Below are positions 1 to 64,000 of a stretch of DNA of 64,000 bases, piece after piece. Source of the stretch: Inonotus obliquus (lineage: Eukaryota; Basidiomycota; Agaricomycetes; Hymenochaetales; Hymenochaetaceae); contig JAJHTX010000010.1 of the NCBI GenBank assembly GCA_032164295.1, positions 310,001-374,000 of the forward strand, written 5' to 3'. The notes beneath the pieces were generated by a model. It was not told the DNA's origin and did not search any database. It saw nothing but the letters and a program-made list of their open reading frames with translations. A program made the position numbers and the translations under genes. How positions within the stretch are numbered: the stretch's first letter is position 1; every line of letters starts with the position of its first letter.

Positions 1-697
1 TTGATAAGGATATCACACGTGATGGTATTTTATATATCAATTTGCATTTCAACCCCGCTGATACTTTAAATATCGATACACATTCCAACTCAGCTGATAT
101 ATTAAATATCAATAAGGATATCAAAGGTTATATCAACATCGTTGATATGTTGTTTTGCCCCCTGTGTGCATATTAAGTAATTTAATTCACAAAATATCGG
201 ACATCAATATTCCATAAATACTGCATTGTTTTAAGCCATTCAAATTTATAAAAAAGCGGCAATAAATGCAATTATATACGCAAAGAATACAAAATATATA
301 CAGTAATAATTAGGTAGTAAATTATTGAGGATATCCTTCATTGTAATTATCAAGGAGATCCTTGGATTAGATAGGAAATAATTGAGGATATCCTCGAATT
401 AGATAGGAAATAATTGAGGATATCCTCGAATTAGATAGGAAATAATTGAGGATATCCCCAGATTAGATAGGAAATTATCAAGGATATCCTTAAATTAGAT
501 AGGTCATTATCAAGGATATCCTTAGAAAAGGACCTCTGACACCAGTCGATGACAAGACTGAATTAAACCAGGAAATCCTACCTACTATTACATCCTAGGA
601 TGGAGGATTAATCCCAGGAATACATATCTATTAAATATAAACTATATATAGGAAAAGTTCACTCTAATAGAGTTCAGCTAAGGGGGTGCCTGAGGTG
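1..697. repeat. Repeat E, copy 1 (697 bp seen, cut by window edge)
   Basis: This stretch matches 8387-9083 base for base over the same 697 bp. I found only two differences, both near the right end (TATATA/TACATA and TTCAG/TTTAG). Both copies are in the same orientation, and both stop matching after the sequence GCCTGAGGTG. The left part is AT-rich and the middle is a 32-bp minisatellite. A direct pair flanking about 7.7 kb could be the LTRs of one large element. However, the right end is not CA and the interior holds unrelated repeats, so segmental duplication is equally possible. Confidence 0.85.
322..527. repeat. 32-bp minisatellite with AGGATATCCT core
   Basis: About six to seven imperfect units of about 32 bp are present, each carrying the self-complementary core AGGATATCCT followed by a TTAGATAGGAAATAATT-like spacer. 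The same array recurs at 8708-8913 inside the second E copy. It is not a CRISPR array: the spacers are not unique and the host is eukaryotic. Confidence 0.85.
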
Positions 698-905
698 ATG
701 TGACAGTGGATACAAAGATCGTCAATGGTAACACTATAGACCCGACCCGTCGACTACTACCCAGGCCTACAACTTGTGAGTCCGTGTTACTCAATGCTTA
801 GTCTCCAGACTCGGACTTGGAGCTCAGGGCCTAGGTGAGGGTCATGCCCATGGGGAGTCTTCTGTTAGAAAGGTAGTATTATCCATCATTAATAAGCCAA
901 TAACT

Positions 906-1676
906 ATGAGCGTCCTACGTTGGATACAAGAGCGGTTAGCGGCAGTAATACAAGTACTAGAACAGCCCATCGTTCCCCCGACACCGCGAAGCAATATACT
1001 ACGATGTTGCAACACGTGCCGCCCAGCTAAAGAACTAGCTGGAGGACTAATGCGAGAATTAATCAGAGAAATCACGTACGGAGACATAATGAACGGACAA
1101 GCCGATATAATGATACGACGTCGATTTGTAGAACTAACCTACGACCCTAACCAACAAATGCAAAAGGCTTATGAAAGGGAGATACAAGTATTATCCTACG
1201 ACGCCGGACACTTTGTAATGATGATCGGAATACGAAACGTAGCACAGGAAGGAAGACACGAACGATGCGACGCAGCTATAGTAGATGTTGACATTGCCTA
1301 CAAGCGAGACCAAGCCGGAACGAACGAGAGAACTGCATATGCTTGGGGGCATTGGATAATGAATTACATAAGTCGAGGATTACCATACGGATATACCATA
1401 ATGGAAATAAAGGTAGAACAGTACGGCGGAGTAATACACCTACAAGGAGTACAAGGGATAACCCTACAACGCGCCAGGACAACGCCAGGATATACACGAG
1501 TGCAAACTATTCGAAACTGGCTGACTATACCACGACCGATCCTACCGATACCAACGAGACCCGAAATACAAGGACAGATGACTCAGCAATTACCTAGAAT
1601 AGCTGAATTAGATCAAGTGCCGTTACCTATACAAGGATCAAACCTATCTACAAGATGGTACCGCCCACTGCACTAA
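906..1676 (+). CDS. 256-aa protein of LTR-like repeat I, probable homologue of the family C ORF
   Basis: This is an uninterrupted ORF of unknown function. A C-x2-C pair (CNTC) lies near residue 35. It is followed at similar spacings to the family C product by a YEREIQVL segment near residue 90 (YLHEVTVW in C), a CDAAIVDVDI segment near 122 (CRRVAIQLDW in C), and an LPYGYTIMEI segment near 155 (LPGMIALEIS in C). The relationship is by eye and low in identity; conservation of spacing is the main argument. There are no reverse transcriptase, protease or integrase motifs, no signal peptide and no membrane segment. It sits upstream of a TATA box, so it would be expressed from a promoter outside the repeat or from antisense or read-through transcription. 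The alternative is an unrelated chance ORF, which is unlikely at this length. Confidence 0.6.
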   Translation: MSVLRWIQERLAAVIQVLEQPIVPPTPRSNILRCCNTCRPAKELAGGLMRELIREITYGDIMNGQADIMIRRRFVELTYDPNQQMQKAYEREIQVLSYDAGHFVMMIGIRNVAQEGRHERCDAAIVDVDIAYKRDQAGTNERTAYAWGHWIMNYISRGLPYGYTIMEIKVEQYGGVIHLQGVQGITLQRARTTPGYTRVQTIRNWLTIPRPILPIPTRPEIQGQMTQQLPRIAELDQVPLPIQGSNLSTRWYRPLH

Positions 1677-1823
1677 ACTAATCAAAGAGAGGCTAGTAAC
1701 ACAGAGGTAGTGAAATGAGGAAGGAAGTAAAGAGAAAGCACGGACCAGGTATCATAAAGGAAGAAACAGATAAATACCATAAACAGTAAGTAACAAGGTA
1801 GTAACGTCACACATGTAAATTAG

Positions 1824-1830
1824 TATATAA
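1824..1830 (+). promoter_or_regulatory. TATA box of repeat I
   Basis: TATATAA lies about 150 bp after the ORF and upstream of a stretch that reads like an LTR R/U5 leader (GTCAAGGGACCC follows). Family C has a TATAAATA box at the equivalent place. Confidence 0.5.
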
Positions 1831-2329
1831 GGAGGCCATCGTAGAGCCGACCTAGTAGTTTAATCCAAGTCAAGGGACCCTACCATAAGTCCCTAAGTTA
1901 AATCGTAACATCAATTACTTGCGAGCCAGTAAATTACCAGTAGTGACACGGCTGAACTAAACCGATTGTGTGAAATCGAAGTAAAGCTAAAAATACGGAT
2001 TGCAACTAGATTGTTCTCCCTATTGTCTGCACGGTACGAGCTACTCACAACGTAGTGCGATTCCCGATATTCCCTTATCGTGAATAACAATCAGTATAAC
2101 AATCGCGTCTGCACGCCGACTTACTACTGTACGATTATAGTATCAGGTTCAACTGCAATATTAGTTAGTTGCTAGTTGTTTCAGATCGGATCAGCTACAC
2201 AGTCCACTAAGGTGATTAGCAATTCCATAACCAGTATTGTAGAATTTGGATTAACCCCTCAAACCGAGGAATTAGCCAGATTGGTTCGTCGATCAAGAAT
2301 CAACGAACCCTCCACGGAGATAAACATCT

Positions 2330-3102
2330 TCGCTTCGCACTCTTGTCTCCACATGGTGGCGTCTCGCAAAGCACAGCTGTTACAGGTGCAATGTACTTTC
2401 CCCAAGCACACAAGCTGGTAGTTAGTATCATGGTGCCACTCAACTTTGCGTCAAGCTACAAGTCATATAAACGCCCTCCCTTGGCCCCAGGGATGTGTCT
2501 ATACAATAACAACGTACACCCAAAGCACCCATCTTCTAATCACCACTGCTTTCCAAGACGTCAATGCTCTCCAACCACTCTGAGCTATGAGAAGAGCGAT
2601 TAGCAAAGCCCCAAAAAAACCCAAAAAGGAACTGGAATATCAAAAACACCCCAAAAATCTAAGACACCGAACTGCATAAAAAAGAAAGGGGAGATTACAG
2701 TAATCAATCAAGATGGACAGAAAGAGGTACTGGAACTTGTGACTGAGCCTAAATATACAAAGGAAATGAAAGGACACATGTATTTTTCCACCATCAAGGC
2801 ATGTCTGTATCATCTCATTTTCTCCTAATTTGAATAGGAGCTAATATACAATGTCAGTTGCCAACAAAACTAGCTGTCACCTTAAACTTTGTACACGCAG
2901 GACAGGAGGATTCAAGTTTATGGCTCTACTCCAATACTTCAGAGGGAATATAGTGCCAGAAGGGATGGGTTCAGGCCCTACAGTGACACAAGCCATGAAT
3001 ATTCTCTTTAACTGGGTAGAGTTCAATGATTTGCTTGATTTATCTGAAAAGATGGCTAAACAGTATCAAGACTGTCTTGCTGCAGAAAAACAGCAGCAAT
3101 AA
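2330..3102 (+). pseudogene. Broken fourth copy (G0) of the modular exon-cassette gene family
   Basis: The first 250 bp match the promoter block of genes G1-G3, including the TATA-like CATATAAACGCC near 2463. The expected start ATG (2564) is followed by a stop after eight codons. The frame that joins the next exon is interrupted by TAG at 2601-2603, so the 5' exon is broken. After that the family layout resumes. An exon ends at 2802, a 55-nt intron with the family sequence occupies 2803-2857 (GTCTGTATC...GTCAG, with a GAGCTAATAT branch region), and a last exon of 245 nt runs 2858-3102 in phase 1. The last exon encodes one module (a GSGPTVTQAM segment) and ends with a glutamine run before TAA. 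It is oriented opposite to G1-G3 and lacks the upstream H sequence. Confidence 0.75.
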
Positions 3103-3399
3103 ATCTCATATCCGACTTCAATCTCTCAACTTATAATCTTCAAGTTGATGCCAGCACAACTTCTGACTTTTGTAATGAGAGTAATAATTAATGATTATTC
3201 AAGTTCATTACTTATAGATGTTTTACTTCATGAAATTTGAATTATTGTCACTATTGGTCCTGTAAGAAATGCAAGTTATTAGAATAGTGACATCATATGG
3301 AATGGCACAGAACACTGTAGAATATTAGTGTGTCATAGTGACGCACAGTATGACATATAAACCCTAGTATTAGGTTATGAACATATGGTTTCCTATGTA
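3103..3399. other. AT-rich spacer, no gene seen
   Basis: Only short shadow ORFs are present. It separates the G0 remnant from the MITE. Confidence 0.6.
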
Positions 3400-3601
3400 C
3401 AGGTGGGTACATTAAGTCTTTGGCACCTCCCAAATATGGAAGGTGATTTGCATGCCTTTTTGAGTAAGCAACCAAGTCCATCCCAAGTCTTTGCCGATAT
3501 GACCAGGTTGCTGAGGGCTACCCGACGCTTATTCTACCACATAAAGCATGCAAATCCACCTTCCTAAAACGGGGGTGCCGAAGACTTTATGTACCCACCT
3601 G
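3400..3601. mobile_element. 202-bp MITE with long terminal inverted repeats, TA-flanked
   Basis: The element starts CAGGTGGGTACATTAAG and ends CTTTATGTACCCACCTG. The inverted termini stay similar for about 55-60 bp. TA lies on both sides (3398-3399 and 3602-3603). A second 202-bp copy lies at 8167-8368 in the opposite orientation and is also flanked by TA. TA duplication plus CAG termini fit a non-autonomous Tc1/mariner- or pogo-type element. No transposase for it is seen in the window. Confidence 0.85.
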
Positions 3602-3603
3602 TA

Positions 3604-4701
3604 GTATAGTTGTATTAGTCATTGTACTGTATATAAACAGGCTGTAGGCCTGCGGTTCGAATCATTGTCCTCGCTATTCTCCCTACTTTTGATCTCTGTG
3701 ATCCCCTGCGCTGCGCCGCTACCTAGAATATCCTTTGTAGAATTCTGACACAAGTCTTGAAGAAAGCTGGCTTCATGTCAATCCATATTACAGCCTGAGG
3801 AAGAACAAGCGACAACCATATCAAACATCAACCAGAAATATCCTCAGAGTCACAGTGTCGATTGCAAGTACACTAGTACCAGTGTCCAGTGCGAGATGGG
3901 GACTCGGATAGGAAGTTCTGGTGACAGTCTTACAGTAAACTCACTGACACAAATCTGGTCGTAACTCGTCAATATTATCTACTAATGGGTGACATAAAAG
4001 AGGCCACCGACAAAATTCATTATGAGATAGTTTACTGTAATCGTGTATGATTGAGTCAACCAGTTGACCACTGTGAGACTAACAGGGCACACTAGCATAC
4101 TCAGGTGAATACGCTAACACTAATCCTATCAGTCGTTCAAGTCAAGAATAGGTCAACTCAGACTTAGACTTAGAGACTTATGAATTGTGTACTGGAAGTC
4201 CGAGTCATATGCCTATAACTCGCATCAGGAAAAACCAGAATCCCGGAAAGTCGTAGAATATGTAGAATCTGCAGAATTTCCGTAGAATTTCTACAGAATT
4301 TCTGCAGGTTCTAGAAATTTCTATTCTAAGGAAAAACAAAGTCTCCCATTCTGCATTCTATGAATTCTAGGGATTCTACATGTATTCTACGTGATTCTGA
4401 GTGCTTTTTTGATGATTCTATTGGCTCACGAAGGATTTTCCATACATATTCTTTTGGATAATAATATTGTATTGGTTTCAATGATACATTACAATACTAA
4501 TACAATAACATACATAATGCTTTGAACATCAAAGTGTCTTGAGTCGAAAGAACAGAAAGCGATGGGTAGGCGCAATTCTGATCAAGTGGTTCATTGCGAT
4601 TTCGGCGTGATTTTGTGTGATCTTGGGTGGCGTCTTGGGGATGCATACTTGACCAGGTCGTGTGCAGTCAAGGGTTTCGTCGGCACACGACCGACTGGTC
4701 C
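3604..4701. other. Repeat-derived spacer with TATA-like site and GTAGAAT-rich stretch
   Basis: A TGTATATAAACAGG promoter-like sequence at about 3629 is followed by a GGTTCGAATC motif and resembles an LTR fragment. Around 4250-4410 the motif GTAGAAT/ATTCTAC recurs in both orientations. I see no reading frame that I would call a gene. Confidence 0.45.
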
Positions 4702-5503
4702 CTACGGAATGGGCCGCGCTGAAAACGAATCACTTAGTATCCTTGTGAAAACGGTAGGCGTAGAATAACGTACGAATCTGAGGACGATCCAGAGTGTTTC
4801 TCTCTCAAGTCGCCTTCTTTTCCTATCAGATTCAGCGAACATCTCAGTTTGCAGATCGTCTCTCTCGTACTGAAGCTAATCAGCCATATTATCAACGAGC
4901 CAAAACAACGAATCTATACCTTCCACCAGCCCCAAATGGCGTCTTCTTCAACTTTGCGCATTAATGAGACATGGTCGTCCTCACACTATCGCTTCTTCGC
5001 GATGAGCTCAGGACTTCTGTCACGACGTGCCTGCAGCTTGTTTTGCAAATGTAGCATTTCAGGAAGACCTATACTTCGCTGGCTTAAATGTCCGAACTTT
5101 ACGATAGCATGATAAACAAAAGCTCACCCTGAAGTATTAGCGCCTCTTCCATTGTCAGATCCTCCATCTTTTCGACGTAGAGTGCTTCTCTCACTAGTGC
5201 GAACCGTAGTTCAATTTGTGCAAGCACGTCAAGTGCCTCAGCTCGATGGGCGGGTTGCAGTTCCAGCGATGCCTCCTCAGTCTCGACTTCTGGTTCAACT
5301 GCAGCATCGCACCCTGCTTCGATTTCAGGTTGGTCGGCATTTTCAGCACTGTCCTCATCACGGCTAGGAGCAGCGACTGTCTCGGGCTCGACTGGCTTCT
5401 CCGATATCACGCTGACAAGCTCTTCCACCGGTTCCTCATCTGGCTCCTCAGGTGAGGTGGACGGAGATGTTGTCGGTGATTTGATAAGTTGCTGCCCAGC
5501 CAT
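4702..5503 (-). pseudogene. DEP1/Sds3-like transcriptional repressor subunit, inactivated by an in-frame stop
   Basis: Sds3-family proteins are subunits of Rpd3L-type histone deacetylase complexes. Three exons splice in frame: 5503-5128, 5068-4920 and 4869-4702, with GT-AG introns of 59 and 50 nt. Exon 1 encodes a proline/glutamate-rich N-terminus, then the diagnostic ALDVLAQIELRFALVREALY helix. Exon 2 continues PEMLHLQNKLQARRDR and, after the lesion, a KVEEDAIWGWW segment. Exon 3 encodes MFAESDRKRRRLERE. These are consecutive landmarks of the Sds3/DEP1 domain. The lesion is TAG at 4988-4986 in exon 2, between AKKR and the CEDDHV segment. A truncated product of about 150 residues could still be made. 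Kept introns mean it is not a processed copy. The C element starts 131 bp upstream of its ATG. Confidence 0.75.
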
Positions 5504-5633
5504 GATAGAGCTGCCTGATGGTGCATCTGGGATGACGGAGGCAGTATCAAGGTTCTATGCAGGTTTCTCATTGCACTCTTCATCGTCGTAGAGTTATAGA
5601 ATAAAATTCATCAGAACCACCAATCACCATACA
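5504..5633 (-). other. Residual upstream region of the DEP1-like pseudogene
   Basis: A short AT-richer stretch lies between the pseudogene start and the end of the C element. No clear TATA box was identified. Confidence 0.4.
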
Positions 5634-7106
5634 TGTTAGGACCAGTGCGGATCGGATCAGCAGACCGGCATTGATCGACTGATCAACACGATCAACGCAC
5701 CAGAACAAGTCCACTCACTCCGGCAGTATTCGCAGTCCGTCTTGATAACTGATGGGAAGTGCGAGGCGGTGCTTAGTAGAGTAGAGTAGCAACAGTACTT
5801 AGTCGGGGTCAAGGGACCGGCCGGACACTAGTACCAATGATAAGAGTGGTAGCGAAGAAGAGAAGCTTTGTGGGGCTTCTTTGTATTCACTAGTACAGAA
5901 GAATTTTGCTGAGGGACATAGCCACCCTCGCTTGGCCTATTTATACCCGAAGCTTCTATCTATTGAGTTACCCGGGCTCCCTCGGGCACAGCCTCCTGAT
6001 CTTTCCGAGCACAGCCCCTATCTTGTCCGATACCCCGCAATCTCCAATCGGGTGGCGATGCACTTCCGATTTCCTCCTGCAATCTTCCAGATCCTTCGAT
6101 ATGACTTCATACCTGGTCAGTGCACAGCGATCACGCCATCACCGGCCAATCCTGTGGCTGTGCGGAGCTCCGTGCCTTCCGCACTGCCACGTCAGTCCTT
6201 CTCGAATGTTCCTTATGATATCATGCGCAGCAACTCGAACAGTCTGCCATGTCTTCATCCTCTGCAGGTGCTGCTAGGCCGTTTGGCTGTCTCGGTTGAC
6301 TCGGGCTTCCTCCCTCGATAGGATTAGCTCGATTATCGATCACCGGAGCGGCGGGCCTGTATGGTTCTGCCTGTACCATGGCAGGTAACCCCGTCCGCCA
6401 GATCGTTGCTCGGCGATATCCGTCGGGTATCCGTATCTCCGTTCCTTGCACCTGATTGCCACTGATCCCTTCCATGACAAAGGTTAAGATCGCCCCGTTG
6501 ATCCGTTCCCTCGGTTGAGAGATTTCCAATGCTATCATCCCCGGTAGTTGATTCTGCTCCGATTTCCACCGTGCCACTATGTTGCCAAATAGATTATTGC
6601 GTAGTGCTTGATGTTCTCTTGTAGCTTCCGCATGTATTGGCCAGTCGAGTTGTATTGCCACTCGTCTGCATAGCTGGGAATGTATCGATCTTCTTGTCCA
6701 TGCAATTACACCTGCATTCGCAATGTAGTGTAACCCTCTTCCTGTCCAAACTGTAACTTCATGCAAGTATGCATTTAGTGTAGGTGTGAACAATGGTTGA
6801 GTTGTTTCTGCAACCGTCGACCAATGGTGGTTGGTTCGAATTGAATACGGGTCACTTCGAAGCATATGATTTACTGCGTCCTCGAGTATCCATGTCTGCA
6901 GTATCCATGCTTCCTCATGTGCCCATTCACAGAACCTGCATATTGGTGTATTGATTTGTCCTGGTAATGTCGAGCCCCAGGGACAATAGCGTGTGCGTGT
7001 ATAATACGTTCGATCGAATTGTCTTTCCATGTCTGATGTTCGTGGAAATTTATCGGGTTGTAGCGTCTCTGGATCCGCATGCCAAATAAGTCAATTTCTT
7101 CTGACA
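5634..7106 (-). mobile_element. LTR-like element family C, copy 1 (1473 bp)
   Basis: In sense orientation the element runs from TGTCAGAAGAAATTG (7106) to GGTCCTAACA (5634). The TG...CA termini form a short imperfect inverted repeat (TGTCAG/TGTTAG). An ORF occupies the first half, a GGTATAAATAGG promoter lies near 5940, and a leader rich in CTTTGCTACCACTC-like sequence follows. The flanks ATACA and CTAGC do not match, so this copy has no visible target duplication. It may have recombined or lost a flank; copy 3 has a perfect 5-bp duplication. Confidence 0.8.
6221..7030 (-). CDS. 269-aa protein encoded inside LTR-like element C, copy 1
   Basis: This ORF is intact and is also intact in copy 3 (27899-28708), with only scattered substitutions. 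It starts MERQFDRTYYTR, and a C-x2-C motif (CRFC) near residue 33 is followed by an alpha-rich segment. Then come a YLHEVTVWTGRGLHYIA segment near 89, CRRVAIQLDW near 121 and LPGMIALEIS near 158. The C-terminal third is proline/alanine-rich and polar and ends CSSC. There is no signal peptide or transmembrane segment and no polymerase, protease or integrase motif. The function is unknown. A nucleic-acid- or protein-binding role is possible given the CxxC, but that is speculation. The ORF lies upstream of the element's own TATA box, which is unusual for an LTR. A related ORF occurs in repeat I. Confidence 0.65.
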   Translation of the reverse strand: MERQFDRTYYTRTRYCPWGSTLPGQINTPICRFCEWAHEEAWILQTWILEDAVNHMLRSDPYSIRTNHHWSTVAETTQPLFTPTLNAYLHEVTVWTGRGLHYIANAGVIAWTRRSIHSQLCRRVAIQLDWPIHAEATREHQALRNNLFGNIVARWKSEQNQLPGMIALEISQPRERINGAILTFVMEGISGNQVQGTEIRIPDGYRRATIWRTGLPAMVQAEPYRPAAPVIDNRANPIEGGSPSQPRQPNGLAAPAEDEDMADCSSCCA

Positions 7107-7560
7107 CTAGCAACGGGGGGTGACAGAGTCTCGTTGTTCACAACTAGATCTATGCGAGAGTAAGCATAAGAGGAACCCGACATCAAAGATACAGAGGCTA
7201 CAGGCAAAGTCGAAAGCACAAGGAACGCGAGACAATACCAGATGCAGCATGCATCAACATCGGTAGAGGTGAGCCAGGCAATTGACCCTGTCTCCATGGC
7301 TTTACTGCGCTTACGATGCACAGCGTCGAGATAGGCTACACCCCCTTAGAAGGACAGCACACATCAGATGACTTAACACCGGGAGATGGAGAGAATACCA
7401 AAGCCAAGGTGGCTATGGTGCACTCCTCACTCCTTTTATACTATTTGGGCCGCGGGACTATCTACAACATTAAGTGTACACAGACCAACGTCAAAGACGG
7501 TGCACAGACCAACTAGTGTCAGTCGGCGGTTCAGTCTTTTTATGTAAAGAAAAGAAAGGA
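7107..7560 (-). repeat. LTR-like fragment J (copy 1)
   Basis: On the minus strand this stretch contains AATAGTATAAAAGGAGTG and CTTTGGTATTCTC. These resemble AATAGTATAAAGGGAGG and CTTTGGTATCTCC at 24745-24810 on the plus strand. Both copies have a GGGTTCGAG motif on the far side (about 7572 and about 24619). It is probably an LTR fragment; termini were not resolved. Confidence 0.45.
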
Positions 7561-8166
7561 GTGAGAGGTTGTGGGTTCGAGTCATGACGTTGGAAGATTA
7601 AAGAATGGACGACAAAGAAGCAAAAGAAGGGGTCGGATAATACCTAGGAAAAGTACGTCATAACACCAGAACTGAGTGCAGGAAAAAATGTGGAAGACAA
7701 AAGCATGAAAAAATGGCATTTTGCACCATTTCGGGGTCACTTCTTCTCCAATTTTGCTCGGATTTGTTGCAGTTTGGACGGCACGATTGAGACATGAATT
7801 TAGCAACTTAGATGATGCAAAACGGTCAAGGTTTCATGGAGATATGGCAAGGTTTGTATTTTGAGGGATTTGAGGTGCTGAAAATAGCAAAATCATGGTG
7901 TGACAATACATATGAAAAAGGCAGTAAGTATTGCATGCGTTGATGTTTTAAATATTGGTAAGCATATCGATGTCTGTGATATTTTAAGTATCAAGTGTGT
8001 TGATATTTAAAATATCGCACGTGATAATATCTTAAATTTTGCACGTGAAGATATTTTAAATATTGTACATGGTAATATTTTATATATCGCATGTGGTGAT
8101 ATTTTATATATCAATAAAAATATCAACTTCTGTGATATTTTAAATGTCAATAAGAATATCAATATA
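7561..8166. repeat. AT-rich stretch with repeated GATATTTTAAATATC palindromes
   Basis: From about 7940 the sequence repeats variants of the self-complementary word GATATTTTAAATATC every 25-40 bp. It continues into repeat E beyond the MITE. A related stretch occurs at 30480-30740. There is no gene. Confidence 0.65.
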
Positions 8167-8368
8167 CAGGTGGGTACATAAAGTCTTCGGCACCCCCGTT
8201 TTAGGAAGGTGGATTTGCATGCTTTATGTGGTAGAATAAGCGTCGGGTAGCCCTCGGCAACCTGGTCATATCGGCAAAGACTTGGGATGGACTTGGTTGC
8301 TTACTCAAAAAGGCATGCAAATCACCTTCCATATTTGGGAGGTGCCGAAGACTTAATGTACCCACCTG
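8167..8368. mobile_element. 202-bp MITE, copy 2, inverted relative to copy 1
   Basis: It begins CAGGTGGGTACATAAAG and ends CTTAATGTACCCACCTG, with TA at 8165-8166 and 8369-8370. Read on the minus strand it matches 3400-3601 nearly base for base. It lies inside the AT-rich palindromic tract next to repeat E, so the tract is older than the insertion. Confidence 0.85.
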
Positions 8369-8386
8369 TAGATATTGATAAGAATA

Positions 8387-9083
8387 TTGATAAGGATATC
8401 ACACGTGATGGTATTTTATATATCAATTTGCATTTCAACCCCGCTGATACTTTAAATATCGATACACATTCCAACTCAGCTGATATATTAAATATCAATA
8501 AGGATATCAAAGGTTATATCAACATCGTTGATATGTTGTTTTGCCCCCTGTGTGCATATTAAGTAATTTAATTCACAAAATATCGGACATCAATATTCCA
8601 TAAATACTGCATTGTTTTAAGCCATTCAAATTTATAAAAAAGCGGCAATAAATGCAATTATATACGCAAAGAATACAAAATATATACAGTAATAATTAGG
8701 TAGTAAATTATTGAGGATATCCTTCATTGTAATTATCAAGGAGATCCTTGGATTAGATAGGAAATAATTGAGGATATCCTCGAATTAGATAGGAAATAAT
8801 TGAGGATATCCTCGAATTAGATAGGAAATAATTGAGGATATCCCCAGATTAGATAGGAAATTATCAAGGATATCCTTAAATTAGATAGGTCATTATCAAG
8901 GATATCCTTAGAAAAGGACCTCTGACACCAGTCGATGACAAGACTGAATTAAACCAGGAAATCCTACCTACTATTACATCCTAGGATGGAGGATTAATCC
9001 CAGGAATACATATCTATTAAATATAAACTATACATAGGAAAAGTTCACTCTAATAGAGTTTAGCTAAGGGGGTGCCTGAGGTG
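8387..9083. repeat. Repeat E, copy 2
   Basis: This is the second copy of the 697-bp sequence at 1-697, in the same orientation with two visible differences. It contains the 32-bp minisatellite at 8708-8913. On its right it joins a fragment of repeat H without any shared junction motif. Confidence 0.85.
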
Positions 9084-9422
9084 GTCATGTCACTCTCGGT
9101 GTTTCTCCCTCACTCTCCATCTCCAGCTACAATATTAATGTAATTCTAGTCACAATTCCACAATCACATCCGAAAGGATCATTACAACTTTAAGGAATGT
9201 CATCGTTGTTGAAACTGCAAATGGGTCAAGGAGCGGTGTTGCCCTGGTGCGTCATGTTTTTCCTTTCTTTCTTTCTTTCTTTCTTATCTTACTAATTTGA
9301 CCATTGCCCACGGTGGCTAATTCGAAATTCGTAAAGCTCCAACACCGTGAGTGCTACGCACAGATGTATAACCTCCTTCGCCACCGGTCTCCTCACTGCT
9401 TCCCACCACGTCAGAGTCTCGC
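9084..9422. repeat. Fragment of repeat H (copy 4)
   Basis: The sequence from CTCTCCATCTCCAGC through GCGTCATGTTTTTCCTTTC to CACGTCAGAGTCTCGC is the same segment found in the three tandem H units (for example 36120-36395). It is cut on the left by repeat E and on the right by the D insertion at 9423. It has an expanded CTTT microsatellite near 9260. Confidence 0.75.
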
Positions 9423-10128
9423 TGAAGAGAACTACGTGCGGCTGAGCTCGGTATCGAGCCCGGTATCCCATTCTACGCTTACCCCATGCTACAGTATGGT
9501 CCCATCTACGCCTTCCAGTATTCACCAGCACATCTAGAGAAACCGTCAGTCCCATTTCTCAAGATACCAAATGCCGAGAGTACTGGTACCGAGCGCCAAG
9601 AAACTCGGTACCGAGAATACCGAGAGTACCGAGTGCCGAGAAACCCGGTACCGAGACAAATTGACAATTCAACATGCTCTCATGACATGGATTGGACGTC
9701 TCCCTCTCTGGTATTCATTCCTGATGGTTGGACTATGCATGCCGGTTCCTTGGGAAAGCTCAGGGTCAGTATCTGTTAAGGTTTTCAGGTCCGGTACCAC
9801 CAGGAACGTGTCGGTATCAATCAGCAGGGGTGCAGATCTCTTGTCCTGAGGACTTTTCATCCAGGGATACTATATGCTACATTTTCATTGGTATCTTGTC
9901 CTCCCTAACCCTTTCTTGTTGTCCCCCTGATGGCGCTGCAATGTTCACTTTCCTTGTTACATTTTTCTTCAGACTTTTCTTTGTTTTGATCTTCCTTTCT
10001 ACTTTCTCCTTTTGGATTTATGAGATAACTATGGTACAGTAGTATAAATATCTCCTCCTGTACGTAGTAGCTCTCGAGGTAATCTTAGGAGCTAGCCTCT
10101 AGCGTGAGGGCTCGGGTTTCCTCACCCC
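9423..10128 (+). repeat. Repeat D, copy 1 (interrupted by gypsy element A)
   Basis: It starts TGAAGAGAACTACGTGCGG, as do the copies at 21444 and 29171. Iterated GGTACCGAG words lie near 9590-9660 and a TAGTATAAATATC promoter-like box near 10042. It stops at TCCTCACCCC, where the 5' LTR of element A begins; the other two copies read straight through that point. The TG start and internal TATA box suggest an LTR-type repeat, but no coding capacity is seen. Confidence 0.6.
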
Positions 10129-10512
10129 TGTTAGGATTTGAACTTTCCCTTCTCCTTTTGCTTACTTAATTCTTCATTGGTCATATTCCTTTTTCCGTTC
10201 ATGCTTACTCATTTTTATTACTCATCTTGCTTAGTCGCTCTTTACCGGAACGTCTCGTAATATTCTATTTTCCTTTCTTACTAATATTCTTCTTAGAGTA
10301 ATATCTTCCCACGTCTGGTGTGTATATAAGTAGATAGTCTGACTCATTTGTACCCCGTCTCACTATTCTTCTTACCACCACCATCCCTTAGCCTGCGTGA
10401 TCATCTCCGTCGTTGTACAAGTCTTTGACGTTTGAGGCAGCGTACCCTAAGCTCTGGTGTGAGAGACCCCGACTCCGTTCGAGTACCCCCGAACCCGTCG
10501 TTTCGCATAACA
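10129..10512 (+). repeat. 5' LTR of element A (384 bp)
   Basis: It has TGTTAGGATTTG...CGCATAACA termini. A TATATAA box at 10323-10329 and the predicted transcript start at about 10357 define U3 and R. It lacks the 57-bp duplication present in the LTRs of element B. Confidence 0.9.
10323..10367 (+). promoter_or_regulatory. LTR promoter and predicted mRNA 5' end, GTCTCACTATT
   Basis: TATATAA at 10323 lies 34 bp before GTCTCACTATT (10357-10367). The latter is the exact reverse complement of AATAGTGAGAC just after the LTR, which pinpoints the likely transcription start. Confidence 0.6.
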
Positions 10513-10513
10513 T

Positions 10514-10524
10514 AATAGTGAGAC
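10514..10524 (+). promoter_or_regulatory. Self-complementary primer binding site of element A
   Basis: AATAGTGAGAC lies one base after the LTR end and is complementary over 11 nt to GTCTCACTATT in the LTR. No match to a tRNA 3' end of the common TGGTATCAGAG type is seen. This is the arrangement described for Tf1/sushi retrotransposons, where the mRNA 5' end primes its own reverse transcription. Element B shows the same pair (19791-19801 and 20007-20017). Confidence 0.7.
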
Positions 10525-10925
10525 CTACGTACCAGGACCATTCAGCAACCTCTGAGTTTCCCAGTACTTGCTGTTCCCTCCTGTGGTCTCCTGTTGACGT
10601 CGAGTAACTCCCGACGAACACGAGTTTTCACCAACCCGGTTTTTACCGAGATAACAACAACCGGCCCAGAAACTGTTAAAGTTTCCGTGTATTCCCAATC
10701 AGTCACAACCCTTTACCTAAAGTCACCGTGGCGCTTATCGTTACCATCTGGTGCCGAGGAAACGTCATCTACACCAAGGAGTTCCCACACGTTCACAGTG
10801 CCCCGGGGTTCTCTATTGTTTTCCCTGCTTGGATCTTCCGCGTCGTCATAGGGCTTACGGACGGATTGCTGAACAACCTGCGTCAGCGTCTAGATCCCTT
10901 ACCTGTACCCCCTCCTCATCGTTAA

Positions 10926-12203
10926 ATGTTGTCAAGAACTCATCGCCAACGTGCTTTACTACTAGACGCCGTGGAGAGAGACGTAGACGAGTTATTTGTT
11001 CAGACTCAACCTACGTCACCCCCATCCCCTACTCCGACGTCGAGAAGTGACTCAGACGTATCGTCTCTAGAAACCCCAGTACAACACATGTCTGGAGGAC
11101 AAGGACAACAACCAATACCACCTCCAGTTCCTCCCCGAGTACCAAGTCCACTGATGGCGCAAGGGTTCAATCAGACTCAGATGCAGCAGTTCGCGCCAGC
11201 ACCGCCTGCCCCATCCCCCAAGACTCGTGCGAAGGAACCAAGCGAGTTCAATGGCAGCGACTACAAGGACTTCAAGTGTGAATATACCCTGTGCTTTGAG
11301 TCGGACCCCAGGTCGTTCCCAACAGGCAAGAGCAAGATACTCTTTGTCTTGTCTTACATGAAGGGTGGAGCTGCTGGAACGCGGGCACAGAACTACGTAG
11401 ATGCGAACCAAGCGGCAGGTATCCCAGACACCTGGGCAACCTTTCAAACGGCTCTAGACAAGTCGTTCAACGATCCGAACAAGAAAGAGAAGGCGATGGC
11501 AGAACTTCGACGCCTAACTCAAGGAAAGAAGACCGCAGATGAGTTCTTCGTTGAGTTCAACATCAGACGCCAGGCCGCTGGTCTTACGGACGCACTGCAC
11601 AACAACATCCTCATTGATCGATTGAAGTGGGCGTTGAACCTCGAGGTCGTCAAAGGAGTGATGCGGGCGGCCACGGTCCCAACTACGTACGAGGGCTGGA
11701 AGGCCAAAGCTATTGACGTGGACAGGATCGAACAACAGCTTCGTCAAGTAACAGCGACAAGGTCAGGCCCTCTACGCACAAACTGGCCAACCCAGGCGCA
11801 GACCAAGAACCCGCCTCAAGTCCAGCAAGCTCCGCAACCTCAGCAGCATCGGCCGCAGGCACCTTTCCCTCAGCGCGATCATCAAGGGGTAGGGGCAGGA
11901 GTCCATCCAGGAGCCGGAATCCCAATGGACATCGACAGGGCCAGAAGAAGTTACAAATGCTGGACCTGTGGATCGCCGTCGCATCTCATGGCTAGTTGTC
12001 CTAGTAAGGGGCAGATAGTACGAGAGGTGATTAGGGCATGGGATCCGGAGACCCGCAGGGCCTTTGCAGATGCGCTAGGAGAGCTGAAGGAACGTGACTT
12101 CCAAGCGGTTGACGAAGGACCCGAGGAGCTGCGAGCTACACAAGTAGAGGGGTTGATTGATGAAGAAAGGGGAGAGGAGGATTTTGTCAAGGACCAGGAG
12201 TAG
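10926..12203 (+). CDS. gag: Gag polyprotein of element A (425 aa)
   Basis: Capsid/nucleocapsid precursor of a Ty3/Gypsy element. It has a proline-rich N-terminal third, then the retrotransposon-gag capsid region, in which the motif FDPNKKEKAMAELRRLTQGK appears as FNDPNKKEKAM. A zinc knuckle of CCHC type lies near residues 340-355 (CWTCGSPSHLMASC). It starts at ATG 10926, directly after TAA. Compared with the gag of element B it lacks about 14 residues in the glutamine-rich linker after MQQFA. Pol lies in the -1 frame after a short gap. It is intact as a reading frame, but the element around it is truncated. Confidence 0.85.
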   Translation: MLSRTHRQRALLLDAVERDVDELFVQTQPTSPPSPTPTSRSDSDVSSLETPVQHMSGGQGQQPIPPPVPPRVPSPLMAQGFNQTQMQQFAPAPPAPSPKTRAKEPSEFNGSDYKDFKCEYTLCFESDPRSFPTGKSKILFVLSYMKGGAAGTRAQNYVDANQAAGIPDTWATFQTALDKSFNDPNKKEKAMAELRRLTQGKKTADEFFVEFNIRRQAAGLTDALHNNILIDRLKWALNLEVVKGVMRAATVPTTYEGWKAKAIDVDRIEQQLRQVTATRSGPLRTNWPTQAQTKNPPQVQQAPQPQQHRPQAPFPQRDHQGVGAGVHPGAGIPMDIDRARRSYKCWTCGSPSHLMASCPSKGQIVREVIRAWDPETRRAFADALGELKERDFQAVDEGPEELRATQVEGLIDEERGEEDFVKDQE

Positions 12204-12241
12204 TCGTCGGGACAACTGGTTGACTTTCACAAGATTTCGTT

Positions 12242-13441
12242 TTGTCGCGCGTATTCCATGACTCATCGTCTGTATACTACCTTAGAGATTTGAAACACGA
12301 TGACGCTGCACCTTACTATGAAATTTTGACCGACACGATACCAACAGAAGAAGAAGAGGACCTCACAGAGGATGATGTTGAGGCCTTTGAAGAAGCTTAC
12401 TTCCGAGCGCACCCACGGTTTATACGAGGATCCAATGGGTGCCAGTTGGAGATACAAGTGATCCTCTCTACCATCAGCCTACCGAGATATACAGAAGACT
12501 TCTTGGAAGAGGCCCGAGCCCTGGTTGACTCTGGATGTACCGGATCGTGTATTGATGTGGACTTTGTACTCAAGCACGATATACCCCGAACTCGCTACAT
12601 ACGTCCTATGATGGTGTTTAATGCTGATGGAACTCTTAATGAAGGAGGAATGATGACGCATTATGTGGAGTTGGAGATGGTTTTTGGACAACACATTGAA
12701 ACCATCCGTTTAGCTGTCACCCGTCTAGCTCACTACGACGTCTTCCTGGGACATGACTGGCTCACGAAGCATAACCTGGAGATAGACTGGACGACAGGGA
12801 AGATCGAGTTCACACGATGTCCTACAGGTTGCCGACAAGATCCAAATCCTGAAGCAACGACAATAGTACATAATCGTGCTATCAAGTCGAATCGAGACTG
12901 GCCGATATACCTCAACGATTTTGAAGACGTGTTTAGTGAAGAAAGCTTCGAGAACCTTCCTGAACATCGCGCCTGGGATCATGCAATCGATCTGAAACCG
13001 GACTTCAAACCTAACGACTGCAAGGTCTATCCCCTCAACCCAAAGGAGCAGGAAGTATTGAAAGGCTTTATCGAGGAGAACTTGGCATCAGGAAGAATCC
13101 AAGAGTCAAAGTCACTCATGGTGTCGCCTTTCTTTTTCATCAAGAAGGAAGACGGCTCACTTCGAGCAATCCAAGACTACCGGAAGCTCAACGAGGGAAC
13201 AGTTAAGAACAAATACCCTCTCCCGCTCATTCAGGAACTGGTTGACAAGGTCAAGGATGCGAAGATCTTCACCAAGCTAGACGTACGTTGGGGATACTAC
13301 AACATACGTATTAGAGAAGGGGATGTGTCAGAAGAAATTGACTTATTTGGCATGCAGATCCAGAGACGCTACAACCCGATAAATTCCCACGAACACCTGA
13401 CATCCCGCTTTGTGCAAAACGTGATTTGCACAAAGCGTTAA
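12242..13441 (+). pseudogene. pol: Truncated pol of element A fused to family C sequence
   Basis: The frame encodes the aspartic protease (ALVDSGCTGSCID) and the start of reverse transcriptase up to KLDVRWGYYNIRIREGD. From 13326 it reads on into the left end of the C element (SEEIDLFGMQIQRRYN), giving a chimeric tail that ends at 13441. The linker from gag in the pol frame has TGA at 12221-12223 where element B has CGA, so gag-pol read-through by -1 frameshift would also fail. RNase H, integrase and chromodomain are missing. Confidence 0.85.
13406..13437. repeat. Perfect 13-bp inverted repeat (hairpin) in an insert unique to C copy 2
   Basis: CGCTTTGTGCAAA (13406-13418) and TTTGCACAAAGCG (13425-13437) are exact reverse complements with a 6-nt loop. 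The surrounding stretch from about 13395 to 13459 is absent from C copies 1 and 3, so a small foldback sequence was inserted here. Confidence 0.85.
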
Positions 13442-14028
13442 CGACACGTGACCAGGAGAATGGAAAGACAATTCAATCGAACATATTATACACGCACACG
13501 CTATTGTCCCTGGGGCTCAACATTACCAGGACAAATCAATACACCAATATGCAGGTTCTGTGAATGGGCACATGAAGAGGCATGGCTACTGCAGACATGG
13601 ATACTCGAGGATGCAGTCAATCATATGCTTCGAAGTGACCCGTATTCAATTCGAACCAACCACCATTGGTCGACAGTTGCAGAAACAACTCAACCATTGT
13701 TCACACCTACACTAAATGCATACTTGCACAAAGTTACGGTTTGGACAGGAAGGAGGTTACACTACATTGCGAATGCAGGTGTAATTGCATGGACAAGAAG
13801 ATCGATACATTCCCAGCTATGCTGACGAGTGGCAATACAACTCGACTGGCCAATACATGCGGAAGCTACAAGAGAACATCAAGCACTACGCAATAATCTA
13901 TTTGGAAACATAGTGGCACGATGGAAATTGGAGCAGAATCAACTACCGGGGATGATAGCATTGGAAATCTCTCAACCGAGGGAACGGATCAACGGGGCGA
14001 TCTTAACCTTTGTCATGGAAGGGATCAG

Positions 14029-14469
14029 TGTTATGCGAAACGACGGGTTCGGGGGTACTCGAATGGAGTCGGGGTCTCTCACACCAGAGCTTAGGGTACG
14101 CTGCCTCAAACATCGAAGACTTGTACAGCGACGGAGACGATCACGCAGGCTAAGGGATGGTGGTGGTAAGAAGATATATTTAAGTTAGTACAAACAATGA
14201 GTAAATACCTAAGGGATGGTGGTGGTAAGAAGAATAGTGAGACGGGGTACAAATGAGTCAGACTATCTATTCATATACACACCAGACGTGGGAAGGTATT
14301 ACTCTAAGAAGAATATTAGTAAGGGTGGGAATAGAATATTACGGAACGTTCCGGTAAAGAGCGACTAAGCAAGATGAATAATAAGAATGAGTAAGCATGA
14401 ACGGAAAAAGGAATATGACCAATGAAGAATTAAGTAAGCGAAAGTAAAGGGAAAGTTCAAGTCCTAACA
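14029..14469 (-). repeat. 3' LTR of element B (441 bp)
   Basis: Bounded by TGTTATGCG and CCTAACA as read on the plus strand. It contains a 57-bp tandem duplication (two GGGATGGTGGTGGTAAGAAG blocks) that is absent from the 384-bp LTRs of element A and of the solo LTR at 27399. Confidence 0.92.
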
Positions 14470-14472
14470 TTA

Positions 14473-14484
14473 CCCCCCCTTTAA
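14473..14484 (-). promoter_or_regulatory. Polypurine tract of element B
   Basis: On the minus strand TTAAAGGGGGGG lies three bases before the 3' LTR. Its position fits second-strand priming. Confidence 0.75.
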
Positions 14485-14512
14485 GGCTTGATCGTCCCGA
14501 TCAAGGTTGATT

Positions 14513-17500
14513 CTACGGCTTTCGTGGTGCTTTGGGATGTTTCTCGTAAAACTCCTCGATTACCTCCTCTGCGTTCGTCAGGTCTTCCTCAGGCTGCCAC
14601 GTCGGGTCCTTGTATCCTTCCCATTTAACCAAGAATTGGAGCTTTCGCCGATGGATGCGCGAGTCCAGTATCTCTTCGACTTCATACTCTTCTTCATCAT
14701 CGACAATCAGTGGAGGTTTAGGCGGCGGGTGTCTCTGAGACTCGAAAACTGGTTCGACTGCTGGTTTAAGTAACATCTCGTTGAATACCGGATGTATCTT
14801 CTTCCATGAACGGGGAAGTTTGAGGCGGTAGGCACTCGCTCCCACCTTTTCAATAACCTCGTATGGTCCAAACCACTTGTCCTCAAGTTTACTTGTCGGT
14901 CTGGCTGTCTTGATGTTGCGCCCGTCTAAGAAAACCTTATCGCCCCGCTTGTATTCCACTGATGCTCCTGCATGTCTGTCATGAAACCTCTTCATGTCTT
15001 CCGCCGCTTGTTTGAGATTCTTTTGAGCTATCTCGTGTACTTCTTTGATGTGTTTAGCGAAATCTTCTGCGGAGAAGTTGGAAGATGATGTCACAACGTC
15101 TGTGAAGCCGGTTGGATGCATGCCTGTGTTGACAAAGAACGGGGAGAGTTTGGTCGCTGAGTGTTCCCTATTGTTGTACGCGAATTCTGCAAGAGGAAGC
15201 CAGTCTACCCAATCCGATTGCCTGTGGTTGACGTATAGGCGGAGGTATTGTTCCAGTTCTTGATTGACTCGCTCCGTCTGTCCATCTGTTTGAGGGTGAT
15301 ACGCAGTCGAGGGATTTCCCTGAATGTGTAGTAACTTGTACAGTTCCTTCATCATTTTTGCCTCGAATTGCGTTCCTCGATCATGGATGATCTTTCGCGG
15401 TAACCCGTGAAGTCTGAAGACATGATCCCGATAGATCCTTGCCATCCCTTCTGAAGTTAACTTCGTAGTTGTCGGGATTGCATGCATCTGTTTACTGAAC
15501 CGATCAACTATAACGCAGATTGCATTATGTCCGCTCGATTCGGGTAGTTCACCTATCAGGTCCACCGTAACCACTTGCCAAGGCGCCTCAGGTATCTCGT
15601 TCGGATGTAGGACCCGTCGTTTCGCTGTTCTGACTGCCTTTGTCCGTTGGCACTTGTCACATCCTCGCACGTAATTCCTGACGTCTGCAAACATTGTTGG
15701 CCACCAGAAATCACGCCTGACCAGTTCCACCGTTTTTGACGAACCCGGATGCCCTGCCCACGGCGAGTCATGACAGACCTGAAAGACTTTGTCTCGCATC
15801 TCATCTGGCACAAAGATCCTTCCATCCTTCTGTAGAAGACCACCTTCCTCCGTTGCCCCCTTCGGTATCTTCTCCTTCTCCAAGCTTTCTTGCGCTTCCC
15901 TGATCTTATCTCGTAGTGCCGTCAGATCTCCAGTAAGGGCTCGAACTAGCCATTCATCCTTGATAAAGACGATGTCCTTGTTGTCTTCTTTGCCCTCATT
16001 GAACCCTGCCCGCCGTGATAGCAAATCAGCCTTTCCCATTGACGTCCCAGGCTTGTGTACCAGTACAAAGTCGAATTCCGCCAGTTCAGTTCTCCAGCGT
16101 GCTTGACGGTAGTTGAGCTTGTGCGCTTCCTTAAAATACATGAGGTTCAGGTGGTCTGACCAGACCTCGAAGCGGTGTTTAGCACCCAAGAGATATTGTC
16201 GCCAGTCACGAAGTGCTTCGACAATTGCCAGCATCTCTTTGTCGTATATCTCGTAGTTCCTTTCAGCGTCGTTAAGTGCAGACGATCGATATGCTACTGG
16301 TTTCCATTTTCCATCCTCCTGTTGCTGTAGTAGGACTGCGCCTGTCGCATAGTTTGACGAATCGGCTTCTACTCGATATGGCTGATCATGGTTCGGTATC
16401 GCTAATACGGGCGGGCTACATAAGCGCTCCTTTAATCCTTCAAACGCCTCTTGTTGTTCCTTTCCCCATCTCCATTCAGCTTTACCGGTCAGAGACGTCA
16501 GAGGTTTAACGATTTGACTATAGTCCTTGACAAAACGTCGTAACCAGTTCCCAAAACCCAGCACCTTCTGCAATTCTGTCACATTTCTCGGCACTGGCCA
16601 GTCTCGAACTGCCTCACTCTTCTTCAGGTCCACCTTAAGCTCTCCTTGACCTATGACGTGTCCTAGGTATTTGACTTGGTCCACCTCGAATTCACACTTC
16701 TGCGGCTTCAGGAACAGGCGGTTATCGCGAAGTCTCTGGAATACCTCTCGTACTAGCTGGCGATGTTCGTCGATATGGGAGGAGAAGATGAGTATGTCGT
16801 CGAGGTAAACGATGATCTTGTCCTCATGTATCAAATCTCTGAAGATGTCGTTCATGAATCCTTGGAAGGTAGCTGGGGCGTTAGTTAAACCGAAGAACAT
16901 GACCGTTGGTTCGAACAACCCCAGGTTTGTCCTGAAAGCCGCTTTCCACTCATCCCCTTCTCTAATACGTATGTTGTAGTATCCCCAACGTACGTCTAGC
17001 TTGGTGAAGATCTTCGCATCCTTGACCTTGTCTACCAGTTCCTGAATGAGCGGGAGAGGGTATTTGTTCTTAACTGTTCCCTCGTTGAGCTTCCGGTAGT
17101 CTTGGATTGCTCGAAGTGAGCTGTCTTCCTTCTTGATGAAAAAGAAAGGCGACGCCATGGGTGACTTTGACTCTCGGATTCGTCCTGATGCCAAGTTCTC
17201 CTCGATAAAGCCTTTCAATACTTCCTGCTCCTTCGGGTTGAGGGGATAGACCTTGCAGTCGTTAGGTTTGAAGTCCGGTTTCAGATCGATTGCATGATCC
17301 CAGACGCGATGTTCAGGAAGGTTCTCGAAGCTTTCTTCACTAAACACGTCTTCAAAATCATTGAGGTATATCGGCCAGTCTCGATTCGACTTGATAGCAC
17401 GATTATGTACTATTGTCGTTGCTTCAGGATTTGGATCTTGTCGGCAACCTGTAGGACATCGCGTGAACTCAATCTTCCCTGTAGTCCAGTCTATCTCCGG

Positions 17501-18034
17501 GTTATGCTTCGTGAGCCAGTCATGTCCCAGGAAGACATCGCAGTGAGCCAGACGGGTGACAGCTAAACGGATGGTTTCAATGTGTTGTCCAAAAACCATC
17601 TCCAACCCGACATAATGCGTCATCATTCCTCCTTCATTGAGAGTTCCGTCAGCATTAAACACCATCATAGGTCGTATGTAGCGAGTTCGGGGTATATCGT
17701 GCTTGAGTACGAAGTCCACATCAATACACGATCCGGTACATCCAGAGTCAACCAGGGCTCGGGCCTTTTCCAAGAAGTCTCCTGTATATCTCGGTAGGCT
17801 GATGGTAGAGAGGATCACTTGTATCTCCAACTGGCGCCCATTGGATCCTCGTATAAACCGTGGGTGCGCTCGGAAGTAAGCTTCTTCAAAGGCCTCAACA
17901 TCATCCTCTGTAAGCCCCTCCTCTTCTTCTGTTGGTATCACGTCGGTCAAGATTTCGTAGTAAGGTGCAGCGTCATCGTGTTTCAAATCTCTAAGGTAGT
18001 ATACAGACGATGAGTCATGGAATACGTGCGACAA
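14513..18034 (-). CDS. pol: Pol polyprotein of element B (1173 codons) with chromodomain
   Basis: Protease, reverse transcriptase, RNase H, integrase and chromodomain in one uninterrupted frame. The protease motif is DSGCT near residue 92. The reverse transcriptase YLDD box (YLDDILIF) lies near 407. The integrase zinc finger H-x4-H...C-x2-C spans 753-791 (HDSPWAGH, CDKCQR). The DDE core has Asp near 823 (VTVDLIGELP) and 881 (HDRGTQ), and Glu in the DGQTERVNQE segment near 917. The chromodomain (about 1115-1165) begins YEVEEILDSR and includes the KWEGYKDPTWQPEEDL core, which would bind modified histone tails and direct integration. There is no ATG at the ORF start. The frame is -1 relative to gag and open back across the gag stop, so -1 frameshifting is the likely expression route. 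Confidence 0.92.
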   Translation of the reverse strand: MSHVFHDSSSVYYLRDLKHDDAAPYYEILTDVIPTEEEEGLTEDDVEAFEEAYFRAHPRFIRGSNGRQLEIQVILSTISLPRYTGDFLEKARALVDSGCTGSCIDVDFVLKHDIPRTRYIRPMMVFNADGTLNEGGMMTHYVGLEMVFGQHIETIRLAVTRLAHCDVFLGHDWLTKHNPEIDWTTGKIEFTRCPTGCRQDPNPEATTIVHNRAIKSNRDWPIYLNDFEDVFSEESFENLPEHRVWDHAIDLKPDFKPNDCKVYPLNPKEQEVLKGFIEENLASGRIRESKSPMASPFFFIKKEDSSLRAIQDYRKLNEGTVKNKYPLPLIQELVDKVKDAKIFTKLDVRWGYYNIRIREGDEWKAAFRTNLGLFEPTVMFFGLTNAPATFQGFMNDIFRDLIHEDKIIVYLDDILIFSSHIDEHRQLVREVFQRLRDNRLFLKPQKCEFEVDQVKYLGHVIGQGELKVDLKKSEAVRDWPVPRNVTELQKVLGFGNWLRRFVKDYSQIVKPLTSLTGKAEWRWGKEQQEAFEGLKERLCSPPVLAIPNHDQPYRVEADSSNYATGAVLLQQQEDGKWKPVAYRSSALNDAERNYEIYDKEMLAIVEALRDWRQYLLGAKHRFEVWSDHLNLMYFKEAHKLNYRQARWRTELAEFDFVLVHKPGTSMGKADLLSRRAGFNEGKEDNKDIVFIKDEWLVRALTGDLTALRDKIREAQESLEKEKIPKGATEEGGLLQKDGRIFVPDEMRDKVFQVCHDSPWAGHPGSSKTVELVRRDFWWPTMFADVRNYVRGCDKCQRTKAVRTAKRRVLHPNEIPEAPWQVVTVDLIGELPESSGHNAICVIVDRFSKQMHAIPTTTKLTSEGMARIYRDHVFRLHGLPRKIIHDRGTQFEAKMMKELYKLLHIQGNPSTAYHPQTDGQTERVNQELEQYLRLYVNHRQSDWVDWLPLAEFAYNNREHSATKLSPFFVNTGMHPTGFTDVVTSSSNFSAEDFAKHIKEVHEIAQKNLKQAAEDMKRFHDRHAGASVEYKRGDKVFLDGRNIKTARPTSKLEDKWFGPYEVIEKVGASAYRLKLPRSWKKIHPVFNEMLLKPAVEPVFESQRHPPPKPPLIVDDEEEYEVEEILDSRIHRRKLQFLVKWEGYKDPTWQPEEDLTNAEEVIEEFYEKHPKAPRKP

Positions 18035-18072
18035 AACGAAATCTTGTGAAAGTCGACCAGTTGTCCCGACGA

Positions 18073-19386
18073 CTACTCCTGGTCCTTGACAAAATCCTCC
18101 TCTCCCCTTTCTTCATCCATCAACCCCTCTACTTGTGTAGCTCGCAGCTCCTCGGGTCCTCCGTCGACCGCTTGGAAGTCACGTTCCTTCAGCTCTCCTA
18201 GTGCGTCTGCAAAGGCCCTGCGGGTCTCCGGGTCCCATGCCCTAATCACCTCTCGTACTATCTGCCCCTTACTAGGACAACTAGCCATGAGATGCGACGG
18301 CGATCCACAGGTCCAGCATTTGTAACTTCTTCTGGCCCTGTCGATGTCCATTGGGATTCCGGCTCCTGGATGGACTCCTGCCCCTACTCCTTGATGATCG
18401 CGCTGAGGGGGAGGTACCTGTGGCCGATGCTGCTGAGGTTGCGGAGCTTGCTGGACTTGAGGCGGGTTCTTGGTCTGTGTCTGGGTTGGCCAGTTTGTGC
18501 GTGGAGGGCCTGACCTTGTCGCCGTTACTTGACGAAGCTGTTGTTCGATTCTGTCCACGTCAATAGCCTTCGCCTTCCAGCCATCATAGGTGGTAGGGAC
18601 GGTGGCTGAGCGCATGACTCCCTTGACGACCTCGAGGTTCAACGCCCACTTCAATCGGTCGATGAGGATGTCGTTGTGTAGTGCATCTGTAAGACCAGCT
18701 GCCTGACGTCTGATGTCGAACTCGACGAAGAACTCGTCTGCGGTCTTCTTCCCTTGAGTTAGGCGTCGAAGTTCCGCCATCGCCTTCTCTTTCTTGTTTG
18801 GATCGTCAAACGACTTGTCTAGAGCCGTTTGAAAGGCTGCCCAGGTGTCCGGGATACCTGCCGCTTGGTTCGCATCTACGTAGTTCTGCGCCCACGTTCC
18901 AGCAGCTCCGCCTTTCATGTAAGACAAGACAAAGAGTATCTTGCTCTTGCCTGTTGGGAACGACCTGGGGTCCGACTCAAAGCACAGGGTATATTCGCGC
19001 TTGAAGTCCTTGTAGTCGCTGCCATTGAACTCGCTTGGTTCCTTCGCACGAGTCTTGGGGGATGGGGCAGGCGGTGCTGGCGGTTGTTGTACTTGTCCTA
19101 GAGCAGCCGCAAACATCTGCGCGAACTGCTGCATCTGAGTCTGATTGAACCCTTGCGCCATCAGTGGACTTGGTGCTCGGGGAGGAACTGGAGGTGGTAT
19201 TGGTTGTTGTCCTTGTCCTCCAGACATTCGTAGTACAGGAGTCTCTAGAGAGGATACGTCTGAGTCGCTCCTTGACGTTGGAGTAGGGGACGGAGGCGAC
19301 GTAGGCTGAGTCTGAACAAATAACTCGTCTACGTCTCTCTCCACGGCGTCTAGTATTAAAGCACGTCGGCGATGAGTTCTCGACAA
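18073..19386 (-). CDS. gag: Gag polyprotein of element B (437 codons), start codon lost
   Basis: Same protein as the gag of element A: proline-rich N-terminal region, gag capsid domain (FESDPRSFPTGKSKILF, FDDPNKKEKAM) and a CCHC zinc knuckle near residue 355 (CWTCGSPSHLMASC). The codon aligned with the ATG of element A is ACG (19389-19387), preceded in both by TAA. Translation would have to start at the non-standard ACG or at an internal methionine such as MSGGQGQQ. Either this copy is impaired or the family tolerates near-cognate initiation. The C-terminus is acidic and ends 38 nt before the listed pol start. Confidence 0.85.
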   Translation of the reverse strand: MSRTHRRRALILDAVERDVDELFVQTQPTSPPSPTPTSRSDSDVSSLETPVLRMSGGQGQQPIPPPVPPRAPSPLMAQGFNQTQMQQFAQMFAAALGQVQQPPAPPAPSPKTRAKEPSEFNGSDYKDFKREYTLCFESDPRSFPTGKSKILFVLSYMKGGAAGTWAQNYVDANQAAGIPDTWAAFQTALDKSFDDPNKKEKAMAELRRLTQGKKTADEFFVEFDIRRQAAGLTDALHNDILIDRLKWALNLEVVKGVMRSATVPTTYDGWKAKAIDVDRIEQQLRQVTATRSGPPRTNWPTQTQTKNPPQVQQAPQPQQHRPQVPPPQRDHQGVGAGVHPGAGIPMDIDRARRSYKCWTCGSPSHLMASCPSKGQIVREVIRAWDPETRRAFADALGELKERDFQAVDGGPEELRATQVEGLMDEERGEEDFVKDQE

Positions 19387-19790
19387 CGTTTAACGACGAG
19401 GAGGGGGTACAGGTAAGGGATCTAGGCGCTGACGCAGGTTGTTCGGCAATCCGTCCGTAAGCCTTATGACAACGCGGAAGATCCAGGCAGGGAAAACAAT
19501 AGAGAACCCCGGGGCACTATGAACGTGTGGGAACTCCTTGGTGTAGATGACGTTCCCTCGGCACCAGATGGTAACGATAAGCGCCACGGTGACTTTGGGT
19601 AAAGGGTTGTGACTGATCAGGAATACACGGAAACTTTAACAGTCTCCGGGCCGGTTGTTGTTGTCTCGGTAAAAACCGGGTTGGTGAAAACTCGTGTTCG
19701 TTGGGAGTTACTCAACGTCAACGGGAGACCACAGGAGGGAACAGCAAGGACTGGGAAACTCAGAGGTCGCTGAACGGTCCTGGTACGTAG

Positions 19791-19801
19791 GTCTCACTAT
19801 T
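19791..19801 (-). promoter_or_regulatory. Self-complementary primer binding site of element B
   Basis: On the minus strand this reads AATAGTGAGAC, one base after the 5' LTR. Its 11-nt complement, GTCTCACTATT, is in the LTR at 20017-20007, downstream of a TATATGAA box. Confidence 0.7.
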
Positions 19802-19802
19802 A

Positions 19803-20243
19803 TGTTATGCAAAACGACGGGTTCGGGGGTACTCGAATGGAGTCGGGGTCTCTCACACCAGAGCTTAGGGTACGCTGCCTCAAACATCGAAGACTTGTAC
19901 AGCGACGGAGACGATCACGCAGGCTAAGGGATGGTGGTGGTAAGAAGATATATTTAAGTTAGTACAAACAATGAGTAAATACCTAAGGGATGGTGGTGGT
20001 AAGAAGAATAGTGAGACGGGGTACAAATGAGTCAGACTATCTATTCATATACACACCAGACGTGGGAAGGTATTACTCTAAGAAGAATATTAGTAAGGGT
20101 GGGAATAGAATATTACGGAACGTTCCGGTAAAGAGCGACTAAGCAAGATGAATAATAAGAATGAGTAAGCATGAACGGAAAAAGGAATATGACCAATGAA
20201 GAATTAAGTAAGCGAAAGTAAAGGGAAAGTTCAAGTCCTAACA
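19803..20243 (-). repeat. 5' LTR of element B (441 bp)
   Basis: Same termini and 57-bp duplication as the 3' LTR, with one visible difference. The promoter box is TATATGAA rather than the TATATAAG of element A. Confidence 0.92.
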
Positions 20244-21078
20244 ATCAGTGGCAATCAGGTGCAAGGAACGGAGGTACAAATACCTGACGGATATCGCCGA
20301 GTGACGATCTGGCGGACTGGGTTACCTGCCATGATACAGGCAGAACCATATAGGCCTGCCGCTCCGGTGATTGATAATTGAGCTAATCCTATTGAGGGAG
20401 GAAGCCCGAGTCAACCGAGACCGCCGAACAGCCCAGCAGCATCTGCAGAAGATGAAGACATGGCAGACTGTTCGAGTTGCTGTGCATGACATCATAAGGA
20501 ACATTCGAGAAGGACTGACGTGGCAGTGCGGAAGGCACGGAGCTCCGCACAGCCACAGGATTGGCCGGTGATGGCGTGATTTGCTGTGCACTGACCAGGT
20601 ATGAAGTCATATCGAAGGATCTGGAAGATTGCAGGAGGAAATCGGAAGTGCATCGCCACCCGATTGGAGATTGCGGGGTATCGGACAAGATCTGGGGCTG
20701 TGCTCGGAAAGATCAGGAGGCTGTGCCCGAGGGAGCCCGGGTAACTCAATAGATAGAAGCTTCAGGTATAAATAGGCCAAGCGAGGGTGGCTATGTCCCT
20801 CAGCAAAATTCTTCTGTACTAATAAATACAAAGAAGCCCTGCAAAGCTTCTCTCCTTTGCTACCACTCTTATCATCGGTACTAGTGTCTGGCCGGTCCCT
20901 TGACCCCGACTAAGTACTGTTGCTACTCTGCTCTACAAAGCACCACCTCGCACTTCCCATCGCTTATCAAGACGGACTGCGAATATTGCCGGAGTGAGTG
21001 GACTTGTTCTGGTGTGTCGATCGTCTTGATCGGTTGATCAATGTCGGTCTGCTGATCTGATCCGCACTGGTCCTAACA

Positions 21079-21443
21079 GGAAGGGACTGTGGGAATGTCA
21101 TGGAAATTACATAGGCCATGCCAGGTACCATTACTAAGGCTAGCGCTCTTACCTCTTCCTCTCCCCTCTGTCATATTCAGGACTCATGATCGTTCTTATC
21201 TCCTTCCTCTCCAATCTCTCACTACAGTACTCCCTTATCCGAAACAGTTGTTGGTCTTAGCTCAGCCTTCCTCCTCGATGTCTCAGATGTGTGTCACACT
21301 GTAATGGTGTAGTGCCTTATCAGGCCGACGTACGTTAGCATCATTGTACTCTTCCTATCTAGGCTGTAGGTAGAAGTCATGGGACAGCCCCAACATAGTC
21401 GGCCTGGGGACTCGGACCCTGGATAACATCTGCTTACCACCAC
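21079..21443. other. Unassigned repeat-derived spacer
   Basis: Pyrimidine-rich sequence with no ORF I can support. It is neither the rest of element A nor any repeat seen elsewhere in the window. Confidence 0.4.
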
Positions 21444-24400
21444 TGAAGAGAACTATGTGCGGCTGAGCTCGGTATTGAGCCCAGTATCTCATTCTACACT
21501 TACCCCATGCTATAGTACGGTCCCTTTTACACACCTAGAGAAACCATCGGTCCCAATTCTCAAGATACTGAATGCCAAGAGTACCGGTACCGAGCGCCAA
21601 GAAACCCGGTACCGAGAATACCGAGAGTGCCGAGTGCCGAGAAACCTGGTACCGAGACAAATTGTCAATTTAACATGCTCTTATAAGACGTCTCCCTCTC
21701 TGGTATTCATTCCTGATGGTTGAACTATGCATGCCGGTTCTTTGGGGAAGCTCAGGGTCGGTATCCGTTAAGGTTTTCAGGTCCGGTACCACCAGGAACG
21801 CATCGGTATCAATTGGCAGGGGCTCAAATCTCTTGTCCTGAGGACTTTTCATTCAGGGGTACTATATGCTGCATTTTCATTGGTATCTTGTCCTACCTAA
21901 CCCTTTCTTGTTGTCCCCCTGATGGCTCTACTGTATTCATTCTTCTTATGACATTTTTCTTTGTTTTGATCTTCCTTTTTACTTTCTCCTTTTGGACTTA
22001 TGAGCTAACTACGGTACAGTAGTATAAATATCTCCTCCTGTACGTAGTAGCTCTCCAGGTAATCTTAGGAGCTAGCCTCTAGCATGAGGGCTCGGGTTTC
22101 CTCACCCCCTTCTCAGTTCTGTCTCAGTCTTGTCTCAAGTTCCATCCTAGTCCCATCCCAGTTCCGTCTCAAGTGAACCTCAGGAGTTAGCCTCCTGTGT
22201 GAGGGCTTAGGTTTGCTTCCCAGTCCAGTCAACACTCTCAGCCACCAGCCTCCCCCATTCTGTTTTGTGCTATACCGCTAAAGAGTAATACCGGAGGCTA
22301 CGATCGATATGGGCTTAATTCTGCGATTCTACCGCTTCTTCCAATTAACAATACTTCTGCGATTCTACCACTTCTTACTTCTCTTTGGACCACGGTAATT
22401 CTGCCGTCCTATCTACACCTGCGGTTCCAACAAAGTACGAGGCTTCTGCGATTCGACAAGGCTAAGAACGATTGAGAACTGGTCCACTTCTGCGCCAATA
22501 CCGAATCACCAATCCCTACGCCCGTCTTCCATCATAGTACCGAACCACCAGACTTCGATACCGATGATACCGATACCGTACCGTCCACCCATCCTGATAC
22601 CGACGCTTAATACTCCACGTCTAGTCGATACTACGCCCTCGACAGCCCATACCAGAGAAAAAGGCTTTCTGCAATCGGTCTGCCATACGTTGCTGCGAAG
22701 AGTTGGATCATGGTCGAAGCTCCAAGTCCGACGGTATGCCCTTCCGAACCGCCATGCATCGATACCGACGATACCGGTGTTGATACTGATGGTCCGCTCC
22801 GGTACCGGAGTTCGTAACGTGTGCTAGGTCGAGACCACGCCATCGGAGATCTACGTCGAGAGGAAGGTTGGGAAATGAATCGAGTCCGCCGTACGCTGCT
22901 TCAATCTCGGAGGAGGCCATCGATCCGACTCGGAGGGGAAGCCAAGCAATGCCCAGTCGAGTCAGGCGACGCGTACCGGTCGATATCGAGGGGCTAGAGC
23001 AATGCTCAGGGACGATCCCAGGGTACTGATTGGTACCGAACGGTAGAGTACCCCATTGCCAAGGTTGGGTTGTACCGACACGTCAACATCGGAGCACACC
23101 GTCCGATCGACCGGTAGACGCCCAGACTGACGCTGCACGGATCATGATACTGGAACAAAGGTAAATCAGGATGACGTGCTTCTCCTACGACAGGGACATC
23201 GCCAGGAGCGCCCATGCGGTAGCTTGAGACACGTCCTTAATTTAGCGCTGGTCGACGTCGGTATCGCCGCCCTACCTCGGTATCACTCGTCGTGAGTTTT
23301 CATTAGGTTCTTGTCTCGTCCCACCCTATTCTTAGCTACCCCCTGATAAAACTTCTTATTCATTCATCATCTTATGTTTCCCCTGATTGTAATTTTACAT
23401 TCAATTCGACTTTATGTTCCATTTCTTGTACCGGATTACGGTACGATTCGACTTGTAAAAACCCTCCATTTGGTATCTTGAATGGCTACGGTATTATGGT
23501 ATTTATAGCCTGCATGTTCTACTGTAGCAAACCAGCTAATCTGAGAGGAACTTCCAGAGCGAAGGTCCGGGTTTTGCTCATCTCATTCAAGTCCCCGTTT
23601 GTTCGTCTCGTCTCGTAGTCACCGGTATCGATACTGGTAGTCATCGTTCTCATCTTCGTCGCCCTCGTCTCTCGTCTCACGACCAGTCCCATCAGAAATA
23701 CCTCCTCAGCTTGCCTTCTCTACTGCTTCGTTCTCTCTATCATGATACCGGACACCAGACGACTCGGTATCGACGGATTCGTCTCGGTATTGATTGTCTC
23801 CTGATACCTCTCCTCTTGAGCAGTCACCTATAGTCTCCTGTACTCATCAATCCAGCCAGGCCCTACTATTCTCTCTTGACGACTTGTCTGTGACTGTACG
23901 ACTTAGTACCGCCACGTACCGGCCCTCCCAACGCATCTAAATCGTACCCCCCTCGTCCGGTATTTCCGATACCGGCCGCGTTCTTGCACATTCACCGCTC
24001 CGTGCTAGCTGTTTTCTTGCAGTACCGACCTGTACTGACATTTTTCCCACAGTACCGACATTTTGTTATCCTTCGTATTCTGCACGTCATCCTTTTGTTT
24101 TTGTACTGATCTTTTCATTTGACAACATACCTCCATGTACTGACCCCTTTGCTTCTGTACCGACCTGTACCGAGGTTTTTCCCACGGTGTTAGACTTTTG
24201 TTTTGCTACGTTCTCCCTTGTACCGACCTGTACCGAAGTTTTTCCCACGTTCTGACCTGTCCTTTTTATACCAGAATCACATATCCTTCGCTTCTGGCCC
24301 ATCCATTAACTTCCTCTTTTCATAGACAACAAGTACTGTGACCGTACTGGTTAAGTACTGGCATGTATTAGCCCTCCCCCACTTAAAACCATACACCCCT

Positions 24401-24450
24401 CGTCTCGGTATTTCGGTACCGGGCGCAATCTCGCACATTTACTGCCTCTC
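21444..24450 (+). repeat. Repeat D, copy 2, with a long GGTACCG/CGGTATCG-rich interior
   Basis: It begins TGAAGAGAACTATGTGCGG and follows copies 1 and 3 through the TAGTATAAATATC box at about 22020 to about 22270. It then has roughly 1.7 kb that copy 3 lacks, full of CCGATACC, GGTACCG and TGGTATCG words. From about 24003 (GTTTTCTTGCAGTACCGAC) it is again collinear with copy 3, until both diverge after TCTCGCACATTTA. No protein of retrotransposon type was recognised. It may be a non-autonomous LTR element with copy 3 as an internally deleted form. Confidence 0.55.
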
Positions 24451-25627
24451 TCCCTACCGAACTCTTCTAGGCTATGCTGACACTAACGACTTATGGAAGG
24501 TATTGTGAGTTACTGTCTTTACTCCTTCCCTTAGTGTCACCATGTTTCCTTCACCTATCCTCTCCTTAGTTTTCATCATTCCTTTCCTTTTATTATTCCT
24601 ACCCGTGCCGTAACTCGAACCCATGGCCTACACATTCCTTTTCCTTCCTTTATATAATCGAGCCGTAGCTACATGAGACTGTTGGTCTGTGCACACTGTT
24701 ATGGTCCATGCACATGTTTGTACACCATAGATAGTTCTCACACTAATAGTATAAAGGGAGGACAAGGGACACCAAAGCTTTCCTCAGCTTTGGTATCTCC
24801 TAATATCCCCCTGTGTTGCGGTTCTGTATCTATGTGTGATCACTAGGGGGCGGAGCCTGGCCTTCCTTGTGTCTTTGGCCATGAGCCATCGGAACTTGGT
24901 TGTGTCGTCCGTCGTAAGGACTTCAATAGGGTAGATGAGATGATGTCAAGCTGCCTACCTGTGAGGGGACTGCGCTGACTATGCTCCCAGTCTCTGAACT
25001 TGTACTCTGCTAAGAGTTCGTCACCATCATTGTGTGGTGTTTACCCTGGCCTCCTCCTACTCTGTCTTGTAGTAGAGCTCTGTGGATCCCTGGTGTACCT
25101 GTCCAAGTCCCTGCGCTTGCAGCAGCTATGAGTAAAGCCTAGTGTTGACCTGTTCCGACGACCACTGGCAGTGAGCTAGTTGTAATACTCTTGACTATCC
25201 TCAACTCTGTCTCTCCCTCTAACCTTGCCCAGGGTAGTTAGTGATTCCCTGTGTATCTTTCTTACCTCTGCCAAACCTCCTTCCTCTATTGACCGTCCTC
25301 CTGATTCTACCTGTATGGGGTAACTCCTGTACTTGTACCAACTATACCTCCCTTCCACTGAGGTTCTCATTGGGAAGTACTGCTGCACTTCCTAATACCT
25401 GCATCATGATCCATCCATGGTGAGTGTCAGGAATAAGGAAGATTGAGCTATCATGGTATCGTGCATGACATGACCAGATATAGAATTTACCCTATATGAC
25501 GGCCGTCCTCTGCACTCCCTTTATCCTTTCTGAACACGACACCAAAATGATCAAACTCACCATCAAAAACTCTGCAAGGAAAGGTCTTCGAGGTCAACAT
25601 CTCGGCCATGCTACTGGTTGATTCCTT
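24451..25627 (+). repeat. LTR-like region J (copy 2) and a truncated gene fragment
   Basis: AATAGTATAAAGGGAGG at about 24745 and a GGGTTCGAG motif on the minus strand near 24619 match the inverted fragment at 7107-7600. At 25500-25627 the minus strand encodes a short open segment (MAEMLTSKTFPCRVFDGEFD), which could be an exon of a host gene. The solo LTR at 25628 sits right at its edge. No function is assigned. Confidence 0.4.
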
Positions 25628-26069
25628 TGTTATGCGAAACGACGGGTTCGGGGGTACTCGAATGGAGTCGGGGTCTCTCACACCAGAGCTTAGGGTACGC
25701 TGTCTCAAACGTCGAAGACTTGTACAACGACAGAGATGATCACGCAGGCTAAGGGATGGTGGTGGTAAGAAGATATATTTAAGTTAGTACAAACAATGAG
25801 TAAATACCTAAGGGATGGTGGTGGTAAGAAGAATAGTGAGACGGGGTACAAATGAGTCAGACTATCTACTTATATACACACCAGACGTGGGAAGATATTA
25901 CTCTAAGAAGAATATTAGTAAGAAAGGAAAATAGAATATTACGGAACGTTCCGGTAAAGAGCGACTAAGCAAGATGAATAATAAGGATGAGTAAGCATAT
26001 ACGGAAAAGGAAGATGACAAATAAGGAATTAAGTAAGCAGAGCAAGAAGGAAAAGTTCAAGTCCTAACA
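25628..26069 (-). mobile_element. Solo LTR of the A/B gypsy family (442 bp) with TCCTT duplication
   Basis: TGTTATGCG...TCCTAACA termini, the long form with the 57-bp duplication. TCCTT flanks it on both sides (25623-25627 and 26070-26074). There are no internal sequences, consistent with LTR-LTR recombination after insertion. Confidence 0.92.
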
Positions 26070-26261
26070 TCCTTACGGATTGGTTCTGCAGATCAATGCA
26101 GACAAGAAGACTTCATTGCAGTGGCGAAATCTAAGAAAAAATATCTGAAGACCTACCGGAACACCATGCAGTTGACCTGCGGAAACTGATTTACTCTGGT
26201 GAGTCTTTAAGGACTTGGTACGTAATGTAGTTTAACGCAAATACAGGCAAGATGCTCCAGG
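26070..26261. other. Short spacer, possible continuation of the gene fragment interrupted by the solo LTR
   Basis: No long ORF. It directly continues the TCCTT target site on the other side. Confidence 0.35.
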
Positions 26262-26690
26262 TGTAAGAATGCTTTTCCTTTTTCGTCTTTTCTTATTTTT
26301 TGTATTCCATTATATTACTAAGTTCCTTTTATTACTAATACCTTATGACTCCCTCCGTCCCATCCCGATATATTACTAATACTGCATTACTAATTCCGCC
26401 CCAACCTGATGACACTTACTCACCCTTACTCATTCTTGCTGACTCGTTGGGCCCCGTTGTTTGTTTGTTTATATTGTTGTGCTGCTGCGTAGCACCTTCT
26501 TAGAGTAATACCTTCCCACAATCCAGGTGTATATAAGTAGATAGATCTTGTCTCATCTTCCCCACTCGACTCTTCTACTTACCACCACGACATCTTAGGT
26601 ATTCCTCTCTTGTACTTACTTAGTTTATTCAATCTACTTACCACCACGACGTCTTAGTCGTATAATGTTCCTAGACGTGTGCATTACTCA
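26262..26690 (+). repeat. Divergent LTR of a related gypsy family
   Basis: It begins TGTAAGAATGC and contains AGAGTAATACCTTCCCAC, GTATATAAGTAGATAG and two CTTACCACCACGAC blocks in tandem. It is collinear with the A/B LTR but strongly diverged. The TATA box is near 26531. Its tandem CTTACCACCACGAC blocks parallel the 57-bp duplication in the long A/B LTRs. Confidence 0.6.
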
Positions 26691-26697
26691 AGGTTCT

Positions 26698-26922
26698 TCA
26701 CCTTAGATGTACGTCGCCGATGACTGTGTACTCCCCCTCAAGACAGTATAGAGGTTGTCTTGGTTTAACCAGATGATCTTTGTGAGAACAGGCCTCGGGC
26801 GTGCACTGCCACTTCATCCGTCCTAACACCAGGGCAGGGAGTCCATCAAGTCTTTCAATATCAAGAACGCAGACTTCATTGTTCACATGGTACTGTCCAT
26901 CGCTGTGACATTTTCTTACATG
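26698..26922 (-). pseudogene. Unassigned Cys/His-containing gene fragment cut by C copy 3
   Basis: On the minus strand an open segment of about 74 codons (CHSDGQYHVNNEVCVLDIER, later KWQCTPEACSHKDHLVKP) ends at TGA near 26698. Immediately upstream across the C insertion, at 28785-28795, the strand reads TACTAACATG, a perfect branch-site sequence. This suggests the C element landed in an intron or splice region of a host or transposon gene. The Cys/His spacing recalls zinc-binding transposon proteins, but I could not assign a family. Confidence 0.4.
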
Positions 26923-27398
26923 TGTTAGGACCAGTGCAGATCGGATCAGCAGACCGACATTGATCAACCGATCAACACGATCGATGCACCAGAACAAGTC
27001 CACTCACTCCGGCAATATTCACAGTCCGTCTTGATAAGCGATGGGAAGTGCGAGGCAGTGCTTTGTAGAGCAGAGTAGCAACAGTACTTAGTCGGGGTCA
27101 AGGGACCGGCCGGACACTAGTACCGATGATAAGAGTGGTAGCGAAGAAGAGAAGCTTTGTGGGGCTTCTTTGTATTCACTAGTACAGAAGAATTTTGCTG
27201 AGGGACATAGCCACCCTCGCTTGGCCTATTTATACCCGAAGCTTCTATCTATTGAGTTACCCGGGCTCCCTCGGGCACAGCCTCCTGATCTTTCCGAGCA
27301 CAGCCCCTATCTTGTCCGATACCCCGCAATCTCCAATCGGGTGGCGATGCACTTCCGATTTCCTCCTGCAATCTTCCAGATCCTTCGATATGACTTCA

Positions 27399-27782
27399 TG
27401 TTATGCGAAACGACGGGTTCGGGGGTACTCGAACGGAGTCGGGGTCTCTCACACCAGAGCTTAGGGTATGCTGCCTCAAACGTCGAAGACTTGTACAATG
27501 ACAGAGACAATCACGCAGGCTAAGGGATGGTGGTAGTAAGAAGAATAGTGAGACGGGGTACAAATGAGTCAGACTATCTACTTATATACACACCAGACGT
27601 GGGAAGATATTACTTTAAGAAGAATATTAGTAAGAAAGGAAAATAGAATATTACGGGACGTTCCGGTAAAGAGCGACTAAGCAAGATGAGTAATAAAAAT
27701 GAGTAAGCATGAACGGAAAAAGGAATATGACCAATGAAGAATTAAGTAAGCAAAAGGAGAAGGGAAAGTTCAAATCCTAACA
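27399..27782 (-). mobile_element. Solo LTR of the A/B family (384-bp form) nested in C copy 3
   Basis: TGTTATGCG...TCCTAACA, flanked by CTTCA at 27394-27398 and 27783-27787. It lacks the 57-bp duplication, like the LTR of element A. The insertion lies in the leader end of the C element and does not touch its ORF. Confidence 0.92.
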
Positions 27783-27898
27783 CTTCATACCTGGTCAGTG
27801 CACGGCGATCACGCCATCACCGGCCAATCCTGTGGTTGTGCGGAGCTCCGTGCCTTCTGCACTGCCATGTCAGTCCTTCTCGAATGTTCCTTATGATG

Positions 27899-28708
27899 TC
27901 ATGCATAGCAACTCGAACAGTCTGCCATGTCTTCATCTTCTGCAGGTGCTGCTGGGCCGTTTGGCTGTCTCGGTTGACTCGGGCTTCCTTCCTCAACAGG
28001 ATTAGCTCGATTATCAATCACCGGAGCGGCAGGCCTATATGGTTCTGCCTGTACCATGGCAGGTAACCCAGTCCGCCAGATCGTCGCTCGGCGATATCCG
28101 TCAGGTATTTGTACCTCCGTTCCTTGCACCTGATCGCCACTGATCCCTTCCATGACAAAGGTTAAGATTGCCCCGTTGATCCGTTCCCTCGGTTGAGAGA
28201 TTTCCAATGCTATCATCCCCGGTAGTTGATTCTGCTCCAATTTCCATCGTGCCACTATGTTTCCAAATAGATTATTGCGTAGTACTTGATGTTCTCTTGT
28301 AGCTTCCGCATGTATTGGCCAGTCGAGTTGTATTGCCACTCGTCGGCATAGCTGGGAATGTATCGATCTTCTTGTCCATGCAATTACACCTGCATTCGCA
28401 ATGTAGTGTAACCCCCTTCCTGTCCAAACCGTAACTTCGTGCAAGTATGCATTTAGTGTAGGTGTGAACAATGGTTGAGTTGTTTCTGCAACCGTCGACC
28501 AATGGTGGTTGGTTCGAATTGAATATGGGTCACTTCGAAGCATATGATTGACTGCATCCTCAAGTATCCATGTCTGCAGTATCCATGCTTCCTCATGTGC
28601 CCATTCACAGAACCTGCATATTGGTGTATTGATTTGTCCTGGTAATGTCGAGCCCCAGGGACAATAGCGCGTGCGTGTATAATATGTTCGATCGAATTGT
28701 CTTTCCAT
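27899..28708 (-). CDS. 269-aa protein encoded inside LTR-like element C, copy 3
   Basis: Intact, same length as copy 1, with few substitutions (for example SEQN to LEQN and GNQVQ to GDQVQ). It keeps the CRFC pair, the YLHEVTVWTGRGLHYIA, CRRVAIQLDW and LPGMIALEIS segments, and the polar proline-rich C-terminal third. Two intact copies out of three argue that the frame was under selection until recently or that the insertions are recent. It lies upstream of the element's TATA box. Function is unknown; no enzymatic motif was recognised. Confidence 0.65.
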   Translation of the reverse strand: MERQFDRTYYTRTRYCPWGSTLPGQINTPICRFCEWAHEEAWILQTWILEDAVNHMLRSDPYSIRTNHHWSTVAETTQPLFTPTLNAYLHEVTVWTGRGLHYIANAGVIAWTRRSIHSQLCRRVAIQLDWPIHAEATREHQVLRNNLFGNIVARWKLEQNQLPGMIALEISQPRERINGAILTFVMEGISGDQVQGTEVQIPDGYRRATIWRTGLPAMVQAEPYRPAAPVIDNRANPVEEGSPSQPRQPNGPAAPAEDEDMADCSSCYA

Positions 28709-28904
28709 GTCTGATGTTCGTGGGAATTTATCGGATTGTAGCGTCTATGGATCTGCATGCCAAATAAGTCAATTTCTTCTGACAACATGTTAGTAGCCCA
28801 AGCCGACACTAAATGCTACCCCTGCAACAACAGAACGGATACCCACTCTGGCTGCCACAGTTGCACCTTCTACCATGACTCACTGTGTCCATAGATGTTG
28901 CTCC

Positions 28905-29170
28905 TGTTCTCTCTCATCGCCTGCTCATCGCGCTCTCATTGCCCGCTCATTGCCCGCTCACTGCCCGCTCATTGCCCTCCTGTCGCCTACCCATTGCGCT
29001 CTCATTGCCCGCTCGTCGCCCTCTCACTGCCCGCCTGTCGCCTCCTCATTGCCCGCTCATTTTCCTCCCGTCGCCCACCCATTGCCCTCTCATTGCTCAC
29101 TCACCACTCATCCATCACCTGCCCATTGCCTGCCCGCTTGTTGCCCTCCCATTGCCCTCTCATTGCCCGC
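28905..29170. repeat. GCCCGCTCATT minisatellite (about 11-12 bp units)
   Basis: More than 20 imperfect tandem units built from CTCATTGCC and CCCGCTCATTG, all on a pyrimidine-rich strand. Three long ORFs run through it only because the unit lacks stops. It abuts the left end of repeat D copy 3. Confidence 0.85.
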
Positions 29171-30475
29171 TGAAGAGAACTACGTGCAGCTGAGCTCGGT
29201 ATCAAGCCCGGTATCCCATTCTATGCTTACCCCATGCTGTGGTACAGTCCCATCTACACCTTCCAGTATCCACCAGCACACCCAGAGAAACCGTCGGTCC
29301 CATTTCTCAAGATACTGAACGCCAAGAGTACCGGTACCGAGCGCCAAGAAACCCGGTACCGAGAATACCGAGAGTACCGAGTGCCGAGAAACCCGGTACC
29401 GAGACAAATTGACAATTCAACATGCTCTCATGACATAGATCAGACGTCTCCCTCTCTGGTATTCATTCCTGATGGTTGGACTATGCATGCCGGTTCTTTG
29501 GGAAAGCTCAGGGTCAGTATCTGTTAAGGTTTTCAGGTCCAGTACCACCAGGAACGTGTCGGTATCAATCAGCAGGGGTGCAGATCTCTTGTCCTGAGGA
29601 CTTTTCATCCAGGGATACTATATGCTACATTTTCATTGGTATCTTGTCCTCCCTAACCCTTTCTTGTTGTCCCCCTGATGGCGCTGCAATGTTCACTTTC
29701 CTTGTTACATTTTTCTTCAGACTTTTCTTTATTTTGATCTTCCTTTCTACTTTCTCCTTTTGGATTTATGAGCTAACTACGGTACAGTAGTATAAATATC
29801 TCCTCCTGTACGTAGTAGCTCTCCAGGTAATCTTAGGAGCTAGCCTCTAGCGTGAGGGCTCAGGTTTCCTCACCCCCTTCTCAGTTCCGTCTCAGTCTCC
29901 TCTCAAGCTTCGTCTCAGTCCCATCCTAGTTCCGTCTCAAGTGAACCTTCAGAGTTAGCCTCCCGTGTGAGGGCTCAGGTTTGCTTCCCAGTCCAGTCGA
30001 CACCTTCATCCACCAGTCTCTCCCATTCAGTTTCTTGCTATACCATCCCGTGCCAGTTGTTTTCTTGCAGTACCGACGTGTACCGACGTTTTTCCCACGG
30101 TACCGACGTTTTGTTATCCTTTGTATTCTGCACATCCACCTTTCATTTCTGTACTGAGCTTTTGTTTTACAACGTTTCTGCACATACCGATCCCATTCGT
30201 TCAAGTACCGACCTGTACCAACGTTTTTCCCACGGTACCGACCCTCTCGATTCCGGACAAGAACACATTCCCCCCCACGTCTAGCTGGTTCAGCACTTCT
30301 TTCTATTATTCCTTTGACTCCCTTTACATCCCCCTTCTACAGACAACAAGTACCGTGAGCGTACTGGATAAGTACTGCCTCATTTGGCCCTCCCCCACTT
30401 AAAACCATACACCCCTCATCTCGGTATTTCGGTACCGGATGCGATCTCGCACATTTACCGCTCAGTATCTACCCG
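29171..30475 (+). repeat. Repeat D, copy 3
   Basis: It starts TGAAGAGAACTACGTGCAG and has the GGTACCGAG cluster near 29330-29400 and the TAGTATAAATATC box near 29788. At about 30050 it jumps directly to the GTTTTCTTGCAGTACCGAC segment and so lacks the 1.7-kb interior of copy 2. It ends near TCTCGCACATTTA. Confidence 0.6.
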
Positions 30476-30479
30476 GACA

Positions 30480-30760
30480 ACACTTATAATATGAACCAGG
30501 ATGATATTCTATTGTATATTTTAAATATCAGCCAAGTAGATATACTAATTTATATTTAAAATATCGCTTAGTAGATACTTAATATGTCAATTTGCATATC
30601 ACAACCCAACTGATATTTAAAATATCAACCCTGTTAGTATCTAAATCAATATTTAAAATGCCAGCACGTGATCTATATTTTAAATATTGACCCATCAGAT
30701 ATCCTTATCAGTATTTAAAATGACAAAGAAGAAAACATTTAAAATCCTGACCTCACCTCC
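30480..30760. repeat. AT-rich stretch with ATATTTTAAATAT palindromes
   Basis: It repeats TATTTAAAATATC and ATTTTAAATATC words at short intervals, as in the tract at 7940-8166 and the left end of repeat E. No gene. Confidence 0.65.
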
Positions 30761-30784
30761 ATCTTGATTTGCCCGCCGTATCGA

Positions 30785-31508
30785 TCAACCCTTTCCCTTT
30801 CCCAACCTCTGGCTGTCGTCGCCCCACATACCTGTTCCCCGTATCTTGTTCTCGAGATCACTTGCAGCCTCATCCACCGATTTGCCTGAACCACTCACTA
30901 TTGGTGGACCATCGGTTCTGTCGATTACTTCAAGCACTAACTTTCTATTGTGCCAAGAATGCCTAATTGTATATGCATGATTTTCTCGTAGAACTGAAGT
31001 TGTATGTTAGCCCCTATTATTGAAATGAGGAGAAAGTAAGATGATACAGACATTCATAGATCTCATTAGTATAAAACATATCTCCTTCCATTTCATCCTC
31101 AGAGTTTGTTGTTGTTTTTGATTGGATCTCTTTCTTTGTCTGTTCAACGAGCTGAGCCATAACTTCCTTCATCGTACTGCCTTCACACCTCCACTTCTTC
31201 GATATTTTTCCAGACCGGGTTTTAAATGCAACCACGAACCCGGTGTGGAAGCGGATCGGAAAGCAGTGAAGCTTGTATCCATGCTTATTAGCAACTGAAA
31301 TAGTATGTCAGCTCTTCAGATTAGAAGAACTGAGATGACACAGACAATTATCGAGGATATCGAATCCTTTTCTGTCTGCTTTTTCCATTTGCTCCACATA
31401 TGGGTTCTTCTTAGTTCCTCTTGAAGGACTGAGTCTGGACTCGGACTGAGTATCTGATGCTTCAGGTTCCTCTCCCTCTACACTTCTAATATCTCGTTTT
31501 CGGGACAT
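30785..31508 (-). CDS. Modular exon-cassette gene G1 (3 exons, 204 aa)
   Basis: The exons are 31508-31346, 31294-31052 and 30993-30785, separated by introns of 51 and 58 nt. All junctions are phase 1, and the splice keeps one open frame to TGA. The start is the first ATG after the conserved promoter block (MSRKRDIRSVEGEEPE). Exon 1 is a charged leader ending in a GFDILDN helix-like tail. Exons 2 and 3 each encode one module of the family: hydrophobic strand-like residues, then a W or G-S-G, then a T/S-x-x-E-x-x helix (CEGSTMKEVMAQL, SGSGKSVDEAASDL). The C-terminus is basic. There is no signal peptide or membrane segment. Function is unknown. The introns are nearly identical in sequence to those of G2 and G3. 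All signals look intact, so it may be expressed. Confidence 0.7.
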
Positions 31509-31519
31509 TTATGTCGCAG

Positions 31520-31775
31520 TGATCACTAGGTGAGTACTTTGAGTGTACGTTATTATTGTATAGTCGCATACCTGGGGCCAAGGGAGGGCGTTTATATGGC
31601 TTGTAGCTTGACGCAAACTTGAGTGGCGCCATAGTCACTACCAGCTTGTGTGCTTGGGGAAAGTACTTTGCACCTGTGACAGCTGTGCTTTGCGAGACGC
31701 CACCATGTGGAGACAAGAGTGCGAAGCGAAGGCCCCCACGGGCACGACCCTCAGGCTCAGGGCTCCGAGTCAATG
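31520..31775 (-). promoter_or_regulatory. Conserved promoter block of gene G1
   Basis: On the minus strand it contains CATATAAACGCCCTCC (TATA-like, near 31596) about 90 bp before the ATG. It also contains the upstream stretch CCACATGGTGGCGTCTCG, shared by all four G copies. Its shared sequence with G0, G2 and G3 includes indels that break frame, so it is regulatory, not coding. Confidence 0.6.
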
Positions 31776-31780
31776 GACAT

Positions 31781-33650
31781 TGAGCAAGCCGGACTCGCGA
31801 GGTGTAGGTAGTACCAATGAATTACAGCTGCTCGTAAGAAATGATTGCATTGGGCGAGAGCTGCGTTTGTGTACATTGCTTGTTTGCATAATCGCGGCAG
31901 CAGCGAGATGTGCCACTTCCACGCCCTGTGGCGACGGCAACTTCTGACCATTATTCCATCAGTAACGGTCTGATAAGAACCGTCAACAAGTAGAAACTCT
32001 TGGTGGTAATGACTCACGAGTATCTCACAGCACTGCCACTGTCACTGTCACGATCACTCTCTCTGTTGTTCTCCATCGATCATCAATTGAACTCACCGTC
32101 CATCTCCAGCTATAATGAAATCTGATAGAATCGCATCCGAAATGATTATTACAAATTGAAGGAAATGAGGTCGTTGTCGAAACTGCAAACGGGTCACGGA
32201 GCGGTGTTACCCTGGTGCGTCATGTTTTTCCTTTCTTTCTTTCTTACTATTTTGACCGTTGCCCACAATTTGAGCTTTGACACCGTGAACGGAACACACA
32301 GATGTATGACCTCCTTCGCCATCGGCTACTTCACTCCCTCACGCCACGTCAGAGTCTCGCCCTGTGCAATAGCTTGGCCCATCATAGCAGCGCAAAGTTC
32401 AAACCTGAATACCAGTGACGGCAAAGCATCCGATTCGAAAGTTTTTCACTGTTAGGAGCGTCACATTGGTTTCATCCGCTGTAATGGCCTCCTCACCACC
32501 GCGTTCCAATACTCCACCCTTCGTATGCTCTATTTCCTGGGAGATCCACGATTCGAGCTCTCGTGCATCTACCGTGAATAATAGGCCTGGTCCGAACGGC
32601 CACCTGTCCGTCTTCCGTGTTATGAGATTGGTAGGCGGCCGAAACTCTCCACCGCCCTCGAATCGAATATGGATGCGACGGACCTTGCTAGGGCACCCGG
32701 GATGGTAGAAGAGGTTGGACGTACGCGTTATTTCCTGACGTTGTTACACAACTCGGTCTGGTTACCATGTTGCACGAATATGGAGGACGACAGACCGGTT
32801 GCGAGTCGTGAGTTGCGAAAAGAACAAAGTCATTCTTCGGGCAACGCCTTCCTCGTTTAGGTGTGTACATCTGTGGTCTGTGCTGGCTCCTGCCATGTTT
32901 TCCGCCGTAAGCTCATGGGTCTCCTCACAGGTGGCGAGTTTTGCGAGTCATTCTGCACACATCCGGAAAATGGTTATTGAGACGTCCTCGTCTCACCCAC
33001 TTTAGGCCGTCCTCATAGTGCTCATTAGGGTTGCTGTTGTTTGTTTAGCAGACACCCGTGAGTGTCGAAGTGGATTATGAAGTGAAAAAATATACGAATT
33101 ATATTGATCATCTAACTCCTTGCGAGAATAATATCTCAGAACAGGAACTTTGGAACGGATGGTGTGTCGTGCTGACTCTCGGTTGGTCCAATCTCCGTCT
33201 TTCGAAAGGCGCCGAAGCGTAGCTGCATGGCTTCAAGAGCATTATATCCCCCAACTTCGTCGCCATCTTCCTGTGTATCGTCTTCGCTTTTTCACAATGC
33301 ATTCGCGGATGCTCGGATGCATATCTTATCGAGACTGTCCGTCAGCGAACAGTATCTCCTGCTTCCCACTCAACTCGTCTTGATGCTCACATACAATCTT
33401 TGTACAAGGCCGAAACGGCGGACTGGAACTTAGAAAGTGGTGCACTGTATAATGTGGCGGGAAGGAAGTGTTTTCACGCCTGATTCATATTCGAAACGGA
33501 ACAGGTCGATCATACGGCTGGTAAGCACTATTCGAAGTCAAGAGGAACAGAAGAAAGAGGTGATCGATGACCTGAGTGATTTTCATTCGTGTAATGATCA
33601 TTCTGATGAGAATATACGCAAGCTCACTTATGATACAATACCATGATTAA
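31781..33650. repeat. Repeat H, unit 1, with a decayed minus-strand ORF
   Basis: It is nearly identical to unit 2 (35830-37480) over more than 1.4 kb. On the minus strand about 100 codons around 32410-32720 are open (RPPTNLITRKTDRWPFGPGL, FTVDARELESWISQEIE) and end at TGA after GIQV. A further upstream open segment is separated by stops or possible short introns. It is probably the remnant of a host gene or transposon gene. I could not assign it. Confidence 0.55.
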
Positions 33651-33771
33651 AGCAACTACGCTGTGCAAGGCGGTTGTTGAGCAAAGATGACACTGACAGG
33701 TCCTTATTTCAAAGTCTGAAGTATCACATGATATAATCTACTCCTCCCCACAATAGTGTTCCGGCCCGGGA

Positions 33772-35542
33772 CTACTGTAGATTCTCGAGAATTGCCCTTT
33801 CCAAAGTCCATTTGTAGAACCCTTCTAATGCCTCACCCACATTTGAGCCTGGAAATGCATGCTGATCGTCGACTCTTGTTATGGTAAATTCGAACTCTCC
33901 CTCGTCCTTCCAAGAGTGATGAAGCGTATATCCTTGCCCTTCAGCACCTGAAGTGATATATTAGCCACTATTCAATTTGAGAAACTGAGATGATACAGAC
34001 AGATCTTGGCGAATTGATATTCATAAGTAGTATTCAAATTGTCTTCATTTACCGTTTCCTCGGATTCTGCGGCATTCCCGTTTTCTACTCCTGCTTCTCC
34101 CGCTTCCAGTGAACGTTCGGCACGCGCACTTACTTTTTGGGTTGATTTCGGAGCTTTCTTCATCTCCTCAAGTGGAACCGAACGGTAGAGCTCTACAACA
34201 GCGTACGTCACTGTAGTGCCTGAACCCTTCCACCCTTCGGGCACATCTGTGCCGTTGGATTGAAATTTAATCACGAACTCTCCCTCGTCGTCTTGCAGAA
34301 GGAGAAGCGAATACTTTTTCATTTCAGCAACTGAAGTTGTATATTAGCTCCTATTCAAGTTAAAAGAAAATGAGATGATACAGACTAGCTTGTAAGTCGC
34401 CATGAAGCGCGTGGGATCTCATTTCCTCTATATCCTTAGGCTCCTTCACAACTTTGAGTTTGGGCTTCGCTGCTTCTCCCACTCTCTTTTTGGACATCCC
34501 GGTGTCTGATTCTGCGGTCTTCCTTTCTCTTTCATCTCCTATGACCTTGGATGGATCGACCTTCCTTTCCTTTCTCGGTTTGCGTTTGATGGTGCTCGTT
34601 GTCTCTCCTACCATATTATCAAGTCTAGGTGCGTGTTTTCTCTGTTTGGATTTCCTGTGGGCTTCAGCCTCGTCTGACCCTCGCTGTCTCTGGTGTTTTA
34701 TACTGCCGATGGCCTTTTCCATTGCTTCCTCCACTGTAGGGCTTAAACCCTTCTCGGACCCGAATGGTTCGTTGTCCCTATCAGTTTTAAATAGTAACAC
34801 GAACTTCTTTTCCGTAGTCGCAAGCTGGACCTTGTAAAGGCGCATCAAACCATTTGCTTTAGCATCTGAAGTGATGATGTTAGCCCCTATTCAAATTAGG
34901 CGAAACTGAGATTACACAGACATGCATCGAGGATGTTATAATCCTTGTGTCCTTGCATCTTTGCTCTATATTTCTCAGTAACATCTTCGATTACGCGGCG
35001 CTTTGGCCTTTCGCGTGTGTGTTCACTTCCCTCGTTTGGGGACATTGATGTGTCGGAAAGCAGGGATGATCTACTGGCGGGTGCTCGGAGTGTGGATTCT
35101 GGGGGCCGCCGCATTGATGCTTCTCCACTTTCAGGTTTAGGCTGCTCTGATATCCTGCGGGCTTCAGCCTCATCTGGCCCTCGCTGTCTCTGGTGTTTTA
35201 TACTGCCGATGGCCTTTTCCATTGCTTCCTCCACTGTAGTGCCTAAACTCTTCGACCCGAATGGTTCGTTGCCCCTATCAGTTTTAAATAGTAACACGAA
35301 CTTTTTCGTAGTCGCAAGCTTGTCCTTATAAAGGCGCATCGTACAACCATTCGCTTTAGCATCTGAAGTGATGATGTTAGCCCCTATTCAAATTAGGCGA
35401 AACTGAGATTACACAGACATGCATCGAGGATGTTATAATCCTTGTGTCCTTGCATCTTTCCTTTATATTCCTCAGTAACATCTTCGATTACGCGGCGCTT
35501 TGGCCTTGATGATGGCTTTTCACTTCCCTTGTTTGAAGGCAT
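33772..35542 (-). CDS. Modular exon-cassette gene G2 (5 exons, 516 aa)
   Basis: The exons are 35542-35419, 35362-34922, 34865-34386, 34330-34001 and 33947-33772, with introns of 56, 56, 55 and 53 nt. Exon lengths 124, 441, 480, 330 and 176 keep one frame, and all junctions are phase 1. The protein starts MPSNKGSEKPSSRPKRRV. Exons 2, 3, 4 and 5 each begin with one module (for example KFVLLFKTDRGNEPFG then LGTTVEEAMEKA; EFVIKFQSNG then GSGTTVTYAVVEL; EFEFTITRVDD then GSNVGEALEGF). Lysine/arginine/serine-rich linkers follow. Exons 1 and 2 end in nearly the same tail (MQGHKDYNILDA). Exons 2 and 3 are clear duplicates (both have EEAMEKAIGSIKHQRQRG). There is no signal peptide or membrane segment. 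Function is unknown. It appears intact. Confidence 0.75.
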
Positions 35543-35554
35543 TGACGTCTTTGA

Positions 35555-35815
35555 AAGCAGTGGTAATGTATAGGTGGGTGGTCCGAGTGCACGTTGGTAT
35601 TGGATATTAGAGGCATACCTGGTCCAAGGGAGGGCGTAATTTATATTGCCTGTAGCGTGAAGCAAACTTGAGTGGCGCCACTACCAGCTTGTGTGCTTGA
35701 CATTAATATTGCACCTGTAACAGCTGTGCTTTGCGAGACGCCACCATGTGGAGACAAGAGTGCGAAGCGAAGGCCCCCACGGGCGCGACCCTCAGGCGCT
35801 CAGGGCTCCGAGTCA
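35555..35815 (-). promoter_or_regulatory. Conserved promoter block of gene G2
   Basis: The same block as upstream of G1 and G3, with small deletions. The TATA-like box is GCAATATAAATTACGCC near 35645 on the minus strand. CCACATGGTGGCGTCTCG lies upstream. Confidence 0.6.
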
Positions 35816-35829
35816 ATGGACATTGAGCA

Positions 35830-37480
35830 AGGCGGACTCGCGAGGTGTAGGTAGTACCAATGAATTACAGCTTCTGGTAAGAAATGATTGCATTGGGCGA
35901 GAGCTGCGTTTGTGTACATTGAGCTTGTTTGCATAATCGCGGCAGCAGCGAGATGTGCCACTTCCACGCCCTGTGGCGACAACAACTTCTGGCCATTATT
36001 CCATCAAGAACCGTCAACAAGTAGAAACTCTTTGTGACTCACGAGTATGTCGCATCACTGCTACTGTCACTATCACGGTCACTCTCTCCGTCCGAAGTCA
36101 TCGATCACTCTTTGAGCTCACCCTCCATCTCCACCTATAATGGAATTCTAATCACAGTCCCGCAATCACTTCCGAAAAGATCATTACAACTTGAAGGAAA
36201 TGAGGTCGTTGTCGAAACTGCAAACGGGTCAAGGAACGGTGTTGCCCTGGTGCGTCATGTTTTTCCTTTCTTTCTTTCTTACTATTTTGACCGTTGCCCA
36301 CAATTTGAGCTTTGACACCGTGAACGGAACACACAGATGTATGACCTCCTTCGCCATCGGCTACTTCACTCCCTCACACCACGTCAGAGTCTCGCCCTGT
36401 GCAATAGCTTGGCCCATCATAGCAGCGCAAAGTTCAAACCTGAATACCAGTGACGGCAAAGCATCCGATTCGAAAGTTGTTCACTGTTGGGAGCGACAGA
36501 TTGGTTTCATCCGCTGTAATAGCCTCCTCACCACCGCGTTCAGATTCTCCACCCTTCGTATGCTCTATTTCCTGGGAGATCCACGATTCGAGCTCTCGTG
36601 CATCTACCGTGAATAATAGGCCTGGTCCGAACGGCCACCTGTCCGTCTTCCGTGTTATGAGATTGGTAGGCGGCCGAAACTCTCCACCGCCCTCGAGTCG
36701 AATATGGATGCGACGGACCTTGCTAGGGCACCCGGGATGGTAGAAGAGGTTGGACGTACGCGTTATTTCCTGACGTTGTTACACAACTTGGTCTGGTTAC
36801 CATGTTGCACGAATATGGAGGACGACAGACCGGTTGCGAGTCGTGAGTTGCGAAGAGAACAAAGTCATTCTTCGGGCAACGCCTTCCTCGTTTAGGTGTG
36901 TACATCTGTGGTCTGTGCTGGCTCCTGCCATGTTTTCCGCCGTAAGCTCATATGGCGAGTTTTGCGAGTCATTTTGTACACATCCGGAAAATGGTTATTG
37001 AGACGTCCTCATCTCACCCAATTTAGGCCGTCCTCATTAGGCTTGCTGTTGTTTGTGTAGCAGGCACCCGTGAGTGTCGAAATGTATTATGAAGTGAAAG
37101 AATATACGAACTATATTGATCATCTAACTCCTTGCGAGAATAATATCTCAGAACAGGAACTTCGGAAGGGATGGTGTGTCGTGCTGACTCTCGGTTGGTC
37201 CAATCTCCGTCTTTCGAAAGGCGCCGAAGCGTAGCTGCATGGCTTCACGAGCATTACATCCCCTAACTTCGTCGCCATCTTCCTGTGTATCGTCTTCGCT
37301 TTTGCACCATATATTCGCGGGCATATGTTATCGAGACTGTCCTGGTTCCCACTCAATTCGTCTTGATGCTCGCGTACAAACTTAGTATAGGGTCGAAACG
37401 ACCGGACGACCATACTGTTGATCGATGGCTTGAATTGATTTTCAGTACTTATGATGCGTGACGATCAAAGATGACGCATG
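35830..37480. repeat. Repeat H, unit 2, with a decayed minus-strand ORF
   Basis: Tandem copy of unit 1. The minus-strand open segment runs from about 36753 to TGA at 36436-36434. It carries the same RPPTNLITRKTDRWPFGPGL stretch and keeps its frame against unit 1 despite substitutions, which suggests it was once coding. The plus-strand ORF at 36191-36616 is its shadow. Confidence 0.55.
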
Positions 37481-37531
37481 ACAACGCGGGAAGTCTGAAG
37501 TATCACATGATATAATATACTGGACTAAATA

Positions 37532-38872
37532 CTATAGATACTGAAGTCTCCTTTCCACCACCCATCCGTTGAGCTTATCTAATGCCTCACCCACATTTGA
37601 GCCTGATAATGTAACCGGTGGCTTGCCGTGTCTTGTTAAGGTAAATTCGAACTCTCCCTTGTCGTTCCAATGGTATGCAAGTATATATCCGTTCGCTTTA
37701 GTACCTGAAGTGGTATGTTAGCCCCCATTCAAATTGAGAAACTGAGATGATACAGACAGCTATCAGCGCTTTTATATTTATGGGTAGTTTCTATATTGTC
37801 TTCATTTACCGTTTCCTCCCCCTTCTGATGTCGAACTCAAACTAATTGCACGCTTTTTTGTTCCGCGTTCGAGTACTATGGGCTCCGATGTTTCTCCTGC
37901 TGACAGTTCAGGTGATTGGCGCCTTTCCTTCCCCTTTTTGGACGCTGGTGCTTTTCCACGCACTTTAGAATGTTTCGCTGCTTTTCTCGCTGACAGTGCG
38001 GCCCTCCCCTCACTTGCATTTCCTTTGTTTGTTTTGGACGTTGATGCTTCTCCACATTTCCATTTCCGGTCAAGAGGTATTTCCTTAGCTGGGGAATTAT
38101 TCCTTTCATGTTAGCTCCTGTTCAAATTAGGAGAAACTGAGATGATACAGACATTCGAATACAGTTTCGTATAGACCATCCATTGCTTCTTTCACTGTAG
38201 GACCTAAAGCATTCCACTTGTACTCCTTTCCGTCTTCAAACTTTATAAACTGTACTCCGTATTTAGCCCTCTTTGCAAGGTCGTCTCCATGAAGTCTCAG
38301 TGCTGCTTTATTCTTAAGAGCATCTAAAATGATATCTTAGCCCCTATTCAAATTAGAAGAAACTGAGATGATACAGACGTTCCTTGAGTTTATCATATTT
38401 CGTGTGTCCTATCATCATTTCCACTTCTTCCCGATTTGGAGGTCTGAATCGCTTTTTTTCTGTGACATTTCCCGCTCCAGAATCCATTTCTGTGACATTT
38501 CCCGCTTCAGAATCCTTTTCCGGATCCGGAAAGCTGCGGAGATCAACTCCGAATAAGGCGGCGTGTAGTCTACTCATTGCTTTCTGCACTGTACTATCTA
38601 AAAAATCCGGCCCCCACTGCTTTTTGTTCTTCTTGGAAAATAATCTTACTCCGTATTTCAACTTTGGCGCGGAGTCGTTGCTATGGAGTCTCAGTTCAAG
38701 ATTATTCTCTTCAGCGTCTAAAGTGGTATGTTAGCCCCTGTTCAAATTAGGAGAAACTGAGATGACACAGACAGTTCTCGAGTTCCCAATATGCCCAGTG
38801 TCCAGTCATAATATCTAATTCTTTCAGAGTTAAAGGTCTGAATCGCGATGCATCTCCCGCTCCAGAATCCAT
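37532..38872 (-). pseudogene. Modular exon-cassette gene G3 (5 exons) with a 1-nt frameshift
   Basis: The exons are 38872-38773, 38717-38379, 38323-38153, 38088-37758 and 37704-37532. The introns are 55, 55, 64 and 53 nt, all phase 1. Exons of 100, 339, 171 and 173 nt fit the cassette rule, but exon 4 is 331 nt, one too many. The shift lies in or near the GAAGGGGGAGG run, where the frame before ends at TGA and the frame after (EETVNEDNIETT) matches exon 4 of G2. Modules are seen in exon 2 (KYGVRLFSKKNKKQWG), exon 3 (KYGVQFIKFEDG, then LGPTVKEAMDGLY) and exon 5 (FEFTLTRHGK, then GSNVGEALDKL). Exon 4 is linker only. The ATG used by G1 is AAG here, so the start is the next ATG (MDSGAGDASRF). A shortened protein could still be made. 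Confidence 0.7.
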
Positions 38873-38899
38873 TTCCACCTGCTCGGGACTTTTATGTCT

Positions 38900-39150
38900 T
38901 TGGAAAGCAGTGGTGATTGATAGATCGGTGCTTTGGGTGTACGTTGTTATTGTATAGTCGCATACCTGGGGCCAAGGGAGGGCGTTTATATGGCTTGTAG
39001 CTTGATGCAAACTTGAGTGGCGCCATAGTCACTACCAGCTTGTGTGCTTGGGGAAAGTACATTGCACCTGTGACAGCTGTGCTTTGCGAGACGCCACCAT
39101 GTGGAGACAAGAGTGCGAAGCGAAGGCCCCCACGGGCACGACCCTCAGGC
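38900..39150 (-). promoter_or_regulatory. Conserved promoter block of gene G3
   Basis: CCATATAAACGCCCTCC near 38988 on the minus strand and CCACATGGTGGCGTCTCG upstream, as in G0-G2. The ATG position that follows in G1 is mutated to AAG. Confidence 0.6.
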
Positions 39151-40293
39151 GCTCAGGGCTCCGAGTCAATGGACATTGAGCAAGGCGGACTCGCGAGGTG
39201 TAGGTGGTGCCAATAGATAACAGCTGCTGGTAACCAGCAAGAAATAATTGCATAGTGGCGAGAGCTGCGTTTGTGTACATTGCTTGTTTGCACAATCGCA
39301 GCAGCAGCGAGATGTGCCACTTCCACGCCCTGTGGCGACGACAACTTCTGACCATTATTCCATCAGTAACGGTCTGATAAGAACCGTCAACAAGTAGAAA
39401 CTCTTACTCACGAGTATCTCACAGCACTGCCACTGTCACTGTCACGATCACTCTCTCTGTTGTTCTCCATCGATCATCAATTGAACTCACCCTCCATCTC
39501 CAGCTATAAGTAATGAAATCCGATAGAATCGCATCCGAAATGATTATTACAGCTTTAAGGAAATGAGGTCGTTGTCGAAACTGCCAACCGGTCACGGAGC
39601 GGTGTTGCCCTGGTGCGTCATGTTCTCCTTTCTTTCTTTCTTACTATTTTGACCGTTGCACTGTGGCTAATTCGAAATTGGTTGAGCTTTGACACCGTGA
39701 ACGGAACACACAGAAGTATGACCTCCTTCGCCATCGGCCTCCTCACTGCTTCCCACCACGTCAGAGTCTCGCCCTGTGCAATAGCATGGTCCATCATAGC
39801 AGCGCAAAGTTCAAACCAGAAAGTCAGTGATGGCAAAGCCGTTGTTCTTCGAATATGTTGCTGTCACCTGCATCCTCTACATCATCAGCGAGGGGTACGA
39901 TCCCGTTGCAATACAATTCGAAAGTTGTTCACTGTTGGGAGCGATAGATTGGTTTCATCCGCTGTAATGGCCTCCTCCCCACCGCGTTCAAACTTTCCAC
40001 CCTTCGTATGCTCAATTTCCTGGGAGATCCACGATTCGAGCTCTCGTGCATCTACCGTGAATAATAGGCCTGGCCCGAACGGTTATCTGTCCGTCTTCCG
40101 GGTTATGAAATTGGCATGCAGTCAAAACTCTCCTGCGATGTCGGGCTGTCATTCAAGTAATCGACAAGCTAGAAGAGACCCGGATTGGATTCCCGCTGCA
40201 GTCACCCAGTTCAACGCCATTGTCACCATGCCCGTCGAACCCATCGTGCCGCTTGAACATCCCACAAACAGCCGGGTTGCGAGCATCGGGTGA
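39151..40293. repeat. Repeat H, unit 3, shorter and more diverged
   Basis: Collinear with units 1 and 2 to about 40115. It has an insert near 39840-39920 and a different right end. The minus-strand segment FELCAAMMDHAIAQGETLTW followed by WEAVRRPMAKEVI is open here but broken by stops in units 1 and 2, while the downstream segment (WPFGPG region) has a TAA here. No unit is fully open, so all three are decayed. The 226-codon plus-strand ORF at 39613-40293 is judged a shadow. Confidence 0.5.
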
Positions 40294-40490
40294 AAGAGGT
40301 GAGGAGCGAACGGCAACTCACGGAGGATGACCGTCGCCATAAAGAGGATGAAGAGCGGCGACACAAAGAGGAAGAAGAGGAGTACCCACATCGAGGAACG
40401 TCGACAATATGGAGAAGAGCTACGTCGGCGAAAAGAAGAGGAAGATGCAAAGGGTAGAACAAAATCTGAGGCCAAAATGGAAAAGGTAAA
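40294..40490 (+). pseudogene. Decayed charged coiled-coil fragment
   Basis: Two frames together encode a strongly Glu/Arg/Lys-rich heptad-like stretch (EDDRRHKEDEERRHKEEEE in one frame, IEERRQYGEELRRRKEEED in the next). A shift lies near 40383, and a GTAAAT donor-like site follows EAKMEK. It looks like one exon of a gene ruined by a frameshift. No family assigned. Confidence 0.4.
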
Positions 40491-41460
40491 TCAGCCCCTC
40501 TCGAAATCAAACGAGTGTAAAGCTTCCTTGTCCGTTATTGACCCTCCTCTTTCAGCATCTCCGACCTTTTGTCGAAACATATGTAAATATATCGCTCAGC
40601 CACTTCCGTCCACCCTCTCTACGGCTTGCCACATCCAAGGCCTATACCAAGTTTAATATCTTTACGACAACAAGCTGAGCAGAACACGGACGCAAGGGAC
40701 AGAAAACTCCGTTGCGCGATTTTATTTTCTGGTCTCTGGATATTAGTATACTGAACCTATGTAGTCGGTCCTCGGACATGCTCCATCGAGGTCGAGGGCC
40801 GGGTTGCATTTTCGGATATCGTCCTTGTATATTGACTAAATAAAGCCATGATTTCTCGTACACACATACGCAAATTTCCCACTGCCAGATTTGTCGCTTG
40901 CATTGCGTTTCCTCCCCACCCCATGATCTTAACCAACGAGCACTAGCCCGAGCACCATCACGTCCAACCGTCCAACCGGCTTACTTTCAACTTGATCTAC
41001 TGGTAGACGCAGTCGGATGATATGGATGACCCGGACTATTCGTTGGCAAATCTCTCTCGAGTCTGAGATCATGATGGCTTTAATAGTAGCAACTTCTGCG
41101 GACTAACCCACGCCCGCGAGTAACACCTAAACGAACAGTCTATCACTGTCTTGCCCAGGCACCAGCTTATGCTTTCGTCTCGTGTAGCGGTACACGGCAT
41201 TCTGCATCCTACTCTTTCAGTATTTTATATCAACGAGCTAACTTCACGGTACTTGGGCATTTTTGCTTTTACGAGACTACGAACACAGGCTTCCGAGTCT
41301 CACTCAAATTGCTCATCACCAAACTCGATCAATGGGCCGGATTCGGATCACATATTCGTGAGTGTATTAACATAACGATCGACCATACTACGTTACTCAG
41401 GCTACAGGCTACAGGCCGTTTACATCCAAGAATAAGAACGGCAACATGATTCTCCAAGCT
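40491..41460. other. Intergenic, no gene seen
   Basis: Marks the transition from the repeat compartment to the gene compartment. There are only short unsupported ORFs. The last few hundred bases would be the 3' flank of the F-box gene. Confidence 0.6.
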
Positions 41461-43020
41461 TTAATTCCCCGACTCCGACGCCAAGTCCAAGTCCAACTCA
41501 TCAACAACCAAACTCAACTCTCTTCTTACATCTTCATCGTCCGATTCAATTGCAACAACACTTTCGAGTTCCCTTCCCCTTCCCCTTCCTCGGACAATTC
41601 GTAGTACATTCTTAAACCTCTCCATCCTCAAACAACCCAACCACTCTTTTCCAGAAAGTATAACCCCCTCAAGACCAACAAATCTCGAATTCCTTCCACA
41701 CAATCCATCAAAATGGTTTTCAAGCATCATCCACCAAGCTTCTTGTCCATATACATATCCTTTTGGTAACCTCGCATTTACATATACTCTCCCAACATTC
41801 CGGAATTCTAAAAAGATGAGTGGTATGGTGTTTGGAGGTATAGGTCGAGTTGAGAATATTGGAAAATATAGTGAGGATATGTTTGGACAATAACCTGATG
41901 GAGAGGAGAGGAGAGGAGAAAGGAAATCTTGACGTAAGAAACGAAAATCTTGATGGACCTCTAGACTAGTTATTCGGGATCCTATTCCTGATGCTGATGT
42001 TGATGTTGACGTAGAAAACCGGAGATTCAGACTATCGTCGAAGAAGTTGAATATTGCTTCTGGACGTTTAAGAATGATGTGTTGTAAAGAAGGTAGAGAG
42101 ATTGTGTATCTTCGATTTGGTGACGATTCACCGAATGTGTCGAGGGATTGGATGGAGAGTGTGTGGACGTTTGGGAGGGAGATTATCGTTTCCTCTATCG
42201 GTTCTTCTTCCATTTCTTCTTCTTCAATATTCGAAACATTTGAACCATGACCACGAACACCGCGACCATAAGGAAAGTTGCCAGCTCCAAGAATCAAAAC
42301 TCTTAAAGAATCAGAGAACAAGAAAGGTGATGGTATGGAAGAAGTTGAAAATAACGAGTCGTTAACTACGTTATGCCATTCAACTCTTTTCAGATTAGAG
42401 AATTCCAAATCATCTATTGAGGGATTATCCTTGATGAACTCCAACACCAAGTCTTCTCCTTCTCCTTCAGAACCTTGAACTTGAACTTGTGATGGTCGGT
42501 TGATAACAAGGACGTAAGGACAACATGATAATATCTTCCGCGCGTTCTCGAGTATTGAGTTATGTGATTCGACAGGAGCTGTAGGACTCAACGAAACGCG
42601 CTTTACAAACTTTCCATATCCCAACCCCAATCTTCCTCCCTCTTTCCTTCCACTCGAATCATCTACATCTTCACCAGTAGCATTCCTAGACTTCTCCAAA
42701 ACCTCCCGTAAACCATCCGATCCATACCTAATCCAAATATCCTCATACAAAAACTCGGGAATCAACCTCCAAAACAACCGACAAGCCAACGTCAAGGAAT
42801 ATTTCGTCCTCAACGCCTCCCTACACGCTTCAACTCTCTCAGAAATGTATAAGCCCTCGAAAGGTTTATAAGATATTAGAGAATTGACATCTCGTATTGG
42901 GTTGTTTGTTGCTACACGGAAGATGTTTATGAGTAGTTCGTGTGGGAGATTATGGATGTTGGATTTGTCATTTGGATTTGAAGTCGGAAACCCGGAAGAA
43001 GAGGCAATAGCAGAGGTCAT
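41461..43020 (-). CDS. F-box protein with degenerate leucine-rich region (519 aa)
   Basis: F-box proteins recruit substrates to SCF ubiquitin ligases through Skp1. The F-box lies near residues 22-75 (NLPHELLINIFRVATNN). It is followed by a segment typical of Agaricomycete F-box families (LACRLFWRLIPEFLYEDIWI, then RYGSDGL). The rest has repeated leucine/isoleucine patterns (LPNVHTLSIQSLD, LPSLQHIILKRPE) consistent with irregular leucine-rich repeats, plus an acidic EEEEMEEEPIEE insert. It is a single exon. The paralogue at 44184-45533 is transcribed divergently about 1.2 kb away and shares the LYEDI-RIRYGSDGL core, so the pair arose by inverted duplication. The substrate is unknown. Confidence 0.85.
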   Translation of the reverse strand: MTSAIASSSGFPTSNPNDKSNIHNLPHELLINIFRVATNNPIRDVNSLISYKPFEGLYISERVEACREALRTKYSLTLACRLFWRLIPEFLYEDIWIRYGSDGLREVLEKSRNATGEDVDDSSGRKEGGRLGLGYGKFVKRVSLSPTAPVESHNSILENARKILSCCPYVLVINRPSQVQVQGSEGEGEDLVLEFIKDNPSIDDLEFSNLKRVEWHNVVNDSLFSTSSIPSPFLFSDSLRVLILGAGNFPYGRGVRGHGSNVSNIEEEEMEEEPIEETIISLPNVHTLSIQSLDTFGESSPNRRYTISLPSLQHIILKRPEAIFNFFDDSLNLRFSTSTSTSASGIGSRITSLEVHQDFRFLRQDFLSPLLSSPSGYCPNISSLYFPIFSTRPIPPNTIPLIFLEFRNVGRVYVNARLPKGYVYGQEAWWMMLENHFDGLCGRNSRFVGLEGVILSGKEWLGCLRMERFKNVLRIVRGRGRGRELESVVAIESDDEDVRRELSLVVDELDLDLASESGN

Positions 43021-44183
43021 AGTAGTAGCATTCCCTGTCTGTGTTTCTCGCGGTCGTGGTACGGTTGATCGAGCCTAGTCTAGTTGCAGGGGTACAGTAC
43101 GATACACTGACGTATGATTGTATCAGTAAGGTATTCTGACTCTAAGATTAGACTTGGAGACGAGAAAAGATAAAGAGCGACGCGGATGAGTACCAAGTAG
43201 ATGTAGTAACCCCTGAGTACGTCACATCTTGGTGATGGGCAATTTGAGGGAAATTGAGAGCTCGGAAATGCATAATGAGGCTTCACCGTGAGTCACTGAG
43301 GCAGAATTGACACGGGGAATATGACGGACGGGCAAAGGACGCAGAGTGTCCCCGAGCTGCTGAGCAAAGTAAGGTGGACGCTGCCGTTATTGAGACTTTC
43401 GGTTTGTGCTCGTAGTCTTATAGATTTTTCAGCCAGCGTGAAGTTAGCGTGTTGATACGATGGCCGGAAAAGATATTCTGTTCGTTTACGTGTCCGTTGA
43501 GGCTAGAATCCAAGCCATCTCAGACCTTGATTCGACAAAAATTTGCCTAACTTAGGGCTCAGAACTCGCATCGAGATCGAATAGTCCAGGTCATCCATCT
43601 TCCAATTCGATCAAGCTGAGGGTAAGCCAGTTGTACGGTTGAACGTGATGATGGTCGTTGGTAAGATCGTTGTGGGGGAATGCAATGTACGACAGGTAGC
43701 AAATTGCATGTGAGAAATTATGACTCTTTTTGGCCGAGGTCGAGGTCGAAATTGAAACTCTCGGCTTATGACGATACTTAACGGTGTCTTTCCTAGGGGA
43801 CATGTCGTTCATGTATGTAGCTCCGACTGAATTATCTTCATGGACGCGTTGACCTAGCTAGTAGCTCATGCGTTTCTATCTCGCAGTTCATATTGTATCA
43901 TGGTTTTCGGACGACAATATGCCATTTGCTGGTTGTTCCAACCTTCTTAAGCAAGTCCCATCTCTGTGACGTTCTTCTCTGCCTCTCTAGGAACTCGACA
44001 GCATCGGGTTACCTCAGCGAGTTCCAATACGCGTGTGAATGTATGTGTGCCTCCCCCTCCCCGGCGCGATACTTCGCAAAGGATGGCGGGCGGCAACTTT
44101 GTACGTCTTACATAATGCACATATGCAATCGCAATCCTTGTGCTTCCTGAAATGCAAGCATCACTTAAGCCGAGTGTTCGAGC
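43021..44183. other. Divergent intergenic region between the two F-box genes
   Basis: It holds the promoters of both genes. No TATA box stands out. Small ORFs here look non-coding. Confidence 0.6.
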
Positions 44184-45533
44184 GTGGACGTGTTGGTCCT
44201 ATCCCCTTTCATGTCCTCCGGCTGGACATCAGCCCGTGCCATTCCTTTACCCGAAGAACTCCTCACCCACATCTTTGATCTTGCTACCCATAATCCTGCT
44301 CGGGATATAGACGCGCTCGTTGGGCTTCAGTCATTTGAAAAGGATTATAGTTCGGACGTTGACTTGTTATGTGATGTTCCGCTTGCGACCAAACGCGCTA
44401 TTGCCTTGACGTGCTCACAGTTTCGAAGGCTTGTTGCGAAGTTCTTGTATGAGGATATTCGAATCCGATATGGATCGGATGGGCTTGTGGAAGCTTTGGA
44501 GAGGCAACCTGAGCTGGGAATATTGGTGAAGAGGGTGTCGATATCTCCAGAGGGATTCAAAGCGGCTGGTAATTGGATTGCTTCATACCCGTCGGGAACG
44601 CGACACATCCTTGAAAGGTGTCCCAACACTATCATCCTCACTCGACCACAGCATCTACCTATCGACACAGAAGACTCACAAGATGAGTTCTCCGCGTTGA
44701 TACCTCCTACCGGGGATATCAACTTGGATGACATACATCTTCCGCATTTGCGACGAGTGGATTGGGTTAACAGCCCGATAGACACTCTTCCGTCAACGTT
44801 ACCAACGCCAAAGTTTATCTGGAAGTCGAGCTCACTGCAAACGCTTACCATTGGACCGGATCATTTCCCATTGCAGTTGAACGAATCCTGCATTGTAGAG
44901 TTGCCGAGTCTACAAACTATCCGTTTGCGTTCAGTTCATACTCCAGGGAACACTGAGGATGGGACTATCAATCCCGAGTCTGTCCAGCTCCCTGCGCTAC
45001 GGAAGCTCGTTTTCTCACTACCCGATGGCGTATACACGTTATTCTTCGAACAGTTCTTGCGCTCATGTGGACCTCGCATCGAGGAGATTGAAATTGCATC
45101 AAATGAACGATTCCTGAAGCATGACTATATTAGCATACTCCTACTCAACTGCTCAAACGCTACAAAGCTCAGCTTCCCTGTATTCACGACAAAACCGACG
45201 AGGAAGAACACGAGGAGACAAGCGATAGAAGTTGTGTATTTAATTACGCAGATAGGACTCAGCGCCGCGGGTTTCAGAGGGGAGGAAGAATATGATTGTG
45301 ATGAAGATTCGCAGTGGGAACGATTAGCATGTCATTTTCTAGCCATCCTAGGCTCAAGGAGTCGATTCTCGAAGCTTAGGAAGCTGGTTCTGTACGGTGA
45401 GGAGTGGAAATGGGTAATTTCTGACTCGCGGTGTAAAGGTGGTCTGAGACTTCTGAAATCAAAAAATATGGAGTTAGAGTGCGAGCACGAATCTGTGGCA
45501 TCTATGCTCAAGACTGCCCTTGAAGATTCATGA
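44184..45533 (+). CDS. F-box protein, paralogue of the neighbour (449 aa)
   Basis: The F-box lies at about residues 20-75 (PLPEELLTHIFDLATHNP), then LTCSQFRRLVAKFLYEDIRI and RYGSDGLVEALER, as in the divergent neighbour. The C-terminal part has leucine-rich stretches (LPSLQTIRLRSVHT, LPALRKLVFSLPDG) and ends SMLKTALEDS. It is a single exon. An alternative start at 44211 (MSSGWTSARA) would shorten the protein by nine residues. It lacks the acidic insert of its paralogue. It likely forms an SCF substrate receptor; the target is not known. Confidence 0.85.
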   Translation: MDVLVLSPFMSSGWTSARAIPLPEELLTHIFDLATHNPARDIDALVGLQSFEKDYSSDVDLLCDVPLATKRAIALTCSQFRRLVAKFLYEDIRIRYGSDGLVEALERQPELGILVKRVSISPEGFKAAGNWIASYPSGTRHILERCPNTIILTRPQHLPIDTEDSQDEFSALIPPTGDINLDDIHLPHLRRVDWVNSPIDTLPSTLPTPKFIWKSSSLQTLTIGPDHFPLQLNESCIVELPSLQTIRLRSVHTPGNTEDGTINPESVQLPALRKLVFSLPDGVYTLFFEQFLRSCGPRIEEIEIASNERFLKHDYISILLLNCSNATKLSFPVFTTKPTRKNTRRQAIEVVYLITQIGLSAAGFRGEEEYDCDEDSQWERLACHFLAILGSRSRFSKLRKLVLYGEEWKWVISDSRCKGGLRLLKSKNMELECEHESVASMLKTALEDS

Positions 45534-45885
45534 TCGGGTGAGTAGGGAGGACAAGAGCATTATCTTGGCGAGATAAACGGAAGCTTCCCTGAGTGTATTT
45601 TACCAGATCAATACATTTCTCTAATTGTTGTCTCCTTCTAATCGTGAGAAGATCGAACTTTGACGTAAATCCGTGGGAAAGCGGGTTTCCTTACGCGTCA
45701 CCTGGTTCATGTCACCCCAGTGCAGTTGTGGCGCCAATTTGGGTGCCAGACGCCGAGTCCCAGTGCACAGCAAGCCACGCCCAACAACAACAACAACAAC
45801 AACGCCGACAGGCGGCGAACCAGATCCACCAGAATCGACGACGCCAAAGACTAGTAAGAAGTTCGTCGACCAGCCTTTAGCAGCG
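45534..45885. other. Intergenic / 5' leader with CAA repeat
   Basis: A CAACAACAA run lies at about 45783-45802. The frame is open upstream of the next gene to an ATG at 45709, so part of this stretch may be coding. Confidence 0.5.
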
Positions 45886-48788
45886 ATGACGCTCAAAGGC
45901 AAATCAACGACGCGCTCATGGGCGACGCTGCCTTCCGAATGTATCCGCCTCGTTACAACACACTACCTCCTCGCCGTCTCCCAATCTGCTGCCCTACCAG
46001 CCGTGTGGCAGCAGCGAGAGAACTGGCTGGGTCGTATGGCATTCACTGTCGTACGCGACGCGGAGGTACTCCGCCAGCTCATGCGCGTCTCGCCTGCTTG
46101 GGCCGCCGCCAGTACGTATTTGTTCCTCTGTTCCTTTGTTCTCCGTTATTTGTACATACATAATCGTACCATTCGTATCCTGAACGATCTTCGTGGCTGC
46201 GTGTGCAAGATGGAATGGTTCGCAAAGATGGATGGGACAAAGCGCGAAATTATGGGAGACGCGGGAGTTGTTTGGTTAAACGAACGAACGCGTTATGAGG
46301 CGCGCATATGCACTACGTAAGTGCCGCAGCCACACGTCCGCGGGTGCCACGTTCAAAGCGGCAGTTTGCTGGCGATATGGATGTTGGCAGCCGCGTGCTA
46401 CTCATCACCTCTACGCGGTGGTCAACCTAGAATCGGCGACGATCTTTCACGAGTCTTCTTTCTGTGGCTTCCCTTCCTCTCCCTTCCCTCGCTCCCTTAT
46501 CACACATCATGTTGCCTGAGCGCTGATAATTCCTGTTCATATTCTAATTCTAGTTGAATACCATCTATTCTGGCAACAAGCAGCTGCCGTCTTAGATGCC
46601 GCCGACCACGTTTTGGGATTTGCACGCGCTCAACGCGTATCACCGTTCAAACACTTCCGACTACATATTTACCAACGCTCCTGCATTCCGTGTCGGATCA
46701 ACTGTCCTAACTCCACCACCGGGCTCTTAGTCGCTAGAAGGGCCATCTACACCCATACACTTGGTTCCGTACCATGCTGTAAGGATCATCGAAAGGAACG
46801 ATTCTGCGGGGTATGCCTTCGCGACTCGACAAATCCAGAGAACTGCATCGCAGAGAATGAGGAATGCGAGCTCTGGCAATCTGTCGAGGCCACCTGTCGT
46901 TACTGTCGTGCGGAGTGGTTGTGGAAGGTATGCTGCGAAGGCCAGACCCAACCTGGCAGCTCCTTGACGAAGGAGGCCGAGGCGGTTGGAGGGAAGAATT
47001 TTGCGGCGGACGATTGGGAAGCCCGTCAGACTGTGGACAGTTTCATTGAGATGGGTGAAGGTAACATCCGTGATGTCATCAACCTCTGCATGGAGAAACG
47101 ATGGTTACGAAAACACACCAAAATTGCGGAGATGATGCGATTAGCAGTTGCAACATCACGAATGCAGTCTCGCATGGCCGAGAATGCGAACGAGGCAGGG
47201 ATTGTAGGAGGGATTGTGGGTGAATATGAGGATGACGAGGAGCTGAGCGATCTTGACGAGGAAGAAGAAGACCCGGAACTCATGAGTATTACGGAGGAGG
47301 CGCAGGGCGTGCGGGAACTGGCGATGAATGACTGGGCACGAGCTCGGATACTTGATGGTCTGTGGTATAGCCCTGCAGATCACTGGTATCACATTCAAGG
47401 GTCTCCAAACTCGACTGCGCCCAGATTACCACCAACTCCCCACGCTCCCGTGCCTTACATCCCAGCGTCGCATCCGGTGCCATGGAGTCTTTCCCAGTCT
47501 GTGGCTGAGCGAGATCATCCGGACCCGGAGGCTGCTTGTACATCTCCCCCACCGAGTCTGACCATGTGCAGCTCCGCATTTGACGCATTCCGTCGACAAA
47601 TGCGCGCAGTCCTCATGCCTGCCATGGTGAACATTGTACGCAAATTAGTGATGGAGTGCGCAGTAGATGGGAGTGATGCAACTGTACGAGTTGCAAAAAT
47701 GAGTGTTGAGGATGTCGCGAATGCCTTACGGGAACGAGGAGTATGGTACAATGGTGTGGATTGGGCAGACTTACGGCGCCGGGAGACGAAGGACGGGGAT
47801 GATTCATCAGGTTCTGAGAAGAGTGGCTCAGGCACAACTAGCCCCGTTCTTTCAACATCCACTTTGCAAACGACCCCTTCGCCTCCACCTGCTTCTGACG
47901 TGAAGATACAGGCCTCGACGCCCCCTAGTTCAATGGCTCCGCATCCATCGTCTTCATCCACCCAGACGCGCCCGCCGATGTCCCCAATCGTGGCCCTCCC
48001 GATCGCCATCTCTCCGGTACTGGAATCACCCACCCAGATTCCATCCATTCCTTTCATCCCAAATTCGTTGTCCGAGATGCCGACCTACACGATTGAAACG
48101 TTCAAAACTGTGCGCCTTTGTCTTGCTTTGCTCTGCGTTGTCTTTGTCTGATCTCACCCTCATGTTTCAACAGATATGGCGTGACGCCTGTGCCCCTCTC
48201 TTCCATTGTCGTTGCAAGATTTGCGAACGTGCTGTGCTCAGAGCCAACATTGAGGCTGGGAATATTGTTCCCTCGCAACATTATTCGCAGCAGGTCGAAC
48301 AACCGCGGGAAGAAGAGCCAGTTGTAGTAAAACTTGTCCCAATGCTAGAGGTAGATCCAGCAGACTTATATTGCGGATCGGAAGGGGAGGATGGTACCGG
48401 TTACGAGGAAGAACAAAAGGAGAGGACATCAATGGCAAGGAAACGATCATGCGAGGTGGCGGAGATTGTTGACGAGAATGGCGAGGAGATCGAAGAAGAG
48501 GAAGAAGATACTCGGGCGGAGGAAAGGAATAAACGTAGCAAGACACCCCCAGAGAAACGACAAAGGATTGGGAAGCACGAGATTGAGCTTGCATCTACTC
48601 CCGTTGCTGCGAGAACATTGACGTTGTCCCCTGCGGCACCACCACGCTCGGAAAGTGACACGCCGCCTAGCGATCATGGGAAGGATGTCGTGCGGGTAGT
48701 GCCATCGGAATGGGAGGAGTCAGTTGGCCTTGAAGATGATGGATTATACGTCATGGATGATGTCCCCTCTCTGGAGGAGGGATCGTAA
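45886..48788 (+). CDS. Cys-rich protein with acidic and basic C-terminal tail (about 798 aa), unassigned
   Basis: Exons 45886-46111, 46554-48109 and 48174-48788 splice in frame (phases 1 and 0). The second intron is 64 nt with TTTCAACAG. The first, 442 nt, is long and may hide a small exon, since GTAAGT occurs at 46319. The N-terminus (TLPSECIRLVTTHYLL) looks F-box-like. Cysteine pairs follow at about residues 121-200 (CIPCRINC, CCKDH, CGVC, CRYC, CCEG), which could bind zinc. An acidic patch lies near 300 (EDDEELSDLDEEEEDPE), then a proline/serine-rich linker. The tail has another CKICERA cysteine cluster and a basic/acidic nuclear-type segment (MARKRSCEV, KRSKTPPEKRQR). An in-frame ATG at 45709 would add 59 residues rich in threonine and proline. 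Function is not known; a nuclear role is inferred only from composition. Confidence 0.65.
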
Positions 48789-49887
48789 CGTAAAGACCTA
48801 TTCCCCGCGCGGTCCCAGTCATCCAAGCGTTACCTTACGTTTCCTCAATACCGACTTGCATTCAGATCGGAGCTGACTCTGCCGCGGGGTTTTGTTCGTT
48901 ACCTAATCATCCACGGAACCATTCCGCACGCAATTTTTGATTGACTCTTCTCCACGTGGTGAATCTCCGCGGCTACCGACGACCAACTTCCAAGCCCTGT
49001 CTGTACTACCATCGTCCTTGCTCTCCTCTCCCCTTTGCGTTGTACTACTATCGCCTTTGTCCTTTCCCCATCACTATAACCTTTTCCCCTTCCTATCCCC
49101 CAATCCTCCTCCGCTCAATCTCAGCCACAATAACCAAAAAGTTTCTTTAATTGCTTCTTTTCATTTTCGTGTGCACGTCTGTGCTAAGGGGTTTTCAACT
49201 ATTATACGTCAAGACCAAGTTCTACATTTAGAACAGAATGTCGCTATCATCTTTTTTTCAACTTCTATTCCCGTTTCTTCTTTGCTTTCCCCCTTTGTTT
49301 TCCCCATCTTTTTCTTTTCATTTCTCTATTTGTGTGTGTTCATTTATCGTGTAATAGTAGATAGTTCAAGCGCTTGCGAGTTATAAACCTGGATCATCTC
49401 GTAGATGTTTGAAAGTGATACTGGATTGCTTCTGTGCCTGCGTAAACCTCAACAAGAACTCCGACTCAGAGACCCTCGACGCTCTGAGAGACGACGCGAT
49501 CATGATAAACAAGAGTCGTGAGAACGCGAATAACAAAATCAAGATAATAGATTTCCGATGCCGATAATACTTCTGAACAAGAGGGAGTTTGCTGACTGAG
49601 AAGGGACGCTTTGCAGAGGGTATCAGACAGATATAGAAGAGGTTCAGCGCGTCCTGACTCTTGACCGTCGTTATTCCCCCCCCTTAAGTCGAGATGTAGA
49701 GTCTTTTGACATTTCTCGATAACTTAATCCAAACGCAGTAGGGCTACCACAGTGACAACCTCTGCATTCTGATGAAGATTCTTCAATTCTGAGCACTCTC
49801 GCTAACATTCTCATTCTCATTCTTTTTCCGCCTACACAGACACAGACACAGACACACAGACACTACATGATAACGCACATACCCACT
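48789..49887. other. Convergent intergenic region, pyrimidine-rich
   Basis: It lies between the 3' ends of two genes. A long C/T-rich stretch at 48937-49386 gives a 149-codon ORF of low-complexity composition that I do not call a gene. ACAGACACAGACAC repeats lie near 49840. Confidence 0.6.
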
Positions 49888-52438
49888 CTAATGCTCACAT
49901 AAATTAAACCCACGCGAAAACAAATTACCCATCTCCTGCCAATCATCCAAAAACCCACTCTCCAGATCACTTTGAACGACCCTCCTTTCGTTCATAAGTT
50001 CCTCTCGGAACTTTTTCGCTTCTTCCTTGTTCATCAGTACTTTGGACCGAACTAGTTCGTCTAGGATCATGTCGATGAGTTCGGAGGGTAACTTCAAGAA
50101 TGATGATGCCGATGCCGATGCCGATGCCGATGCCGATGCCGATGGGGGATTTGGGTTGGGAGGAGTTTGTAAGGAGTGAAGAGTTTGGGAGAACCAGTGT
50201 CGTTGTTGAGGTGGGATTGTAGATGTTGATGGAATACGTTTATATTTTTCTTTTTCCTTTTCTTTAGCTTCACCTGAACCAAATTTGCGGGTGAGGTGGA
50301 CGTCGAGGTCGGGGTCGAGGTTGGGATTGGAGGAGAGGTTTGGATCGACCAAGAAAAGCGCGAGTATTTTACGATGACCTGGTTTGGAAGGGTCTTCAAG
50401 ACGGAAAGGTGAAACACGATGCTGATAAGTATTTGGGAATGCGAGACAACGATTTGGGAGTGTCGGTGTTGCTCCAACTACGTTATTCAATCTCGTTGGT
50501 CTAAGCCGTGCGCAGAAGAAGCGACGGCGAAGTAGAAAAAGAAAAATAAGAAAAGGTTAAAAAGTGAGAGAAAGATAGAGGGAAAGAAGGTACGTACTCG
50601 GTATAATCCATCAACATTCCCCACGTCTTATAGCATGCCTTATAATCATAAGCTTCGGCTTGGATCGTTTTTCCGGGTTCTGGTTCATCAACTGCTATAC
50701 GGAATGCAAGTTCACTATCCGTGATGTTTCTGAGAACGATCAAAAAAGGGCGAATCAGTTCGTTGTGTGATAGAATTAAGCAAGACGCGAAGGTGTGGAT
50801 GCGTGGATGCGTGGATGCATAATGGAAAGAAGGAAGAGAGGACTTACTCCTGATCGTAATAATAAATCCCAGAGGCAACGATACGTTCATTTACCATTCC
50901 TTCGACATGCCACGAACCACCCATATACTCCGGTTTTTCGGGAGTCTATTGGAATCAGAACATACACATACGTTTAGCAACCATGAAGAGAGAGGAAGAG
51001 AAAAGAGTGAACCAACAAAAGCGATTGATTGTTACTTACCAAATGAATATTGGCAAGTTTAACAATAACCTGAATGGTACGTCCACGTAACGAAACGACG
51101 TCCTCTCTCTTCTCCAATCCACCGGTGTATCCTCCATCAGGCAATTTTGGAAGCGTAACTTCACCAGTATAATCATTCGACCACTCCTCCTCGTCCTCGT
51201 CGCCGTCGTCATCGGTTGACTTCCCTTCCTTAGACTTAGGCGGAGGACCATAATTCCCGGGAAGTCGGTGAGGAAGCGGATTAATCATATCCGTTAAAAC
51301 ATGTTCAAATAACGGAACAAATCCCCCCAACACATCTTCAATAACTTCATACAGTTCCGTATTCGAAGGATGTATGTTGTTGATGTATCCAAGCGCTTTG
51401 ACTTTGACTTCTTTTCCTTTTGTGATGGAGTCTGTGGCGGAGACGGTGAAATCGGTCGGAAGCCATTGGAAGTCTACGGAGAAGAGAGTGGAATCGAGGT
51501 TTGCGTCTGAGTTGAATGTGGGTGCTGGTAGAGGGCGAAATTCCGGTTGTTCCAAGACGTTGGAATCGTCCTCCTTCGCTTGGGATTCGGAGTGAGAGCG
51601 AGAACATGAAATGGTTTGCGCATGCGTCCGATTATATACCACACAATACAGAGAAGGATGAACGAGATCAAGAACTTGTTCATTCGATCCTGGATGCCAA
51701 TCCTTTTCAGAATCAGGTACGTCCTCGAGAATACGTACGCAATTCTGTAGACGTTTTCGTAGTTTGTGGTCGATTAAGGTATCCGCGTGCCATATTCCGT
51801 CAAAGCAAGAAACCTAGAAGCACGATCAGAACGAATATCCTACTGGGGCCAAGTCTAGAAGGAGAAGCGGGAATGGAGGGAACGTGGAGCAGGAGAAAAA
51901 AAAGAGGAGTGCAGTACCGAGTACTCACCTCAATCCCGGTCTCCTCATCACGTAACCTCGCATACCCATCCAACTCATCTAAAACGTACTCCACTTCCTC
52001 CTCACTCAACTCTACAACAGAATCCTCAAACCTCCCCCCATCCCTCTCCAAACCCAAATATTCCTTCATAGCAACTTCATAAGGAACTAACATCGTAGCA
52101 CGCTCAATCCAAACCATTCTCATCAAAAGCGCTTCTTCACGCCAGCGTTTTCTAATTTCTGCGTCTTGGTATTTTTTCCACCAGGATGGTTTTGAACGGA
52201 TTGTGAAGGAGAGTTTGATCATGAGGAGTTCGTTTAGCTATACCGCGATCGTTGGTGTATGTCGTCGTCGAATACAAACGACAGGGTGATCAAGCGTCAG
52301 ATGGTAGACGAATAAAGTGACGAGAACAAAAATTGATGGTTTTAGACGTACTGTACGTGGAGGAGGCAACTCATAAACCGAAATACCAAAGACATCCGGG
52401 AATAGTTTCTTGGTGGTAGTGGTCGAAGTTTCTGTCAT
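49888..52438 (-). CDS. DUF4246 family protein, six exons, 670 aa
   Basis: The exons are 52438-52352, 52237-51929, 51813-51040, 50945-50848, 50729-50598 and 50500-49888, with total coding length 2013 nt in one frame. All introns are GT-AG; four of the five donors are GTACGT or GTAAGT, and the one at 51928 is GTGAGT. Family landmarks are in order: KLSFTIRSKPSWWKKYQDAE near 35, DSEKDWHPGSNEQVLDLVHP in exon 3, FQWLPTDF, YINNIHPSNTELYEVIEDVL, SWHVEGMVNERIVASGIYYY near 402, and LAFPNTYQHRVSPF with GHRKILALFLVDP near 486-520. The H-x-E of HVEG, the later His in YQHRV and the Arg that follows are compatible with a 2-oxoglutarate/Fe(II) dioxygenase-like fold, but no substrate is known. The serine-alanine repeat near residue 600 comes from a GCCGAT hexamer array on the plus strand. 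The family is common in fungi. Confidence 0.88.
50103..50146. repeat. GCCGAT hexanucleotide array inside the DUF4246 gene
   Basis: About seven tandem copies encode an alternating serine-alanine run on the minus strand. It is length-variable by nature but in frame for any copy number. Confidence 0.85.
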
Positions 52439-52822
52439 CACGACGAGTACGAGTGCCAGTGGCTAGTGGCGAGTGATTATATACTCGACTCGAATATATG
52501 GTTATGACCGTTGCCCTGGACTAGCATGACTCGAATTGAATAGGTTGAATTGAGTACTGCCCATTCATTCAATCAAATCATTGATGCATTGATGCAGAGC
52601 AGACGATCCTAGAGCCAAGCCCCGCCTCGGGGCCGATCATTACTTGATAATTATTTAATATTTACCAAACGGTTGCACGTGATCGTCACGGCACAATAGC
52701 CCGCCTTGCGAAAGCACCACTCCTTGCTTCTTCCTTCTTGAAGTAAATCCGTCCTGAACGTTTACTCGACCTAATACCGCACGCCAGAACATTAGCGTCG
52801 GGACTCGAAAGTCCAAGGAGCA
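52439..52822. other. Divergent promoter region of the DUF4246 and CFEM genes
   Basis: About 380 bp with an AT-rich stretch (TTATTTAATATTTACC) near 52660. It probably serves both genes. No ORF is supported. Confidence 0.6.
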
Positions 52823-54059
52823 ATGACAAGCTCATCGTCGAACTCGACCGTACGCAAGAGGTGCTTAGGCGCCGCAGCAGTAGCACTCTTTCATCCCGCC
52901 ATCGTATTGATGTTACTATCACTCGCTGGGACTTCAAGCGCATCGACTAAACTGTCACTGGTGCCACCAGAACAACTACAAACGCAACGAAGAAGACACG
53001 AAGCACGACAAGCATCGCTTACGTTCCCCACTGTTTCGTTGACGGATCCTACGACTACAACCGAAGTCGAGTCTACTAGTTCTGCGGATGTGTCGATTTT
53101 ACCGATTCCTGCGACGACGACGGCGTTGACGACGAGTAGTGGACCGGTGAGTTTTTGGTTTCGGTTTTGGTTCTTGGTCTTCCTCGCCGTTGGAAGGGGC
53201 GAACGTAGACGGAACATCCATTCTTAGCTGAACTCCGATTGTGCGGCTGTAATAGTTGCAATTTCGGCACAGGAGGAGGTTTCTTTCCGTGCCTCTCAAT
53301 TCAGACCTTTCCCTTGTTCGCTATTGAGCTGACACGAAGTTGTTCTCCTCTTCCCTAGGAAGGTACTTCAACTTTCTTGACCACAATCACGACGTTACTC
53401 GGTCCCGGTCCGTCAAACGTGTCGAGTGCTTCCGGGAATGAATCCGCTACAGCAACGGCGACGACGACGGCTTTTCCGAGTTTAGGGTCGTATTCGCCTT
53501 GCGGTGAGTCCGTAAATTGATCGCTTCAGTTCTTCGACTAATGAGGTTTTGCGTTTTGATGTAGTGGATAATTGCATGCAAACGTCTGTCTCAGCAGCTA
53601 ATTGCTCAACGATCACGGACCCGGAGTGTTACTGCGTCAGGTAAAGCCCTCTCACGACATTTCAGAAGAAGACGACTGAGTTCAAACTATTCCTTTCTAT
53701 GCCTATGCCTATGTAGTGCCGCATTCACATCAACACTCGTCCAATGCATTTCAAATGAATGCGCAGACGACTTATCATCAGCCGTACACCTCGCACAAGC
53801 ATTCTGTAATCTTTCAACACCAAGCGTCTCCCTCGCATTCCCCGCACCTTCAGTTTCACCAAGTCCACCTGAACCTGCTACTTCATCAGCAACGTCCTCA
53901 GACACTTCAGCTGTTGCAACCGAGACTGAGAATTCCGCCTTTGGGTATAGGTTAGCGTATTGGGATTCTGGTATTGGTATTATTAATGGTGGGATTTTGG
54001 GATTTGTGTGGTCGTTGAGTGTTGGAGGGCTTGTTTGGGGCGTTTTGTTGTGTTGGTGA
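52823..54059 (+). CDS. CFEM-domain GPI-anchored surface protein (four exons, 295 aa)
   Basis: CFEM proteins sit on the fungal cell surface; some bind haem or act in host interaction. The exons are 52823-53146, 53359-53503, 53565-53640 and 53717-54059, and all junctions fit one frame of 888 nt. A hydrophobic leader lies near residues 16-41 (LGAAAVALFHPAIVLMLLSL). A Thr/Ser-rich stalk precedes the domain. The CFEM core has eight cysteines at about 156, 160, 170, 178, 180, 192, 197 and 212 (NCMQTSVSAANC, DPECYC, LVQCISNEC, AQAFC), the full set, with the Asp of DPECYC present. A Ser/Pro/Thr-rich region follows. The C-terminal hydrophobic tail (GGILGFVWSLSVGGLVWGVL) ends the protein and would direct GPI attachment. 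The two short introns in the domain have CTAAT-type branch sites. Confidence 0.85.
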
Positions 54060-55761
54060 TTAGTTGGTTGGTTTATTACTCATCCCTCCCTCAGTTTGAT
54101 AGTTCTTTGGTATCTTAAGCGGACAGTGGTTTATTGTAATCGTAGGAAGTTAATTGTTTCCTTTGGCTTTTGGCTTCGTCATCCTCATTCTATTCATCCC
54201 ACAGCACGGGCATGGGCACCAGACGCAAGCTATTCACGGTATCACAGCATTGGGCATCACGCATGGCACTGAACGAAATTTGGATTTTTTCCTTCGTCTT
54301 TCTGTGTGATATATGACTTGTCATTTTTTTCTTGTTTCTTTCGTTTCGTTTCGTTTCGTTTCGTTATCTGACTCTGAGTTTCTCCGTTTATGAGGAACTC
54401 GAAATCGCGAGAACGACGAAGGATAAAGAATTCTCGGCTTTCGTAGCTGTATCGCAGTATCGCAGTATTCCAGCATCGCAGTTACATCCACTGCGCTCAC
54501 CATGATTCATTGATTCATTGGTTCATTGGTTCCTGATTCTTGCTTCCTGCTTCCTTGATTCTTGATTCTTGATAAGAGTGATTGCGTATATTGCGTTTAG
54601 GGCTGACTAGCCGAGTACTAGTAGTACTGAGACTATATGACTGACTAGTGCGAGTCGTCAGTTACTTTATACTTATACTTATGCTTGGCCCTGGTCCTGG
54701 TAAATGGTCCTGGTAAATACACCTGGTGAATGGATGGAATATGTATTCATGCATTATGTGATTTCATGAAATAAATGATCAGGTAGATGGGATAGATGGT
54801 GTAGGTGAGAGTGAGAGTGGTTATTCAGGTAGATCGAACGACTAGTACTAACGAAGGATGTTTATTATGGTTCTTCAAGGTATTATGATTCAAGATATAC
54901 GTACTATGTTACTTATGTATGTATGGGTAAAGTATGGTGGCTTTCATTTTCAAGCCTTTTCAAGACTTTTCAAGATCGTTCGAAGAGGTCGAAGAAGACT
55001 TGTAGAAAACGCCGAGATCTTGGCATTTTGGCATAGGTATCCAGTGAATTCCATATGCATCTAGGTAAACCACCAGATAGAACATGAATATTCACAACGA
55101 AGTTGAGGGACGAGAAAAGGGATGCACTGGTTGGGCGGGGTCTTGGCGTGTCGCATGTCGCGTTGGTGACCGACGGGGGATTTTGATTTAATTTCGTCGT
55201 CGGCAATACTCGTCCTCGTCCTCGTCTCGGAGACAATGGGTTCGGTTTTCGGTCATTGTGCCAAATGGGATACAGAGTCGGTGTGTACAGCGTCGGTATA
55301 TCTTCACCGCAATGGAGAAGAGCCAAGGTTCTCACGGCGCCCTCATTCTTCCTTGATCGCCTCTTTGATGAAAGGAACGCCCATTTCAGCCCGCCATTCA
55401 TTCATTCATTGTATCCGATGTTGAGTACCCAACTCCATCCGCAGAGGAGGCGGATCGGTTATAGAAGGAGCTCGTCGTCCCCATTCGTAGATGAGCGGAG
55501 GTATTACTTACGGACATCCGTATACGACGACCTTCTCCTGTACCTTGCCGCAAACACGCCGTACGATAACTGATACGGGCAAGAGAGGCCGAATAGCGAC
55601 AGACGCGGCGCTCAAGCTATTCATCTACTCAATTCATTCAAATCGCACTAGTATTTCTCGGCGCGCTTATTACTTCACTCGGCCATCCTCAAAGACATCT
55701 CTTCCCCCTTTCTCTCTTTCATCCCCTCCCCCTCCGCTCCTTCCATCGCCATCCTCTCACA
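54060..55761. other. Intergenic with simple repeats
   Basis: A TTTCG pentamer array at about 54337-54363 and TGATTCATTGATTCATTGG-type words near 54500 stand out. A C/T-rich promoter stretch precedes the next gene from about 55690 on. Small ORFs on both strands look non-coding. Confidence 0.6.
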
Positions 55762-57566
55762 ATGGCCACCTACACCGCCCTCAACAACAACAACAGTAAT
55801 ACCTATCTAGGGCCTGAACCTGCCTCTCCCCTCCAGTCCAACCTCAACACCAACAACAACAGCACCGAAGCAAACTCCCTCTTGGAAAACGTAGACGGCA
55901 TAAACTTTACCGGGCCTCTCACGCCTCCCAACCCGAACCGTTTCTCAAGCTTCTCTCCGTCCATCGGCACCGGTAACGGCCTCGACTCGGCACGCGATTC
56001 CTATGTTTCAGACTCAAACTCGGCTGTTCCCATCGCTGGTGCAGGAGCCGCGGGTGGTTTTGGTGGAATAGGAGGAGGGTCGTCACAAGGTGGCTCTTTA
56101 CAGGCTTCGAAAGAACGTTTCGACGATATCGGTGCCACCACAACAGCAAAGTCGAATCGTAAATGGTGGATCGCTGCTGGTATTGCTGCTCTTATCATCG
56201 CTGCTGCAGTAGCTATCCCCGTCGGTGTCGTCATGAGTAGAAGAGATCCTCAGAACCGTAGCGCTCAGAATTCTCCAAACGATTCGGATAATGATTCAGG
56301 TGATTCGAACGATCAGCCTGATACGCCGAGATTAGCGATTACTGGTGGCGACGGTTCAACTGTTACCAAGGAAGATGGTTCTACTTTCACGTATAACAAT
56401 CCCTTCGGTGGTTATTGGGTACAAGATCCGGATAATCCTTGGAATAACGACGCTCGACCTAACGAATGGACTCCACCGTTGAATGAGAGTTGGAGATGGG
56501 GAGAGGACAAGATTTTCGGTGTTAACCTCGGTGGCTTATTCGTCCTCGAACCTTTCATCGTTCCTCACCTCTTCCAAAAATATCGTGACCCGGCACTTGC
56601 AAACGGAATCGACGTCGTCGACGAATGGACGCTCTCTCAGGCTATGGCATTGGATACGACTGAAGGTGGTGGACTCAGCCAACTCGAAGAACACTACGAT
56701 ACGTTCATCACTGAAGAGGATATCGCTCAAATCGCCGGTTCAGGTCTAAACTGGATCCGTCTCCCCATCCCATTCTGGGCAATCGACGAATGGGAAGGTG
56801 AACCTTTCCTCGCACGTACATGTTGGTCATACATCCTCCGAGTCTTCCGATGGTGTCGCAAATACGGCATTCGCATCAAAATAGACGTTCACACCGCGCC
56901 TGGAAGTCAAAATTCTTATAATCATTCGGGCAAATTGGGTCAGATTAACTTTTTACATGGGATTATGGGATTTGCGAACGTGCAGAGGTTTTTGTCGTAT
57001 GTTAGGATTATTGCGGAGTTTATTACCCAACCGGAGTATCAGGATTTGATTCAGATTTTTGGGATTTTGAATGAGCCGAGAGGGATGGATATTGGACAGG
57101 ATGTTCTTGGTAGTGTGAGTCGTTTTCATCTCATCCCGTTTTCTAAATACTAATTGCGTTTATTGTAGTTGTGCGTATACTTTTTGTACTGGCGACAGAA
57201 TAATTAACATTTAGGAACTGAATAGCTACGTCCAAGCATACGAAGTCATCCGTAACGTAACGGGAATTGGAGAAGGCAACGGTGCATGGATCGCTTTCTC
57301 AGATGGTTTCCTTAGTCCAGGAGAATGGACCGACTTCATGCGTGGTGCAGATCGTATCATCATTGATGCACATCCTTACTTCGGTGAGTCTCGAGTCTTG
57401 AGTCTTTCTGCCCCACGTGAGATACTGAGATGTTTTTTGTGGTAGCGTTTAATGGACAACCGAATACTGAACCTATTGAGGATTGGATTGCGAGACCGTG
57501 TCGTTCGTGGGGTCCGATGTTCAACAATAGGTACGTCCATCCTCCTGCCCTCAACTTTCGATTCTA

Positions 57567-57601
<35 letters not shown>

Positions 57602-58536
57602 CAACGCCTGCCGTATAGCTTATCAACCTTCGGAATGACAGTCGGAGGCGAACACAGTAACGCCGTCAACGATTGCGGATTATTCCTCAACGGCGTCCCA
57701 GGATCCGCTACATACGGCGGTGATTGCGCCTTTTGGGAAGACTCATCATTGTGGAACCAAACGGTCGTAGATGGATTGAGATCGTTTGCTTTAGCTAGTT
57801 TTGACGCTATTCAGAATTTCTTCTTTTGGACTTGGAAGGTTCGTTCTCCCTTCCCTTCTCCTCTCTCCCGACATCGGTTCCCTCGCTTAACTGATCACCT
57901 TCGACGAAAACAGATCGGGAACGCAACATCAGGAATAGTCGAAGCCCCACTCTGGTCATACCAACTCGGCCTCGAACACGGGTGGATGCCCACCGACCCA
58001 CGCGAAGCCACAGGGTTCTGCGCCTCCCTCGGCGCCGCCGGCCCTCAATTCACGGGTCCCCTCGAACCATGGATGACAGGCGGACCAGGCGCCGGGACGA
58101 TTACGGCTGGGTTATCGCCTTATACTGCCTGGCCGCCTTTGGGCATGGAGGGGCTGGATGGCGGGGATGTGGGGTTGGTGCCGAGGTATACGCCTACGGC
58201 TACGTTTGAGGTGCTTCCTCCGGAGACGTTTACGGGGTTGCCGGATGGGGTGGACGTTGGGGATGGGTGGACGGATGGGGATGGGGCGAGGGTTGGGATG
58301 ATGACGGAGATTGAGGGGTGTACTTAGTACGTATTTTTTTTAAGATTGGTTATCTCGTTTTCGACTCTCATTCTCGCTTTATTGCTTTCTTGCTCTCTTG
58401 GTATGATTTGTTTTCTGACGTGTTTTGCAGCCCGGATGCGTGGGATTCGGAAGGAGTGATTATGCCTACTGCGACGTGTGGTGGAGCTGCTACGGCCGTA
58501 CGGTTTGCTCGACGAACGGTTGCGCCCGTTCTTTGA
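55762..58536 (+). CDS. Membrane-anchored exo-beta-1,3-glucanase, GH5 family (six exons, 781 aa)
   Basis: Trims beta-1,3-glucan in the cell wall. The exons are 55762-57114, 57215-57383, 57446-57530, 57619-57838, 57914-58326 and 58431-58536, one frame of 2346 nt. The N-terminus is cytosolic and Asn/Ser/Gly-rich. A single membrane span lies near 135-158 (IAAGIAALIIAAAVAIPVGV), making a type II protein. An Asp/Ser linker follows, then the catalytic domain from about 252 (FGVNLGGLFVLEPF). The acid/base Glu is 438 in ILNEPRG and the nucleophile Glu is 547 in VGGEHSNAV. WIRLPIPFWAID and KIDVHTAPGSQNSYNHSG are further GH5 landmarks, the latter with the substrate-binding His. All key residues seen are present. 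A CT microsatellite lies in intron 3. It resembles the fungal Exg-type transmembrane glucanases. Confidence 0.9.
57571..57600 (+). repeat. CT dinucleotide microsatellite in intron 3 of the GH5 gene
   Basis: About 14 CT units directly before CCCCAACGCC, upstream of the acceptor CCGTATAG. It may act as an extended polypyrimidine tract. Confidence 0.9.
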
Positions 58537-61030
58537 GTTGATTTCTCCCTTCTATCTACGCCTATATCTACGTCTATATCGTCGCTTCACTTTCAGTTCA
58601 CTTCAATTCACCCGACCTAAGCTATTTGACCTATCTGACTTATCGAGTCCTGAGTCCTGAGTCCCTACATATATATCACTCATACCTCTCCCTTTTTCCT
58701 CTTCCACCTTCCTCTTCCCTTCCGTCTTTCCGTCTTATCAAGTTTCAAGTTCCACCTTTCATCGTTCACTGGATTTAAAGACTTTCTATCCCGAGTTCCC
58801 GACTTCTGACTTCTACTCCGAGTTCTGACTACTCAGAGCTCAGAGTCCAGAGTTCAGAGTTCAGAGTTTTGATGCGCATCAGCATCGGCATTAGCATTAG
58901 GTATACTCGTTCATTATCGATCCCATCCCATCCCAAGCAACCAACCGAGTCAAGGAAACTGAAACTTACGATCGTTCGTTCATTCATTTATTTTGTATCC
59001 GTTTTACGTTTTCTTGATTCTTGATTCTGATTCTTGATTCTCATTATTGACTTTGATGGTTGACTTTGATGGTTGGTTGGTGGTTGGTTGTTTGTTTGTT
59101 TATCAGACCCAGACCCAGAGACACTATTTTCTTTTCCCTTTTCTGAATTCTTACGTCTTACGTCGTACGTCTAATTTGATTATTGACTTTCTACTTTACT
59201 CTTTTACTCTGTTGTTTCTCGTCCTGTCGTCCTGTCGTTTTATCTTTTTACTTTTAGTGTGATGTGATGGGATGTGATGCGATGCGATGCGATGTGATAT
59301 GGACGAATTGGTTGTCGATTGTTGAATTGGTTATTGAATTATCGATTGCTGAGTATTTTTTCGAATTGGTCGTCGATTGTTGAAGTATTGGTTGTCGATT
59401 GTTGAAGTGAAGTATTAGGAACTAGTTAGTACCCAGTACCCAATAATCTACTTCTCTTTCGTTATTGTCGTTGTCTTTGTCCTCGTCGTCGTTGCTTTTG
59501 TTGACATTGGATGAAATGAGATTGTTTGATCTTGTTTGATCTTGTTTGGTTGGTCCAGTCTAGTTTGAGTTTGAACACTGATCGATTAAGTTTGAACATT
59601 GGCCGTTCGAGTTTGAACAATGACCGATCGATCGAGAGGGACTGGACTCGAGACGAGACTCAGAGTCAGAGATACTACAGACTGTTAGTTGCAGACTGCG
59701 AACTGCGAACTGCGAACTGCGAACTGCTAGTTGCAGAGTATCAATCTATCAAATCAATGAGTGCATACAGCCTGAGCCCGAGTCGGTTCTTCTATTTCTG
59801 GTTCTTCTACTTCTCGCATTTCTCGCATTTCTCGCATGTCTGGTATTTCTAATTCCTAGCTTCAACTAAGTTCTTCACGGCAAAATTGGCGAATCAAATG
59901 GGAAAATAGGCAAAAAGGCAGATAGGAAAATAGGAAAATGGACAAATAGACGAATGGACGAATGGACGATTTATCACTGACAAGATCACCTTTGGCCTAT
60001 GGCCTATGGTCTTTGCTCTACTTTGTCGGCTTTGGCTTCACGAATCGTCTAACTTTGTCATGTAGGGCCCGCAAGCGTGCCGTAATGTACGTATACGGCC
60101 CGTACGGATACGGATACGCTCTGTACTCTCCATACGTATGGAGACAGAGGACTTACTTTATTTGGCAGTTTGCAGTTTGCGGCTTGTTCGTCTTCGTCTT
60201 CGTCCGAGTTGAGACTTGAGGAGCATACAAAGAAGTATGGATATGCAATGGCGTATGAATCATCCCGTATACCGACATCACCCGGCCCCAGCAGGCAGCA
60301 ACTTGAATGCACGAAACTTTCGGCAGACATACCATTGAAATCGGTGAAGGATTCCGTCCATTCATCCATTCTCTCAGACCTCTCAGGCCTCCTCAGGCAA
60401 GCATACTAAGTGTCTCGGAGCGACACGCGACACAAGACCATTCCCGATCAATAATCAATAATTCTTCGTGTATCCTTCTTCATTTCTTATGAATTCTTCT
60501 TGCCTTGCTAACCGTACATACGACCGTATTCCGCTGCGTGTCCGTACCCTGCTCGGAAATGAAGAATACGGCGTCGTAAAGTACGCGTTGTATGCCGTAT
60601 GCGTATCCGTATACATACACTTTCAAGCCCTGACTTTGTGGCCGGGCAGCCTATCTGGCATCCGGAATCTGGCCCCATTTCAATCTTCAACAATCAAATT
60701 AGTCATGGCGCATACTGGCATACTTGCCAACAATGATCAAGCCTCATCGCTGCCCAGCCAGGAATTCCGAAGAACAATGGCCAGGTAAACTTGGCGCTAT
60801 GTGTCTATGTGGCTTTGTGGCTTTGTGCATTCGAGGCTAAGAGGCTATGTGGTCACTGGCTTTGTGGGGCTGGGTGCGTTCGGGCCACTGTTCAAACGGT
60901 ATAAATACCCGCGAGTTTTTGTCTGTCTTTGCTTCAAGTCGCTTCATCCCTTCCTCTCCTCTTCCCCTCTTCCCCTCCTCTCCTCCCTCGAATTTATTTA
61001 ACTCGCTGACGACCCACTGGCAGCCGACTG
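58537..61030. other. Intergenic, rich in short tandem words
   Basis: Contains GATGCGATGCGATGTGAT near 59270, a GCGAACTGC array at 59696-59730, ATTTCTCGC repeats near 59815, and GTACGGATACGGATACG near 60100 with related CGTATGCGTATCCG words near 60598. No coding region is supported. Confidence 0.55.
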
Positions 61031-63186
61031 TGCTGTCCGTGTTTGGCATTTGGTGTAAGCCGTCCTCAAGGTGCAGTCATTCCCCAGTACGCTCAACCGA
61101 CGCATAAAAGAAACGGGGCTTTCGTACCTGTGTCGTCAGCTCATCGCCACACCATAGACCCTTGGGGCCACGTGCACGAGCCGCCATCGATTGAAGCATC
61201 TACTATGACGCTCACCAGTGAGAAGTTGTAACTATTGCTCGATATTCGAGCAGCAACTCCATCTTGTGCATTTCTCGGTGCATCAATATGTGGTGGCCGT
61301 GACCGTTGGGACAAGGCTATGTTCAAGACGCTTCGTGCTTTGGTGTAAGCCGTCCTTAAGTTGGTCTGCCTCTGGCAGTGTTCGGCGTTCAGCGTTCGCA
61401 ATGACCATCCCATCTTTCGCACCTAATGGGTACGCATCAATACTCGATCTGCGCAGTGGTGGTCAGGTTCCGTGATAAGCTATTGGTCATTGGTGACTTA
61501 CTTTCCGGACCTGTGTTATATTTCTTGCGCCTAACGGGTGCCCTTTTCCTCCTCTCTGAGAGGGAACAATATGTTGCAACGTGCCAGAATACTGAGACTT
61601 CGGATAGCGATTAAGGGACGTGAGACTCAGACATACTGTAGCCTAACAAGGAATGTACACTACATCCATTTCTTCATGCGGATTGTCAGGGACCAAGGTG
61701 GTCTATCTGCGCGAAGGCATAAAATAATATAGTTATCGCGCTGGAGCTCTACTTTATCGGCTTCATGCCACGTCTTATCAGCGAAAAGGTGAGGAATGAG
61801 ATGATGAGTGTCAATTATGTGACGAAAAAAGATGTGCGCACCTCGTCCGAGTTTCGTTGTTCGTTGTAAATGATTAGGAGCAAGTACAGTTGCCGTACGA
61901 ACGGTGGCACTTGGTCAGAGGCATATTCTTGGAGTCAAATGGTCGATGAACATCCTTCTCTAGGGTGGTCTCGACAAAGGACTGTAGGGAGCGAGTGGCA
62001 AGCAGGCACAACCGCAATGGGGACAAGCATATATCACGTCTGGACATTTTCATCCTGTGATTGTCGTTCCTCCGAGGCAGGTCATCTATTCATGGGTCAC
62101 GGAGCGAATCGTTTAGTCCGGATGTTAGCTAACAAAGTCGTGTATCACTTCCTCTGTTTGTCTTTCCCTATTCGTCGAAGCTCGGAGCTTCACTTACACC
62201 GTTAATATGCTTCGCGCGAGTTGAAATGCAAAAACCTGAGAGCACAAGGTGAGGTCAAAACACTGCAGAACATACCAGGCACCAGGATTTCCATACTCAC
62301 ATAGGACTGTACTGCAGCGACTTGATAAGTTGATATTTCGGCATCTACAAAACCTGAATCAGGGTTGGATTAGTAACGCATGAACTGTCGGCAATTCAGA
62401 TGCTTTAGTGTACATTCACCTAAGGAACATTGTACACTCCGGAGCTTCAATTGGACAGAATCGACCCTGAATATGTAAGGCCACCAAGAAAACAGGATGT
62501 AACGGCTCCTTGGTATACGCTTTTGGATCTTCTCTCCGGTGTCCCCTTCACTGCTCTCAGGTTGCCTTCATCCTCTGCTTACATGGAAACGAAGTAGGCC
62601 TGATTTCTAACATGTCGCTTGAGAAGTCTATCAGAAAAGGACGTAGACATACCTTTAAAATCAGATTCCTCTCGCATCACATTCACCTCGTAGCTAGCTT
62701 GCTCGTTATTCCTCTCTTCCCATATTGCGTTCGACGCGCGCCCAAGCTCCCGGATACGTACCCCTGCTGACGGTGGGCCACAATATAAACAATACCCCTC
62801 TGCTTTTGTTCCTACACCTGCCTAGTATAGAGCCCCCACAGTTTGTAGATAGTTAACTGCCACACACTTGCGTCTTAGTCGCTGACGCGTAAAATAAATG
62901 CATTAAGAAAACCTAACTTGCTCATTCCCGCAATTTAGGTTGCCCGAGCAATTTGAGCTCTTGTTCGTACATGACAAGATGAAAGAATTTACAAATGGCG
63001 TCAGCCCTTGGGATATCAATGGTACAATAACTCACAAGTTAAACACGACTGAAATAGTTCGGTCCATCACTTGATCTAAAGGCGTCCCCACGGGATATGA
63101 GGAAATCTATAAAGCGCGCCGCTCAGTCACCGAACTTGTATTGTACCTCGGACCCGAACGGACAGGAATTGCTGAACGCTACGTCT
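61031..63186. other. No supported gene; short repeated segment
   Basis: TTTGGTGTAAGCCGTCCT occurs at about 61049 and again at about 61339. Several ORFs of 60-110 codons overlap on both strands without recognisable motifs or splice logic that I could establish. Confidence 0.45.
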
Positions 63187-63591
63187 TTACCGCCGACTGT
63201 TACGTAGAACTCCCGAAGCCCGAGCAATCTGTCTCACAACGCAAAATGTGTAAAGGCCACAGCTCAGAATCGAAACCTCGGACGGGATCCAGAAGTTGCG
63301 TGCTTCTCTCTTAGGGGTCAGGGGCTGCCGCTCGAGAACTCTGCTTTGTTTCGTTTCCACCATGTGCCATATTTGGGATTGAATACTGATGAACTCGCGG
63401 AGTCGGTTTTCTTGATGCTGAAGCCCTGTTTGAAATTCGGGTTGGTGTAAGAGAAGGAAGGGGATGACGTAGAAAGGGACTAGTTCACCCGAGAGAGTTA
63501 CCGCTTGTTTTCGTTCTTTGAGCTTTTGAGGAACGTGAGAAGATCGGATCGGAATTCTTTTCTTGATGCGTTGACTCTCCACTTGGAGCAA
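63187..63591 (-). CDS. Hypothetical ORF of 134 codons, weakly supported
   Basis: The amphipathic stretch LHQPEFQTGLQHQENRLREF with a following QSQIWHMVETKQS has a helical, possibly coiled-coil look, unlike the random ORFs nearby. There is no recognised domain and no supported neighbours. It could be an exon of a gene running off the window or chance. A second unsupported minus-strand ORF follows at 63602-63856. Confidence 0.25.
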   Translation of the reverse strand: MLQVESQRIKKRIPIRSSHVPQKLKERKQAVTLSGELVPFYVIPFLLLHQPEFQTGLQHQENRLREFISIQSQIWHMVETKQSRVLERQPLTPKREARNFWIPSEVSILSCGLYTFCVVRQIARASGVLRNSRR

Positions 63592-64000
63592 GCCAAGATG
63601 TTCACGCTATGATGTATTCTTGCAACTCCGAAAGACAGCTAAACTTAGCTCGCGTCGCAGTAGGACAGAGGCGCACCTTTGGGGCCAAAGCCACCTTCAT
63701 CTCGATCATTCTTCTAGCACTGGAACCGACACTCATTCTTGATAGACAAAGCGGTTTCGGCCAGCTTCTCTGGAACCTAAAGCGAAACGAGCCGCCTAGA
63801 AGTAAGGTCATGTTCGGAACTTGAGCCAACCGGCGGTATTCGGGGATACTGGACACAGAATGCGGGGATCAGAGGGGGTCAAAAAGCTGATGAGTTACTG
63901 CGGAGAGATGTGATGAGCTATCATTATTCCCGCAACATACGAAAACTCAAAGGAAGAGTGAACAAATAGAATGGCAGTCTTGCCTTGATAGTTCTCAAAA
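63592..64000. other. Window end, nothing assigned
   Basis: Overlapping short ORFs on both strands with no recognisable content. Confidence 0.5.

Follow-up and report, generated by a model that had tools for sequence, protein, structure and literature searches.

Modular genes and their introns in the window

The DNA that we analyzed is a 64,000-nt stretch (hereafter the window) of the 36 Mb genome of Inonotus obliquus. It carries members of a modular gene family, in which an earlier note had placed eleven introns of 51–64 nt that start with GTCTGT and interrupt phase 1, a description borne out for all 11. Ten of them lie at 30785–38872, all on the minus strand, and the eleventh lies at 2803–2857 on the plus strand. 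The features are as follows, with E-values from a profile built without the gene's own modules:

2604..3102, plus strand: single-module gene, perhaps the G0 of the earlier note
2803..2857, plus strand: intron of this single-module gene, 55 nt
30785..31508, minus strand: G1, two modules, 204-aa model with two introns (E 1.2e-23)
31295..31345, minus strand: G1 intron 1, 51 nt
30994..31051, minus strand: G1 intron 2, 58 nt
31560..33400: G1 upstream unit, ~89% identical to the G2 and G3 upstream units where aligned
33772..35542, minus strand: G2, four modules, 516-aa model with four introns (E 6.4e-47)
35363..35418, minus strand: G2 intron 1, 56 nt, same sequence as G2 intron 2
34866..34921, minus strand: G2 intron 2, 56 nt
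34331..34385, minus strand: G2 intron 3, 55 nt
33948..34000, minus strand: G2 intron 4, 53 nt
35600..37300: G2 upstream unit
37532..38872, minus strand: G3, last module broken off by a frame break
38718..38772, minus strand: G3 intron 1, 55 nt
38324..38378, minus strand: G3 intron 2, 55 nt
38089..38152, minus strand: G3 intron 3, 64 nt, located in a linker, 3' end altered
37705..37757, minus strand: intron of the broken-off last module of G3, 53 nt
38930..40700: G3 upstream unit, partly aligned

The G3 frame stays open, across three introns, between 38872 and 37802, and a break precedes the last module (37836–37532); the module profile recognizes both pieces, with E-values of 8.7e-16 and 2.4e-10. 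The single-module gene is probably also broken because its ATG in a family-typical start context (2564) is out of frame with the intron-bearing frame. Within G2, reading the translation by eye, we noticed remnants of a 5' UTR and of a start region at about 35040–35110.

A profile search with the intron over 264,120 bases returned 93 rows, of which 85 scored at least 20 bits, and two genome-wide searches with intron patterns gave at least 49 and at least 53 matches, against 0 for the reversed patterns. We then took 51 introns by consensus alone, ignoring reading frame, and spliced the 50 that had enough flanking sequence. The frame stayed open across the junction in phase 1 for 45 of the 50, in phase 0 for three and in phase 2 for none; left unspliced, the same 50 gave no open phase-1 frame and two open phase-0 frames. 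A module-profile search, which the earlier note had proposed, recognized 34 of 36 gene models with their own modules excluded and none of the 36 reversed proteins.

The layout given in the earlier note needed correction. The module spans ~70 residues and the intron sits within its first part rather than between modules, so that an exon runs from the second part of one module through the linker into the beginning of the following one. Nine of the 85 introns lie in linkers instead, and several of these, viewed by eye, have altered ends, as after deletions. The free duplication that the note expected of symmetric phase-1 exons fits the observed arrays.

Searches for relatives of these proteins returned little. 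Pfam gave no match to the full G2 protein and, for sets of 36 and 13 modules, listed no family shared by two or more members, the best E-values being 0.025 and 0.002. A profile search of the PDB returned short stretches that match designed repeat proteins, besides weak hits attributable to chance, and exact-word searches of a protein database that includes Hymenochaetales proteins found nothing at E ≤ 1 for G2 or for a ten-protein alignment. The family is thus apparently lineage-restricted, as judged by these two protein searches, which require shared exact words. Of the 36 models, 23 have a start codon and reach 140 aa or more, and a clearly hydrophobic N-terminus is seen in none of these; judged by sequence, the proteins look intracellular, and their function is something we can only infer.

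The module resembles the dsRBD in its predicted alpha-beta-beta-beta-alpha order and in a weak collinear profile match by hhalign (P 0.00044, probability 34%). The contact motifs of dsRBDs are KKxAK-like and GPxH-like. The first motif occurs in 1 of 69 modules and the second in 0 of 69, and a curated dsRBD model was listed for 0 of the 36 and 0 of the 13 modules.

Divergence of introns and exons

We compared introns and exons for 69 of the 85 introns, dropping 16 (nine in linkers and seven in incomplete modules). Mean pairwise identity was 0.839 for introns (55 columns), 0.433 for exon nucleotides (207 columns; 0.41, 0.46 and 0.43 by codon position) and 0.187 for protein (69 columns). The claim that the introns are more alike than the exons they join was therefore upheld by alignment, and the contrast is confirmed genome-wide. 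Intron distance was below synonymous distance in 99.8% and below nonsynonymous distance in 99.9% of 2346 pairs, the deep pairs among them being saturated and poorly aligned. Nor is the likeness confined to splice signals: intron columns 7–35, which lie outside them, are 0.82 alike vs 0.86–0.87 in the splice regions. As an extreme case, the first introns of genes on contigs 2 and 10 share 57 identical bases, while the proteins differ at 71–77% of sites and the flanks, past the first ~300 columns, are ~51–65% different.

Codon models fitted to six hand-chosen groups (35 of the 69 modules, with kappa on a grid) gave whole-module omega values of 1.59, 2.04, 1.85, 1.09, 1.79 and 1.79, with 2dlnL against omega = 1 of 9.1, 7.5, 5.6, 0.2, 4.7 and 7.9, respectively. 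Omega = 1 was rejected in five of the six groups, the sixth being the one at 1.09, indicating positive selection for amino-acid change. Along these same trees, introns accumulated 0.018–0.50 substitutions per site and exons 3.1–5.9 per codon. Changes also fell more often in polar columns (199 of 583) than in those of the hydrophobic core (35 of 218). Because the exons are positively selected, with omega of 1.6–2.0 in five of six groups, we attribute the outlasting of exons by introns mainly to this selection on coding parts, a factor that the earlier note did not mention.

Selection for amino-acid change alone, however, cannot make synonymous sites outpace introns. In 15 close module pairs, pooled dN was 0.198, dS 0.145 and intron K 0.057, giving a dN/dS of 1.37 (1.03–1.82) and a dS/K of 2.5 (1.5–5.1). 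dN exceeded dS in 11 of the 15 pairs, and K was below dS in 11 and not below it in four. Whole-gene exon dS for G1, G2 and G3 was left out because non-orthologous modules get paired.

The 5' flanks gave a mixed picture. Among eight gene pairs with flanks less than 25% different, introns lagged behind the flank in four cases (0.056 vs 0.139, 0.102 vs 0.136, 0.028 vs 0.12 and 0.084 vs 0.22). They diverged faster in G1/G2 (0.196 vs 0.069), G1/G3 (0.16 vs 0.059) and G2/G3 (0.109 vs 0.096), where modules are partly non-orthologous, and in the pair L040/L041 (0.067 vs 0.001), where the flank looks converted. The suggestion of a functional intron sequence is partly supported, by the comparison with synonymous sites, whereas that with the flanks splits four to four.

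We looked for such a function at the RNA level. Eight introns folded no better than their own shuffles (z –1.4 to 0.8), and Rfam at gathering thresholds gave no match within the window. The two arms of a candidate hairpin, CUCCUA/UAGGGG, can pair in 88.5% of cells vs 32–60% for slid versions; we do not claim it because column shuffles pair equally (89.2%) and no two-sided change was seen. A coding role for retained introns was also rejected: translation from their beginning gives CLYHLSFS before a stop, but the variable positions, by eye, do not track third codon positions.

Selection, copying and other accounts of the contrast

We consider it probable that this is a lineage-restricted family of multi-module genes whose modules are positively selected, each with one slowly changing intron, and which grows by duplication, fusion and exchange. 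In this reading, selection strongly favors amino-acid change in the ~70-residue modules, and their variable surface may be a recognition surface with a role in an arms race or in self/non-self discrimination. Each module would have inherited one short intron at a fixed place in its first part, the slow change of this intron possibly reflecting splicing-level constraint together with occasional copying. Tandem duplication, fusion and unequal exchange would supply new modules and genes, sometimes at or beside introns.

A larger role for copying is the most serious competitor, although we hold it to be unlikely. Conversion and unequal crossing-over directed by introns would homogenize introns, UTRs and flanks, with selection purging conversions that would erase differences among modules, as proposed for HLA class I introns. 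Some copying is likely: L040 and L041 are nearly identical over ~1.1 kb upstream, beside stretches of 0–6% divergence, and both of the chimeric modules that we examined, from nine flagged, switch parent at or near the intron (upstream exon with one parent by 38:12 and 28:6 markers, downstream exon with the other by 61:4 and 39:1). To that extent the gene conversion invoked by the earlier note was partly supported, and the excess of synonymous over intron change also counts in favor of copying. Introns of the same gene, however, are hardly closer to each other than to those of other genes (0.153, n = 61, vs 0.163, n = 2249, a difference given without a significance test), and intron and protein distances are weakly correlated (Mantel r 0.24, 0 of 999 permutations), so introns appear to keep the ancestry of their modules. 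The 57 identical bases shared by contigs 2 and 10, whose flanks there are not similar, would moreover require tracts restricted to the intron. We regard as more doubtful still the proposal that the intron is a dedicated ~55-nt element, conserved end to end from its GTCTGT donor, that coordinates splicing across the family and provides identical, phase-matched crossover sites, with selection for exchangeable, rapidly changing modules keeping introns alike as the exons diversify.

Recent mobile spread of introner-like elements into an older gene family, which the earlier note had raised, could account for many near-identical short introns and for the nine in linkers, yet it is very unlikely. The genome-wide search with the intron consensus, also proposed there, placed 64 of 66 sites within genes of the family (own-modules-excluded profile, E ≤ 0.001), which argues against such spread; of the remaining two, the one on contig 1 matches weakly and in part, and the one on contig 3 lies in a gene of doubtful family membership. 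Position and phase mark the usual site as homologous, the deletion-like ends of several linker introns point the same way, and so does the weak correlation of intron with protein distances. Broken copies (G3, L031 and L044) might suggest relaxed constraint, with introns merely looking conserved among freely drifting remnants, but this account, already disfavored, has very little probability: many multi-exon frames are open, up to a 616-residue model across seven introns, omega exceeds 1 in five groups and core columns change less. Least probable of all is that the exons are targets of hypermutation, in the manner of diversity-generating or editing systems. It would explain why module synonymous sites outpace introns, but kappa in the module groups is ordinary (1.3–2.2), all six substitution types are present (A-G leads in modules with 117 of 359, C-T in the flanks with 47 of 142) and mutation alone cannot yield omega above 1.

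Relation to known systems

The usual expectation for introns and exons is inverted here over 69 modules in one genome. The introns act as markers of homology between proteins whose recognizable similarity is nearly gone, and a search with the intron could locate members in other fungi that protein searches miss. In a fungal family that looks intracellular, an omega near 2 over whole modules points to an undescribed recognition conflict, with a virus, a transposon or in self/non-self recognition.

The earlier note held this design to be undescribed. The family does seem new, and among the open-licence papers listed in our searches none showed such a family or design; introns that outlast positively selected exons, however, are already known, from MSMB. 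Proteins of that kind are secreted. In New World monkeys, the second intron of MSMB is described as more conserved than the exons, with third positions unbiased, in the portion of text available (PMC3268785), and an excerpt on viper small serum proteins gives, for two pairs, KA/KS of 1.74 and 1.54 and intron KN of 0.065 and 0.049 (PMC6609765). Both resemble the fungal family in being multigene, with omega above 1 in coding parts and more conserved introns, but they are single-domain and lack arrays of modules each bearing a copy of one intron. For HLA class I, a title cited in PMC3051395 ascribes intron conservation to intra-locus homogenization; those are alleles at few loci, whereas the fungal genes are dispersed paralogues with repeated modules. 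The HYP effectors of cyst nematodes have a hypervariable domain with reordered motifs, according to the abstract of PMC11228951; they differ in being single loci, each with many alleles, for which programmed editing has been proposed.

Introner-like elements of fungi are, in the extract available, present in unrelated genes (PMC4457414), and some introner families insert as single units that carry a target-site duplication or inverted ends (PMC9860276). The introns described here are likewise many, short, spliceosomal and near-identical, but are confined to one family. Bicycle genes of gall aphids encode very divergent proteins with internal exons nearly all in one phase, and a bicycle-related protein has intron places common to its internal repeats, as excerpted from PMC9168663. 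Those aphid genes use phase 2, whereas the fungal introns are in phase 1 (45 of 50). The single-phase fungal family of intracellular-looking proteins seems to be new.

Introns and exons of the module family

The earlier note held that the introns of this gene family are more alike than the exons they join, and alignment bears this out. Setting aside 16 of 85 introns (nine in linkers, the stretches between modules, and seven in incomplete modules) left 69 modules, among which mean pairwise identity was 0.839 for introns, 0.433 for exon nucleotides and 0.187 for protein. Intron distance was smaller than synonymous distance in 99.8% of 2346 module pairs, and identity was 0.82 in intron columns 7–35, outside the splice signals, and 0.86–0.87 in the splice regions. 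Intron and protein distances were weakly correlated (Mantel r 0.24, a value reached in 0 of 999 permutations). Because deep exon alignments are uncertain, we built the argument on close relatives.

All 11 introns described in the window start with GTCTGT, measure 51–64 nt and are compatible with phase 1, as claimed; ten lie on the minus strand at 30785–38872 and the eleventh at 2803–2857 on the plus strand. Two intron patterns searched across the genome (36,067,925 bases, 30 contigs), including outside the window genes G1, G2 and G3, gave at least 49 and at least 53 matches, and the reversed patterns gave none. An nhmmer intron profile run on 264,120 fetched bases returned 93 rows, 85 of them at 20 bits or more. 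The pattern matches combined to 66 distinct places among the matches listed, and 64 of these fall within gene models recognised by a module profile at E ≤ 0.001, own modules excluded. The two exceptions are a weak contig 1 match and a model on contig 3 (L028:4475, E 1.9).

Since the gene models had been drawn around introns, this profile was jackknifed, each gene's own modules being removed before scoring. It recognised 34 of 36 models at E ≤ 0.001 and 0 of 36 reversed proteins. Pfam, the PDB and two protein-database searches returned no match for the family.

Modules, genes and surroundings

The module spans ~70 residues with the pattern I..Y|AK..gY.L ... FV ... G.G.TV.EA...L..WV, where the bar marks the intron. 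Its predicted fold order is helix, three strands, helix, and the intron site would lie in the first helix, so that each exon carries the bulk of one module, then a linker, then the beginning of the following module. The models contain 49 internal exons of 81–480 nt, symmetric by construction. Splicing was tested on introns picked on consensus alone, 50 of 51 having enough flank, with an open frame defined as 20 codons upstream and 40 downstream. Once spliced, the frame was open in phase 1 for 45 of 50, in phase 0 for three and in phase 2 for none; unspliced, 0 of 50 were open in the phase-1 frame and 2 of 50 in the phase-0 frame.

With starts assigned by a simple rule, 23 of 36 models have a start codon and at least 140 aa, and among these 23 the mean hydropathy over 14 residues near the N-terminus reaches at most 0.86; the proteins look intracellular. 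The pI exceeds 8 in 22 of 36. The frame of G3 is broken ahead of its last module, and in the gene at 2604–3102 the ATG in usual context, at 2564, is out of frame with the intron-bearing frame. At another family locus (L034:7674–8007), small duplicated linker exons have between them introns whose donor ends are altered, and one 38-nt intron, perhaps remnants after deletions.

Other features of the window are:

6221–7030 and 27899–28708, minus strand: near-identical pair of 269-aa reading frames
10926–12203, plus strand: gag, Ty3/gypsy-type
14513–18034, minus strand: pol, Ty3/gypsy-type (reverse transcriptase, RNase H, integrase and chromodomain in Pfam)
18073–19386, minus strand: gag-like frame
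55762–57153: GH5 reading frame, best match Sanghuangporus weigelae (62% identity over 98%)

Portions of two Ty3/gypsy-type elements in opposite orientations occupy 10926–19389. The 269-aa pair is probably a dispersed repeat; one of its frames had no Pfam match. Dense short AT-rich motifs (TATTTAAAATATC-like) adjoin G1 at 30480–30760. Two reading frames at 41461–45533 are F-box-like by eye and matched no Pfam model at E 0.01. Rhizoctonia solani ranks second among the matches of the GH5 frame, followed, among named hits, by six from Coniferiporia, Fomitiporia, Phellinidium and Phellopilus. Coniferiporia, Phellinidium and Phellopilus belong to the Hymenochaetales, as do Sanghuangporus and Fomitiporia. 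The host, too, is probably a member of this order.

Selection, exchange and the pace of the introns

The module exons are under positive selection on a folded domain. Fifteen close module pairs, not fully independent as some loci recur, gave pooled dN 0.198, dS 0.145 and intron K 0.057, with dN/dS 1.37 (1.03–1.82) and dS/K 2.5 (1.5–5.1) by bootstrap over the pairs; dN exceeded dS in 11 of 15 and K fell below dS in 11 of 15. A whole-module codon model on six hand-chosen groups covering 35 of 69 modules gave omega of 1.59, 2.04, 1.85, 1.09, 1.79 and 1.79, with omega = 1 rejected at 3.84 in five. Amino-acid changes avoid the hydrophobic core (35/218, against 199/583 in polar and 53/176 in mixed columns). 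Decay of the modules is made very unlikely by omega above 1 in five of the six groups and by this sparing of the core.

Family genes are built by duplication, fusion and exchange near introns. For nine modules the nearest neighbour differs upstream and downstream of the intron, and two were examined. The upstream exon of L046_1145 follows one parent (markers 38:12; 33:10 with other parents) and its downstream exon another (61:4; 52:12); the changeover falls in the interval from the 3′ part of the intron to ~20 nt inside the exon, and a few markers conflict. L046_898 gave 28:6, then 39:1, with a looser breakpoint. Within the G2 reading frame, 35040–35110 preserves the remains of a 5′ UTR and start region, taken here as a sign that two tandem copies fused. 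In the gene pair L040/L041, ~1.1 kb upstream is almost without differences, flanked by stretches 0–6% diverged; differences concentrate in the module parts, the first two introns together differing at 1/110 sites and the third at 10/53.

Gene conversion, one explanation offered earlier for the intron likeness, is partly supported by the two chimeras that switch at or near an intron and by the L040/L041 tract, but introns are hardly closer within genes (0.153, 61 deep pairs) than between them (0.163, 2249 pairs). Whether the introns are simply neutral meets mixed evidence. Among eight gene pairs with 5′ flanks differing by less than 25%, introns had diverged less than the flank in four cases (0.028 vs 0.12, 0.084 vs 0.22, 0.056 vs 0.139, 0.102 vs 0.136) and more in G1/G2, G1/G3, G2/G3 and L040/L041. 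The window genes thus have introns with a divergence similar to or above that of their flanks, in part because non-orthologous modules were paired, and the L040/L041 flank looks converted. Speaking against neutrality, the first introns of genes from contigs 2 and 10 are identical across 57 bases, whereas upstream, beyond the first ~300 columns, these genes differ at ~51–65% of sites and their proteins at 71–77%. At least some introns are therefore subject to a further force, either constraint or local copying; folding tests did not support RNA structure in them. Upstream units of G1, G2 and G3 (31560–33400, 35600–37300 and 38930–40700; up to ~1.9 kb) share ~89% identity in their aligned parts and are much better preserved than the exons downstream.

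Proposed role and known systems

We propose that modules duplicate and shuffle, that selection would favour new amino acids on their surfaces (omega is measured; the surface is suggested by the polar columns), and that the introns lag, most likely through constraint at the level of splicing with occasional copying. Omega, N-termini that lack a hydrophobic stretch and an apparent restriction to one lineage make it probable that the proteins serve in intracellular recognition, in a conflict with, say, viruses, transposons or non-self. Profile comparison points to a faint likeness to the dsRBD (P 0.00044 at a probability of 34% for one module class, P 0.007 at 5% for the second), and both classes outscored all 60 column shuffles. 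If true, this likeness would be in keeping with a role directed at RNA. Several points tell against it: dsRBD contact motifs occurred in 1/69 and 0/69 modules, the comparison was picked after the likeness was noticed, the column shuffles were its only control, and three of four reference domains were entered by hand.

In viper phospholipase A2 and in conotoxins, introns are likewise better conserved than the fast-evolving exons, and HLA introns are reportedly homogenised. Positively selected exons with slower introns are already in print; the module family itself appears new, no description of such a family or design having been found in the open-licence literature. MSMB has introns more alike than its positively selected exons (PMC3268785), viper serum proteins combine low intron divergence with KA/KS > 1 (PMC6609765; PMC7150969), and aphid bicycle genes carry arrays of same-phase exons (PMC9168663). 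The module family resembles the first two in its conserved introns beside fast coding parts, and the bicycle genes in its same-phase exon arrays.
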